A stretch of 64,000 nucleotides of DNA from Mesostigma viride (taxonomy: Eukaryota > Streptophyta > Mesostigmatophyceae > Mesostigmatales > Mesostigmataceae): NCBI GenBank assembly GCA_009746045.1, contig RPFO01000532.1, positions 15,001 through 79,000 on the forward strand, given 5' to 3'. Each line of letters starts with the position of its first letter. Positions within the stretch are counted from its first letter, which is position 1. The notes under the pieces were generated by a model. The model saw only the letters and a list, made by a program, of their open reading frames with translations, was not told where the DNA came from and did no database searches. Both the position numbers and the translations under genes were made by a program. Positions 1 to 64,000 of this stretch are shown here, one piece after another.

Positions 1-2838
<2,838 letters not shown>

Positions 2839-3392
2839 ATGTCTGCCAGCAGAAGATTAGCGAGGTCCATGTCATGCATGGCGGTTACATCAGCAGAGCA
2901 CAGGCTCATCAGCTTGTGGGTGACTCGCTGCCACGCTCCCGCTTATGCTGGCATCCCAGCAATCCGATCGCTGCTGTTCTCACAGCAAGGGTATGCCGCA
3001 ACATCTGCAGGGAGTGTCTGGCATGAAGCATCGTGGCATGGGAGTGCAGGCGCCACCTGGCACTATCTTAGAGGGATGGGCCCCGTTCGGCACTGGCCCA
3101 TATTCAGTGGCAGCGCACGCCTTTATCAAGGCACCCGCGGGGAGGAGCTGGTCACGAGAGCGTCTAGCCGGGGCCAGGCGGATGGCCTTGATGGGAAAGG
3201 ACCTCCCGCCCGCCCACGTGGCAAGCGAGCTGTGAAAGAGGCCGCCACCACAGCCGGTGCTGATGCCGCTGCCGCAGCGGCTTCCTCCGCCGCCGCCACC
3301 ACCATCTCTTCTGTGAGCCTGGAGCAGCTGCTGAAGACGCTTGCGTATGAAGGCTCGATGGGATACAAAAACTGCCAGGGCAGGAGCGGCAG
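2839..3392 (+). CDS. recG: recG-like helicase, exon 1 (probable transit peptide)
   Basis: This is the first coding exon I can join in frame to the rest of the gene. The proposed start at 2839 begins MSASRRLARSMSC, a Ser/Ala/Arg-rich stretch with no early acidic residue that resembles an organelle transit peptide. In-frame ATGs at 2302 and 2869 are alternatives. The middle carries an Ala-rich low-complexity run. The end reads GYKNCQGRSGR and stops at a GTAACG donor at 3393 in phase 2, and joining to the next exon restores an Arg codon. Plant RecG proteins act in mitochondria and plastids, where they suppress recombination between short repeats. The exon itself has no catalytic motif, so its assignment rests on frame continuity with the later exons. 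The 5' boundary is uncertain. Confidence 0.45.
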
Positions 3393-4128
3393 GTAACGTT
3401 CAGGGTCAGGTGGGGCAGGGAGTGGAGCGTTTGTGCATGTACCATAACGCTGCCAGCTGTTACTGTAGCGTGTCAGTCTGTCAGATGTCACTCTATCCTT
3501 TCCATTTATTTCGTGACTGATAGGCACATCGCCTGGTACAAGCCATTAGGCATTTTTTGGACGGCTGGTGTTTACATCTCTCGTGCTGGCAACATCTAAG
3601 ATATGCTCCAATCCCATTAACCCCCCTCTTTACTGTATATCTGCTCGTTATTCAACCTGCGACCATTAATCCCCCTCTTTACTGCATCTCTGCTCGTTAT
3701 TCAACCTGCGACCATTAACCCCCCTCTTTACTGCATCTCTGCTCGTTATTCAACCTGCGACCATTAACCCCCCTCTTTACTGCATCTCTGCTCGTTATTC
3801 AACCTGCGACCATTAACCCCCCTCTTTACTGCATCTCTGCTCGTTATTCAACCTGCGACCACAAACCTGTGACTTGCCCACGTATCCCACGCTGCTATCC
3901 TTGCCTGTGCCAGCCACCACTTGCTTTTTGTATGTAGCTGCAACCTTTTCTGATGCTACCTGTGACAACCGCAGAGGCCCACGGGCAGCCTTTAGGCGTT
4001 CATCCCACTCTGGCTTAGCTGGCGACTTGTTGATGCTGAAGGCCTCTTCACCTGCAATTCCGCCCCACTGACACCCGGCCTTCGCCTCCCCCTTCCTTTC
4101 CATCCTGCCCCGCGTCCCCGGGCGACAG
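3393..4128 (+). other. recG intron 1
   Basis: GT-AG intron with donor GTAACG and an acceptor after CCGGGCGACAG. Apart from the 49-bp minisatellite in its centre (3615-3859), nothing else is recognised. Confidence 0.7.
3615..3859. repeat. 49-bp minisatellite, five copies
   Basis: Five head-to-tail copies of a 49-bp unit begin CATTAACCCCCCTCTTTACT and end in CAACCTGCGAC. Unit starts at 3615, 3664, 3713, 3762 and 3811 give a constant period. The first unit differs by a few bases (TGTATATC for TGCATCTC) and the second has one C-to-T change, while the remaining three are essentially identical. It lies inside recG intron 1. Confidence 0.95.
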
Positions 4129-4306
4129 GTTCCATGAGTTCATGGCCAGTCAGCTGCAATTGCTGGGGCATGAGCTAGGTGCTGGCATGTGTCAGATTGG
4201 TGGCAACCCCGCCAGCGCCCTCTCGACCGAGGCGCTGGATCTGAGCCTCCGATTCTCCGCTTACCCCGAGCTGGACCATGAGGACAGGGTCACATTTCTG
4301 GATGAG
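4129..4306 (+). CDS. recG: recG-like helicase, exon 2
   Basis: The exon begins at an acceptor after GGCGACAG and completes the split Arg codon of exon 1 to read RFHEFMASQLQLLGHELG. It ends with TFLDE before a GTGTGT donor at 4307, in phase 0. The combined exon 1/2 text YKNCQGR..RFHEF fits the N-terminal extension found in plant-type RecG ahead of the wedge domain, a match recalled from the family rather than computed. No catalytic residues are expected here. The length is 178 nt. Confidence 0.7.
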
Positions 4307-4611
4307 GTGTGTGCGCTTGTGGACTATGTGCCTGTGTGGTTGGCAGTGTGGATGGTGATAACTGCCATCCCCAGTTTCCATTCGTGGCTCTTTCTGCTAG
4401 TTTGGCATTGCTAGGCACGTCTTCACCTCCGCTTCCTTTCCCAGGTGCCCTTGTTGCCCATTTACTGACTAGCCGCTCCGAACTAGCAGTGATCGTGGCA
4501 TGGGTAGTGCTCTGCTCATTATTCCGTCATCGGCACCTGCTTGTGCTTCTCCCACCTACCAACTTGACCCCTGCTCTCCCCGCGGTGGTTCCTTTCTCCG
4601 CCCATGGGCAG
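4307..4611 (+). other. recG intron 2
   Basis: GT-AG intron of 305 bp. A second acceptor-like site (TTTCCCAG at about 4444) is rejected because the downstream frame stops after seven codons. The acceptor at 4611 (CATGGGCAG) keeps the frame open. Nothing else is seen. Confidence 0.7.
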
Positions 4612-5115
4612 ACACGTGGGTTTGTGAGAGAATTCTTCAGAGCAGAGACCGAGGGGAGCGTGCCATCGCATGAGTCCCTGATGGATGAGTCCCCATCGCT
4701 GAGTGGGGATTCCCCAACCCCCCAACGGACCCCAAACCGGGACGCCCAGGCAGCAAGCGCCCCTGCCATGGCAAACACCAACCCGTCCATGGTTGCAGAT
4801 CGGCAGCGCGCCAGCTCAGCGACCCCACATGCCGGCCAGACCTGGGCGCAAGATGAGGCAGGGCGAGGACCAGAATCTCTGGAACACCCTGTGGGTAGGA
4901 ACATGAAGGAGGTCGTGGATGCTGCGCCTTCCCTTGCCGGCTCGATATCGGCATCCCTGCACTTCCCCCCCACTGGTCCTGTGGACAGGGTCACCCCGTC
5001 CACGTGTTCGGCAGGAAGTCCCCCCGCCTTTTCCGTGAGCAGCACCCCCCTGGAATCCCTGGCCTATCTCACCCCCAGACAGCGCCGGAAGCTGATGGGC
5101 GCCGGGTTTGGTACG
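4612..5115 (+). CDS. recG: recG-like helicase, exon 3 (linker and start of wedge domain)
   Basis: The exon opens TRGFVREFFRAETEG and then runs through about 110 residues of Pro/Ser/Ala-rich low-complexity linker. It closes with LTPRQRRKLMGAGFGT before a GTACGT donor at 5116. The last segment matches the helical element that precedes the RecG wedge domain (roughly 'L..R....L...GF.T'). Joined to exon 4 it reads GFGT-LRDVLEHFP, the typical RecG signature. The linker is longer than in land-plant homologues, as is usual for chlorophycean proteins. It could contain an unrecognised small intron, but the frame is open throughout. Confidence 0.78.
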
Positions 5116-5449
5116 GTACGTGGGGTGTTGTGGGCCACGGGCAGGAGTCCAGAAGGTGTGGGCTGGAGGCGTTCATCAGGCCCGTCTAGGTGGGAAAAGC
5201 TTCCGTCTGCCTGCAGTGGATGCGGGGTGACGTCCGCTGCGGCGCCAGCCCCGTGGTTGGGTCGCCACACCAGTCTTACCCCTTCACCCAACGAGTTGTT
5301 TATTGGCAGTGTTTTATGAAAGCATCATGAGTGTAGTAGCAGACACTTGCCACCCCTTGACCCGTCCTGCCCACTCCCTCTTTGTTTTTCCTTTGTCTTG
5401 CCATGTCCCTACATACGACCCCGTGACCCACGGCGCTCCCTTCCCCCAG
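5116..5449 (+). other. recG intron 3
   Basis: GT-AG intron of 334 bp with a GTACGT donor and a strong pyrimidine tract and acceptor (CTCCCTTCCCCCAG). Nothing else is recognised. Confidence 0.75.
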
Positions 5450-5571
5450 CTGCGTGATGTACTGGAGCATTTCCCCCGCTACGCCGGCTGCATGGAGCTG
5501 GAAGATGCCCAGATCGACGAGCAGGCCGAGCCGACCTACGTGTCCTTTGCGGGCCGCATCGTCAGCGCCAG
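5450..5571 (+). CDS. recG: recG-like helicase, exon 4 (wedge domain entry)
   Basis: The exon encodes LRDVLEHFPRYAG, then DAQIDEQAEPTYVSFAGRIV, and ends in phase 2 at a GTAGGG donor. 'LL.HFPR.Y.D' followed by a short acidic stretch and a 'G.V/I' beta strand is the diagnostic start of the RecG OB-fold wedge domain, which grips the branch point of forked or Holliday-junction DNA. This exon gives the gene its identity. Land-plant RecG carries the same order of motifs (from memory of the family). There are no frameshifts. Confidence 0.85.
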
Positions 5572-6127
5572 GTAGGGTGTGCCAGGTGCCAGTGCCCCGG
5601 AAGGCATGGCTTTGCTGGCATGGCCATTGCAGGTCTCCGCACTGGCATTGCCCGATTCCCTAGCTCCCTTTCGCCAGCAGCACCAGCGTACATCGACGGT
5701 GGAGATGGATGGGATGCGATGCGCTTTCTGTACTTTGCTAGGGTGGCACATTCATGCCTTGTTTTTTCACGCTTTTGGTCGTCCTGCACATCCTTGTTCC
5801 TTCAAGCTGTGGTGATAGGGTGCTAGTTGATTGCGTGGGCCGCCCGTTTATTCACCATATGTGCAAACCAAGTGTTGAACAAACAAACACTTGGACGGAG
5901 TGTGTACACTGCTGGCCTCATGATGGGATCGACATTTTCCGTCGTTGTTTTCCATCTCCCGTTTGCCTGCATTAGACACCAAGGGTGCTGTTCCATGGGG
6001 TTGCAAGGTGGGTTGCTGCCCGGCCGCAACAGCACGCATGCAAATCTGCCATTGGCAGCCAACGTGTTCACGATCCAACCTCCCTCCCCTGTGGAACCAC
6101 GGCTGTCTCCACATTGCTTTTGTGCAG
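5572..6127 (+). other. recG intron 4
   Basis: GT-AG intron of 556 bp with a GTAGGG donor and an acceptor after TTGCTTTTGTGCAG. No repeat or RNA gene is recognised in it. Confidence 0.75.
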
Positions 6128-6452
6128 CGCCCGTTTGACGTCGAAGGAAAACATGTCGCTTCTGGAGATCCGCGTGGCCCCTTTTGCCGCCAACCAGAGC
6201 GTGGACATGTGGGCGGATGAACCTCCCAGCACAGGGAAGGACCCAATCGCAGGGTGGGCAGGGAGGGGTAAGGAGGCGTTCAGGTCCGGCACCGAGACGT
6301 CAGCATTGTCGTCATCGTCAAGCGCGTCCACCTCGCCGCCACTTGTCATCCTCACGCGCTTCTTCTTCGGCGCGCGCTGCTGCAGCAACGGTTTCTTGTA
6401 CTTCATGGGAAGTCGCTTCCCCGCGGGCAGCCTCGTGGGCGTGGTGGGCAAG
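6128..6452 (+). CDS. recG: recG-like helicase, exon 5 (OB-fold wedge domain)
   Basis: Spliced to exon 4 the frame reads SARLTSKENMSLLEIRVAPF, a beta strand of the wedge. A Ser-rich insertion (TSALSSSSSASTSPP) follows, then RFFFGARCC, and finally FPAGSLVGVVGK before a GTGCGT donor. 'F..G..V.V.GKV' is the conserved strand of the RecG OB fold that contacts the fork. The Ser/acidic insertion within the OB fold is unusual compared with bacterial RecG but has the look of an algal low-complexity loop. The exon ends in phase 0. Confidence 0.82.
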
Positions 6453-6609
6453 GTGCGTGCGCTGGCATAAGTGAAGCAGCAACAGGGCCACATGTCACTC
6501 TTTTCAGCATGAGGCATTGACCCACAACACATGGTGTTTATGTGCGAACATTTGACCTTGGTTGTTTGGTTGCCTGACCCTGACTGCGTACCTGGTTGGA
6601 TACTCCCAG

Positions 6610-6959
6610 GTTTCGAGGCATAAATTGTACAAGAACTGCCTGGCAAGTACCCAGTTTGAGATCGAGCAACTAACCAAGCTGCCTGACGACGAGGACGACG
6701 AGACCGACCCTGTGGACAACGACATGGGGGCAGATGGCAGCACCACGGGATCAGCTGGCAGCGTGCCACTCGCACCCACCATGACAGCCATGGCAAGCTC
6801 GCGCATTGAAGCGGGAGCAACGTCTGCCAGTAATTCTGCGATCGCCGGCACCGCGGCAAAGCTCATGGCCGAATTACGGCAGTCCAAGTCCTACCTGGTC
6901 CCCATGCACCCCTCCAAGGCCGGCCTGTCCCCCGCGTACCTTCGCGAGGTGATCAAGAG
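6610..6959 (+). CDS. recG: recG-like helicase, exon 6 (end of wedge domain)
   Basis: The exon begins VSRHKLYKNC after an ATACTCCCAG acceptor, contains QFEIEQLTKLPDDEDD and ends KSYLVPMHPSKAGLSPAYLR-EVIK before a GTGAGG donor in phase 2. In RecG the OB fold is followed by 'P.YP...GLS...L...I', and the V-P-M-H-P-SKAGLSP text fits this well. Between these motifs lies an insertion of about 60 residues rich in Ala/Thr/Gly. The first exon residue continues 'GVVGK-V' from exon 5. No broken codons are seen. Confidence 0.85.
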
Positions 6960-8111
6960 GTGAGGAGTGCTGCCTGCCTGTGGGGCGGGGTGTGTGCATG
7001 GGGCTGCATCGCATGGGCTGGGTGCGGCTGGCCGCATCAATGTTGTAGGTGATCTCATGAAGAGACGAGGGGCTTAAAGATGCGAGGTGCAGCATCTGCC
7101 CTGGTTGGTGCGCGAGTAGGGCAGGCCAGGTGGAGAATTGTGCCTTTTTGCATGCCATTGATGTGACCGACCATCGAGGCATGTACTAAATACTGCGAAT
7201 CTAATTATGTCTGTGTGCGTGTATTGGCATTGAAAATGCTGCATGCCTTGTTCCTGCCGGAAGTCCCTGCTGGGCTACCAGGTGGCTAGGGCGGACATGG
7301 GAGTCACGATCCGACATGGGATGCTGTCTGAAGTAACCATGCTGTGGCTGTGTGCCTTGTCGACAGACAGCTGACCTCATTTACATAGCCAAGGGTCGTA
7401 TCAGCACTGCCGGGCTGAGCCGCAGGCGTTGCTGTTCTACTTGCTAGCATTTACAGAGTTGAACGTAAGCGCAGGCGCCCCTACTGGCACGACCCCTTTG
7501 TCAAAGGCCCAACTGAGAGGATATCAATGGCCATGGTCAGATCCCGGGAAGTATCCTCGGACCTTGCTGTCAGGCATCGGCTCGCATGTTGTGCATGAGT
7601 TTGCACCATGGTGGAACGGCAAGATGGAAGTGATCGGTTTCATGGTGCAAATGCTGCATCCCACCCACCCACCACCCACCCACCCATGCACCCACCCACC
7701 CACCCACCCACCCACCCACTGACCCACCCACCCACCCACCCGCCCACCCACCCACCCACCTGCCCGCCCGCCCACCCGCCCGCCCGCCCGCCCGCCCGCC
7801 CGCCCGCCCGCCGCCCGCCCGCCCGCCCGCCCGCGCCCGCCCGCCCGCCCGCCCGCCCGCCCGCCGCCCCGCCCGCCGCCCGCCCGCCCGCCCGCCCGCC
7901 CCGCCCACCCACCCACCACCCCTCCCACACCTACACACCCCCACCCCCACCCCAAACCCACCCACCCTACCCACCCACCCATCATGGAGCCAACCAACTA
8001 TTCAAGATGCCGATGTACACAGCTTGCTCCTTCCAAATGCTCACCAGTGCATGTTTGTACCATGTTCGATGGCACGCTGCCTGCCCCCCTCCTTGTCGTG
8101 ACGTGTGCCAG
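6960..8111 (+). other. recG intron 6
   Basis: GT-AG intron of 1152 bp and the largest complete intron of the gene. It contains the C-rich tract at 7660-7980. Several long open frames through that tract are composition artefacts (Pro/His/Ala or Gly/Trp repeats). No other gene is seen. Confidence 0.75.
7660..7980. repeat. C-rich (CCCA)n/(CCCG)n minisatellite in recG intron 6
   Basis: About 320 bp made almost only of CCCA and CCCG tetramers. CCCA predominates at both edges and CCCG in the middle, with scattered CCG interruptions. The minus strand, which is the template strand for recG, carries dozens of consecutive GGG tracts separated by one base, a very dense G-quadruplex-forming pattern. Open frames through it in several frames are explained by composition. 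Confidence 0.95.
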
Positions 8112-8193
8112 TGTTCTGCAGCAGCTTCCCGATTCCATCGACCCAGTGCCCCCACACTTGCTGCAAAAGTACGACCTGGACACGCTGCCAAAG
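8112..8193 (+). CDS. recG: recG-like helicase, exon 7
   Basis: The exon encodes SVLQQLPDSIDPVPPHLLQK and then YDLDTLPK, from an acceptor after GTGTGCCAG to a GTGGGT donor. It corresponds to the RecG linker between the wedge domain and the helicase core ('LP..I...L...Y.L..L..A...IH.P'). It starts in phase 2 and ends in phase 0. It is only 82 nt long, but the text and the splice phases fit both neighbours exactly. Confidence 0.82.
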
Positions 8194-8784
8194 GTGGGTC
8201 GACCGGTGATGGCCCGGTGCATGCCCAAAGTGAATGCCCAAGGTGGGTGGCCTGATGCCGGAGCCAAAGGTCGGTGCCCTGCGCTAGCCGGGTCCAGGCG
8301 GTTGAGGAGGTAGGCAGGTGTGCCATAGTCCGGCGAACGAGGCCTGGGTATGCAGCACTGTCAGTCTGTCAACTTGGAGGCTGCCTTGATATATGTTGCC
8401 TTCATAATGGTGACTGTGCTTACTTATCAAGATTGACAACCTATGTGTAATTTGTTGAATATATGGACCGGATTCTCCAGATATATGGCATGACACACGA
8501 GCCAGCGAACGCTGAAGAAACAGTACACTTGTAATGCATGTGCTGGTCATATAGTATCAAGGTGACATCTTTTTTTTTCTTAAGTGCAAGATACCCTTCA
8601 TTGCTTTGTGTTGGACAGATGTCTCCGTATGACAGAAATGTATTCACACATGGCTGGTCTCGTGCGCATGTGCTGGCGTCAACGTGCAGCACTCTCAGTT
8701 CTCCTGCTCAGCATCTAACTGTCCTGGGTTAACCTTCCCCGACCCTGCGTACCGCCCGCCCCTCCCCCCGCCTCCCCCCCGTAG
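8194..8784 (+). other. recG intron 7
   Basis: GT-AG intron of 591 bp. It has a GTGGGT donor and a strong C-rich pyrimidine tract before the GTAG acceptor at 8781-8784. Nothing else is recognised. Confidence 0.75.
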
Positions 8785-8874
8785 GCGTATGTGGGAATCC
8801 ACTTCCCCACCAACGCGGCCATGCGCGACCAGGCACGCACCCGCCTTGTGTTCGACCAGTTTTTCTACATGCAG
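8785..8874 (+). CDS. recG: recG-like helicase, exon 8
   Basis: The exon encodes AYVGIHFPTNAAMRDQ, then ARTRLVFDQFFYMQ, ending at a GTGAGG donor. 'A...IH.P........A+.RL.F+E.F..Q' is a hallmark of all RecG proteins, bacterial and plant, lying just before helicase motif Q/I. It is the strongest family match in the gene together with exon 4. It is exactly 30 codons, phase 0 at both ends. Confidence 0.88.
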
Positions 8875-9588
8875 GTGAGGGGTCGCTCTTAGCTGTAATG
8901 GGCTAGCTTTCTTGTGTGCAGGCAAGTTTCTCTACATGCTGGTATGTGGAAGATGCTCAGCTATTATGGGCACATTCTATGCGCGAATGTGACAAGGAAC
9001 TTGGTATAGTGACTGGCTCAGCACGTAGTGGCAATTGTCTATCCTGCTTGTTGGAGTATTTATTGGTGCAGGTGAGCAGGGGGATAGCAGGTTGGCAGCC
9101 TCAGGCCAAGTTGGGCATCAGCTATAAGGCATTGCACTGCTGAAGGCCCCCCATTCTCCCCGCTTGGGCATGATAGTTGACATGCCTATACCTGTGACCC
9201 CGCAGGGGGGTTAATCCATGGCGTGCATATAGCTGCAGCTTTTTACAAGGCAGGTGCCATGGTACGGGCAGGGTGTGCGGCATGGATGTGCGGATGCCCT
9301 TGCTGTGCGGCATGAGAGCGCATAGTGAGCAGAAATGGCCTGCATTGTGCTTCCTGATTGCATGGTGGGCTGAATAACGCCCTAATTGTTGCCAGCTGTG
9401 GTGGGTGTTTGTCAGATAGCATTGGCGCATCAGTGGTTCCACACTTGAGTTCATGATGCATGGAAGCAGAGCTGCCCCGCTCAGCCCCACTCAGTCCCAC
9501 TCAGCCCCGCTCAGCCTTCCAAATCTCATGCTTGCACCTTCTGGGTCCTCATTTCGACATCTTCTTCTGTTACCTCTTCTCCCTTCAG
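8875..9588 (+). other. recG intron 8
   Basis: GT-AG intron of 714 bp with an acceptor after TTCTCCCTTCAG. About 60 bp after the donor, at roughly 8926-8950, a stretch resembles the end of exon 8 (AGTTTCTCTACATGCTGGTA against AGTTTTTCTACATGCAGGTG), a possible decayed local duplication of the splice site. Nothing else is seen. Confidence 0.7.
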
Positions 9589-9813
9589 CTGTCAATGCTG
9601 GTGGCGCGGCAGCAAGCGCAGGCAAACCGTGCGGCACGCACTGGGCAGGCATCTCTCCTCCCTGGTGGTGGCGCGCCTGACCCGGCCACCCACGGCCTGA
9701 CCGGCCTGCTCATCCCGCGACTGCCGTTTGCGCTTACGGGCGCGCAGCTGCGTGTGCTGCGGGAGATTTGCAGCGACTTGGACAAGAATGTGCCCATGCG
9801 GCGGCTGCTTCAG
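9589..9813 (+). CDS. recG: recG-like helicase, exon 9 (last exon in window, ends before Walker A)
   Basis: The exon encodes LSMLVARQQAQANRAARTGQ, a Gly/Pro linker, and then LPFALTGAQLRVLREI and SDLDKNVPMRRLLQ. 'LPF.LT.AQ..+..EI..D+....PM.RLLQ' is RecG helicase motif Q, always followed directly by the Walker A motif (GDVGSGKT in the family). A GTGGGC donor follows CAG at 9814, so the Walker A exon should come next, but nothing encoding it or any later helicase motif is found in the remaining 54 kb. The nine exons total 2430 nt (810 codons), all phases consistent. The ATPase half is therefore missing, displaced beyond the satellite, or lost by misassembly. Confidence 0.85.
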
Positions 9814-10102
9814 GTGGGCAGGAAGGAAGGATGTGGGTGAAGTGGGTTTGGGGGGGGAAGCTGGGACGAGGTAGGGCAGTCTCACGCGCTCTTGTTTTGT
9901 TTTTCCCAAGATGAGGGCTTGGGTTGGGTTGATCTCAACAATAGGGGCGTGGGATGTATCGGAGCAATGCAGTTATTTGTGGTTGTTGAGGGCAAGGGAT
10001 ACTCTGTTTAGGGAATCTGGACGGGAGTAAATACGCGATCATCTTTAAATTTTGGATCATCTCTAAGTACGAGATCATATCTAAATATGGGGTCCTCAAA
10101 CA
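9814..10102. other. Start of recG intron 9 and degenerate satellite edge
   Basis: The region begins with the GTGGGC donor of the interrupted gene. From about 10035 it turns into diverged copies of the satellite motif (GATCATCTTTAAATTTTGGA, GATCATATCTAAATATGGGG). This is the decayed left edge of the array. No gene is seen. Confidence 0.7.
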
Positions 10103-11013
10103 GTATGCGATCATCTCTCAGTACGGGTTCATCCATATGTACGGGACCATCTATTTATCTATAAGTATGCGATCATCTCTCAGTACGGGTTCATCCATAT
10201 GTACGGGACCATCTGTTTATCTAAAAGTATGCGATCATCTCTCAGTACGGGTTCATCCATATGTACGGGACCATCTGTTTATCAAACAGTATGCGATCAT
10301 CTCTCAGTACGGGTTCATCCATATGTACGGGACCATCTGTTTATCTAAAAGTATGCGATCATCTCTCAGTACGGGTTCATCCATAAGTACGGGACCATCT
10401 GTTTATCTAAAAGTATGCGATCATCTCTCAGTACGGGTTCATCCATATGTACGGGACCATCTGTTTATCTAAAAGTATGCGATCATCTCTCAGTACGGGT
10501 TCATCCATATGTACGGGACCATCTATTTATCTATAAGTATGCGATCATCTCTCAGTACGGGTTCATCCATATGTACGGGACCATCTGTTTATCTATAAGT
10601 ATGCGATCATCTCTCAGTACGGGTTCATCCATATGTACGGGACCATCTGTTTATCTATAAGTATGCGATCATCTCTCAGTACGGGTTCATCCATAAGTAC
10701 GGGACCATCTATTTATCTATAAGTATGCGATCATCTCTCAGTACGGGTTCATCCATAAGTACGGGACCATCTATTTATCTATAAGTATGCGATCATCTCT
10801 CAGTACAGGTTCATCCATATGTACGGGACCATCTGTTTATCTATAAGTATGCGATCATCTCTCAGTACGGGTTCATCCATAAGTACGGGACCATCTATTT
10901 ATCTATAAGTATGCGATCATCTCTCAGTACGGGTTCATCCATAAGTACGGGACCATCTATTTATCTATAAGTATGCGATCATCTCTCAGTACAGGTTCAT
11001 CCATAAGTACGGG
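10103..11013. repeat. 62-bp satellite (edge type)
   Basis: Nearly fifteen tandem copies of a 62-bp unit have starts such as 10103, 10165 and 10227. Each unit contains three related sub-blocks, starting GATCATCTCTCAGTACG, GGTTCATCCATATGTACG and GGACCATCTGTTTATC. The sub-blocks clearly share ancestry with the L and S units of the main satellite. Open frames here repeat with a 186-bp period (3 x 62) and are not genes. The transition to the main satellite is a hybrid unit at about 11005-11030. Confidence 0.93.
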
Positions 11014-14000
11014 ACCATACTAAATACTGTAGTATGGGTTCATCCATAAGTATTGGATTATCTCTAAATACTGTAGTATGGGTTCATCCATAAGTATTGG
11101 ATTATCTCTAAATACTGTAGTATGGGTTTATCCATAAGTATTGGATTATCTCTAAATAATGTAGTATGGGTTCATCCATAAGTATTGGATTATCTCTAAA
11201 TACTGCAGTATGGGTTCATCTCTAAATACTATAGTATGGGTCCATCCATAAGTATTGGATTATCTCTAAATACTGTAGTATGGGTTCATCTCTAAATACT
11301 GTAGTATGGGTCCATCCATAAGTTTTGGATCATCTCTAAATACTGTAGTATGGGATCATCTCTAAATACTGTAGTATGGGATCATCTCTAAATACTGTAG
11401 TATGGGATCATCTCTAAATACTGTAGTATGGGTTCATCCATAAGTATGGGATCATCTCTAAATACTGTAGTATGGGTTCATCCATAAGTATTGGATTATC
11501 TCTAAATACTGTAGTATGGGTTCATCCATTAGTATTGGATTATCTCTAAATACTGTAGTATGGGATCATCCATAAGTATGGGATCATCTCTAAATACTGT
11601 AGTATGGGTTCATCTCTAAATACTGTAGTATGGGTTCATCCATAAGTATTGGATTATCTCTAAATACTGTAGTATGGGTTCATCTCTAAATACTGTAGTA
11701 TGGGTTCATCCATAAGTATTGGATCATCTCTAAATACTGTAGTATGGGATCATCTCTAAATACTGTAGTATGGGTCCATCCATAAGTATTGGATCATCTC
11801 TAAATACTGTAGTATGGGTTCATCCATAAGTATTGGATTATCTCTAAATACTGTAGTATGGGTTCATCCATAAGTATGGGATCATCTCTAAATACTGTAG
11901 TATGGGATCATCTCTAAATACTGTAGTATGGGATTATCTCTAAATACTGTGGTATGGGTTCATCCATAAGTATTGGATCATCTCTAAATACTGTAGTATG
12001 GGATCATCCATAAGTATTGGATCATCTCTAAATACTGTAGTATGGGATCATCTCTAAATACTGTAGTATGGGTTCATCCATTAGTATTGGATTATCTCTA
12101 AATACTGTAGTATGGGATCATCCATAAGTATGGGATCATCTCTAAATACTGTAGTATGGGATCATCTCTAAATACTGTAGTATGGGTTCATCTCTAAATA
12201 CTGTAGTATGGGTTCATCCATAAGTATGGGTTCATCTCTAAATACTGTAGTATGGGATCATCCATAAGTATTGGATCATCTCTAAATACTGTAGTATGGG
12301 ATCATCTCTAAATACTGTAGTATGGGATCATCTCTAAATACTGTAGTATGGGATCATCTCTAAATACTGTAGTATGGGTTCATCCATAAGTATGGGATCA
12401 TCTCTAAATACTGTAGTATGGGTCCATCCATAAGTATGGGATCATCTCTAAATACTGTAGTATGGGATCATCTCTAAATACTGTAGTATGGGTCCATCCA
12501 TAAGTATGGGTTCATCTCTAAATACTGTAGTATGGGTTCATCTCTAAATACTGTAGTATGGGTCCATCCATAAGTATTGGATTATCTCTAAATACTGTAG
12601 TATGGGATCATCTCTATATACTGTAGTATGGGATCATCTCTAAATACTGTAGTATGGGATCATCTCTAAATACTGTAGTATGGGTTCATCTCTAAATACT
12701 GTAGTATGGGTCCATCCATAAGTATGGGATCATCTCTAAATACTGTAGTATGGGATCATCTCTAAATACTGTAGTATGGGATCATCTCTAAATACTGTAG
12801 TATGGGATTATCTCTAAATACTGTAGTATGGGTCCATCCATAAGTATTGGATTATCTCTAAATACTGTAGTATGGGTTCATCTCTAAATACTGTAGTACG
12901 GGTCCATCCATAAGTATTGGATTATCTCTAAATACTGTAGTATGGGTTCATCCATAAGTATTGGATTATCTCTAAATACTGTAGTATGGGTTCATCTCTA
13001 AATACTGTAGTATGGGTTCATCCATAAGTATTGGATTATCTCTAAATACTGTAGTATGGGTTCATCCATAAGTATTGGATCATCTCTAAATACTGTAGTA
13101 TGGGATTATCTCTAAATACTGTAGTATGGGTTCATCTCTAAATACTGTAGTATGGGTCCATCCATAAGTATTGGATTATCTCTAAATACTGTAGTATGGG
13201 TTCATCCATAAGTATGGGATCATCTCTAAATACTGTAGTATGGGATCATCTCTAAATACTGTAGTATGGGATCATCTCTAAATACTGTAGTATGGGATTA
13301 TCTCTAAATACTGTAGTATGGGTCCATCCATAAGTATTGGATTATCTCTAAATACTGTAGTATGGGTTCATCTCTAAATACTGTAGTACGGGTCCATCCA
13401 TAAGTATTGGATTATCTCTAAATACTGTAGTATGGGTTCATCCATAAGTATTGGATCATCTCTAAATACTGTAGTATGGGATCATCTCTAAATACTGTAG
13501 TATGGGATCATCTCTAAATACTGTAGTATGGGTCCATCCATAAGTATTGGATTATCTCTAAATACTGTAGTATGGGATCATCTCTAAATACTGTAGTATG
13601 GGATCATCTCTAAATACTGTAGTATGGGTTCATCCATAAGTATTGGATTATCTCTAAATACTGTAGTATGGGATCATCTCTAAATACTGTAGTATGGGAT
13701 CATCTCTAAATACTGTGGTATGGGTTCATCTCTAAATACTGTAGTATGGGTCCATCCATAAGTTTTGGATCATCTCTAAATACTGTAGTATGGGATCATC
13801 TCTAAATACTGTAGTATGGGATCATCCATAAGTATTGGATTATCTCTAAATACTGTAGTATGGGTTTATCCATAAGTATTGGATTATCTCTAAATAATGT
13901 AGTATGGGATCATCCATAAGTATTGGATTATCTCTAAATACTGTAGTATGGGTTCATCCATAAGTATTGGATTATCTCTAAATACTGTAGTATGGGTTCA

Positions 14001-14220
14001 TCCATTAGTATTGGATTATCTCTAAATACTGTAGTATGGGTTCATCCATAAGTATGGGTTCATCTCTAAATACTGTAGTATGGGATCATCCATAAGTATT
14101 GGATCATCTCTAAATACTGTAGTATGGGATCATCTCTAAATACTGTAGTATGGGTCCATCCATAAGTATTGGATTATCTCTAAATACTGTAGTATGGGTT
14201 TATCCATAAGTATTGGATTA
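11014..14220. repeat. L/S satellite, block 1
   Basis: A tandem mixture of two monomers. The L unit is 26 bp, starts GGATCATCTCTAAATA (also GGTTCATC, GGATTATC) and ends with the near-palindrome ATACTGTAGTAT plus G. The S unit is 18 bp (GGTTCATCCATAAGTATT or ending TATG). S always stands alone between L units in what I read, and L may be repeated. Point variants recur (GTAGTACG, TCTATATA, AATAATG). There is no coding potential. The block is cut at GGATTA|TCTCTAAAT by the non-autonomous element that follows. Confidence 0.95.
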
Positions 14221-14409
14221 TAGGTGCTGAAGCTAAGGTCCATTGGAGTGCCTTCCTACCAGAGAAACAAGTTTATTACAATAAGTGTGTGCAGGCTTTA
14301 ACAGTTGAGCCTAGCCACACCCTCAAAATCATTGTACAAGTCATTGTCAAGTTAGGCCAGTTCACCATGCTGGGGCCCAGCACATGCCCCCTTGGTCCAA
14401 TCTTGTCCC
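14221..14409 (-). repeat. Non-autonomous element, repeat B2
   Basis: 189 bp, essentially identical to 14729-14917. On the element strand it carries TATTGTAATAAA (TGTAA at 14276-14280 as TTACA on the + strand) and a palindrome TGCTGGG-G-CCCAGCA. It ends CAGCACCTA at the satellite junction. Confidence 0.9.
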
Positions 14410-14436
14410 CAACAGCAGCGAGGGTGGGTGGGTGGG
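14410..14436 (-). other. A2-B2 spacer with four-tract G-quadruplex motif
   Basis: A 27-bp spacer found only between A2 and B2. The + strand contains GGGTGGGTGGGTGGG. The element strand therefore reads CCCACCCACCCACCCTCGC, close to the spacer in the autonomous element (CCCACCCGCCCACCCTGGC). It is not part of A1 or B1. Confidence 0.9.
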
Positions 14437-14728
14437 AGCTGCAAAAAGGCCTCCCTACGTTCACCACACCACTCTAAGTACGGTGTGAAAATGGAAAACA
14501 AAGCACATGTCTCAAGGCGCCGCGCCCCCCTCAATCAAGGGCGGGCACGGTTGCCAGTAGGCACTAGTACCGGCGCACCGCCGGTCCCTTTCTCTCTCTA
14601 GTCCTAAGTAACAACAAGCACCTAACATGGTGTAGGTGACGTACGGTAGAGCTACGCTACATGCGGCAGATCGGCCCCCTTTGAGCCCGCCGCAACATAA
14701 CTATAAAATGAGCAGATAGCTCAGAAAA
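14437..14728 (-). repeat. Non-autonomous element, repeat A2
   Basis: 292 bp, identical in length and nearly identical in sequence to A1 at 16253-16544. It abuts B1 directly (CAGAAAA|TAGGTGCTG on the + strand). That junction is what joining the element's two ends would produce. Confidence 0.9.
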
Positions 14729-14917
14729 TAGGTGCTGAAGCTAAGGTCCATTGGAGTGCCTTCCTACCAGAGAAACAAGTTTATTACAATAAGTGTGTGC
14801 AGGCTTTAACAGTTGAGCCTAGCCACACCCTCAAAATCATTGTACAAGTCATTGTCAAGTTAGGCCAGTTCACCATGCTGGGGCCCAGCACATGCCCCCT
14901 TGGTCCAATCTTGTCCC
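14729..14917 (-). repeat. Non-autonomous element, repeat B1
   Basis: 189-bp copy of B2 next to the internal region, ending at ...CTTGTCCC. It carries the same TATTGTAATAAA motif on the element strand, so a transcript could be polyadenylated in B1 or B2. Confidence 0.9.
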
Positions 14918-16252
14918 ACATCACCATCTCTGGCCACCCAGGCCGTTTCCAGCCCTGGTGGTAGGAACGCAACCACTTGGAATGCTGGGCTCTTGTTGGC
15001 ATGATGATGCCCCCTTTCCGCCCCCGTGTGGCCGCTACGGTCTCCCGGCGGACGCAGGGCGGAGCCACATGCGTTCCCCTTCTTAGAGGGGCGCATCCCA
15101 GTGCTGCCGCTTTAGGACTTATGCCACCTGGGAACGTCTCCAGCTCACCCAACCACCATCACCAGCCCACCGGCAAAGCCGCTGGGATTTCCCGAGGGTA
15201 GAGCCACTGCCACTGGCTCCATTACCCCCCATCGTGGTGATAATGATGGCTGCGGACCTCCTAGCGCCAAGGCTCACCATCGCCATGGTGTCACGAGCCT
15301 TGGCGCAGCCGCAGCCGAGTGGAGCTTTACTATGGTATATAATGCATTTTCTTAAAACAAAGCCGGACCGCCCTGCCGGGTTCCACACGCACCCCCCCTC
15401 GTGGGGGGCGCGTGAAAACGGCAAAGGCAAAGCGGAGCCCGCCGCCTTTGGGCGGGCGTAGCGGAGCCTTGTTTTCACGCGCCCCCCGCGAGGGGAAAAT
15501 TTTTTTCCAGGCTTGCCAGGCGCTGTAGAATTTCTTAACCAGATTTTTTGTAAGTGCGCATGAATACCCACGGTTTTCCGCAGCTTCCCACCTCTCCCTT
15601 ATCGCCAAGGGCAGAAGGGGCCTGCTCGCCGGAGCGCCGAGAGGGTACAGAGTGCCTGCCGACCTACCCATGCCGACAGGACCCCCCCCGACCCACGGCA
15701 GCCGCTGCCTTTGCTGAAAAACTGGGCAATTATGAATAGCGCGCTCCTCCCACCAAGATTCGCTCCAGCCCCGCATCCTCCCCGAAACTCCCGTCTGGCC
15801 ACAGGCCGAAAGATCGGGTCCGCTGTCAGGCTCCTGGTAGTTATGGGCTACCCTGGCACCCCACGCTAGCCATCTCCACGTTTAAGGCAGATTCGCCTCC
15901 ACCTGTGATTCTTTCCACCGTAGCCGCTGGCCCTGGCCTGTATGGCTCCTTCCCTGACGTTGTCCGACTAAAAAAACGCAGCTTCCCCAGTGTCAGGAAG
16001 CTGCTTGCCGCACCCAGGGGTAGAGGGGAATCGTCAGTGGGCCCAGCGCCGGAAATCACACCCTTTTACTCAAATCGTAGAGCCCCCCACCCAACAACCA
16101 TTACCGTGGCCTGTAACGGTAGGTGGCGATCATAAAGACTTTTATTCCAGGCCTCTCCACGCCCGGAGAGGCCGATAGCATCGTCTTACATTCAGCGCAG
16201 CCGCCATAGCGGCCAGCCGACCTTGCCAGCAAATGCTGGGATCAAGTTGCGA
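14918..16252 (-). other. Non-autonomous element, internal region without genes
   Basis: 1335 bp with no recognisable protein. Open frames of up to about 150 codons exist on the minus strand, but the second copy of this region (38350-39301) carries indels that are not multiples of three within those frames, so they are not conserved as coding. It holds two inverted repeats: a large GC-rich hairpin at 15396-15495 and a short stem at 16150-16173 (GGCCTCTCC/GGAGAGGCC), the latter present in all three copies. Confidence 0.75.
15396..15495. repeat. Large GC-rich inverted repeat in non-autonomous element
   Basis: Arms of about 25 bp (CCCCTCGTGGGGGGCGCGTG..AAAAC and GTTTTCACGCGCCCCCCGCG..AGGGG) enclose a loop of about 50 bp. 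The loop holds a second stem (GCCCGCC/GGGCGGGC) and a doubled GCGGAGCC. The fragment at 38350-39594 has the same structure with small changes. GC-rich nested palindromes of this kind resemble the selfish palindromes of chlorophycean organelle genomes, but that relation is only an impression. Confidence 0.8.
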
Positions 16253-16544
16253 AGCTGCAAAAAGGCCTCCCTACGTTCACCACACCACTCTAAGTACGGT
16301 GTGAAAATGGAAAACAAAGCACATGTCTCAAGGCGCCGCGCCCCCCTCAATCAAGGGCGGGCACGGTTGCCAGTAGGCACTAGTACCGGCGCACCGCCGG
16401 TCCCTTTCTCTCTCTAGTCCTAAGTAACAACAAGCACCTAACATGGTGTAGGTGACGTACGGTAGAGCTACGCTACATGCGGCAGATCGGCCCCCTTTGA
16501 GCCCGCCGCAACATAACTATAAAATGAGCAGATAGCTCAGAAAA
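16253..16544 (-). repeat. Non-autonomous element, repeat A1 (5' end)
   Basis: The 5' terminal repeat on the element strand begins TTTTCTGAGCTATCTGCTCA with an inverted core TGAGC-TATCT-GCTCA. It reads into the internal region after ...GCAGCTTCGC. The right-hand satellite restarts at once with TCTCTAAATACTG. Confidence 0.9.
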
Positions 16545-19500
16545 TCTCTAAATACTGTAGTATGGGATCATCCATAAGTATTGGATCATCTCTAAATACT
16601 GTAGTATGGGATCATCTCTAAATACTGTAGTATGGGATCATCCATAAGTATTGGATTATCTCTAAATACTGTAGTATGGGTTCATCCATAAGTATTGGAT
16701 TATCTCTAAATACTGTAGTATGGGTTCATCCATTAGTATTGGATTATCTCTAAATACTGTAGTATGGGTTCATCCATAAGTATGGGTTCATCTCTAAATA
16801 CTGTAGTATGGGATCATCCATAAGTATTGGATCATCTCTAAATACTGTAGTATGGGATCATCTCTAAATACTGTAGTATGGGTTCATCTCTAAATACTGT
16901 AGTATGGGATCATCTCTAAATAATGTAGTATGGGTTTATCCATAAGTATTGGATTATCTCTAAATACTGTAGTATGGGATCATCTCTAAATACTGTAGTA
17001 TGGGATCATCCATAAGTATTGGATCATCTCTAAATACTGTAGTATGGGATCATCCATAAGTATTGGATCATCTCTAAATACTGTAGTATGGGATCATCTC
17101 TAAATACTGTAGTATGGGATCATCTCTAAATACTGTAGTATGGGATCATCCATAAGTATGGGATCATCTCTAAATACTGTAGTATGGGATCATCTCTAAA
17201 TACTGTAGTATGGGTCCATCCATAAGTATTGGATCATCTCTAAATACTGTAGTATGGGATCATCTCTAAATACTGTGGTATGGGATCATCCATAAGTATT
17301 GGATCATCTCTAAATACTGTAGTATGGGATCATCTCTATATACTGTAGTATGGGTTCATCTCTAAATACTGTAGTATGGGATCATCTCTAAATACTGTAG
17401 TATGGGATCATCCATAAGTATTGGATCATCTCTAAATACTGTAGTATGGGTTCATCTCTAAATACTGTAGTATGGGATCATCTCTAAATACTGTAGTATG
17501 GGATCATCCATAAGTATTGGATCATCTCTAAATACTGTAGTATGGGATCATCCATAAGTATTGGATCATCTCTAAATACTGTAGTATGGGTCCATCCATT
17601 AGTATTGGATTATCTCTAAATACTGTAGTATGGGATCATCCATAAGTATTGGATCATCTCTAAATACTGTAGTATGGGTTCATCCATTAGTATTGGATTA
17701 TCTCTAAATACTGTAGTATGGGATCATCCATAAGTATTGGATCATCTCTAAATACTGTAGTATGGGATCATCTCTAAATACTGTAGTATGGGTTCATCCA
17801 TAAGTATTGGATCATCTCTAAATACTGTAGTATGGGTTCATCCATAAGTATTGGATTATCTCTAAATACTGTAGTATGGGATCATCTCTAAATACTGTAG
17901 TATGGGATCATCCATAAGTATGGGATCATCTCTAAATACTGTAGTATGGGATTATCTCTAAATACTGTAGTATGGGATCATCCATAAGTATTGGATCATC
18001 TCTAAATACTGTAGTATGGGTTCATCCATTAGTATTGGATTATCTCTAAATACTGTAGTATGGGTTCATCCATAAGTATTGGATTATCTCTAAATACTGT
18101 AGTATGGGTCCATCCATAAGTATGGGATCATCTCTAAATACTGTAGTATGGGATCATCTCTAAATACTGTAGTATGGGATCATCTCTAAATACTGTAGTA
18201 TGGGTCCATCCATAAGTATTGGATTATCTCTAAATACTGTAGTATGGGATCATCCATAAGTATTGGATCATCTCTAAATACTGTAGTATGGGATCATCTC
18301 TAAATACTGTAGTATGGGATCATCTCTAAATACTGTAGTATGGGATCATCTCTAAATACTGTAGTATGGGTTCATCCATAAGTATTGGATTATCTCTAAA
18401 TACTGTAGTATGGGATCATCTCTAAATACTGTGGTATGGGATCATCTCTAAATACTGTAGTATGGGATCATCCATAAGTATGGGATCATCTCTAAATACT
18501 GTAGTATGGGATCATCTCTAAATACTGTAGTATGGGTTCATCCATAAGTATTGGATCATCTCTAAATACTGTAGTATGGGATCATCTCTAAATACTGTAG
18601 TATGGGTTCATCCATAAGTATGGGATCATCTCTAAATACTGTAGTATGGGTTCATCCATAAGTATGGGATCATCTCTAAATACTGTAGTATGGGATCATC
18701 TCTAAATACTATAGTATGGGATCATCTCCAAATACTGTAGTATGGGTTCATCCATAAGTATGGGATCATCTCTAAATACTGTAGTATGGGATCATCTCTA
18801 AATACTGTAGTATGGGATCATCTCTAAATACTGTAGTATGGGTTCATTTATAAGTATTGGATCATCTCTAAATACTGTAGTATGGGATCATCTCTAAATA
18901 CTGTAGTATGGGTTCATCCATAAGTATTGGATTATCTCTAAATAATGTAGTATGGGATCATCTCTAAATACTGTAGTATGGGTTCATCCATAAGTATGGG
19001 ATCATCTCTAAATACTGTAGTATGGGATCATCTCTAAATACTGTAGTATGGGATCATCTCTAAATACTGTAGTATGGGATCATCTCTAAATACTGTAGTA
19101 TGGGATCATCTCTAAATACTGTAGTATGGGTTCATCCATAAGTATTGGATTATCTCTAAATACTGTAGTATGGGATCATCTCTAAATACTGTAGTATGGG
19201 ATCATCCATAAGTATTGGATTACCTCTAATTACTGTAGTATGGGATTATCTCTAAATACTGTGGTATGGGTTCATCTCTAAATACTGTAGTATGGGTTCA
19301 TCCATAAGTATTGGATTATCTCTAAATACTGTAGTATGGGTTCATCTCTAAATACTGTAGTATGGGATCATCCATAAGTATTGGATCATCTCTAAATACT
19401 GTAGTATGGGATCATCTCTAAATACTGTGGTATGGGTTCATCTCTAAATACTGTAGTATGGGATCATCCATAAGTATTGGATCATCTCTAAATACTGTAG

Positions 19501-22500
19501 TATGGGATCATCTCTAAATACTGTAGTATGGGATCATCTCTAAATACTGTAGTATGGGTTCATCTCTAAATACTGTGGTATGGGATCATCCATAAGTATG
19601 GGTTCATCTCTAAATACTGTAGTATGGGATCATCTCTAAATACTGTAGTATGGGATCATCTCTAAATACTGTAGTATGGGATCATCTCTAAATACTGTGG
19701 TATGGGATCATCTCTAAATACTGTAGTATGGGTTCATCCATAAGTATTGGATCATCTCTAAATACTGTAGTATGGGATCATCTCTAAATACTGTAGTATG
19801 GGATCATCTCTAAATACTGTGGTATGGGATCATCTCTAAATACTGTAGTATGGGATCATCCATAAGTATTGGATCATCTCTAAATACTGTAGTATGGGAT
19901 CATCTCTAAATACTGTAGTATGGGTCCATCCATAAGTATTGGATTATCTCTAAATACTGTAGTATGGGATTATCTCTAAATACTGTAGTATGGGATCATC
20001 TCTAAATACTGTAGTATGGGATCATCTCTAAATACTATAGTATGGGTCCATCCATTAGTATTGGATCATCTCTAAATACTGTAGTATGGGATCATCTCTA
20101 AATACTGTAGTATGGGTCCATCCATAAGTATTGGATTATCTCTAAATACTGTAGTATGGGATCATCTCTAAATACTGTAGTATGGGATCATCCATAAGTA
20201 TTGGATTATCTCTAAATACTGTAGTATGGGATCATCTCTAAATACTGTAGTATGGGTTCATCCATAAGTATTGGATTATCTCTAAATGCTGTAGTATGGG
20301 TCCATCCATAAGTATTGGATTATCTCTAAATACTGTAGTATGGGATCATCTCTAAATACTGTAGTATGGGATCATCTCTAAATACTGTAGTATGGGATTA
20401 TCTCTAAATACTGTAGTATGGGTTCATCTCTAAATACTGTAGTATGGGTTCATCCATAAGTATGGGATCATCTCTAAATACTGTAGTATGGGATCATCTC
20501 TAAATACTGTAGTATGGGTTCATCCATAAGTATTGGATTATCTCTAAATACTGTAGTATGGGTCCATCCATAAGTATTGGATCATCTCTAAATACTGTAG
20601 TATGGGATCATCTCTAAATACTGTAGTATGGGTTCATCCATAAGTATTGGATTATCTCTAAATACTGTAGTATGGGTTCATCCATAAGTATTGGATCATC
20701 TCTAAATACTGTAGTATGGGATCATCCATAAGTATTGGATCATCTCTAAATACTGTAGTATGGGATCATCTCTAAATACTGTAGTATGGGATCATCTCTA
20801 AATACTGTAGTATGGGATCATCTCTAAATACTGTAGTATGGGATCATCTCTAAATACTGTAGTATGGGATCATCTCTAAATACTGTAGTATGGGATCATC
20901 TCTAAATACTGTAGTATGGGTTCATCCATAAGTTTTGGATCATCTCTAAATACTGTAGTATGGGATCATCTCTAAATACTGTAGTATGGGATCATCTCTA
21001 AATACTGTAGTATGGGTTCATCCATAAGTATTGGATCATCTCTAAATACTGTAGTATGGGATCATCTCTAAATACTGTAGTATGGGATCATCCATAAGTA
21101 TGGGATCATCTCTAAATACTGTAGTATGGGATCATCTCTAAATACTGTAGTATGGGTTCATCCATAAGTATTGGATTATCTCTAAATACTGTAGTATGGG
21201 ATCATCTCTAAATACTGTAGTATGGGATCATCTCTAAATACTGTAGTATGGGATCATCTCTAAATACTGTAGTATGGGATCATCTCTAAATACTGTAGTA
21301 TGGGATCATCTCTAAATACTGTAGTATGGGTTCATCCATAAGTTTTGGATCATCTCTAAATACTGTAGTATGGGATCATCTCTAAATACTGTAGTATGGG
21401 TTCATCCATAAGTATTGGATTATCTCTAAATACTGTAGTATGGGATTATCTCTAAATACTGTAGTATGGGTTCATCCATAAGTATTGGATTATCTCTAAA
21501 TACTGTAGTATGGGATCATCTCTAAATACTGTAGTATGGGTTCATCCATAAGTATTGGATCATCTCTAAATACTGTAGTATGGGATCATCTCTAAATACT
21601 GTGGTATGGGTTCATCTCTAAATACTGTAGTATGGGATCATCCATAAGTATTGGATCATCTCTAAATACTGTAGTATGGGATCATCTCTAAATACTGTAG
21701 TATGGGATCATCTCTAAATACTGTAGTATGGGATCATCTCTAAATACTGTAGTATGGGATCATCTCTAAATACTGTAGTATGGGATCATCTCTAAATACT
21801 GTAGTATGGGATCATCTCTAAATACTGTAGTATGGGTTCATCCATAAGTATGGGTTCATCTCTAAATACTGTAGTATGGGTTCATCCATAAGTATTGGAT
21901 CATCTCTAAATACTGTAGTATGGGTTCATCCATAAGTATTGGATCATCTCTAAATACTGTAGTATGGGATCATCTCTAAATACTGTAGTATGGGATCATC
22001 TCTAAATACTGTAGTATGGGTTCATCCATAAGTATGGGATCATCTCTAAATACTGTAGTATGGGATCATCTCTAAATACTGTAGTATGGGTCCATCCATA
22101 AGTATTGGATTATCTCTAAATAATGTAGTATGGGTTCATCCATAAGTATTGGATTATCTCTAAATACTGTAGTATGGGATTATCTCTAAATACTGTAGTA
22201 TGGGTTCATCCATAAGTATTGGATCATCTCTAAATACTGTAGTATGGGTTCATCCATAAGTATTGGATCATCTCTAAATACTGTAGTATGGGATCATCTC
22301 TAAATACTGTAGTATGGGATCATCTCTAAATACTGTAGTATGGGATCATCCATAAGTATGGGATCATCTCTAAATACTGTAGTATGGGATCATCTCTAAA
22401 TACTGTAGTATGGGTTCATCCATAAGTATTGGATTATCTCTAAATACTGTAGTATGGGATCATCTCTAAATACTGTAGTATGGGATCATCTCTAAATACT

Positions 22501-25500
22501 GTAGTATGGGATCATCCATAAGTATGGGATCATCTCTAAATACTGTAGTATGGGTCCATCCATAAGTATTGGATTATCTCTAAATACTGTAGTATGGGAT
22601 CATCTCTAAATACTGTAGTATGGGATCATCCATAAGTATGGGATCATCTCTAAATACTGTAGTATGGGATCATCTCTAAATACTGTAGTATGGGTTCATC
22701 TCTAAATACTATAGTATGGGATCATCCATAAGTATTGGATCATCTCTAAATACTGTAGTATGGGATCATCTCTAAATACTGTAGTATGGGATCATCCATA
22801 AGTATGGGATCATCTCTAAATACTGTAGTATGGGATCATCTCTAAATACTGTAGTATGGGTCCATCCATAAGTATGGGTTCATCTCTAAATACTGTAGTA
22901 TGGGATCATCTCTAAATACTGTAGTATGGGATCATCCATAAGTATTGGATCATCTCTAAATACTGTAGTATGGGTTCATCTCTAAATACTGTAGTATGGG
23001 ATCATCCATAAGTATTGGATCATCTCTAAATACTGTAGTATGGGATCATCTCTAAATACTGTAGTATGGGATCATCTCTAAATACTGTAGTATGGGATCA
23101 TCTCTAAATACTGTAGTATGGGATCATCCATAAGTATTGGATTATCTCTAAATACTGTAGTATGGGATCATCTCTAAATACTGTAGTATGGGATCATCTC
23201 TAAATACTGTAGTATGGGTTCATCCATAAGTATTGGATCATCTCTAAATACTGTAGTATGGGATCATCTCTAAATACTGTAGTATGGGATCATCTCTAAA
23301 TACTGTAGTATGGGTTCATCCATAAGTATTGGATTATCTCTAAATACTGTAGTATGGGTTCATCCATAAGTATTGGATCATCTCTAAATACTGTAGTATG
23401 GGATCATCTCTAAATACTGTAGTATGGGATCATCTCTAAATACTGTAGTATGGGTCCATCCATAAGTATGGGTTCATCTCTAAATACTGTAGTATGGGAT
23501 CATCTCTAAATACTGTAGTATGGGATCATCCATAAGTATGGGATCATCTCTAAATACTGTAGTATGGGATCATCTCTAAATACTGTAGTATGGGATCATC
23601 TCTAAATACTGTAGTATGGGATCATCTCTAAATACTGTAGTATGGGTTCATCCATTAGTATTGGATTATCTCTAAATACTGTAGTATGGGATCATCCATA
23701 AGTATTGGATCATCTCTAAATACTGTAGTATGGGTCCATCCATAAGTATTGGATCATCTCTAAATACTGTAGTATGGGTTCATCCATTAGTATTGGATCA
23801 TCTCTAAATACTGTAGTATGGGTCCATCCATAAGTATGGGTTCATCTCTAAATACTGTAGTATGGGATCATCTCTAAATACTGTAGTATGGGATCATCCA
23901 TAAGTATTGGATCATCTCTAAATACTGTAGTATGGGTTCATCTCTAAATACTGTAGTATGGGATCATCTCTAAATACTGTAGTATGGGTTCATCCATAAG
24001 TATGGGATCATCTCTAAATACTGTAGTATGGGATTATCTCTAAATACTGTAGTATGGGATCATCTCTAAATACTGTAGTATGGGTTCATCCATAAGTATT
24101 GGATTATCTCTAATTACTGTAGTATGGGATCATCTCTAAATACTGTAGTATGGGTTCATCCATAAGTATGGGATCATCTCTAAATACTGTAGTATGGGTC
24201 CATCCATAAGTATGGGATCATCTCTAAATACTGTAGTATGGGATCATCTCTAAATACTGTAGTATGGGATCATCTCTAAATACTGTAGTATGGGATCATC
24301 TCTAAATACTGTAGTATGGGTCCATCCATAAGTATGGGTTCATCTCTAAATACTGTAGTATGGGTTCATCTCTAAATACTGTAGTATGGGTCCATCCATA
24401 AGTATTGGATTATCTCTAAATACTGTAGTATGGGTTCATCTCTAAATACTGTAGTATGGGTCCATCCATCAGTATTGGATTATCTCTAAATACTGTAGTA
24501 TGGGATCATCTCTATATACTGTAGTATGGGATCATCTCTAAATACTGTGGTATGGGATCATCTCTAAATACTGTAGTATGGGTTCATCTCTAAATACTGT
24601 AGTATGGGTCCATCCATAAGTATGGGATCATCTCTAAATACTGTAGTATGGGATCATCTCTAAATACTGTAGTATGGGATCATCTCTAAATACTGTAGTA
24701 TGGGATTATCTCTAAATACTGTAGTATGGGTCCATCCATAAGTATTGGATTATCTCTAAATACTGTAGTATGGGTTCATCTCTAAATACTGTAGTACGGG
24801 TCCATCCATAAGTATTGGATTATCTCTAAATACTGTAGTATGGGTTCATCCATAAGTATTGGATTATCTCTAAATACTGTAGTATGGGTTCATCTCTAAA
24901 TACTGTAGTATGGGTTCATCCATAAGTATTGGATTATCTCTAAATACTGTAGTATGGGTTCATCCATAAGTATTGGATCATCTCTAAATACTGTAGTATG
25001 GGATCATCTCTAAATACTGTAGTATGGGTTCATCCATTAGTATTGGATTATCTCTAAATACTGTAGTATGGGATCATCCATAAGTATTGGATCATCTCTA
25101 AATACTGTAGTATGGGTCCATCCATAAGTATTGGATCATCTCTAAATACTGTAGTATGGGTTCATCCATTAGTATTGGATCATCTCTAAATACTGTAGTA
25201 TGGGTCCATCCATAAGTATGGGTTCATCTCTAAATACTGTAGTATGGGATCATCTCTAAATACTGTAGTATGGGATCATCCATAAGTATTGGATCATCTC
25301 TAAATACTGTAGTATGGGTTCATCTCTAAATACTGTAGTATGGGATCATCTCTAAATACTGTAGTATGGGTTCATCCATAAGTATGGGATCATCTCTAAA
25401 TACTGTAGTATGGGATTATCTCTAAATACTGTAGTATGGGATCATCTCTAAATACTGTAGTATGGGTTCATCCATAAGTATTGGATTATCTCTAATTACT

Positions 25501-27296
25501 GTAGTATGGGATCATCTCTAAATACTGTAGTATGGGTTCATCCATAAGTATGGGATCATCTCTAAATACTGTAGTATGGGTCCATCCATAAGTATGGGAT
25601 CATCTCTAAATACTGTAGTATGGGATCATCTCTAAATACTGTAGTATGGGATCATCTCTAAATACTGTAGTATGGGATCATCTCTAAATACTGTAGTATG
25701 GGTCCATCCATAAGTATGGGTTCATCTCTAAATACTGTAGTATGGGTTCATCTCTAAATACTGTAGTATGGGTCCATCCATAAGTATTGGATTATCTCTA
25801 AATACTGTAGTATGGGTTCATCTCTAAATACTGTAGTATGGGTCCATCCATCAGTATTGGATTATCTCTAAATAATGTAGTATGGGATCATCTCTATATA
25901 CTGTAGTATGGGATCATCTCTAAATACTGTGGTATGGGATCATCTCTAAATACTGTAGTATGGGTTCATCTCTAAATACTGTAGTATGGGTCCATCCATA
26001 AGTATGGGATCATCTCTAAATACTGTAGTATGGGATCATCTCTAAATACTGTAGTATGGGATCATCTCTAAATACTGTAGTATGGGATTATCTCTAAATA
26101 CTGTAGTATGGGTCCATCCATAAGTATTGGATTATCTCTAAATACTGTAGTATGGGTTCATCTCTAAATACTGTAGTACGGGTCCATCCATAAGTATTGG
26201 ATTATCTCCAAATCTTGTAGTATGGGTTCATCCATAAGTATTGGATTATCTCTAAATACTGTAGTATGGGTTCATCTCTAAATACTGTAGTATGGGTTCA
26301 TCCATAAGTATTGGATTATCTCTAAATACTGTAGTATGGGTTCATCCATAAGTATTGGATCATCTCTAAATACTGTAGTATGGGATTATCTCTAAATACT
26401 GTAGTATGGGTTCATCTCTAAATACTGTAGTATGGGTCCATCCATAAGTATGGGATCATCTCTAAATACTGTAGTATGGGATCATCTCTAAATACTGTAG
26501 TATGGGATCATCTCTAAATACTGTAGTATGGGATTATCTCTAAATACTGTAGTATGGGTCCATCCATAAGTATTGGATTATCTCTAAATACTGTAGTATG
26601 GGTTCATCTCTAAATACTGTAGTACGGGTCCATCCATAAGTATTGGATTATATCTAAATACTGTAGTATGGGTTCATCCATAAGTATTGGATCATCTCTA
26701 AATACTGTAGTATGGGATCATCTCTAAATACTGTAGTATGGGATCATCTCTAAATACTGTAGTATGGGTCCATCCATAAGTATTGGATTATCTCTAAATA
26801 CTGTAGTATGGGATCATCTCTAAATACTGTAGTATGGGATCATCTCTAAATACTGTAGTATGGGTTCATCCATAAGTATTGGATTATCTCTAAATACTGT
26901 AGTATGGGATCATCTCTAAATACTGTAGTATGGGATCATCTCTAAATACTGTGGTATGGGTTCATCTCTAAATACTGTAGTATGGGTTCATCCATAAGTA
27001 TTGGATTATCTCTAAATACTGTAGTATGGGTTCATCCATAAGTATTGGATCATCTCTAAATACTGTAGTATGGGATCATCTCTAAATACTGTAGTATGGG
27101 ATCATCTCTAAATACTGTAGTATGGGATCATCTCTAAATACTGTAGTATGGGATCATCTCTAAATACTGTAGTATGGGATCATCCATAAGTATTGGATTA
27201 TCTCTAAATACTGTAGTATGGGTTTATCCATAAGTATTGGATTATCTCTAAATAATGTAGTATGGGATCATCCATAAGTATTGGATTATCTCTAAA
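16545..27296. repeat. L/S satellite, block 2
   Basis: About 10.75 kb of the same L (26 bp) and S (18 bp) monomers. Rare variants show larger duplicated blocks. TCTCTATATA occurs at 24509 and 25891, and the variant CCATCCATC occurs at 24461 and 25843; both pairs are 1382 bp apart, so about 23.6-25.0 kb is repeated in tandem at about 25.0-26.4 kb. Part of that block also resembles 12.4-13.5 kb in block 1. No genes. The block ends at CTCTAAA|TTTGG, where autonomous copy 1 is inserted. Confidence 0.95.
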
Positions 27297-27507
27297 TTTG
27301 GTGAGCTATGCTCATTTTATCTATGACTAACCTGCTGAGCGGAGAATGCAACGCCGTATAGCACCAAAAGAAAAAAAATAATTTTAGAAAAAATATTTTT
27401 TGTGCTGGCACCCGTACCCCAGCCACCCAGGTAGGGGTTGGCTGGAGAGGTGGTTGCTATAAAGGGTGGGCTTCCATTCTAGGGAAGCAGGTTGTTTTCT
27501 TTTGCCT
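27297..27507 (+). repeat. Copy 1, repeat A1
   Basis: The 5' terminal repeat begins TTTGGTGAGCTATGCTCATT, with an inverted core TGAGC-TAT-GCTCA, and ends ..TTTTGCCT. It is identical to A2 except for two extra A in the poly-A run (AAAAAAAATAATTTT). It contains a CCAGCCA/TGGCTGG stem and a TATA box. Confidence 0.95.
27458..27464 (+). promoter_or_regulatory. Putative TATA box in A1
   Basis: TATAAAG followed by GGTGGG lies about 110 bp ahead of the gag ATG. It is conserved in every A repeat (33919, 49308, 54540 and in the A2 copies). Transcription would start near 27490, inside A1. This is inferred from position and sequence only. Confidence 0.5.
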
Positions 27508-27575
27508 GAGAACCTCACGTGACCACAACACAAAAAACAAAACGCAAGATAACACATCAAGCAGTATAACCTACC
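27508..27575 (+). promoter_or_regulatory. A/C-rich gag leader with CACGTG box
   Basis: 68 bp of almost unstructured A/C-rich sequence (CACAACACAAAAAACAAAAC and similar) precede ATG in a good context (ACCATG). A CACGTG hexamer lies at 27516-27521. It is intact in copies 1-3 but CAAGTG in copy 4. Confidence 0.45.
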
Positions 27576-28598
27576 ATGTCCACAGTGACAGCCCCAGACC
27601 GGAATTTCCTAGCGAAACTCAAGCAAGCAGCCAAGGAGGGATGCACCCCAAAGGAGGCCGCCACTGCGGTTCAGAAGATCCTAGGGGAGGGGAACTGGCT
27701 AGAGCGGATCCAGAAGCTCACTCCGGGGCGTGCCAAGAACGTCATGGACGTCCTGGAGGAACGGGGGTTTGTCAGCGACTGGGATGGGGAGGAGGCCCTG
27801 GCCGATGTGCTAGCAGCGCAACTGGGGGAGGCTATTGCAGAGCCGGACCCACCAGTGTCAGCAGGTGCGGTGGGAACGGGGGGTGTTCCCCCTTCGGCAG
27901 GTGGAAGCGGAGGGGCGGGGCATGGTGGAGCGGGCGCTGGGGAGGACGATGGCGCTCCTGGGGCGATCGACCAGGCTGTGGCGGACCTGGACCGAAACCT
28001 AGGTCGGCTGCTGGGGACCGAGACGGGCTATGCAACGCCAGCTGGAGGGCTTCCATCCCGGCCGGGCAACGCCCGCACTGGCGGAGATATTGGCGACCTA
28101 ATATCGGCTATGTCGAAGCTGCTGGACCAGGCAAAGACTCCAGCAGCTGCAAGCCCAGCCGCAGCGACGACTGCTGGCAGGCTGGCGCGCACGAAGGGGG
28201 TGGCGCTGAGTGGGCATGCAGTGCCGGTGCTGGTGAGCAACATGCTGGAGGCGGTGCTGCCGGGAATGCTGGACTACGCGGAGAGCGTGGGGGGGAAGTC
28301 CATCCGTGCATCGTTAATGCTGACGATGCACGGCAGCTCAGCCAGCGGGGAGAGGCGGATGCTGCTCCTGCAGATGGCAGGAATTCTGGACACGATGGTG
28401 ACAGAATTTGGCTACTGGGCCACGCCACGCTCCGAAGTAATTCTGGAGCTGGCAGCAGCCGAGTACCTGGCAAAGCTGATCACGGCATGCCAGCTGGTGG
28501 ATGTGGGGTCGACGGGTGGAAGGGGACGCCGTCGGCAATGCTGCCATTCCAGGAGGGTGGAGCAATGCTGGCGTCTCCGGCGGTGCGGGCGGCGATGA
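27576..28598 (+). pseudogene. gag-like ORF1, copy 1 (C-terminus frameshifted)
   Basis: The first ORF of the element, in the position of gag. The first 312 codons match the 367-codon version in copies 3 and 4. A single T is missing (GGGTGG for GGGTTGG, about 28515-28519), so the last 28 residues become an Arg/Cys-rich tail (GRGRRRQCCHSRR) and the natural Lys/Gly/Asn tail (KKGQGG..NNNK) is lost. No zinc knuckle or known capsid motif is recognised. The N-terminal 70 residues are helical and charged (KLKQAAKEG, RAKNVMDVLEERG), followed by a Gly/Ala/Pro-rich hinge and a second helical region. The function is assumed from position. Copy 2 carries the same frameshift, so both copies descend from one damaged source. 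Confidence 0.75.
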
Positions 28599-28832
28599 GC
28601 ATGGGGAAGCTGCAGCACAAGCTGGAGCAGGGTCCCGGCAAGAAGGGGCAGGGCGGCCCGTCCAACAACAACAAGTGAGGGAGCGGTGCCTTCTTCCACT
28701 ACCTCTTCCAGCACCCCTGCCACCTCGTGACTGGTGGCAGCAGGTACGCTCAGGCCGTAGGCGCGATAGGATGAGTCGGGCTTTTAATGCTCGCACACTA
28801 GCCTGTCAGACGGTTAGGGCGTTAAACTGGAT

Positions 28833-28844
28833 GGGGGGGGGGGG
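28833..28844 (+). promoter_or_regulatory. G12 run at the entry to ORF2 (possible slippage site)
   Basis: Twelve G residues follow AACTGGAT. The ORF2 frame is open from 28818 but has no ATG until codon 31 (28965). A short frame starting with ATG at 28771 runs through the G-run and stops at 28863; one base of -1 slippage on the G-run would lead it into ORF2. The run is exactly twelve G in all four copies (28833, 35294, 50684, 55915). Confidence 0.4.
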
Positions 28845-28874
28845 CGAGACCCGCCTGCTGTAGATTCAGCCCGT

Positions 28875-31805
28875 GTGCCCGGGCCTCTGCAGCAGGCGGC
28901 CCTAGATGGGATCGATGATGCTTGCAGGTCCTTTGTCCGCCGGAACGGTGGTTCCGTAGCGGCAATGGCAGGATCTGTAGTGGATGGGGGTGAATATGCT
29001 GAAGGAGCCCCTTACGAACCGTTAGTGGCCGCACGCTTGGCTTTGCCTGGTCCGGGGGAAGGTGGCCAAGTGGATGTGCTGAACTTACTACCCCCCTCTT
29101 GGGGAGCAATTTTGAATGATGAGAGTAGGATGGTACGGACGCTGAGCCCAGCAGAGCGGATCTTGCAGAAGTCGATGCGGATCTCGCGGGGGTGTAGCAT
29201 GGAGGAGTTCGCGCGGGTTTGCACGGTGTGTGTGGAGAGGGGGATTTTGGGTGGATTTTTTGAGGAGGAGCCGCCTATGGTGAACGGTACTTTTGGGGTC
29301 GGAAAGCCCGACGGCCGTATACGGCTGATTGTGGACAACCGGCGTGGCAACATGCCACTACCTGATCCTATGCCCGCTTTTTTACCACACCTTGGCGTGA
29401 TTTGCGATTTGCCCACGCGCGCTGGGGAGGATGTTTTTGGGGGCGTATCAGATTTGGATTCGTACTACAACAGACTCCGCCTGCCAGTTTGGATGCGGCG
29501 GTACTGTGCGTGGATGCCGGTGTGGTCGGATCTGGTGGGCCTGAGTGGGGCTCGTCGGAAGGTGTGGCCGTGGATGTTGTGCTGGCCAATGGGCAACAAG
29601 CTGGCCGTCGCGGTGGCCCAGTGTGTGCATCAGTCTGTGTTGTACCGCTGTGGCCCCAAGCCGCCGTTGGAGGCTAGTCGTGGGCTGAGCATCAACATGT
29701 CCGCGCTGATCCTGGTGGCGGAGGCCAACGAGGCGGGGGAGACCGTCCGGCTGAGGCTGGAGGAGGACCCTGCTGCGCCCTTGGCGCCCTCGCCGTGCTT
29801 CGAATCTCGGCAGGATCTGGAAGGTATGCATGCTGTGACGATCGATGACCTCCATTTCACCCACTGTGCGTCGGTGGATGGGGTGAATCAGCAGCTAGAT
29901 CGTGTTCAGGCTGCCTACGCCGCTGTTGGGCTGGTGCAGAAGTCTGACAAGGTGGTACGGGCGACAGCAGAGCAGACTGGTGTGCAGGCGGTGGGGGTCA
30001 TTCACCAAAGGGATGGTGACGTGGTGCCTGTTCCTGAGCGTGTGGTGGCAGTTATCGCCGCTACTCATAGAATCTTAGATCGCGGGTTTACATACTACCG
30101 CGAACTTAGTTCTGTGCTTGGGAAGTGGGTGTGGATGCATCTGCTGTGCCGCCCCATGCTTTCGGTGTGGTCTGAGACGTACCGGCTGCTAGCAGCCATG
30201 AATGCCTCCCTGCCTGGGCGCCGCTGGCGCCTCCCTGCGGGGGCCCGCCAGGAGCTTCAGGCGGCGATCGACCTGGCCCCCTTTTTGAGGGCGGCCAGGG
30301 CCCGGCCCCTTTCTGACCGGGTCGTCGCAAGTGATGCGAGCGGCTCCGGCGGTGGGGTGGTCTACAGGGACCTGCCTGGGGCCGATTGTGCCCGGCTGGC
30401 GACCCGGCGCGAAGCGCGGGGGTGGCGGACGACAGCTTTAACGTCTGGGGAGGACTGGGACCTGGAGCGCATGGAGGAGGGGGACTACAGCCTGCTGGAT
30501 AGTGGCCACTGGCGTACGGCACTGTCCTACCGGTGGCGGGGGCAGCCTAACCACATCAACGTCAAGGAGGCGATTGCTGCGACACAGGGGGTCGAGTGGT
30601 CGTGCCGGACCAAGGCGTGTCGGGGTAAGCGAGTCGTCCGGCTCGTAGACTCCAGTGCTGTGGTGGGGGCGTTTGTCAGAGGGCGGTCGTCTTCCTACCG
30701 TCTCAACCAGCTGGTTCGACGCTACTGCGCTCTGTCACTGGCTGGCGACATGCAGAGCCACTGGGTCTGGGTGGCTACCGACCACAACCCAGCTGACAAG
30801 GCCAGTCGGCGTGGCGCTTGGGTTCCTGACTTGACCCGGTGTGGTGACGTGCATCCCAACCCTGGGCCTGAGGGGGCGCGACGCCCTCGGGACTTGGCAC
30901 TTTTGGAGGGCACAGTCAACCCTGTGTCTACCTTGCCAGCGTACCGACGTGCGGCGGCTGTCTACGTGGCGTGGGCGCCACCTGGCCCTGTCGACCCAGC
31001 TGACGCCGAAGCCATTTTCTGTGAGTGGATTTCTGCTGTCTACCATGCCAGAGGCGGGCGGGGGCGTACCTTATGCCAGCATGCCAAGGCCTGTCTGCAC
31101 CTGTACTACCCCGACATTGTTCGGAATTGGGTACTGGCGGACCGCCTGCTAGCAGGTTGGCAGCGGCTTGTTCCGGCTGTCAGCCCTCCGCCTATGCCCT
31201 GGCGCCTTTGCTATTTCACTGCCCTGTTGCTAGTTTCACGTCGACAGGTGCATTTGAGTGCGTTGATTATTATTGCTTTCCAGCAGTATTTACGCATTAG
31301 CGAGGCGCTAGGGCTGCGGGTTCGGGATGTGGCTCATCCCGGCCACCCCCTTCTCGAGCCAGGGCCCATGGTCGGTGCCCTTGTGCTGCGCAACCCCAAA
31401 ACTGCGCAGGGGGCGGCCCAGCACGTCCTCGTCCGGGATCCACTTTCTTTGTGGCTCCTGCGACGTCTGACGGCTGGCCAGCCCCCGGATGCACTCCTCT
31501 TTCGAGGCTTAACGTACAGCCAGGCTAGGCAGCAGTGGGAGGCTGTGCAGGCCCGCATGAGCATCCCAGGGATGTTTTCTTTTCACAGCCTCCGGCATGG
31601 GGGGGCGACGCACGACGCCATCGCTGGCGAGTCGCCGGAGGCCATCCAGCTGCGCGGCCGGTGGGCTTCGGCCCTCTCGGTCACGCGCTACATTGGCCTC
31701 CACCGCAGCCTCCTGGGGCGCGACATCCCACCCGCCCTCTGGGCTCAGGCCCTGGGTTTTGACCCAGCGGCTTTCCGGCGCCACTTCGGTGGCGTCGAGT
31801 TTTGA
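28875..31805 (+). CDS. ORF2: reverse transcriptase-RNase H-(2A-like)-tyrosine recombinase, copy 1
   Basis: A 976-codon open frame; the coordinate starts at a GTG (valine), not a proven start, and the first in-frame ATG is at 28965. RT: KPDGRIRLIVDNRRGN (144-159), motif A DLDSYYNRL (193-201), a motif B-like segment around PMGNKLAVAVAQ (238-249) and motif C TIDDLHF (322-328) with the Asp pair 324-325. RNase H: Asp487 (ASDASGSGGG), Glu565 (NVKEAIAA), Asp592 (VDSSAVVGA) and TDHNPADKASR (635-645). A 2A-like motif ends at Pro665. Tyrosine recombinase: Arg807 (YLRISEAL), possible Lys842, HSLRH (904-908), Trp930 (GRW) and the nucleophile Tyr939 (VTRYIGL). All catalytic residues expected of an active enzyme are present and there is no internal stop. 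The product would copy the element RNA into DNA and recombine a circle into the genome. Confidence 0.93.
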   Translation: MPGPLQQAALDGIDDACRSFVRRNGGSVAAMAGSVVDGGEYAEGAPYEPLVAARLALPGPGEGGQVDVLNLLPPSWGAILNDESRMVRTLSPAERILQKSMRISRGCSMEEFARVCTVCVERGILGGFFEEEPPMVNGTFGVGKPDGRIRLIVDNRRGNMPLPDPMPAFLPHLGVICDLPTRAGEDVFGGVSDLDSYYNRLRLPVWMRRYCAWMPVWSDLVGLSGARRKVWPWMLCWPMGNKLAVAVAQCVHQSVLYRCGPKPPLEASRGLSINMSALILVAEANEAGETVRLRLEEDPAAPLAPSPCFESRQDLEGMHAVTIDDLHFTHCASVDGVNQQLDRVQAAYAAVGLVQKSDKVVRATAEQTGVQAVGVIHQRDGDVVPVPERVVAVIAATHRILDRGFTYYRELSSVLGKWVWMHLLCRPMLSVWSETYRLLAAMNASLPGRRWRLPAGARQELQAAIDLAPFLRAARARPLSDRVVASDASGSGGGVVYRDLPGADCARLATRREARGWRTTALTSGEDWDLERMEEGDYSLLDSGHWRTALSYRWRGQPNHINVKEAIAATQGVEWSCRTKACRGKRVVRLVDSSAVVGAFVRGRSSSYRLNQLVRRYCALSLAGDMQSHWVWVATDHNPADKASRRGAWVPDLTRCGDVHPNPGPEGARRPRDLALLEGTVNPVSTLPAYRRAAAVYVAWAPPGPVDPADAEAIFCEWISAVYHARGGRGRTLCQHAKACLHLYYPDIVRNWVLADRLLAGWQRLVPAVSPPPMPWRLCYFTALLLVSRRQVHLSALIIIAFQQYLRISEALGLRVRDVAHPGHPLLEPGPMVGALVLRNPKTAQGAAQHVLVRDPLSLWLLRRLTAGQPPDALLFRGLTYSQARQQWEAVQARMSIPGMFSFHSLRHGGATHDAIAGESPEAIQLRGRWASALSVTRYIGLHRSLLGRDIPPALWAQALGFDPAAFRRHFGGVEF
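30828..30869 (+). other. 2A-like ribosome-skipping motif inside ORF2
   Basis: Codons 652-665 read DLTRCGDVHPNPGP. The 2A consensus is D(V/I)ExNPGP, and here Glu is replaced by His. Skipping would occur between Gly664 and Pro665, just after the last RNase H motif and before the recombinase. The motif is conserved in all four copies (37289-37330, 52679-52720, 57908-57949). Activity is not proven. Confidence 0.7.
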
Positions 31806-32000
31806 CGTCCTCCTGTTTTTACCTCTCGTCTTTTAGCTATCAACTGACCTCACCCTTGTGTGGGAGGTCAGGGGGGAAATGGTTTAACTAACCCGAGGGT
31901 GAACCTGGGTTGGGACAAAGTACCCCCATAGCTAGGTAGTTTAAGTTTTCTTTTTTGCATGTCCTACGTATTTTCGGCTGTTAGCCATGTAAGGAGATGT
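31806..32000 (+). other. ORF2 3' untranslated region
   Basis: Non-coding stretch between the ORF2 stop and B1. It contains a stem of eight pairs at 31844-31871 (CTGACCTC/GAGGTCAG). In copy 2 the element breaks off about 16 bp after the equivalent stem. Confidence 0.7.
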
Positions 32001-32196
32001 GGGTAGAGCAGGGGCACAGCTGCTGTGGGCTGGCCCTGCACATTCACATAGTGTGCTCACCCTAGCATACAGATGGCCGTGTTGCCATCTGGTAGACATG
32101 TCTGTGTTATTCCACCGTATAGAGCTAGCACACATATTGTAATAAATTTGATGTTTTGTGGTGATGCATGCAAAGCAAGGCAAGGCCAGAAATGGA
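32001..32196 (+). repeat. Copy 1, repeat B1
   Basis: 196 bp from GGGTAGAGCAGGGG to AAATGGA, identical to B2. It contains a stem at 32070-32091 (CAGATGGC/GCCATCTG), the near-palindrome CACAGC-T-GCTGTG and the polyadenylation motif. It abuts A2 directly (AAATGGA|TTTGG), the sequence expected if the element's ends were joined. Confidence 0.95.
32135..32146 (+). terminator. Green-algal polyadenylation signal in B1
   Basis: TATTGTAATAAA includes TGTAA, the usual polyadenylation signal of chlorophycean algae, overlapping AATAAA. The same motif is in B2 and, on the element strand, in the B repeats of the non-autonomous family. Confidence 0.65.
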
Positions 32197-32405
32197 TTTG
32201 GTGAGCTATGCTCATTTTATCTATGACTAACCTGCTGAGCGGAGAATGCAACGCCGTATAGCACCAAAAGAAAAAATAATTTTAGAAAAAATATTTTTTG
32301 TGCTGGCACCCGTACCCCAGCCACCCAGGTAGGGGTTGGCTGGAGAGGTGGTTGCTATAAAGGGTGGGCTTCCATTCTAGGGAAGCAGGTTGTTTTCTTT
32401 TGCCT
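32197..32405 (+). repeat. Copy 1, repeat A2
   Basis: 209-bp internal copy of A1, from TTTGGTGAGC to TTTTGCCT. After its end the sequence departs from the A1 leader into the C-rich spacer. Confidence 0.95.
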
Positions 32406-32429
32406 CCCACCCGCCCACCCTGGCAAAAG
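32406..32429 (+). other. A2-B2 spacer with G-quadruplex motif
   Basis: 24 bp reading CCCACCCGCCCACCCTGGC then AAAAG. The complementary strand has GGGTGGGCGGGTGGG, four G-tracts with single-base loops. It is present only between A2 and B2 and is matched in copy 3 (54258-54281) and in the non-autonomous element (14410-14436). Confidence 0.9.
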
Positions 32430-32625
32430 GGGTAGAGCAGGGGCACAGCTGCTGTGGGCTGGCCCTGCACATTCACATAGTGTGCTCACCCTAGCATACA
32501 GATGGCCGTGTTGCCATCTGGTAGACATGTCTGTGTTATTCCACCGTATAGAGCTAGCACACATATTGTAATAAATTTGATGTTTTGTGGTGATGCATGC
32601 AAAGCAAGGCAAGGCCAGAAATGGA
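32430..32625 (+). repeat. Copy 1, repeat B2 (3' end)
   Basis: 196-bp terminal repeat identical to B1, ending AAATGGA. The satellite resumes immediately with TACTGTAGTATGGG. Confidence 0.95.
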
Positions 32626-33757
32626 TACTGTAGTATGGGTTCATCCATAAGTATTGGATTATCTCTAAATACTGTAGTATGGGTTCATCCATTAGTATTG
32701 GATTATCTCTAAATACTGTAGTATGGGTTCATCCATAAGTATGGGTTCATCTCTAAATACTGTAGTATGGGATCATCCATAAGTATTGGATCATCTCTAA
32801 ATACTGTAGTATGGGATCATCTCTAAATACTGTAGTATGGGTCCATCCATAAGTATTGGATTATCTCTAAATACTGTAGTATGGGTTTATCCATAAGTAT
32901 TGGATTATCTCTAAATACTGTAGTATGGGATCATCCATAAGTATTGGATCATCTCTAAATACTGTAGTATGGGATCATCTCTAAATACTGTAGTATGGGA
33001 TCATCCATAAGTATTGGATTATCTCTAAATACTGTAGTATGGGTTCATCCATAAGTATTGGATTATCTCTAAATACTGTAGTATGGGTTCATCCATTAGT
33101 ATTGGATTATCTCTAAATACTGTAGTATGGGTTCATCCATAAGTATGGGTTCATCTCTAAATACTGTAGTATGGGATCATCCATAAGTATTGGATCATCT
33201 CTAAATACTGTAGTATGGGATCATCTCTAAATACTGTAGTATGGGTTCATCTCTAAATACTGTAGTATGGGATCATCTCTAAATAATGTAGTATGGGTTT
33301 ATCCATAAGTATTGGATTATCTCTAAATAATGTAGTATGGGATCATCCATAAGTATTGGATCATCTCTAAATACTGTAGTATGGGATCATCCATAAGTAT
33401 TGAATCATCTCTAAATACTGTAGTATGGGATCATCTCTAAATACTGTGGTATGGGATCATCTCTAAATACTGTAGTATGGGATCATCCATAAGTATTGGA
33501 TTATCTCTAAATACTGTAGTATGGGATCATCTCTAAATACTGTAGTATGGGATCATCCATAAGTATGGGATCATCTCTAAATACTGTAGTATGGGATCAT
33601 CTCTAAATACTGTAGTATGGGTCCATCCATAAGTATGGGTTCATCTCTAAATACTGTAGTATGGGATCATCTCTAAATACTGTAGTATGGGATCATCCAT
33701 AAGTATTGGATCATCTCTAAATACTGTAGTATGGGTTCATCTCTAAATACTGTAGTA
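32626..33757. repeat. L/S satellite, block 3
   Basis: 1132 bp of L and S monomers between autonomous copies 1 and 2, including one mutated S/L join (GTATTGAATCATC near 33400). Its first part continues the unit broken by copy 1, and its end (CTGTAGTA) is the left flank of copy 2. The text resembles the sequence near 13.9-14.2 kb and 16.6-17.0 kb, which suggests block duplication. Confidence 0.95.
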
Positions 33758-33968
33758 TTTGGTGAGCTATGCTCATTTTATCTATGACTAACCTGGTGAG
33801 CGGAGAATGCAACGCCGTATAGCACCAAAAGAAAAAATAATTTTAGAAAAAAAATATTTTTTGTGCTGGCACCCGTACCCCAGCCACCCAGGTAGGGGTT
33901 GGCTGGAGAGGTGGTTGCTATAAAGGGTGGGCTTCCATTCTAGGGAAGCAGGTTGTTTTCTTTTGCCT
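33758..33968 (+). repeat. Copy 2, repeat A1
   Basis: 211-bp 5' repeat as in copy 1, with one base change (ACCTGGTGAG for ACCTGCTGAG) and a longer A-run. The TATA box is at 33919-33925. There is no matching A2 in this copy. Confidence 0.93.
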
Positions 33969-34036
33969 GAGAACCTCACGTGACCACAACACAAAAAACA
34001 AAACGCAAGATAACACATCAAGCAGTATAACCTACC

Positions 34037-35059
34037 ATGTCCACAGTGACAGCCCCAGACCGGAATTTCCTAGCGAAACTCAAGCAAGCAGCCAAGGAGG
34101 GATGCACCCCAAAGGAGGCCGCCACTGCGGTTCAGAAGATCCTAGGGGAGGGGAACTGGCTAGAGCGGATCCAGAAGCTCACTCCGGGGCGTGCCAAGAA
34201 CGTCATGGACGTCCTGGAGGAACGGGGGTTTGTCAGCGACTGGGATGGGGAGGAGGCCCTGGCCGATGTGCTAGCAGCGCAACTGGGGGAGGCTATTGCA
34301 GAGCCGGACCCACCAGTGTCAGCAGGTGCGGTGGGAACGGGGGGTGTTCCCCCTTCGGCAGGTGGAAGCGGAGGGGCGGGGCATGGTGGAGCGGGCGCTG
34401 GGGAGGACGATGGCGCTCCTGGGGCGATCGACCAGGCTGTGGCGGACCTGGACCGAAACCTAGGTCGGCTGCTGGGGACCGAGACGGGCTATGCAACGCC
34501 AGCTGGAGGGCTTCCATCCCGGCCGGGCAACGCCCGCACTGGCGGAGATATTGGCGACCTAATATCGGCTATGTCGAAGCTGCTGGACCAGGCAAAGACT
34601 CCAGCAGCTGCAAGCCCAGCCGCAGCGACGACTGCTGGCAGGCTGGCGCGCACGAAGGGGGTGGCGCTGAGTGGGCATGCAGTGCCGGTGCTGGTGAGCA
34701 ACATGCTGGAGGCGGTGCTGCCGGGAATGCTGGACTACGCGGAGAGCGTGGGGGGGAAGTCCATCCGTGCATCGTTAATGCTGACGATGCACGGCAGCTC
34801 AGCCAGCGGGGAGAGGCGGATGCTGCTCCTGCAGATGGCAGGAATTCTGGACACGATGGTGACAGAATTTGGCTACTGGGCCACGCCACGCTCCGAAGTA
34901 ATTCTGGAGCTGGCAGCAGCCGAGTACCTGGCAAAGCTGATCACGGCATGCCAGCTGGTGGATGTGGGGTCGACGGGTGGAAGGGGACGCCGTCGGCAAT
35001 GCTGCCATTCCAGGAGGGTGGAGCAATGCTGGCGTCTCCGGCGGTGCGGGCGGCGATGA
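34037..35059 (+). pseudogene. gag-like ORF1, copy 2 (same C-terminal frameshift as copy 1)
   Basis: Protein identical to that of copy 1 over all 340 codons, including the missing T that replaces the natural C-terminus with an Arg/Cys-rich tail. Since copies 3 and 4 keep the 367-codon form and copy 4 is the most diverged, the long form is probably ancestral and this deletion is a derived change shared by copies 1 and 2. Either copies with this tail can still be mobilised by Gag supplied in trans, or the two copies arose by duplication of the region. Confidence 0.75.
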
Positions 35060-35335
35060 GCATGGGGAAGCTGCAGCACAAGCTGGAGCAGGGTCCCGGC
35101 AAGAAGGGGCAGGGCGGCCCGTCCAACAACAACAAGTGAGGGAGCGGTGCCTTCTTCCACTACCTCTTCCAGCACCCCTGCCACCTCGTGACTGGTGGCA
35201 GCAGGTACGCTCAGGCCGTAGGCGCGATAGGATGAGTCGGGCTTTTAATGCTCGCACACTAGCCTGTCAGACGGTTAGGGCGTTAAACTGGATGGGGGGG
35301 GGGGGCGAGACCCGCCTGCTGTAGATTCAGCCCGT

Positions 35336-38266
35336 GTGCCCGGGCCTCTGCAGCAGGCGGCCCTAGATGGGATCGATGATGCTTGCAGGTCCTTTGTCCG
35401 CCGGAACGGTGGTTCCGTAGCGGCAATGGCAGGATCTGTAGTGGATGGGGGTGAATATGCTGAAGGAGCCCCTTACGAACCGTTAGTGGCCGCACGCTTG
35501 GCTTTGCCTGGTCCGGGGGAAGGTGGCCAAGTGGATGTGCTGAACTTACTACCCCCCTCTTGGGGAGCAATTTTGAATGATGAGAGTAGGATGGTACGGA
35601 CGCTGAGCCCAGCAGAGCGGATCTTGCAGAAGTCGATGCGGATCTCGCGGGGGTGTAGCATGGAGGAGTTCGCGCGGGTTTGCACGGTGTGTGTGGAGAG
35701 GGGGATTTTGGGTGGATTTTTTGAGGAGGAGCCGCCTATGGTGAACGGTACTTTTGGGGTCGGAAAGCCCGACGGCCGTATACGGCTGATTGTGGACAAC
35801 CGGCGTGGCAACATGCCACTACCTGATCCTATGCCCGCTTTTTTACCACACCTTGGCGTGATTTGCGATTTGCCCACGCGCGCTGGGGAGGATGTTTTTG
35901 GGGGCGTATCAGATTTGGATTCGTACTACAACAGACTCCGCCTGCCAGTTTGGATGCGGCGGTACTGTGCGTGGATGCCGGTGTGGTCGGATCTGGTGGG
36001 CCTGAGTGGGGCTCGTCGGAAGGTGTGGCCGTGGATGTTGTGCTGGCCAATGGGCAACAAGCTGGCCGTCGCGGTGGCCCAGTGTGTGCATCAGTCTGTG
36101 TTGTACCGCTGTGGCCCCAAGCCGCCGTTGGAGGCTAGTCGTGGGCTGAGCATCAACATGTCCGCGCTGATCCTGGTGGCGGAGGCCAACGAGGCGGGGG
36201 AGACCGTCCGGCTGAGGCTGGAGGAGGACCCTGCTGCGCCCTTGGCGCCCTCGCCGTGCTTCGAATCTCGGCAGGATCTGGAAGGTATGCATGCTGTGAC
36301 GATCGATGACCTCCATTTCACCCACTGTGCGTCGGTGGATGGGGTGAATCAGCAGCTAGATCGTGTTCAGGCTGCCTACGCCGCTGTTGGGCTGGTGCAG
36401 AAGTCTGACAAGGTGGTACGGGCGACAGCAGAGCAGACTGGTGTGCAGGCGGTGGGGGTCATTCACCAAAGGGATGGTGACGTGGTGCCTGTTCCTGAGC
36501 GTGTGGTGGCAGTTATCGCCGCTACTCATAGAATCTTAGATCGCGGGTTTACATACTACCGCGAACTTAGTTCTGTGCTTGGGAAGTGGGTGTGGATGCA
36601 TCTGCTGTGCCGCCCCATGCTTTCGGTGTGGTCTGAGACGTACCGGCTGCTAGCAGCCATGAATGCCTCCCTGCCTGGGCGCCGCTGGCGCCTCCCTGCG
36701 GGGGCCCGCCAGGAGCTTCAGGCGGCGATCGACCTGGCCCCCTTTTTGAGGGCGGCCAGGGCCCGGCCCCTTTCTGACCGGGTCGTCGCAAGTGATGCGA
36801 GCGGCTCCGGCGGTGGGGTGGTCTACAGGGACCTGCCTGGGGCCGATTGTGCCCGGCTGGCGACCCGGCGCGAAGCGCGGGGGTGGCGGACGACAGCTTT
36901 AACGTCTGGGGAGGACTGGGACCTGGAGCGCATGGAGGAGGGGGACTACAGCCTGCTGGATAGTGGCCACTGGCGTACGGCACTGTCCTACCGGTGGCGG
37001 GGGCAGCCTAACCACATCAACGTCAAGGAGGCGATTGCTGCGACACAGGGGGTCGAGTGGTCGTGCCGGACCAAGGCGTGTCGGGGTAAGCGAGTCGTCC
37101 GGCTCGTAGACTCCAGTGCTGTGGTGGGGGCGTTTGTCAGAGGGCGGTCGTCTTCCTACCGTCTCAACCAGCTGGTTCGACGCTACTGCGCTCTGTCACT
37201 GGCTGGCGACATGCAGAGCCACTGGGTCTGGGTGGCTACCGACCACAACCCAGCTGACAAGGCCAGTCGGCGTGGCGCTTGGGTTCCTGACTTGACCCGG
37301 TGTGGTGACGTGCATCCCAACCCTGGGCCTGAGGGGGCGCGACGCCCTCGGGACTTGGCACTTTTGGAGGGCACAGTCAACCCTGTGTCTACCTTGCCAG
37401 CGTACCGACGTGCGGCGGCTGTCTACGTGGCGTGGGCGCCACCTGGCCCTGTCGACCCAGCTGACGCCGAAGCCATTTTCTGTGAGTGGATTTCTGCTGT
37501 CTACCATGCCAGAGGCGGGCGGGGGCGTACCTTATGCCAGCATGCCAAGGCCTGTCTGCACCTGTACTACCCCGACATTGTTCGGAATTGGGTACTGGCG
37601 GACCGCCTGCTAGCAGGTTGGCAGCGGCTTGTTCCGGCTGTCAGCCCTCCGCCTATGCCCTGGCGCCTTTGCTATTTCACTGCCCTGTTGCTAGTTTCAC
37701 GTCGACAGGTGCATTTGAGTGCGTTGATTATTATTGCTTTCCAGCAGTATTTACGCATTAGCGAGGCGCTAGGGCTGCGGGTTCGGGATGTGGCTCATCC
37801 CGGCCACCCCCTTCTCGAGCCAGGGCCCATGGTCGGTGCCCTTGTGCTGCGCAACCCCAAAACTGCGCAGGGGGCGGCCCAGCACGTCCTCGTCCGGGAT
37901 CCACTTTCTTTGTGGCTCCTGCGACGTCTGACGGCTGGCCAGCCCCCGGATGCACTCCTCTTTCGAGGCTTAACGTACAGCCAGGCTAGGCAGCAGTGGG
38001 AGGCTGTGCAGGCCCGCATGAGCATCCCAGGGATGTTTTCTTTTCACAGCCTCCGGCATGGGGGGGCGACGCACGACGCCATCGCTGGCGAGTCGCCGGA
38101 GGCCATCCAGCTGCGCGGCCGGTGGGCTTCGGCCCTCTCGGTCACGCGCTACATTGGCCTCCACCGCAGCCTCCTGGGGCGCGACATCCCACCCGCCCTC
38201 TGGGCTCAGGCCCTGGGTTTTGACCCAGCGGCTTTCCGGCGCCACTTCGGTGGCGTCGAGTTTTGA
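35336..38266 (+). CDS. ORF2: RT-RNase H-(2A-like)-tyrosine recombinase, copy 2
   Basis: 976 codons with a protein sequence identical to copy 1, so every RT, RNase H and recombinase catalytic residue is kept. The start coordinate is again a GTG, and the first in-frame ATG is codon 31 (35426). The 2A-like motif lies at 37289-37330 and the G12 run at 35294-35305. The gene is intact although the element has lost its B1-A2-B2 end, so it could still supply protein if transcribed, but the RNA would lack the 3' repeats needed for its own copying. Confidence 0.92.
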   Translation: MPGPLQQAALDGIDDACRSFVRRNGGSVAAMAGSVVDGGEYAEGAPYEPLVAARLALPGPGEGGQVDVLNLLPPSWGAILNDESRMVRTLSPAERILQKSMRISRGCSMEEFARVCTVCVERGILGGFFEEEPPMVNGTFGVGKPDGRIRLIVDNRRGNMPLPDPMPAFLPHLGVICDLPTRAGEDVFGGVSDLDSYYNRLRLPVWMRRYCAWMPVWSDLVGLSGARRKVWPWMLCWPMGNKLAVAVAQCVHQSVLYRCGPKPPLEASRGLSINMSALILVAEANEAGETVRLRLEEDPAAPLAPSPCFESRQDLEGMHAVTIDDLHFTHCASVDGVNQQLDRVQAAYAAVGLVQKSDKVVRATAEQTGVQAVGVIHQRDGDVVPVPERVVAVIAATHRILDRGFTYYRELSSVLGKWVWMHLLCRPMLSVWSETYRLLAAMNASLPGRRWRLPAGARQELQAAIDLAPFLRAARARPLSDRVVASDASGSGGGVVYRDLPGADCARLATRREARGWRTTALTSGEDWDLERMEEGDYSLLDSGHWRTALSYRWRGQPNHINVKEAIAATQGVEWSCRTKACRGKRVVRLVDSSAVVGAFVRGRSSSYRLNQLVRRYCALSLAGDMQSHWVWVATDHNPADKASRRGAWVPDLTRCGDVHPNPGPEGARRPRDLALLEGTVNPVSTLPAYRRAAAVYVAWAPPGPVDPADAEAIFCEWISAVYHARGGRGRTLCQHAKACLHLYYPDIVRNWVLADRLLAGWQRLVPAVSPPPMPWRLCYFTALLLVSRRQVHLSALIIIAFQQYLRISEALGLRVRDVAHPGHPLLEPGPMVGALVLRNPKTAQGAAQHVLVRDPLSLWLLRRLTAGQPPDALLFRGLTYSQARQQWEAVQARMSIPGMFSFHSLRHGGATHDAIAGESPEAIQLRGRWASALSVTRYIGLHRSLLGRDIPPALWAQALGFDPAAFRRHFGGVEF

Positions 38267-38349
38267 CGTCCTCCTGTTTTTACCTCTCGTCTTTTAGCTA
38301 TCAACTGACCTCACCCTTGTGTGGGAGGTCAGGGGGGAAATGGTTTAAC

Positions 38350-39594
38350 GAGCCTTGGCGCACCGCAGCCGAGTGGAGCTTTATTATGGTATATAATGCA
38401 TTTTCTTAAAACAAAGCCGGACCGCACTGCCGGGTTTAGCACGCACCCCCCTGTGGGGGGCGCGTGAAAACGGCAAAGGCAAAGCGGAGCCCGCCGCCTT
38501 TTGGCGGGCGTAGCGGAGCCTTGTTTTCACGCGCCCCCCGCGAGGGGAAAATTTTTTTCCAGGCTTGCCAGCGCTGTAGAATTTCTTAACCAGATTTTTT
38601 GTAAGTGCGCATGAATACCCACGGTTTTCCGCAGCTTCCCACCTCTCCCTTATCGCCAAGGGCAGAAGGGGCCTGCTCGCCGGAGCGCCGAGAGGGTACA
38701 GAGTGCCTGCCGACCTACCCATGCCGACAGGACCCCCCCCGACCCACGGCAGCCGCTGCCTTTGCTGAAAAACTGGGCAATTATGAATAGCGCGCTCCTC
38801 CCACCAAGATTCGCTCCAGCCCCGCATCCTCCCCGAAACTCCCGTCTGGCCACAGGCCGAAAGATCGGGTCCGCTGTCAGGCTCCTGGTAGTTATGGGCT
38901 ACCCTGGCACCCCACGCTAGCCATCTCCACGTTTAAGGCAGATTCGCCTCCACCTGTGATTCTTTCCACCGTAGCCGCTGGCCCTGGCCTGTATGGCTCC
39001 TTCCCTGACGTTGTCCGACTAAAAACGCAGCTTCCCCAGTGTCAGGAAGCTGCTTGCCGCACCCAGGGGTAGAGGGGAATCGTCAGTGGGCCCAGCGCCG
39101 GAAATCACACCCTTTTACTCAAATCGTAGAGCCCCCCACCCAACAACCATTACCGTGGCCTGTAACGGTAGGTGGCGATCATAAAGACTTTTATTCCAGG
39201 CCTCTCCACGCCCGGAGAGGCCGATAGCATCGTCTTACATTCAGCGCAGCCGCCATAGCGGCCAGCCGACCTTGCCAGCAAATGCTGGGATCAAGTTGCG
39301 AAGCTGCAAAAAGGCCTCCCTACGTTCACCACACCACTCTAAGTACGGTGTGAAAATGGAAAACAAAGCACATGTCTCAAGGCGCCGCGCCCCCCTCAAT
39401 CAAGGGCGGGCACGGTTGCCAGTAGGCACTAGTACCGGCGCACCGCCGGTCCCTTTTCTCTCTCTAGTCCTAAGTAACAACAAGCACCTAACATGGTGCA
39501 GGTGACGTACGGTAGAGCTACGCTACAGGCGGCAGATCGGCCCCCTTTGAGCCCGCCGCAACATAACTATAAAATGAGCAGATAGCTCAGAAAA
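38350..39594 (-). mobile_element. Non-autonomous element fragment (A1 and most of internal region)
   Basis: Equivalent to 15295-16544 of the complete copy with several indels (for example CCGCAGCC for GCCGCAGCC, AAAAACG for AAAAAACG). It lacks B1, A2 and B2. Its A1 at 39302-39594 ends CAGAAAA before satellite TCATCTC. The large hairpin and the short GGCCTCTCC stem (39199-39222) are both retained. It has no protein-coding content, and the indels break the open frames present in the complete copy. Confidence 0.9.
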
Positions 39595-42500
39595 TCATCT
39601 CTAAATACTGTAGTATGGGATCATCCATAAGTATTGGATCATCTCTAAATACTGTAGTATGGGTCCATCCATTAGTATTGGATTATCTCCAAATACTGTA
39701 GTATGGGATCATCCATAAGTATTGGATTATCTCTAAATACTGTAGTATGGGTCCATCCATAAGTATGGGATCATCTCTAAATACTGTAGTATGGGATCAT
39801 CTCTAAATACTGTAGTATGGGATCATCTCTAAATACTGTAGTATGGGATCATCCATAAGTATGGGATCATCTCTAAATACTGTAGTATGGGATTATCTCT
39901 AAATACTGTAGTATGGGATCATCCATAAGTATTGGATCATCTCTAAATACTGTAGTATGGGTTCATCCATTAGTATTGGATTATCTCTAAATACTGTAGT
40001 ATGGGTTCATCCATAAGTATTGGATTATCTCTAAATACTGTAGTATGGGTCCATCCATAAGTATGGGATCATCTCTAAATACTGTAGTATGGGATCATCT
40101 CTAAATACTGTAGTATGGGATCATCTCTAAATACTGTAGTATGGGTCCATCCATAAGTATTAGATTATCTCTAAATACTGTAGTATGGGATCATCCATAA
40201 GTATTGGATCATCTCTAAATACTGTAGTATGGGATCATCTCTAAATACTGTAGTATGGGATCATCTCTAAATACTGTAGTATGGGATCATCTCTAAATAC
40301 TGTAGTATGGGTCCATCCATAAGTATTGGATTATCTCTAAATACTGTAGTATGGGATTATCTCTAAATACTGTAGTATGGGATCATCTCTAAATACTGTA
40401 GTATGGGATCATCCATAAGTATGGGATCATCTCTAAATACTGTAGTATGGGATCATCTCTAAATACTGTAGTATGGGTTCATCCATAAGTATTGGATCAT
40501 CTCTAAATACTGTAGTATGGGATCATCTCTAAATACTGTAGTATGGGTTCATCCATAAGTATGGGATCATCTCTAAATACTGTAGTATGGGTTCATCCAT
40601 AAGTATGGGATCATCTCTAAATACTGTAGTATGGGATCATCTCTAAATACTGTAGTATGGGATCATCCATAAGTATTGGATTATCTCTAAATACTGTAGT
40701 ATGGGATCATCTCCAAATACTGTAGTATGGGATCATCCATAAGTATGGGATTATCTCTAAATACTGTAGTATGGGATCATCTCTAAATACTGTAGTATGG
40801 GTTCATCCATAAGTATTGGATCATCTCTAAATACTGTAGTATGGGTTCATCCATTAGTATTTGATTATCTCTAAATACTGTAGTATGGGTCCATCCATAA
40901 GTATGGGTTCATCTCTAAATACTGTAGTATGGGATCATCCATAAGTATTGGATTATCTCTAAATACTGTAGTATGGGATCATCTCTAAATACTGTAGTAT
41001 GGGTTCATCCATAAGTATTGGATCATCTCTAAATACTGTAGTATGGGATCATCTCTAAATACTGTAGTATGGGATCATCTCTAAATACTGTAGTATGGGT
41101 TCATCCATAAGTATTGGATTATCTCTAAATACTGTAGTATGGGTTCATCTCTAAATACTGTAGTATGGGATCATCTCTAAATACTGTAGTATGGGATCAT
41201 CCATAAGTATTGGATCATCTCTAAATACTGTAGTATGGGATCATCTCTAAATACTGTAGTATGGGTCCATCCATAAGTATGGGATCATCTCTAAATACTG
41301 TAGTATGGGATCATCTCTAAATACTGTAGTATGGGATCATCTCTAAATACTGTAGTATGGGTTCATCCATAAGTATTGGATCATCTCTAAATACTGTAGT
41401 ATGGGATCATCTCTAAATACTGTAGTATGGGTTCATCCATAAGTATTGGATTATCTCTAAATAATGTAGTATGGGATCATCTCTAAATACTGTAGTATGG
41501 GTTCATCCATAAGTATGGGATCATCTCTAAATACTGTAGTATGGGTTCATCTCTAAATACTATAGTATGGGTCCATCCATAAGTATTGGATCATCTCTAA
41601 ATACTGTAGTATGGGATCATCTCTAAATACTGTAGTATGGGTTCATCCATAAGTATTGGATCATCTCTAAATACTGTAGTATGGGATCATCTCTAAATAC
41701 TGTAGTATGGGATCATCTCTAAATACTGTAGTATGGGATCATCCATAAGTATTGGATTATCTCTAAATACTGTAGTATGGGATCATCTCTACATACTGTA
41801 GTATGGGTCCATCCATAAGTATGGGATCATCTCTAAATACTGTAGTATGGGATCATCTCTAAATACTGTAGTATGGGATCATCTCTAAATACTGTAGTAT
41901 GGGTTCATCCATAAGTATTGGATTATCTCTAAATACTGTAGTATGGGTTCATCCATAAGTATGGGATCATCTCTAAATACTGTAGTATGGGTTCATCCAT
42001 AAGTATTGGATTATCTCTAAATACTGTAGTATGGGATCATCTCTAAATACTGTAGTATGGGATCATCTCTAAATACTGTGGTATGGGATCATCTCTAAAT
42101 ACTGTAGTATGGGATCATCCATAAGTATGGGATCATCTCTAAATACTGTAGTATGGGATCATCTCTAAATACTGTAGTATGGGTCCATCCATAAGTATGG
42201 GATCATCTCTAAATACTGTAGTATGGGATCATCTCTAAATACTGTAGTATGGGATCATCTCTAAATACTGTAGTATGGGTTCATCCATAAGTATTGGATT
42301 ATCTCTAAATACTGTAGTATGGGTTCATCCATAAGTATGGGATCATCTCTAAATACTGTAGTATGGGTTCATCCATAAGTACTGGATTATCTCTAAATAC
42401 TGTAGTATGGGATCATCTCTAAATACTGTAGTATGGGATCATCTCTAAATACTGTGGTATGGGATCATCTCTAAATACTGTAGTATGGGATCATCCATAA

Positions 42501-45500
42501 GTATGGGATCATCTCTAAATACTGTAGTATGGGATCATCTCTAAATACTGTAGTATGGGTTCATCCATAAGTATTGGATTATCTCTAAATACTGTAGTAT
42601 GGGTTCATCCATAAGTATGGGATCATCTCTAAATACTGTAGTATGGGTTCATCCATAAGTATTGGATTATCTCTAAATACTGTAGTATGGGATCATCTCT
42701 AAATACTGTAGTATGGGATCATCTCTAAATACTGTGGTATGGGATCATCTCTAAATACTGTAGTATGGGTTCATCCATAAGTATTGGATCATCTCTAAAT
42801 ACTGTAGTATGGGATCATCTCTAAATACTGTAGTATGGGATCATCTCTAAATACTGTGGTATGGGATCATCTCTAAATACTGTAGTATGGGATCATCCAT
42901 AAGTATTGGATCATCTCTAAATACTGTAGTATGGGATCATCTCTAAATACTGTAGTATGGGTCCATCCATAAGTATTGGATTATCTCTAAATACTGTAGT
43001 ATGGGATTATCTCTAAATACTGTAGTATGGGTTCATCCATAAGTATGGGATCATCTCTAAATACTGTAGTATGGGTTCATCCATAAGTATGGGATCATCT
43101 CTAAATACTGTAGTATGGGATCATCTCTAAATACTGTAGTATGGGATCATCCATAAGTATGGGATCATCTCTAAATACTGTAGTATGGGATCATCCATAA
43201 GTATGGGATCATCTCTAAATACTGTAGTATGGGATCATCCATAAGTATTGGATTATCTCTAAATACTGTAGTATGGGATCATCTCTAAATACTGTAGTAT
43301 GGGTCCATCCATAAGTATGGGATCATCTCTAAATACTGTAGTATGGGATCATCTCTAAATACTGTAGTATGGGATCATCCATAAGTATGGGATCATCTCT
43401 AAATACTGTAGTATGGGATCATCCATAAGTATTGGATTATCTCTAAATACTGTAGTATGGGATCATCTCTAAATACTGTAGTATGGGATCATCCATAAGT
43501 ATGGGATCATCTCTAAATACTGTAGTATGGGATCATCCATAAGTATGGGATCATCTCTAAATACTGTAGTATGGGATCATCCATAAGTATTGGATTATCT
43601 CTAAATACTGTGGTATGGGATCATCTCTAAATACTGTAGTATGGGTTCATCCATAAGTATTGGATCATCTCTAAATACTGTAGTATGGGATCATCTCTAA
43701 ATACTGTAGTATGGGTCCATCCATAAGTATTGGATCATCTCTAAATACTGTAGTATGGGATCATCCATAAGTATTGGATCATCTCTAAATACTGTAGTAT
43801 GGGATCATCTCTAAATACTGTAGTATGGGTCCATCCATAAGTATTGGATTATCTCTAAATACTGTAGTATGGGATCATCTCTAAATACTGTAGTATGGGA
43901 TCATCTCTAAATACTGTAGTATGGGATCATCTCTAAATACTGTAGTATGGGATCATCTCTAAATACTGTAGTATGGGATCATCTCTAAATACTGTAGTAT
44001 GGGTTCATCCATAAGTATTGGATCATCTCTAAATACTGTAGTATGGGTTCATCCATAAGTATTGGATCATCTCTAAATACTGTAGTATGGGATCATCCAT
44101 AAGTATGGGATCATCTCTAAATACTGTAGTATGGGATCATCTCTAAATACTGTAGTATGGGTTCATCCATAAGTATTGGATTATCTCTAAATACTGTAGT
44201 ATGGGATCATCTCTAAATACTGTAGTATGGGATCATCTCTAAATACTATAGTATGGGATCATCTCTAAATACTGTAGTATGGGATCATCTCTAAATACTG
44301 TAGTATGGGATCATCTCTAAATACTGTAGTATGGGATCATCTCTAAATACTGTAGTATGGGATCATCTCTAAATACTGTAGTATGGGATCATCTCTAAAT
44401 ACTGTAGTATGGGATCATCTCTAAATACTGTAGTATGGGATCATCTCTAAATACTGTAGTATGGGTTCATCCATAAGTTTTGGATCATCTCTAAATACTG
44501 TAGTATGGGATCATCTCTAAATACTGTAGTATGGGTTCATCCATAAGTATTGGATTATCTCTAAATACTGTAGTATGGGATTATCTCTAAATACTGTAGT
44601 ATGGGTTCATCCATAAGTATTGGATTATCTCTAAATACTGTAGTATGGGATCATCTCTAAATACTGTAGTATGGGTTCATCCATAAGTATGGGATCATCT
44701 CTAAATACTGTAGTATGGGATCATCTCTAAATACTGTAGTATGGGTTCATCCATAAGTATGGGTTCATCTCTAAATACTGTAGTATGGGATCATCTCTAA
44801 ATACTGTAGTATGGGTTCATCCATAAGTATTGGATTATCTCTAAATACTGTAGTATGGGTTCATCCATAAGTATTGGATCATCTCTAAATACTGTAGTAT
44901 GGGATCATCTCTAAATACTGTAGTATGGGATCATCTCTAAATACTGTAGTATGGGTTCATCCATAAGTATTGGATCATCTCTAAATACTGTAGTATGGGA
45001 TCATCTCTAAATACTGTAGTATGGGATTATCTCTAAATACTGTGGTATGGGATCATCTCTAAATACTGTAGTATGGGATCATCTCTAAATACTGTAGTAT
45101 GGGATTATCTCTAAATACTGTAGTATGGGATCATCCATAAGTATGGGATCATCTCTAAATACTGTAGTATGGGTTCATCTCTAAATACTGTAGTATGGGA
45201 TCATCCATAAGTATGGGATCATCTCTAAATACTGTAGTATGGGATCATCTCTAAATACTGTAGTATGGGTTCATCCATAAGTATTGGATTATCTCTAAAT
45301 ACTGTAGTATGGGATCATCTCTAAATACTGTAGTATGGGATCATCTCTAAATACTGTAGTATGGGTTCATCCATAAGTATGGGTTCATCTCTAAATACTG
45401 TGGTATGGGTTCATCTCTAAATACTGTAGTATGGGATCATCCATAAGTATTGGATCATCTCTAAATACTGTAGTATGGGATCATCTCTAAATACTGTAGT

Positions 45501-48500
45501 ATGGGTTCATCCATTAGTATTGGATTATCTCTAAATACTGTAGTATGGGTTCATCCATAAGTATGGGATCATCTCTAAATACTGTAGTATGGGTTCATCC
45601 ATAAGTATTGGATTATCTCTAAATACTGTAGTATGGGATCATCTCTAAATACTGTAGTATGGGATCATCTCTAAATACTGTGGTATGGGATCATCTCTAA
45701 ATACTGTAGTATGGGATCATCCATAAGTATGGGATCATCTCTAAATACTGTAGTATGGGATCATCTCTAAATACTGTAGTATGGGTCCATCCATAAGTAT
45801 GGGATCATCTCTAAATACTGTAGTATGGGATCATCTCTAAATACTGTAGTATGGGATCATCTCTAAATACTGTAGTATGGGTTCATCCATAAGTATTGGA
45901 TTATCTCTAAATACTGTAGTATGGGTTCATCCATAAGTATGGGATCATCTCTAAATACTGTAGTATGGGTTCATCCATAAGTACTGGATTATCTCTAAAT
46001 ACTGTAGTATGGGATCATCTCTAAATACTGTAGTATGGGATCATCTCTAAATACTGTGGTATGGGATCATCTCTAAATACTGTAGTATGGGATCATCCAT
46101 AAGTATGGGATCATCTCCAAATACTGTAGTATGGGATCATCTCTAAATACTGTAGTATGGGTTCATCCATAAGTATTGGATTATCTCTAAATACTGTAGT
46201 ATGGGTTCATCCATAAGTATGGGATCATCTCTAAATACTGTAGTATGGGTTCATCCATAAGTATTGGATTATCTCTAAATACTGTAGTATGGGATCATCT
46301 CTAAATACTGTAGTATGGGATCATCTCTAAATACTGTGGTATGGGATCATCTCTAAATACTGTAGTATGGGTTCATCCATAAGTATTGGATCATCTCTAA
46401 ATACTGTAGTATGGGATCATCTCTAAATACTGTAGTATGGGATCATCTCTAAATACTGTGGTATGGGATCATCTCTAAATACTGTAGTATGGGATCATCC
46501 ATAAGTATTGGATCATCTCTAAATACTGTAGTATGGGATCATCTCTAAATACTGTAGTATGGGTCCATCCATAAGTATTGGATTATCTCTAAATACTGTA
46601 GTATGGGATTATCTCTAAATACTGTAGTATGGGTTCATCCATAAGTATGGGATCATCTCTAAATACTGTAGTATGGGTTCATCCATAAGTATGGGATCAT
46701 CTCTAAATACTGTAGTATGGGATCATCTCTAAATACTGTAGTATGGGATCATCCATAAGTATGGGATCATCTCTAAATACTGTAGTATGGGATCATCCAT
46801 AAGTATGGGATCATCTCTAAATACTGTAGTATGGGATCATCCATAAGTATTGGATTATCTCTAAATACTGTAGTATGGGATCATCTCTAAATACTGTAGT
46901 ATGGGTCCATCCATAAGTATGGGATCATCTCTAAATACTGTAGTATGGGATCATCTCTAAATACTGTAGTATGGGATCATCCATAAGTATGGGATCATCT
47001 CTAAATACTGTAGTATGGGATCATCCATAAGTATTGGATTATCTCTAAATACTGTAGTATGGGATCATCTCTAAATACTGTAGTATGGGATCATCCATAA
47101 GTATGGGATCATCTCTAAATACTGTAGTATGGGATCATCCATAAGTATGGGATCATCTCTAAATACTGTAGTATGGGATCATCCATAAGTATTGGATTAT
47201 CTCTAAATACTGTGGTATGGGATCATCTCTAAATACTGTAGTATGGGTTCATCCATAAGTATTGGATCATCTCTAAATACTGTAGTATGGGATCATCTCT
47301 AAATACTGTAGTATGGGTCCATCCATAAGTATTGGATCATCTCTAAATACTGTAGTATGGGATCATCCATAAGTATTGGATCATCTCTAAATACTGTAGT
47401 ATGGGATCATCTCTAAATACTGTAGTATGGGTCCATCCATAAGTATTGGATTATCTCTAAATACTGTAGTATGGGATCATCTCTAAATACTGTAGTATGG
47501 GATCATCTCTAAATACTGTAGTATGGGATCATCTCTAAATACTGTAGTATGGGATCATCTCTAAATACTGTAGTATGGGATCATCTCTAAATACTGTAGT
47601 ATGGGTTCATCCATAAGTTTTGGATCATCTCTAAATACTGTAGTATGGGTTCATCCATAAGTATTGGATCATCTCTAAATACTGTAGTATGGGATCATCC
47701 ATAAGTATGGGATCATCTCTAAATACTGTAGTATGGGATCATCTCTAAATACTGTAGTATGGGTTCATCCATAAGTATTGGATTATCTCTAAATACTGTA
47801 GTATGGGATCATCTCTAAATACTGTAGTATGGGATCATCTCTAAATACTATAGTATGGGATCATCTCTAAATACTGTAGTATGGGATCATCTCTAAATAC
47901 TGTAGTATGGGATCATCTCTAAATACTGTAGTATGGGATCATCTCTAAATACTGTAGTATGGGATCATCTCTAAATACTGTAGTATGGGATCATCTCTAA
48001 ATACTGTAGTATGGGATCATCTCTAAATACTGTAGTATGGGATCATCTCTAAATACTGTAGTATGGGTTCATCCATAAGTTTTGGATCATCTCTAAATAC
48101 TGTAGTATGGGATCATCTCTAAATACTGTAGTATGGGTTCATCCATAAGTATTGGATTATCTCTAAATACTGTAGTATGGGATTATCTCTAAATACTGTA
48201 GTATGGGTTCATCCATAAGTATTGGATTATCTCTAAATACTGTAGTATGGGATCATCTCTAAATACTGTAGTATGGGTTCATCCATAAGTATGGGATCAT
48301 CTCTAAATACTGTAGTATGGGATCATCTCTAAATACTGTAGTATGGGTTCATCCATAAGTATGGGTTCATCTCTAAATACTGTAGTATGGGATCATCTCT
48401 AAATACTGTAGTATGGGTTCATCCATAAGTATTGGATTATCTCTAAATACTGTAGTATGGGTTCATCCATAAGTATTGGATCATCTCTAAATACTGTAGT

Positions 48501-49147
48501 ATGGGATCATCTCTAAATACTGTAGTATGGGATCATCTCTAAATACTGTAGTATGGGTTCATCCATAAGTATTGGATCATCTCTAAATACTGTAGTATGG
48601 GATCATCTCTAAATACTGTAGTATGGGATTATCTCTAAATACTGTGGTATGGGATCATCTCTAAATACTGTAGTATGGGATCATCTCTAAATACTGTAGT
48701 ATGGGATTATCTCTAAATACTGTAGTATGGGATCATCCATAAGTATGGGATCATCTCTAAATACTGTAGTATGGGTTCATCTCTAAATACTGTAGTATGG
48801 GATCATCCATAAGTATGGGATCATCTCTAAATACTGTAGTATGGGATCATCTCTAAATACTGTAGTATGGGTTCATCCATAAGTATTGGATTATCTCTAA
48901 ATACTGTAGTATGGGATCATCTCTAAATACTGTAGTATGGGATCATCTCTAAATACTGTAGTATGGGTTCATCCATAAGTATGGGTTCATCTCTAAATAC
49001 TGTGGTATGGGTTCATCTCTAAATACTGTAGTATGGGATCATCCATAAGTATTGGATCATCTCTAAATACTGTAGTATGGGATCATCTCTAAATACTGTA
49101 GTATGGGATCATCTCTAAATACTGTAGTATGGGATCATCCATAAGTA
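39595..49147. repeat. L/S satellite, block 4, with 3.6-kb tandem duplication
   Basis: About 9.55 kb of L and S monomers. Rare variants pair at a constant distance of 3602 bp: the join AAGTACTGGATT at about 42379 and 45981, and CCATAAGTTTTGG at 44471 and 48073. About 41.9-45.5 kb is therefore repeated at about 45.5-49.1 kb with few differences. Shorter sub-duplications are visible inside (GTGGTATGG variants around 42.1-42.8 kb). No genes. The block ends at CATAAGTA|TTTGG, the insertion site of copy 3. Confidence 0.95.
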
Positions 49148-49357
49148 TTTGGTGAGCTATGCTCATTTTATCTATGACTAACCTGCTGAGCGGAGAATGC
49201 AACGCCGTATAGCACCAAAAGAAAAAATAATTTTAGAAAAAATATTTTTTTGTGCTGGCACCCGTACCCCAGCCACCCAGGTAGGGGTTGGCTGGAGAGG
49301 TGGTTGCTATAAAGGGTGGGCTTCCATTCTAGGGAAGCAGGTTGTTTTCTTTTGCCT
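49148..49357 (+). repeat. Copy 3, repeat A1
   Basis: 210-bp 5' repeat from TTTGGTGAGC to TTTTGCCT with the TATA box at 49308-49314. The length matches its A2 partner. Confidence 0.95.
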
Positions 49358-49425
49358 GAGAACCTCACGTGACCACAACACAAAAAACAAAACGCAAGAT
49401 AACACATCAAGCAGTATAACCTACC

Positions 49426-50529
49426 ATGTCCACAGTGACAGCCCCAGACCGGAATTTCCTAGCGAAACTCAAGCAAGCAGCCAAGGAGGGATGCACCCCA
49501 AAGGAGGCCGCCACTGCGGTTCAGAAGATCCTAGGGGAGGGGAACTGGCTAGAGCGGATCCAGAAGCTCACTCCGGGGCGTGCCAAGAACGTCATGGACG
49601 TCCTGGAGGAACGGGGGTTTGTCAGCGACTGGGATGGGGAGGAGGCCCTGGCCGATGTGCTAGCAGCGCAACTGGGGGAGGCTATTGCAGAGCCGGACCC
49701 ACCAGTGTCAGCAGGTGCGGTGGGAACGGGGGGTGTTCCCCCTTCGGCAGGTGGAAGCGGAGGGGCGGGGCATGGTGGAGCGGGCGCTGGGGAGGACGAT
49801 GGCGCTCCTGGGGCGATCGACCAGGCTGTGGCGGACCTGGACCGAAACCTAGGTCGGCTGCTGGGGACCGAGACGGGCTATGCAACGCCAGCTGGAGGGC
49901 TTCCATCCCGGCCGGGCAACGCCCGCACTGGCGGAGATATTGGCGACCTAATATCGGCTATGTCGAAGCTGCTGGACCAGGCAAAGACTCCAGCAGCTGC
50001 AAGCCCAGCCGCAGCGACGGCTGCTGGCAGGCTGGCGCGCACGAAGGGGGTGGCGCTGAGTGGGCATGCAGTGCCGGTGCTGGTGAGCAACATGCTGGAG
50101 GCGGTGCTGCCAGGAATGCTGGACTACGCGGAGAGCGTGGGGGGGAAGTCCATCCGTGCATCGTTAATGCTGACGATGCACGGCAGCTCAGCCAGCGGGG
50201 AGAGGCGGATGCTGCTCCTGCAGATGGCAGGAATTCTGGACACGATGGTGACAGAATTTGGCTACTGGGCCACGCCACGCTCCGAAGTAATTCTGGAGCT
50301 GGCAGCAGCCGAGTACCTGGCAAAGCTGATCACGGCATGCCAGCTGGTGGATGTGGGGTCGACGGGTTGGAAGGGGACGCCGTCGGCAATGCTGCCATTC
50401 CAGGAGGGTGGAGCAATGCTGGCGTCTCCGGCGGTGCGGGCGGCGATGAGCATGGGGAAGCTGCAGCACAAGCTGGAGCAGGGTCCCGGCAAGAAGGGGC
50501 AGGGCGGCCCGTCCAACAACAACAAGTGA
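49426..50529 (+). CDS. gag-like ORF1, copy 3 (intact, 367 codons)
   Basis: The full-length form of ORF1, with ATG in ACCATG context and stop TGA at 50527-50529. Residues 1-70 are charged and helix-prone (FLAKLKQAAKEG, RAKNVMDVLEERGFVSDW). Residues 90-130 are a Gly/Ala/Pro hinge (PPSAGGSGGAGHGG). Residues 165-320 form a second helical region (ISAMSKLLDQA, MLEAVLPGMLDYAES, LELAAAEYLAKLI). The tail is basic and Asn-rich (GPGKKGQGGPSNNNK), which would suit nucleic-acid binding. There is no CCHC knuckle and no known capsid family is recognised, so a Gag role is inferred from its place before RT. It differs from copies 1 and 2 by the T restored at about 50367 and a few substitutions. Confidence 0.85.
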   Translation: MSTVTAPDRNFLAKLKQAAKEGCTPKEAATAVQKILGEGNWLERIQKLTPGRAKNVMDVLEERGFVSDWDGEEALADVLAAQLGEAIAEPDPPVSAGAVGTGGVPPSAGGSGGAGHGGAGAGEDDGAPGAIDQAVADLDRNLGRLLGTETGYATPAGGLPSRPGNARTGGDIGDLISAMSKLLDQAKTPAAASPAAATAAGRLARTKGVALSGHAVPVLVSNMLEAVLPGMLDYAESVGGKSIRASLMLTMHGSSASGERRMLLLQMAGILDTMVTEFGYWATPRSEVILELAAAEYLAKLITACQLVDVGSTGWKGTPSAMLPFQEGGAMLASPAVRAAMSMGKLQHKLEQGPGKKGQGGPSNNNK

Positions 50530-50683
50530 GGGAGCGGTGCCTTCTTCCACTACCTCTTCCAGCACCCCTGCCACCTCGTGACTGGTGGCAGCAGGTACGC
50601 TCAGGCCGTAGGCGCGATAGGATGAGTCGGGCTTTTAATGCTCGCACACTAGCCTGTCAGACGGTTAGGGCGTTAAACTGGAT

Positions 50684-50695
50684 GGGGGGGGGGGG
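50684..50695 (+). promoter_or_regulatory. G12 run before ORF2, copy 3
   Basis: A 30-codon frame starts with ATG at 50622, reads through this run and stops at 50714. Its frame is one base ahead of ORF2, so -1 slippage on the G-run would enter ORF2. The run has the same length as in the other three copies. Confidence 0.4.
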
Positions 50696-50725
50696 CGAGA
50701 CCCGCCTGCTGTAGATTCAGCCCGT

Positions 50726-53656
50726 GTGCCCGGGCCTCTGCAGCAGGCGGCCCTAGATGGGATCGATGATGCTTGCAGGTCCTTTGTCCGCCGGAACGGT
50801 GGTTCCGTAGCGGCAATGGCAGGATCTGTAGTGGATGGGGGTGAATATGCTGAAGGAGCCCCTTACGAACCGTTAGTGGCCGCACGCTTGGCTTTGCCTG
50901 GTCCGGGGGAAGGTGGCCAAGTGGATGTGCTGAACTTACTACCCCCCTCTTGGGGAGCAATTTTGAATGATGAGAGTAGGATGGTACGGACGCTGAGCCC
51001 AGCAGAGCGGATCTTGCAGAAGTCGATGCGGATCTCGCGGGGGTGTAGCATGGAGGAGTTCGCGCGGGTTTGCACGGTGTGTGTGGAGAGGGGGATTTTG
51101 GGTGGATTTTTTGAGGAGGAGCCGCCTATGGTGAACGGTACTTTTGGGGTCGGAAAGCCCGACGGCCGTATACGGCTGATTGTGGACAACCGGCGTGGCA
51201 ACATGCCACTACCTGATCCTATGCCCGCTTTTTTACCACACCTTGGCGTGATTTGCGATTTGCCCACGCGCGCTGGGGAGGATGTTTTTGGGGGCGTATC
51301 AGATTTGGATTCGTACTACAACAGACTCCGCCTGCCAGTTTGGATGCGGCGGTACTGTGCGTGGATGCCGGTGTGGTCGGATCTGGTGGGCCTGAGTGGG
51401 GCTCGTCGGAAGGTGTGGCCGTGGATGTTGTGCTGGCCAATGGGCAACAAGCTGGCCGTCGCGGTGGCCCAGTGTGTGCATCAGTCTGTGTTGTACCGCT
51501 GTGGCCCCAAGCCGCCGTTGGAGGCTAGTCGTGGGCTGAGCATCAACATGTCCGCGCTGATCCTGGTGGCGGAGGCCAACGAGGCGGGGGAGACCGTCCG
51601 GCTGAGGCTGGAGGAGGACCCTGCTGCGCCCTTGGCGCCCTCGCCGTGCTTCGAATCTCGGCAGGATCTGGAAGGTATGCATGCTGTGACGATCGATGAC
51701 CTCCATTTCACCCACTGTGCGTCGGTGGATGGGGTGAATCAGCAGCTAGATCGTGTTCAGGCTGCCTACGCCGCTGTTGGGCTGGTGCAGAAGTCTGACA
51801 AGGTGGTACGGGCGACAGCAGAGCAGACTGGTGTGCAGGCGGTGGGGGTCATTCACCAAAGGGATGGTGACGTGGTGCCTGTTCCTGAGCGTGTGGTGGC
51901 AGTTATCGCCGCTACTCATAGAATCTTAGATCGCGGGTTTACATACTACCGCGAACTTAGTTCTGTGCTTGGGAAGTGGGTGTGGATGCATCTGCTGTGC
52001 CGCCCCATGCTTTCGGTGTGGTCTGAGACGTACCGGCTGCTAGCAGCCATGAATGCCTCCCTGCCTGGGCGCCGCTGGCGCCTCCCTGCGGGGGCCCGCC
52101 AGGAGCTTCAGGCGGCGATCGACCTGGCCCCCTTTTTGAGGGCGGCCAGGGCCCGGCCCCTTTCTGACCGGGTCGTCGCAAGTGATGCGAGCGGCTCCGG
52201 CGGTGGGGTGGTCTACAGGGACCTGCCTGGGGCCGATTGTGCCCGGCTGGCGACCCGGCGCGAAGCGCGGGGGTGGCGGACGACAGCTTTAACGTCTGGG
52301 GAGGACTGGGACCTGGAGCGCATGGAGGAGGGGGACTACAGCCTGCTGGATAGTGGCCACTGGCGTACGGCACTGTCCTACCGGTGGCGGGGGCAGCCTA
52401 ACCACATCAACGTCAAGGAGGCGATTGCTGCGACACAGGGGGTCGAGTGGTCGTGCCGGACCAAGGCGTGTCGGGGTAAGCGAGTCGTCCGGCTCGTAGA
52501 CTCCAGTGCTGTGGTGGGGGCGTTTGTCAGAGGGCGGTCGTCTTCCTACCGTCTCAACCAGCTGGTTCGACGCTACTGCGCTCTGTCACTGGCTGGCGAC
52601 ATGCAGAGCCACTGGGTCTGGGTGGCTACCGACCACAACCCAGCTGACAAGGCCAGTCGGCGTGGCGCTTGGGTTCCTGACTTGACCCGGTGTGGTGACG
52701 TGCATCCCAACCCTGGGCCTGAGGGGGCGCGACGCCCTCGGGACTTGGCACTTTTGGAGGGCACAGTCAACCCTGTGTCTACCTTGCCAGCGTACCGACG
52801 TGCGGCGGCTGTCTACGTGGCGTGGGCGCCACCTGGCCCTGTCGACCCAGCTGACGCCGAAGCCATTTTCTGTGAGTGGATTTCTGCTGTCTACCATGCC
52901 AGAGGCGGGCGGGGGCGTACCTTATGCCAGCATGCCAAGGCCTGTCTGCACCTGTACTACCCCGACATTGTTCGGAATTGGGTACTGGCGGACCGCCTGC
53001 TAGCAGGTTGGCAGCGGCTTGTTCCGGCTGTCAGCCCTCCGCCTATGCCCTGGCGCCTTTGCTATTTCACTGCCCTGTTGCTAGTTTCACGTCGACAGGT
53101 GCATTTGAGTGCGTTGATTATTATTGCTTTCCAGCAGTATTTACGCATTAGCGAGGCGCTAGGGCTGCGGGTTCGGGATGTGGCTCATCCCGGCCACCCC
53201 CTTCTCGAGCCAGGGCCCATGGTCGGTGCCCTTGTGCTGCGCAACCCCAAAACTGCGCAGGGGGCGGCCCAGCACGTCCTCGTCCGGGATCCACTTTCTT
53301 TGTGGCTCCTGCGACGTCTGACGGCTGGCCAGCCCCCGGATGCACTCCTCTTTCGAGGCTTAACGTACAGCCAGGCTAGGCAGCAGTGGGAGGCTGTGCA
53401 GGCCCGCATGAGCATCCCAGGGATGTTTTCTTTTCACAGCCTCCGGCATGGGGGGGCGACGCACGACGCCATCGCTGGCGAGTCGCCGGAGGCCATCCAG
53501 CTGCGCGGCCGGTGGGCTTCGGCCCTCTCGGTCACGCGCTACATTGGCCTCCACCGCAGCCTCCTGGGGCGCGACATCCCACCCGCCCTCTGGGCTCAGG
53601 CCCTGGGTTTTGACCCAGCGGCTTTCCGGCGCCACTTCGGTGGCGTCGAGTTTTGA
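50726..53656 (+). CDS. ORF2: RT-RNase H-(2A-like)-tyrosine recombinase, copy 3
   Basis: 976 codons, protein identical to copies 1 and 2 as far as I can see. RT Asp pair in TIDDLHF, RNase H Asp487/Glu565/Asp592 and recombinase Arg807, His904-Arg907 and Tyr939 are all present. The first in-frame ATG is at 50816. The 2A-like motif is at 52679-52720. With intact gag, B1 and A2 this copy has every coding part, but copy 4 sits in its B2. Only a transcript terminated in B1, or spliced past the nested copy, would be of normal size. Confidence 0.93.
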   Translation: MPGPLQQAALDGIDDACRSFVRRNGGSVAAMAGSVVDGGEYAEGAPYEPLVAARLALPGPGEGGQVDVLNLLPPSWGAILNDESRMVRTLSPAERILQKSMRISRGCSMEEFARVCTVCVERGILGGFFEEEPPMVNGTFGVGKPDGRIRLIVDNRRGNMPLPDPMPAFLPHLGVICDLPTRAGEDVFGGVSDLDSYYNRLRLPVWMRRYCAWMPVWSDLVGLSGARRKVWPWMLCWPMGNKLAVAVAQCVHQSVLYRCGPKPPLEASRGLSINMSALILVAEANEAGETVRLRLEEDPAAPLAPSPCFESRQDLEGMHAVTIDDLHFTHCASVDGVNQQLDRVQAAYAAVGLVQKSDKVVRATAEQTGVQAVGVIHQRDGDVVPVPERVVAVIAATHRILDRGFTYYRELSSVLGKWVWMHLLCRPMLSVWSETYRLLAAMNASLPGRRWRLPAGARQELQAAIDLAPFLRAARARPLSDRVVASDASGSGGGVVYRDLPGADCARLATRREARGWRTTALTSGEDWDLERMEEGDYSLLDSGHWRTALSYRWRGQPNHINVKEAIAATQGVEWSCRTKACRGKRVVRLVDSSAVVGAFVRGRSSSYRLNQLVRRYCALSLAGDMQSHWVWVATDHNPADKASRRGAWVPDLTRCGDVHPNPGPEGARRPRDLALLEGTVNPVSTLPAYRRAAAVYVAWAPPGPVDPADAEAIFCEWISAVYHARGGRGRTLCQHAKACLHLYYPDIVRNWVLADRLLAGWQRLVPAVSPPPMPWRLCYFTALLLVSRRQVHLSALIIIAFQQYLRISEALGLRVRDVAHPGHPLLEPGPMVGALVLRNPKTAQGAAQHVLVRDPLSLWLLRRLTAGQPPDALLFRGLTYSQARQQWEAVQARMSIPGMFSFHSLRHGGATHDAIAGESPEAIQLRGRWASALSVTRYIGLHRSLLGRDIPPALWAQALGFDPAAFRRHFGGVEF

Positions 53657-53851
53657 CGTCCTCCTGTTTTTACCTCTCGTCTTTTAGCTATCAACTGACC
53701 TCACCCTTGTGTGGGAGGTCAGGGGGGAAATGGTTTAACTAACCCGAGGGTGAACCTGGGTTGGGACAAAGTACCCCCATAGCTAGGTAGTTTAAGTTTT
53801 CTTTTTTGCATGTCCTACGTATTTTCGGCTGTTAGCCATGTAAGGAGATGT
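53657..53851 (+). other. ORF2 3' untranslated region, copy 3
   Basis: 195 bp as in copy 1, including the eight-pair stem CTGACCTC/GAGGTCAG. No gene. Confidence 0.7.
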
Positions 53852-54047
53852 GGGTAGAGCAGGGGCACAGCTGCTGTGGGCTGGCCCTGCACATTCACAT
53901 AGTGTGCTCACCCTAGCATACAGATGGCCGTGTTGCCATCTGGTAGACATGTCTGTGTTATTCCACCGTATAGAGCTAGCACACATATTGTAATAAATTT
54001 GATGTTTTGTGGTGATGCATGCAAAGCAAGGCAAGGCCAGAAATGGA
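53852..54047 (+). repeat. Copy 3, repeat B1
   Basis: 196 bp from GGGTAGAGC to AAATGGA with the TATTGTAATAAA signal, followed at once by A2. Confidence 0.95.
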
Positions 54048-54257
54048 TTTGGTGAGCTATGCTCATTTTATCTATGACTAACCTGCTGAGCGGAGAATGC
54101 AACGCCGTATAGCACCAAAAGAAAAAATAATTTTAGAAAAAATATTTTTTTGTGCTGGCACCCGTACCCCAGCCACCCAGGTAGGGGTTGGCTGGAGAGG
54201 TGGTTGCTATAAAGGGTGGGCTTCCATTCTAGGGAAGCAGGTTGTTTTCTTTTGCCT
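54048..54257 (+). repeat. Copy 3, repeat A2
   Basis: 210-bp copy of A1, followed by the C-rich spacer CCCACCCGCCCACCCTGGC at 54258. Confidence 0.95.
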
Positions 54258-54282
54258 CCCACCCGCCCACCCTGGCAAAAGG

Positions 54283-54380
54283 GGGTAGAGCAGGGGCACA
54301 GCTGCTGTGGGCTGGCCCTGCACATTCACATAGTGTGCTCACCCTAGCATACAGATGGCCGTGTTGCCATCTGGTAGACA
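54283..54380 (+). repeat. Copy 3, repeat B2, left part
   Basis: The first 98 bp of B2, broken after CTGGTAGACA by the insertion of copy 4. The break lies seven bases past the CAGATGGC/GCCATCTG stem. Confidence 0.92.
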
Positions 54381-54588
54381 TTTGGTGAGCTATGCTCATT
54401 TTATCTATGACTAACCTGCTGAGCGGAGAATGCAACGCCGTATAGCACCAAAGGAAAAAATAATTTTAGAAAAAATATTTTTTGTGCTGGCACCCGTACC
54501 CCAGCCACCCAGGTAGGGGTTGGCTGGAGAGGTGGTTGCTATAAAGGGTGGGCTTCCATTCTAGGGAAGCAGGTTGTTTCTTTTGCCT
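54381..54588 (+). repeat. Copy 4, repeat A1
   Basis: 208 bp with small changes from the other copies (CCAAAGGAAAAA, one T fewer in GTTGTTTCTTTT). The TATA box is retained at 54540-54546. Confidence 0.93.
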
Positions 54589-54656
54589 GAGAACCTCAAG
54601 TGACCACATCACAAAAAACAAAACGCAATATAACACATCAAGCATTATAACCCACC

Positions 54657-55760
54657 ATGACCTCAGTGACAGCCCCAGAGCGGAATTTCATAGCAAAGCT
54701 CAAGCAAGAAGCCAGGGAGGGATGCACCCCAAAGGAGGCCGCAACTGCGGTCCAGAAGATCCTAGGGGAGGGGCATTGGCTAGAGCGGATCCAGAAGCTC
54801 AATCCGGGGCGTGCCAAGAACGTCATGGACGTGTTGGAGAAAAGGGGGTTTGTCAGCGACTGGGATGGGGAGGAGGCCCTGGCCGATGTGCTAGCAGCGC
54901 AACTGGGGGAGGCTATTGCAGAGCCGGATCCACCAGTGTCAGCAGGTGGGGTGGGAGCTGGGGGTGTTCCCCCTTCGGCAGGTGGAGGCGGAGGGGCGGG
55001 GCATGGTGGACCGGGCGCTGGCGAGGAGGATGGCGCCCCTGGGGCGATCGACCAGGATGTGGCGGACCTAGACCGGAACATAGGTCGGCTGCTGGGCACC
55101 GAGACGGGCTATGCAACGCCAGCGGGAGGGCTTCCATCCCGCCCGGGCAACGCCCGCACTGGCGGAGATATTGGCGACCTGATATCGGCCATGTCGAAGC
55201 TGCTGGACCAGGCAAAGACTCCAGCAACTGCAAGCCCAGCCGCAGCGGCGACTGCTGGCAGGCTGGCGCGCACGAAGGGGGTGGCGCTGAGCGGGCATGC
55301 AGTGCCGGTCCTGGTGAGCAACATGCTGGAGGCGGTGCTGCCGGGGATGCTGGACTACGCAGAGAGCGTGGGGGGGAAGTCAATCCGTGCATCGTTAATG
55401 CTGACGATGCACGGCAGCTCAGCCAGCGGGGAGAGGAGGATGCTGCTCCTGCAGATGGCAGGAATTCTGGACACGATGGTGACAGAATTTGGCTACTGGG
55501 CCACGCCACGCTCCGAAGTAATTCTGGAGCTGGCAGCAGCCGAGTACCTGGCAAAGCTGATCACGGCATGCCAGCTGGTGGATGTGGGGTCGACGGGTTG
55601 GAAGGGGACTCCGTCGGCAATGCTGCCATTCCAGGAGGGTGGAGCAATGCTGGCGTCTCCGGCGGTGCGGGCGGCGATGAGCATGGGGAAGCTGCAGCAC
55701 AAGCTGGAGCAGGGTCCCGGCAAGAAGGGGCAGGGCGGCCCGTCCAACAACAACAAGTGA
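54657..55760 (+). CDS. gag-like ORF1, copy 4 (intact frame, diverged N-terminal part)
   Basis: 367 codons, ATG to TGA. About 16 of the first 140 residues differ from copy 3 (for example MTSVTAPERNFIAKLKQEAR against MSTVTAPDRNFLAKLKQAAK), mostly conservative changes. Only about three of the remaining 227 differ. The Lys/Gly/Asn tail matches copy 3, which supports the 367-codon form as ancestral. The leader has lost the CACGTG box (CAAGTG). Conservative replacements with an open frame suggest the 5' part comes from a sister lineage that was under selection, not from decay in place. Confidence 0.82.
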   Translation: MTSVTAPERNFIAKLKQEAREGCTPKEAATAVQKILGEGHWLERIQKLNPGRAKNVMDVLEKRGFVSDWDGEEALADVLAAQLGEAIAEPDPPVSAGGVGAGGVPPSAGGGGGAGHGGPGAGEEDGAPGAIDQDVADLDRNIGRLLGTETGYATPAGGLPSRPGNARTGGDIGDLISAMSKLLDQAKTPATASPAAAATAGRLARTKGVALSGHAVPVLVSNMLEAVLPGMLDYAESVGGKSIRASLMLTMHGSSASGERRMLLLQMAGILDTMVTEFGYWATPRSEVILELAAAEYLAKLITACQLVDVGSTGWKGTPSAMLPFQEGGAMLASPAVRAAMSMGKLQHKLEQGPGKKGQGGPSNNNK

Positions 55761-55956
55761 GGGAGCGGTGCCTTCTTCCACTACCTCTTCCAGCACCCCT
55801 GCCACCTCGTGACTGGTGGCAGCAGGTACGCTCAGGCCGTAGGCGCGATAGGATGAGTCGGGCTTTTAATGCTCGCACACTAGCCTGTCAGACGGTTAGG
55901 GCGTTAAACTGGATGGGGGGGGGGGGCGAGACCCGCCTGCTGTAGATTCTTCCCGT

Positions 55957-58884
55957 GTGCCCGGGCCTCTGCAGCAGGCGGCCCTAGATGGGATCGATGA
56001 TGCTTGCAGGTCCTTTGTCCGCCGGAACGGTGGTTCCGTAGCGGCAATGGCAGGATCTGTAGTGGATGGGGGTGAATATGCTGAAGGAGCCCCTTACGAG
56101 CCGTTAGTGGCCGCACGCTTGGCCTTGCCTGGTCCGGGGGAAGGTGGCCAAGTGGATGTGCTGAACTTACTACCCCCTCTTGGGGAGCAATTTTGAATGA
56201 TGAGAGTAGGATGGTACGGACGCTGAGCCCAGCAGAGCGGATCTTGCAGAAGTCGATGCGGATCTCGCGGGGGTGTAGCATGGAGGAGTTCGCGCGGGTT
56301 TGCACGGTGTGTGTGGAGAGGGGGATTTTGGGTGGATTTTTTGAGGAGGAGCCGCCTATGGTGAACGGTACTTTTGGGGTCGGAAAGCCCGACGGCCGTA
56401 TACGGCTGATTGTGGACAACCGGCGTGGCAACATGCCACTACCAGATCCTATGCCCGCTTTTTTACCACACCTTGGCGTGATTTGCGATTTGCCCACGCG
56501 CGCTGGGGAGGATGTTTTTGGGGGCGTATCAGATTTGGATTCGTACTACAACAGACTCCGCCTGCCAGTTTGGATGCGGCGGTACTGTGCGTGGATGCCG
56601 GTGTGGTCGGATCTGGTGGGCCTGAGTGGGGCTCGACGGAAGGTGTGGCCGTGGATGTTGTGCTGGCCAATGGGCAACAAGCTGGCCGTCGCCGTGGCCC
56701 AGTGTGTGCATCAGTCTGTGTTGTACCGCTGTGGCCCCAAGCCGCCGTTGGAGGCTAGTCGTGGGCTGAGCATCAACATGTCCGCGCTGATCCTGGTGGC
56801 GGAGGCCAACGAGGCGGGGGAGACCGTCCGGCTGACGCTGGAGGAGGACCCTGCTGCGCCCTTGGCGCCCTCGCCGTGCTTCGAATCTCGGCAGGATCTG
56901 GAAGGTATGCATGCTGTGACGATCGATGACCTCCATTTCACCCACTGTGCGTCGGTGGATGGGGTGAATCAGCAGCTAGATCGTGTTCAGGCTGCCTACG
57001 CCGCTGTTGGGCTGGTGCAGAAGTCTGACAAGGTGGTACGGGCGACAGCAGAGCAGACTGGTGTGCAGGCGGTGGGTGTCATTCACCAAAGAGATGGTGA
57101 CGTGGTGCCTGTTCCTGAGCGTGTGGTGGCAGTTATCGCGCTACTCATAGAATCTTAGATCGCGGGTTTACATACTACCGCGAACTTAGTTCTGTGCTTG
57201 GGAAGTGGGTGTGGATGCATCTGCTGTGCCGCCCCATGCTTTCGGTGTGGTCTGAGACGTACCGGCTGCTAGCAGCAATGAATGCCTCCCTGCCTGGGCG
57301 CCGCTGGCGCCTCCCTGCGGGGGCCCGCCAGGAGCTTCAGGCGGCGATCGACCTGGCCCCCTTTTTGAGGGCGGCCAGGGCCCGGCCCCTTTCTGACCGG
57401 GTCGTCGCAAGTGATGCGAGCGGCTCCGGCGGTGGGGTGGTCTACAGGGACCTGCCTGGGGCCGATTGTGCCCGGCTGGCGACCCGGCGCGAAGCGCGGG
57501 GGTGGCGGACGACAGCTTTAACGTCTGGGGAGGACTGGGACCTGGAGCGCATGGAGGAGGGGGACTACAGCCTGCTGGATAGTGGCCACTGGCGTACGGC
57601 ACTGTCCTACCGGTGGCGGGGGCAGCCTAACCACATCAACGTCAAGGAGGCGATTGCTGCGACACAGGGGGTCGAGTGGTCGTGCCGGACCAAGGCGTGT
57701 CGAGGTAAGCGAGTCGTCCGGCTCGTAGACTCCAGTGCTGTGGTGGGGGCGTTTGTCAGAGGGCGGTCGTCTTCCTACCGCCTCAACCAGCTGGTTCGGC
57801 GCTACTGCGCTCTGTCACTGGCTGGCGACACGCAGAGCCACTGGGTCTGGGTGGCTACCGACCACAACCCAGCTGACAAGGCCAGTCGGCGTGGCGCTTG
57901 GATTCCTGACTTGACCCGGTGTGGTGACGTGCATCCCAACCCTGGGCCTGAGGGGGCGCGACGCCCTCGGGACTTGGCACTTTTGGAGGCACAGTCAACC
58001 CTGTGTCTACCTTGCCAGCGTACCGGCGTGCGGCGGCTGTCTACGTGGCGTGGGCGCCACCTGGCCCTGTCGACCCAGCTGACGCGGAAGCCATTTTCTG
58101 TGAGTGGATTTCTGCTGTCTACCATGCCAGGGGCGGGCGGGGGCGTACCTTATGCCAGCATGCCAAGGCCTGTCTCCACCTGTACTACCCCGACATTGTT
58201 CGGAATTGGGTACTGGCGGACCGCCTGCTAGCAGGTTGGCAGCGGCTTGTTCCGGCTGTCAGCCCTCCGCCTATGCCCTGGCGCCTTTGCTATTTCACTG
58301 CCCTGTTGCTAGTTTCACGTCGACAGGTGCACTTGAGTGCGTTGATTATTATTGCTTTCCAGCAGTATTTACGCATTAGCGAGGCGCTAGGGCTGCGGGT
58401 TCGGGATGTGGCTCATCCCGGCCACCCCCTTCTCGAGCCAGGGCCCATGGTCGGTGCCCTTGTGCTGCGCAACCCCAAAACTGCGCAGGGGGCGGCCCAG
58501 CACGTCCTCGTCCGGGATCCACTTTCTTTGTGGCTCCTGCGACGTCTGACGGCTGGCCAGCCCCCGGAGGCACTCCTCTTTCGGGGCTTAACGTACAGCC
58601 AGGCTAGGCAGCAGTGGGAGGCTGTGCAGGCCCGCATGGGCATCCCAGGGATGTTTTCTTTTCACAGCCTCCGGCATGGGGGGGCGACGCACGACGCCAT
58701 CGCTGGCGAGTCGCCGGAGGCCATCCAGCTGCGCGGCCGGTGGGCTTCGGCCCTCTCGGTCACGCGCTACATTGGCCTCCACCGCAGCCTCCTGGGGCGC
58801 GACATCCCACCCGCCCTCTGGGCTCAGGCCCTGGGTTTTGACCCAGCGGCTTTCCGGCGCCACTTCGGTGGCGTCGTGTTTTGA
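55957..58884 (+). pseudogene. ORF2, copy 4, broken by three single-base deletions
   Basis: Same gene as in copies 1-3 but with one C lost in the C-run at 56173-56177, one base lost at about 57139 (ATCGCGCTA for ATCGCCGCTA) and one G lost at about 57988 (GGAGGCAC for GGAGGGCAC). The frames read 55957-56196, 56193-57158, about 57160-58000 and 58003-58884. The second break lies after the RT motifs; the third separates the 2A-like motif (57908-57949) from the recombinase. Substitutions are few (for example S to G in ARMGIP, E to V near the end). Recombinase HSLRH and TRYIGL are still readable in the last frame. It cannot make a full-length protein. Confidence 0.9.
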
Positions 58885-59081
58885 CGTCCTCCTGTTTTTA
58901 TCTCTCGTCTTTTAGCTATCAACTGACCTCACCCTTGTGTGGGAGGTCAGGGGGGAAATGGTTTAACTAACCCGAGGGTGAACCTGGGTTGGGACAAAGT
59001 ACCCCCATAGCTAGGTAGTTTTAAGTTTTCTTTTTTGCATGTCCTACGTATTTTTCGGCTGTTAGCCATGTAAGGAGATGT

Positions 59082-59277
59082 GGGTAGAGCAGGGGCACAG
59101 CTGCTGTGGGCTGGCCCTGCACATTCACATAGTGTGCTCACCCTAGCATACAGATGGCCGTGTTGCCATCTGGTAGACATGTCTGTGTTATTCCACCGTA
59201 TAGAGCTAGCACACATATTGTAATAAATTTGATGTTTTGTGGTGATGCATGCAAAGCAAGGCAAGGCCAGAAATGGA
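59082..59277 (+). repeat. Copy 4, repeat B1
   Basis: 196 bp ending AAATGGA and directly followed by the truncated A2. It carries the TATTGTAATAAA motif. Confidence 0.93.
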
Positions 59278-59397
59278 TTTGGTGAGCTATGCTCATTTTA
59301 TCTATGACTAACCTGCTGAGCGGAGAATGCAACGCCGTATAGCACCAAAGGAAAAAATAATTTTAGAAAAAATATTTTTTGTGCTGGCACCCGTACC
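59278..59397 (+). repeat. Copy 4, repeat A2, truncated
   Basis: The first 120 bp of A2, ending CACCCGTACC. It is cut before the CCAGCCA stem and the TATA box. Confidence 0.92.
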
Positions 59398-59398
59398 A

Positions 59399-59489
59399 GT
59401 TATTCCACCGTATAGAGCTAGCACACATATTGTAATAAATTTGATGTTTTGTGGTGATGCATGCAAAGCAAGGCAAGGCCAGAAATGGA
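59399..59489 (+). repeat. Copy 3, repeat B2, right part
   Basis: The last 91 bp of B2 (GTTATTCCACCG to AAATGGA), with the polyadenylation motif. The satellite flank that follows completes the unit broken at 49147, so I assign this piece to copy 3. It could equally be the end of copy 4's own B2 after a deletion, since both have the same sequence. Confidence 0.85.
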
Positions 59490-62400
59490 TTGGATTATCT
59501 CTAAATACTGTAGTATGGGATCATCTCTAAATACTGTAGTATTGGATCATCTCTAAATACTGTAGTATGGGATCATCTCTAAATACTGTAGTATGGGATC
59601 ATCTCTAAATACTGTAGTATGGGTCCATCCATAAGTATGGGTTCATCTCTAAATACTGTAGTATGGGATCATCTCTAAATACTGTAGTATGGGATCATCC
59701 ATAAGTATGGGATCATCTCTAAATACTGTAGTATGGGATCATCTCTAAATACTGTAGTATGGGTCCATCCATAAGTATTGGATCATCTCTAAATACTGTA
59801 GTATGGGTTCATCCATTAGTATTGGATTATCTCTAAATACTGTAGTATGGGTTCATCCATAAGTATTGGATCATCTCTAAATACTGTAGTATGGGATCAT
59901 CTCTAAATACTGCAGTATGGATTCATCCATAAGTATTGGATCATCTCTAAATAATGTAGTATGGGATTATCTCTAAATACTGTAGTATGGGATCATCTCT
60001 AAATACTGTAGTATGGGTTCATCCATAAGTATTGGATCATCTCTAAATACTGTAGTATGGGATCATCTCTAAATACTGTAGTATGGGATCATCCATAAGT
60101 ATTGGATTATCTCTAAATACTGTAGTATGGGTCCATCCATAAGTATGGGTTCATCTCTAAATACTGTAGTATGGGATCATCCATAAGTATTGGATCATCT
60201 CTAAATACTGTAGTATGGGATCATCTCTAAATACTGTAGTATGGGATCATCCATAAGTATTGGATCATCTCTAAATACTGTAGTATGGGATCATCTCTAA
60301 ATACTGTAGTATGGGATCATCCATAAGTATTGGATCATCTCTAAATACTGTAGTATGGGATCATCTCTAAATACTGTAGTATGGGATCATCCATAAGTAT
60401 TGGATTATCTCTAAATACTGTAGTATGGGTTCATCCATAAGTATTGGATCATCTCTAAATACTGTAGTATGGGATCATCTCTAAATACTGTAGTATGGGA
60501 TCATCCATAAGTATTGGATTATCTCTAAATACTGTAGTATGGGTTTATCCATAAGTATTGGATTATCTCTAAATAATGTAGTATGGGTTCATCCATAAGT
60601 ATTGGATTATCTCTAAATACTGTAGTATGGGATCATCCATAAGTATGGGATCATCTCTAAATACTGTAGTATGGGATCATCTCTAAATACTGTAGTATGG
60701 GTTCATCCATAAGTATTGGATCATCTCTAAATACTGTAGTATGGGATCATCTCTAAATACTGTAGTATGGGATCATCTCTAAATACTGTAGTATGGGATT
60801 ATCTCTAAATACTGTAGTATGGGATCATCCATAAGTATGGGATCATCTCTAAATACTGTAGTATGGGATCATCTCTAAATACTGTAGTATGGGTTCATCC
60901 ATAAGTATGGGATCATCTCTAAATACTGTAGTATGGGATCATCTCTAAATACTGTAGTATGGGTTCATCCATAAGTATTGGATCATCTCTAAATACTGTA
61001 GTATGGGTCCATCCATAAGTACGGGATTATCTCTAAATACTGTAGTATGGGATCATCTCTAAATACTGTAGTATGGGTTCATCCATAAGTATTGGATTAT
61101 CTCTAAATACTGTAGTATGGGTTCATCTCTAAATACTGTAGTATGGGTCCATCCATAAGTATTGGATTATCTCTAAATACTGTAGTATGGGTTCATCTCT
61201 AAATACTGTAGTACGGGTCCATCCATAAGTATTGGATTATCTCTAAATACTGTAGTATGGGTTCATCTCTAAATACTGTAGTATGGGTCCATCCATAAGT
61301 ATTGGATCATCTCTAAATACTGTAGTATGGGATCATCTCTAAATACTGTAGTATGGGATTATCTCTAAATACTGTAGTATGGGATCATCTCTAATTACTG
61401 TAGTATGGGTCCATCCATAAGTATGGGATCATCTCTAAATACTGTAGTATGGGATCATCTCTAAATACTGTAGTATGGGTCCATCCATAAGTATGGGTTC
61501 ATCTCTAAATACTGTAGTATGGGATCATCTCTAAATACTGTAGTATGGGTCCATCCATAAGTATGGGATCATCTCTAAATACTGTAGTATGGGATCATCT
61601 CTAAATACTGTAGTATGGGTTCATCCATAAGTATTGGATTACCTCTAAATACTGTAGTATGGGTTCATCCATAAGTATTGGATTATCTCTAAATACTGTA
61701 GTATGGGTTCATCCATAAGTTTTGGATCATCTCTAAATACTGTAGTATGGGATCATCTCTAAATACTGTAGTAGGGGTTCATCTCTAAATACTGTAGTAT
61801 GGGTCCATCCATAAGTATTGGATTATCTCTAAATACTGTAGTATGGGATCATCTCTAAATACTGTAGTATGGGATCATCTCTAATTACTGTAGTATGGGT
61901 CCATCCATAAGTATGGGATCATCTCTAAATACTGTAGTATGGGTTCATCCATTAGTATTGGATTATCTCTAAATACTGTAGTATGGGTTCATCCATAAGT
62001 ATTGGATTATCTCTAAATACTGTAGTATGGGATCATCTCTAAATACTGTAGTATGGGATCATCTCTAAATACTGTAGTATGGGATTATCTCTAAATACTG
62101 TAGTATGGGATCATCTCTAATTACTGTAGTATGGGTCCATCCATAAGTATGGGATTATCTCTAAATACTGTAGTATGGGTTCATCCATTAGTATTGGATT
62201 ATCTCTAAATACTGTAGTATGGGTTCATCTCTAAATACTGTAGTATGGGTTCATCCATAAGTATGGGATCATCTCTAAATACTGTAGTATGGGATCATCT
62301 CTAAATACTGTAGTATGGGATCATCTCTAAATACTGTAGTATGGGTTCATCCATAAGTATTGGATCATCTCTAAATACTGTAGTATGGGTTCATCCATAA

Positions 62401-63497
62401 GTATTGGATCATCTCTTAATACTGTAGTATGGGTTCATCCATTAGTATTGGATTATCTCTAAATACTGTGGTATGGGTTCATCTCTAAATACTGTAGTAT
62501 GGGTTCATCCATAAGTATGGGTTCATCTCTAAATACTGTAGTATGGGTTCATCCATAAGTATTGGATCATCTCTAAATACTGTAGTATGGGATCATCTCT
62601 AAATACTGTAGTATGGGTCCATCCATAAGTATTGGATTATCTCTAAATACTGTAGTATGGGATCATCTCTAAATACTGTAGTATGGGATCATCTCTAAAT
62701 ACTGTAGTATGGGTTCATCTCTAAATACTGTAGTATGGGATCATCCATAAGTATTGGATTATCTCTAAATACTGTAGTATGGGTTCATCCATAAGTATTG
62801 GATTATCTCTAAATACTGTAGTATGGGTTCATCCATAAGTATTGGATTATCTCTAAATACTGTAGTATGGGATCATCTCTAAATACTGTAGTATGGGATC
62901 ATCTCTAAATACTGTAGTATGGGTCCATCCATAAGTATGGGATCATCTCTAAATACTGTAGTATGGGATTATCTCTAAATACTGTAGTATGGGATCATCT
63001 CTAATTACTGTAGTATGGGTCCATCCATAAGTATGGGATTATCTCTAAATACTGTAGTATGGGTTCATCCATTAGTATTGGATTATCTCTAAATACTGTA
63101 GTATGGGTTCATCCATAAGTATTGGATCATCTCTTAATACTGTAGTATGGGTTCATCCATTAGTATTGGATTATCTCTAAATACTGTGGTATGGGTTCAT
63201 CTCTAAATACTGTAGTATGGGTTCATCCATAAGTATGGGATCATCTCTAAATACTGTAGTATGGGATCATCCATAAGTATTGGATCATCTCTAAATACTG
63301 TAGTATGGGATCATCTCTAAATACTGTAGTATGGGATCATCTCTAAATACTGTAGTATGGGTCCATCCATAAGTATTGGATTATCTCTAAATACTGTAGT
63401 ATGGGTTCATCTCTAAATACTGTAGTATGGGTTCATCCATAAGTATTGGATCATCTCTAAATACTGTAGTATGGGATCATCTCTAAATACTGTAGTA
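59490..63497. repeat. L/S satellite, block 5
   Basis: About 4.0 kb of L and S monomers. Rare variants (CTCTAATTACTG at several places, CTCTTAATACTG at about 62413 and 63131) reveal internal duplications of several hundred base pairs near the right end. No genes. The block ends CTGTAGTA, the left flank of the last element. Confidence 0.95.
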
Positions 63498-64000
63498 TTT
63501 TCTGAGCTATCTGCTCATTTTATAGTTATGTTGCGGCGGGCTCAAAGGGGGCCGATCTGCCGCCTGTAGCGTAGCTCTACCGTACGTCACCTGCACCATG
63601 TTAGGTGCTTGTTGTTACTTAGGACTAGAGAGAGAAAAGGGACCGGCGGTGCGCCGGTACTAGTGCCTACTGGCAACCGTGCCCGCCCTTGATTGAGGGG
63701 GGCGCGGCGCCTTGAGACATGTGCTTTGTTTTCCATTTTCACACCGTACTTAGAGTGGTGTGGTGAACGTAGGGAGGCCTTTTTGCAGCTTCGCAACTTG
63801 ATCCCAGCATTTGCTGGCAAGGTCGGCTGGCCGCTATGGCGGCTGCGCTGAATGTAAGACGATGCTATCGGCCTCTCCGGGCGTGGAGAGGCCTGGAATA
63901 AAAGTCTTTATGATCGCCACCTACCGTTACAGGCCACGGTAATGGTTGTTGGGTGGGGGCTCTACGATTTGAGTAAAAGGGTGTGATTTCCGGCGCTGGG
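63498..64000 (+). mobile_element. Non-autonomous retroelement, + orientation, cut by window end
   Basis: Starts TTTTCTGAGCTATCTGCTCA and continues as the reverse complement of 16544 downward. A1 is 63498-63790, followed by the short GGCCTCTCC stem at 63870-63893 and the start of the internal region. It shares details with the fragment at 38350-39594 (GCCTGTAGCG, GAGAGAAAAGGGACC) rather than with the copy at 14221, so it is closer to the former. No coding content. The 3' end lies beyond the window. Confidence 0.92.

Follow-up and report, generated by a model that had tools for sequence, protein, structure and literature searches.

Elements and ORFs in the window

The window (the whole 64,000-nucleotide stretch of Mesostigma viride DNA that was analysed) contains four copies, A to D, of a retrotransposon, which are embedded in satellite with spacings of 18 and 26 bp. 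The features are listed below; residue numbers refer to ORF2 of copy A.

27296..27507, + strand: split direct repeat A1 of copy A, 99% identical to A2
27576..28598, + strand: ORF1 of copy A, in gag position
28875..31805, + strand: ORF2 of copy A, 976 aa with a mechanical GTG start; putative order RT - RNase H - 2A - tyrosine recombinase
30333..30797, + strand: span of D487, E565, D592 and D641, the putative acidic residues of RNase H (motif-level, weak profile support)
30819..30869, + strand: putative 2A/StopGo peptide WVPDLTRCGDVHPNPGP of copy A, W649-P665, kept across eight families
30864-30866 / 30867-30869, + strand: predicted skip site of copy A, Gly664 / Pro665, from the StopGo pattern
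31245..31694, + strand: tyrosine recombinase domain of copy A (PF00589), residues 791-940
32001..32197, + strand: split direct repeat B1 of copy A, 100% identical to B2
32196..32405, + strand: split direct repeat A2 of copy A, pairs with A1
32430..32626, + strand: split direct repeat B2 of copy A, element end
37280..37330, + strand: peptide of copy B, ORF2 identical to copy A
52670..52720, + strand: peptide of copy C, ORF2 identical to copy A
57899..57949, + strand: peptide of copy D, ORF2 frame lost through three 1-nt deletions, Ile in place of Val at residue 650

The repeat order of copy A, A1 ... B1 A2 B2, is that of split-direct-repeat tyrosine-recombinase retrotransposons. The first ATG of its ORF2 lies at 28965. 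The recombinase domain was matched by PF00589 (E 2.7e-6, 27.7 bits vs a cut-off of 27.1) and was weakly similar to Cre in a profile search (E 0.059). Its probable catalytic residues, assigned by eye, are R807, H904, R907 and Y939. RT and RNase H gave nothing above threshold with Pfam or PDB profiles and were putatively assigned by motifs, namely a conserved IDDL and the four acidic residues, the latter invariant in 7 aligned rows. A weak match to PF00336, the C-terminal model of viral DNA polymerase, was seen in 5/7 rows (best E 0.015). ORF1, in its copy C version, had no Pfam match. Subgroups of these elements are told apart by a methyltransferase, present in the DIRS group including PAT and absent in Ngaro and VIPER; for this divergent domain, Pfam gave no match in either ORF examined (ORF1 from copy C, ORF2 from copy A). 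An Rfam search of the 64-kb window returned 0 matches. The AlphaFold model of ORF2 had a mean pLDDT of 38 and was left out of the argument.

ORF2 is identical over 2931 nt in copies A, B, and C. Copy D differs from copy A by 23 substitutions and the three deletions (about 99% alike), and 17 of these substitutions are synonymous, where about 6 are expected (p 6e-6). This excess indicates that selection acted at the protein level in this lineage before the frame of copy D was lost. An earlier note on this DNA had pointed to a 2A-like motif in all four copies. The core of the motif is indeed found four times, but copies this close carry almost no evidential weight, and in copy D the motif letters are present in a broken frame. 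Because ORF2 is identical in three copies and near-identical in the fourth, the window copies are weak as support, and conservation inside the window was rejected as evidence.

A conserved peptide between RNase H and recombinase

Translation of 30828-30869 gives DLTRCGDVHPNPGP, which lies within ORF2 and ends at Pro665; the ORF2 sequence around it reads ...VATDHNPADKASRRGAWVPDLTRCGDVHPNPGPEGARRPRDLALLEGTVNP.... The CGDVHPNPGP that the earlier note placed between RNase H and recombinase is therefore real. The note's placement of it directly behind the last RNase H motif also holds at motif level; W649, the start of the wider motif, is eight residues past D641, the last putative RNase H aspartate. 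The motif ends about ten residues ahead of an LLE stretch that is common to the families on the recombinase side, within an RNase H-to-recombinase gap of ~30 residues.

The window holds exactly four occurrences of the 30-nt core (30840, 37301, 52691, and 57920), and 100 shuffles gave 0. From composition, the expected number of occurrences in the 976-aa ORF2 protein is 0.0086 for NPGP, 1.8e-4 for [DGCN][VI]xxNPGP, and 2e-12 for Wxx[DN]LTxxGD[VI][EH]xNPGP, a pattern drawn once the families were known. Within 3 mismatches, the core was found at 334 places in the 440 Mb genome, and the reversed pattern at 0. The assembly also includes a plastid-type rbcL whose translation reads as green-algal. For the window family, 150 of 1508 candidates were scored. 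Complete identity (100% over 177 aa) was found for 113 of the 150, and many scored copies lie within a 995-aa open frame. The identical copies indicate that this family moved recently.

A codon-degenerate pattern, built so as to leave out the first Pro codon of the window family, matched 187 genome places, with 1 for the reversed control. When 30 loci were cut out from these places, 22 proved to be RNase H - recombinase frames; the others were five of another ORF type (two overlapping), one of a further type, and two without DLT context. Eight representative families, with pairwise identity of 43-83%, carry the peptide at the RNase H/recombinase junction:

F1 (window) and F2: WVPDLTRCGDVHPNPGP, the same peptide in different codons
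F3: WVRDLTADGDVESNPGP
F4: WVRNLTADGDVESNPGP
F5: WRRDLTSDGDVEANPGP
F6: WRRNLTADGDVEANPGP (partial row)
X: WVRDLTAEGIHPNPGP
T: WVRDLTREGVHPNPGP (partial row)

Families T and X were retrieved without NPGP as the seed, yet the peptide stands at this junction in both. T was found via the RNase H stretch pattern RSSSYRLN (538 places, reversed control 4; 100 of the 538 examined), and X via PF00589 (824 candidates, 150 of them scored). In X, the RT part can be aligned to the window ORF2, and the frame order is RT - RNase H - 2A - recombinase. F5 and F6 are 82.5% alike. In a tree with a midpoint root only, F1+F2, F3+F4, F5+F6, and X+T were paired with strong support, which places His at p14 in two separate clades. 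The earlier note had considered that related elements might lack NPGP at this place. The opposite was found, since eight divergent families of the same genome carry it, and their shared junction supports the 2A reading proposed there.

These data also bear on whether NPGP arose by chance in a single element that was amplified recently. The four window copies amount to one observation and would agree with such an origin, but the peptide is common to eight divergent families, and its 187 codon-different places stand against 1 reversed. We regard this origin as scarcely credible; a chance match was rejected by the degenerate-pattern count, the composition expectation, and the eight-family alignment.

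Twelve further short stretches were fetched. In five of them (L069, L070, L076, L077, and L078), the site can be read in a frame that continues into the recombinase, with in-frame stops common to L069 and L070 further downstream. L073 and L075 are frame-broken with the motif still legible in one frame, and L074 is decayed with the motif letters kept. The site is interrupted by a CTG repeat in L071 and decayed in L072 (DGDVESKP), and L079 and L080 have no site in the recombinase frame. No intact family without the site was met among the portions of the match lists examined.

Across the eight families, W, L, T, G, N, P, G, and P are invariant, and their codons differ. The flanking linkers vary in length: gap columns make up 1/17 of the motif, 9/12 before it, and 7/14 after it. 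Among six families, 60 of 168 codon differences in the motif are nonsynonymous vs 939 of 1613 elsewhere, a deficit (p 3e-8) whose independence is overstated by related family pairs. In NPGP, 0 of 35 are nonsynonymous. In a sliding-window analysis of conservation in six families, the motif ranked 7th of 208 windows, the top windows being in the RNase H core. Because it is kept in related families, the algal peptide is likely functional.

Comparison with viral StopGo/2A sequences

StopGo sequences have been described by a hexapeptide and an octapeptide (Li et al. 2026, PMC12846837). The stretch 30828-30869 singled out in the earlier note consists of the hexapeptide DLTRCG and the octapeptide DVHPNPGP. 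In the same paper, motifs 1 and 4 both read WV(R/K)DLTx[acidic]G; the Gly is p12 in motif 1 but p11 in motif 4, and in the upstream motifs tested there, changes to characteristic residues left next to no activity in nearly every case (PMC12846837). The upstream WV-DLT--G part, which the earlier note overlooked, is the better evidence.

DVHPNPGP of the window fits the core in the wider form given by Li et al., (D/G/C/N)(V/I)(E, rarely H)xNPGP; the cores of the other families are of DVE-, GIH-, and GVHPNPGP types. Upstream, F3, X, and T match WV(R/K)DLTx[acidic]G fully, and F1 has Pro and Cys at two positions. Compared with the whole motif 4 signature, F3 shows zero departures and the window peptide three (Pro for Arg/Lys, Cys for acidic, and His for Glu); F2 likewise departs from the viral signature three times. 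X and T follow the one-residue-shorter register of motif 1, and their sole departure is His at p14. The canonical Glu at p14 is thus present in F3-F6 and absent in F1, F2, X, and T, which have His. We treated this Glu as non-defining because a natural StopGo variant with p14=H was >95% active in its own context (PMC12846837). This variant, together with His in four of the families, eases the doubt over the Glu-to-His change raised in the earlier note.

The 30-aa window stretch alone had a single match in the PDB at E up to 10, ORF1 of Omono River virus, at a non-significant E of 0.95. With a profile of the eight peptides searched against 177635 PDB sequences, the same protein came first, with two 2A sites and E 3.5e-13. 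Four weaker profile matches (E 1.2-2.4) comprised one seed protein and three GDVE-NPG stretches, which look like engineered 2A tags. A Cys before Gly, as in the window peptide, also occurs in a CGDVEENPG tail among the PDB profile matches. We take this tail to be the widely used T2A. The NPGP core aids the retrieval of Omono River virus, and the match in the W-DLT context is the informative part. In a collection of viral contigs that is mostly not eukaryotic, no relatives were found by single protein or alignment, and the back-translated exact DLTxDGDVExNPGP gave 0 stretches, a negative of little weight given that composition.

The algal peptides thus share with Omono River virus and viral motifs 1 and 4 the WV-DLT--G context, the NPGP core, and registers one residue apart, and they share with viral StopGo the placement between protein domains of one frame. 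They differ in their host, a green-algal retrotransposon rather than an RNA virus, in having His instead of Glu at p14 in four families, and, in the window, in the upstream Pro and Cys. Judged by these sequence features, the best reading is that the peptide belongs to the StopGo/2A elements of the WV-DLT--G class.

An alternative without skipping, in which the stretch is a conserved polyprotein linker or binds nucleic acid and resembles 2A by convergence, would suit the position at a domain junction, and the evidence is all sequence-based. However, it predicts neither the invariant NPGP nor the length-variable flanks nor two registers corresponding to viral motifs 4 and 1, and we consider it very improbable.

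Predicted separation of the recombinase and its setting

In the clade as a whole, the peptide very probably acts as StopGo. For the window family itself, we consider it likely, with slightly less confidence, that the peptide is an active StopGo/2A that parts RT-RNase H from a free recombinase. The nascent chain ...WVPDLTRCGDVHPNPG in the ribosome exit tunnel would leave the Gly664-Pro665 bond unmade, so that RT-RNase H would be released with an NPG end (634 aa if the start is the first ATG). The ribosome would then continue and produce a free tyrosine recombinase, P665-F976, of 312 aa with Pro665 at its N-terminus. In this way, a protease-less retrotransposon would obtain its integrating enzyme as a separate protein. 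We infer both the activity of the window peptide and the benefit of separation. FMDV 2A is in use in Chlamydomonas, with residual fusion (PMC6952782), which indicates that green-algal ribosomes respond to StopGo.

Several observations were counted against StopGo in the window. Its peptide has three departures from the signature, and the natural contexts of rare variants may be restrictive, with chimeras often inactive (PMC12846837). The 2A-like sequence of VDV-1 was inactive (Luke et al. 2008, PMC2885027), a warning that at least one off-consensus viral 2A-like sequence does not work. Several decayed copies without a readable site were also counted.

The main alternative, partial skipping, differs from the best reading in degree. 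In this alternative, the sister families would skip, whereas the form in the window family would be weakened, so that much RT-RNase H-recombinase would stay fused and both forms would be made. The three departures in F1 and F2 would agree with a weakened form. Partial skipping is also known, as viral 2A leaves residual fusion in Chlamydomonas (PMC6952782), and separation below 100% could be useful, according to Li et al. (PMC12846837). In contrast, F1 was recently active, as its many identical copies indicate, and F1 and F2 retain the peptide through synonymous codon changes. Moreover, the Cys before Gly recurs in the CGDVEENPG tail, and p14=His can exceed 95% activity (PMC12846837). On balance, we find a weakened form unlikely, and active StopGo remains the preferred reading.

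Split-direct-repeat tyrosine-recombinase retrotransposons are described as PAT-like (including TOC and Kangaroo), Ngaro-like, and VIPER-like groups (PMC3266345, PMC4157794, PMC6681497). The window element shares with them the putative RT-RNase H, the tyrosine recombinase, and the A1 ... B1 A2 B2 order, but its RT-RNase H and recombinase are in one frame with the 2A between them. In DIRS1, unlike in the window element, the recombinase has its own ORF (PMC3266345). Two single-ORF TATE copies are reported from Bodo saltans in the literature on these groups. YR retrotransposons are described as being without the aspartic protease of retroviral pol (PMC3783388). With RT-RNase H and recombinase fused in one frame and no such protease, other means of parting them are needed, and a 2A would be a simple, testable answer.

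2A sequences within retrotransposon proteins are already known from non-LTR (LINE-like) elements, L1Tc of Trypanosoma cruzi and APE-type elements (PMC4981915). The peptide described here differs from these in parting RT-RNase H from a tyrosine recombinase in a split-direct-repeat element. This setting may be what is new: among the matches listed by the literature searches, no paper joined 2A with a tyrosine-recombinase retrotransposon, and none on 2A and retroelements named Ngaro. Such elements may be contained in the eukaryotic 2A survey of Rao et al. 2025, whose class B is described as similar to motifs 1/4 (PMC12846837). Hundreds of copies of 2A-bearing elements in a green-algal genome are unexpected, because Li et al. 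report no natural StopGo in plant viruses and describe it as rare in cellular genes (PMC12846837).

A broader proposal, which we put forward tentatively and hold at somewhat less than even confidence, is that StopGo is ancestral and clade-wide in these green-algal elements and so an example of 2A used naturally in the green lineage, with both viral registers (p12 Asp in motif 4, Gly in motif 1) and His at p14 in two clades. It would be shared with toti-like dsRNA viruses by capture either way, replace a protease, and set the RT-to-recombinase ratio. The families form a natural series for structure-function work, with Glu/His at p14, Asp/Gly at p12, Arg/Pro, and acidic/Cys. They might also be a source of 2A peptides that work well in algae, given the residual fusion seen there with a viral 2A (PMC6952782).

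2A-class peptides in other ORFs

The 2A class found in ORF2 of the retrotransposon was also present in other ORFs of the M. viride assembly (G000, 440 Mb), at loci L040, L050, L051, L066, L067, and L049. Their 2A-class sequences are KRDLTKDGDVESNPGP and WEKDLTADGDVEANPGP. Upstream of the 2A, these ORFs share the stretch FIN[IL]RRxRxxWRALSRKN, and the 2A in these six loci has no recombinase context. StopGo may thus be in use in a further family, of elements or of genes, to which these ORFs would belong.

Surroundings and arrangement of copies A to D

The four copies of the tyrosine-recombinase retrotransposon (A-D) are inserted among long AT-rich satellite arrays, built in steps of 18 and 26 bp that give higher periods of 44, 70, and 96 bp. 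The C-terminal end of ORF1 in copies A and B differs from that in copies C and D.

Satellite arrays, ORF1, and inverted repeat in the window
10102-14198, satellite array
16544-27297, satellite array
27576-28598, ORF1 of copy A, 340 aa
32625-33758, satellite array
34037-35059, ORF1 of copy B, 340 aa
39133-39595 and 63497-63959, inverted repeat, 463 bp, 100% complementary, 23.9 kb apart
39594-49149, satellite array
49426-50529, ORF1 of copy C, 367 aa
54657-55760, ORF1 of copy D, 367 aa
59492-63498, satellite array

Copies C and D look like a tandem or recombined arrangement. At 54350-54410, the start of copy D falls within B2, one of the split direct repeats bounding copy C. The 3' repeats of copy D are apparently shortened and followed again by satellite (59380-59520). 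The block containing both copies is flanked by the 463-bp inverted repeat.

Damaged relatives and bacterial-looking contigs

Two copies (L069 and L070) of the high-copy family T, which also carries 2A at the RNase H-recombinase junction, share in-frame stops downstream of 2A, as if this family had spread with a damaged recombinase frame. A family copy at L071 (G000:C447:45800-46500) is interrupted by a long CTG repeat immediately upstream of the 2A site. G000 contigs C2011 and C1532 matched phage integrases strongly, with E values between 7e-23 and 1e-44, which suggests that these are bacterial contigs within the assembly.
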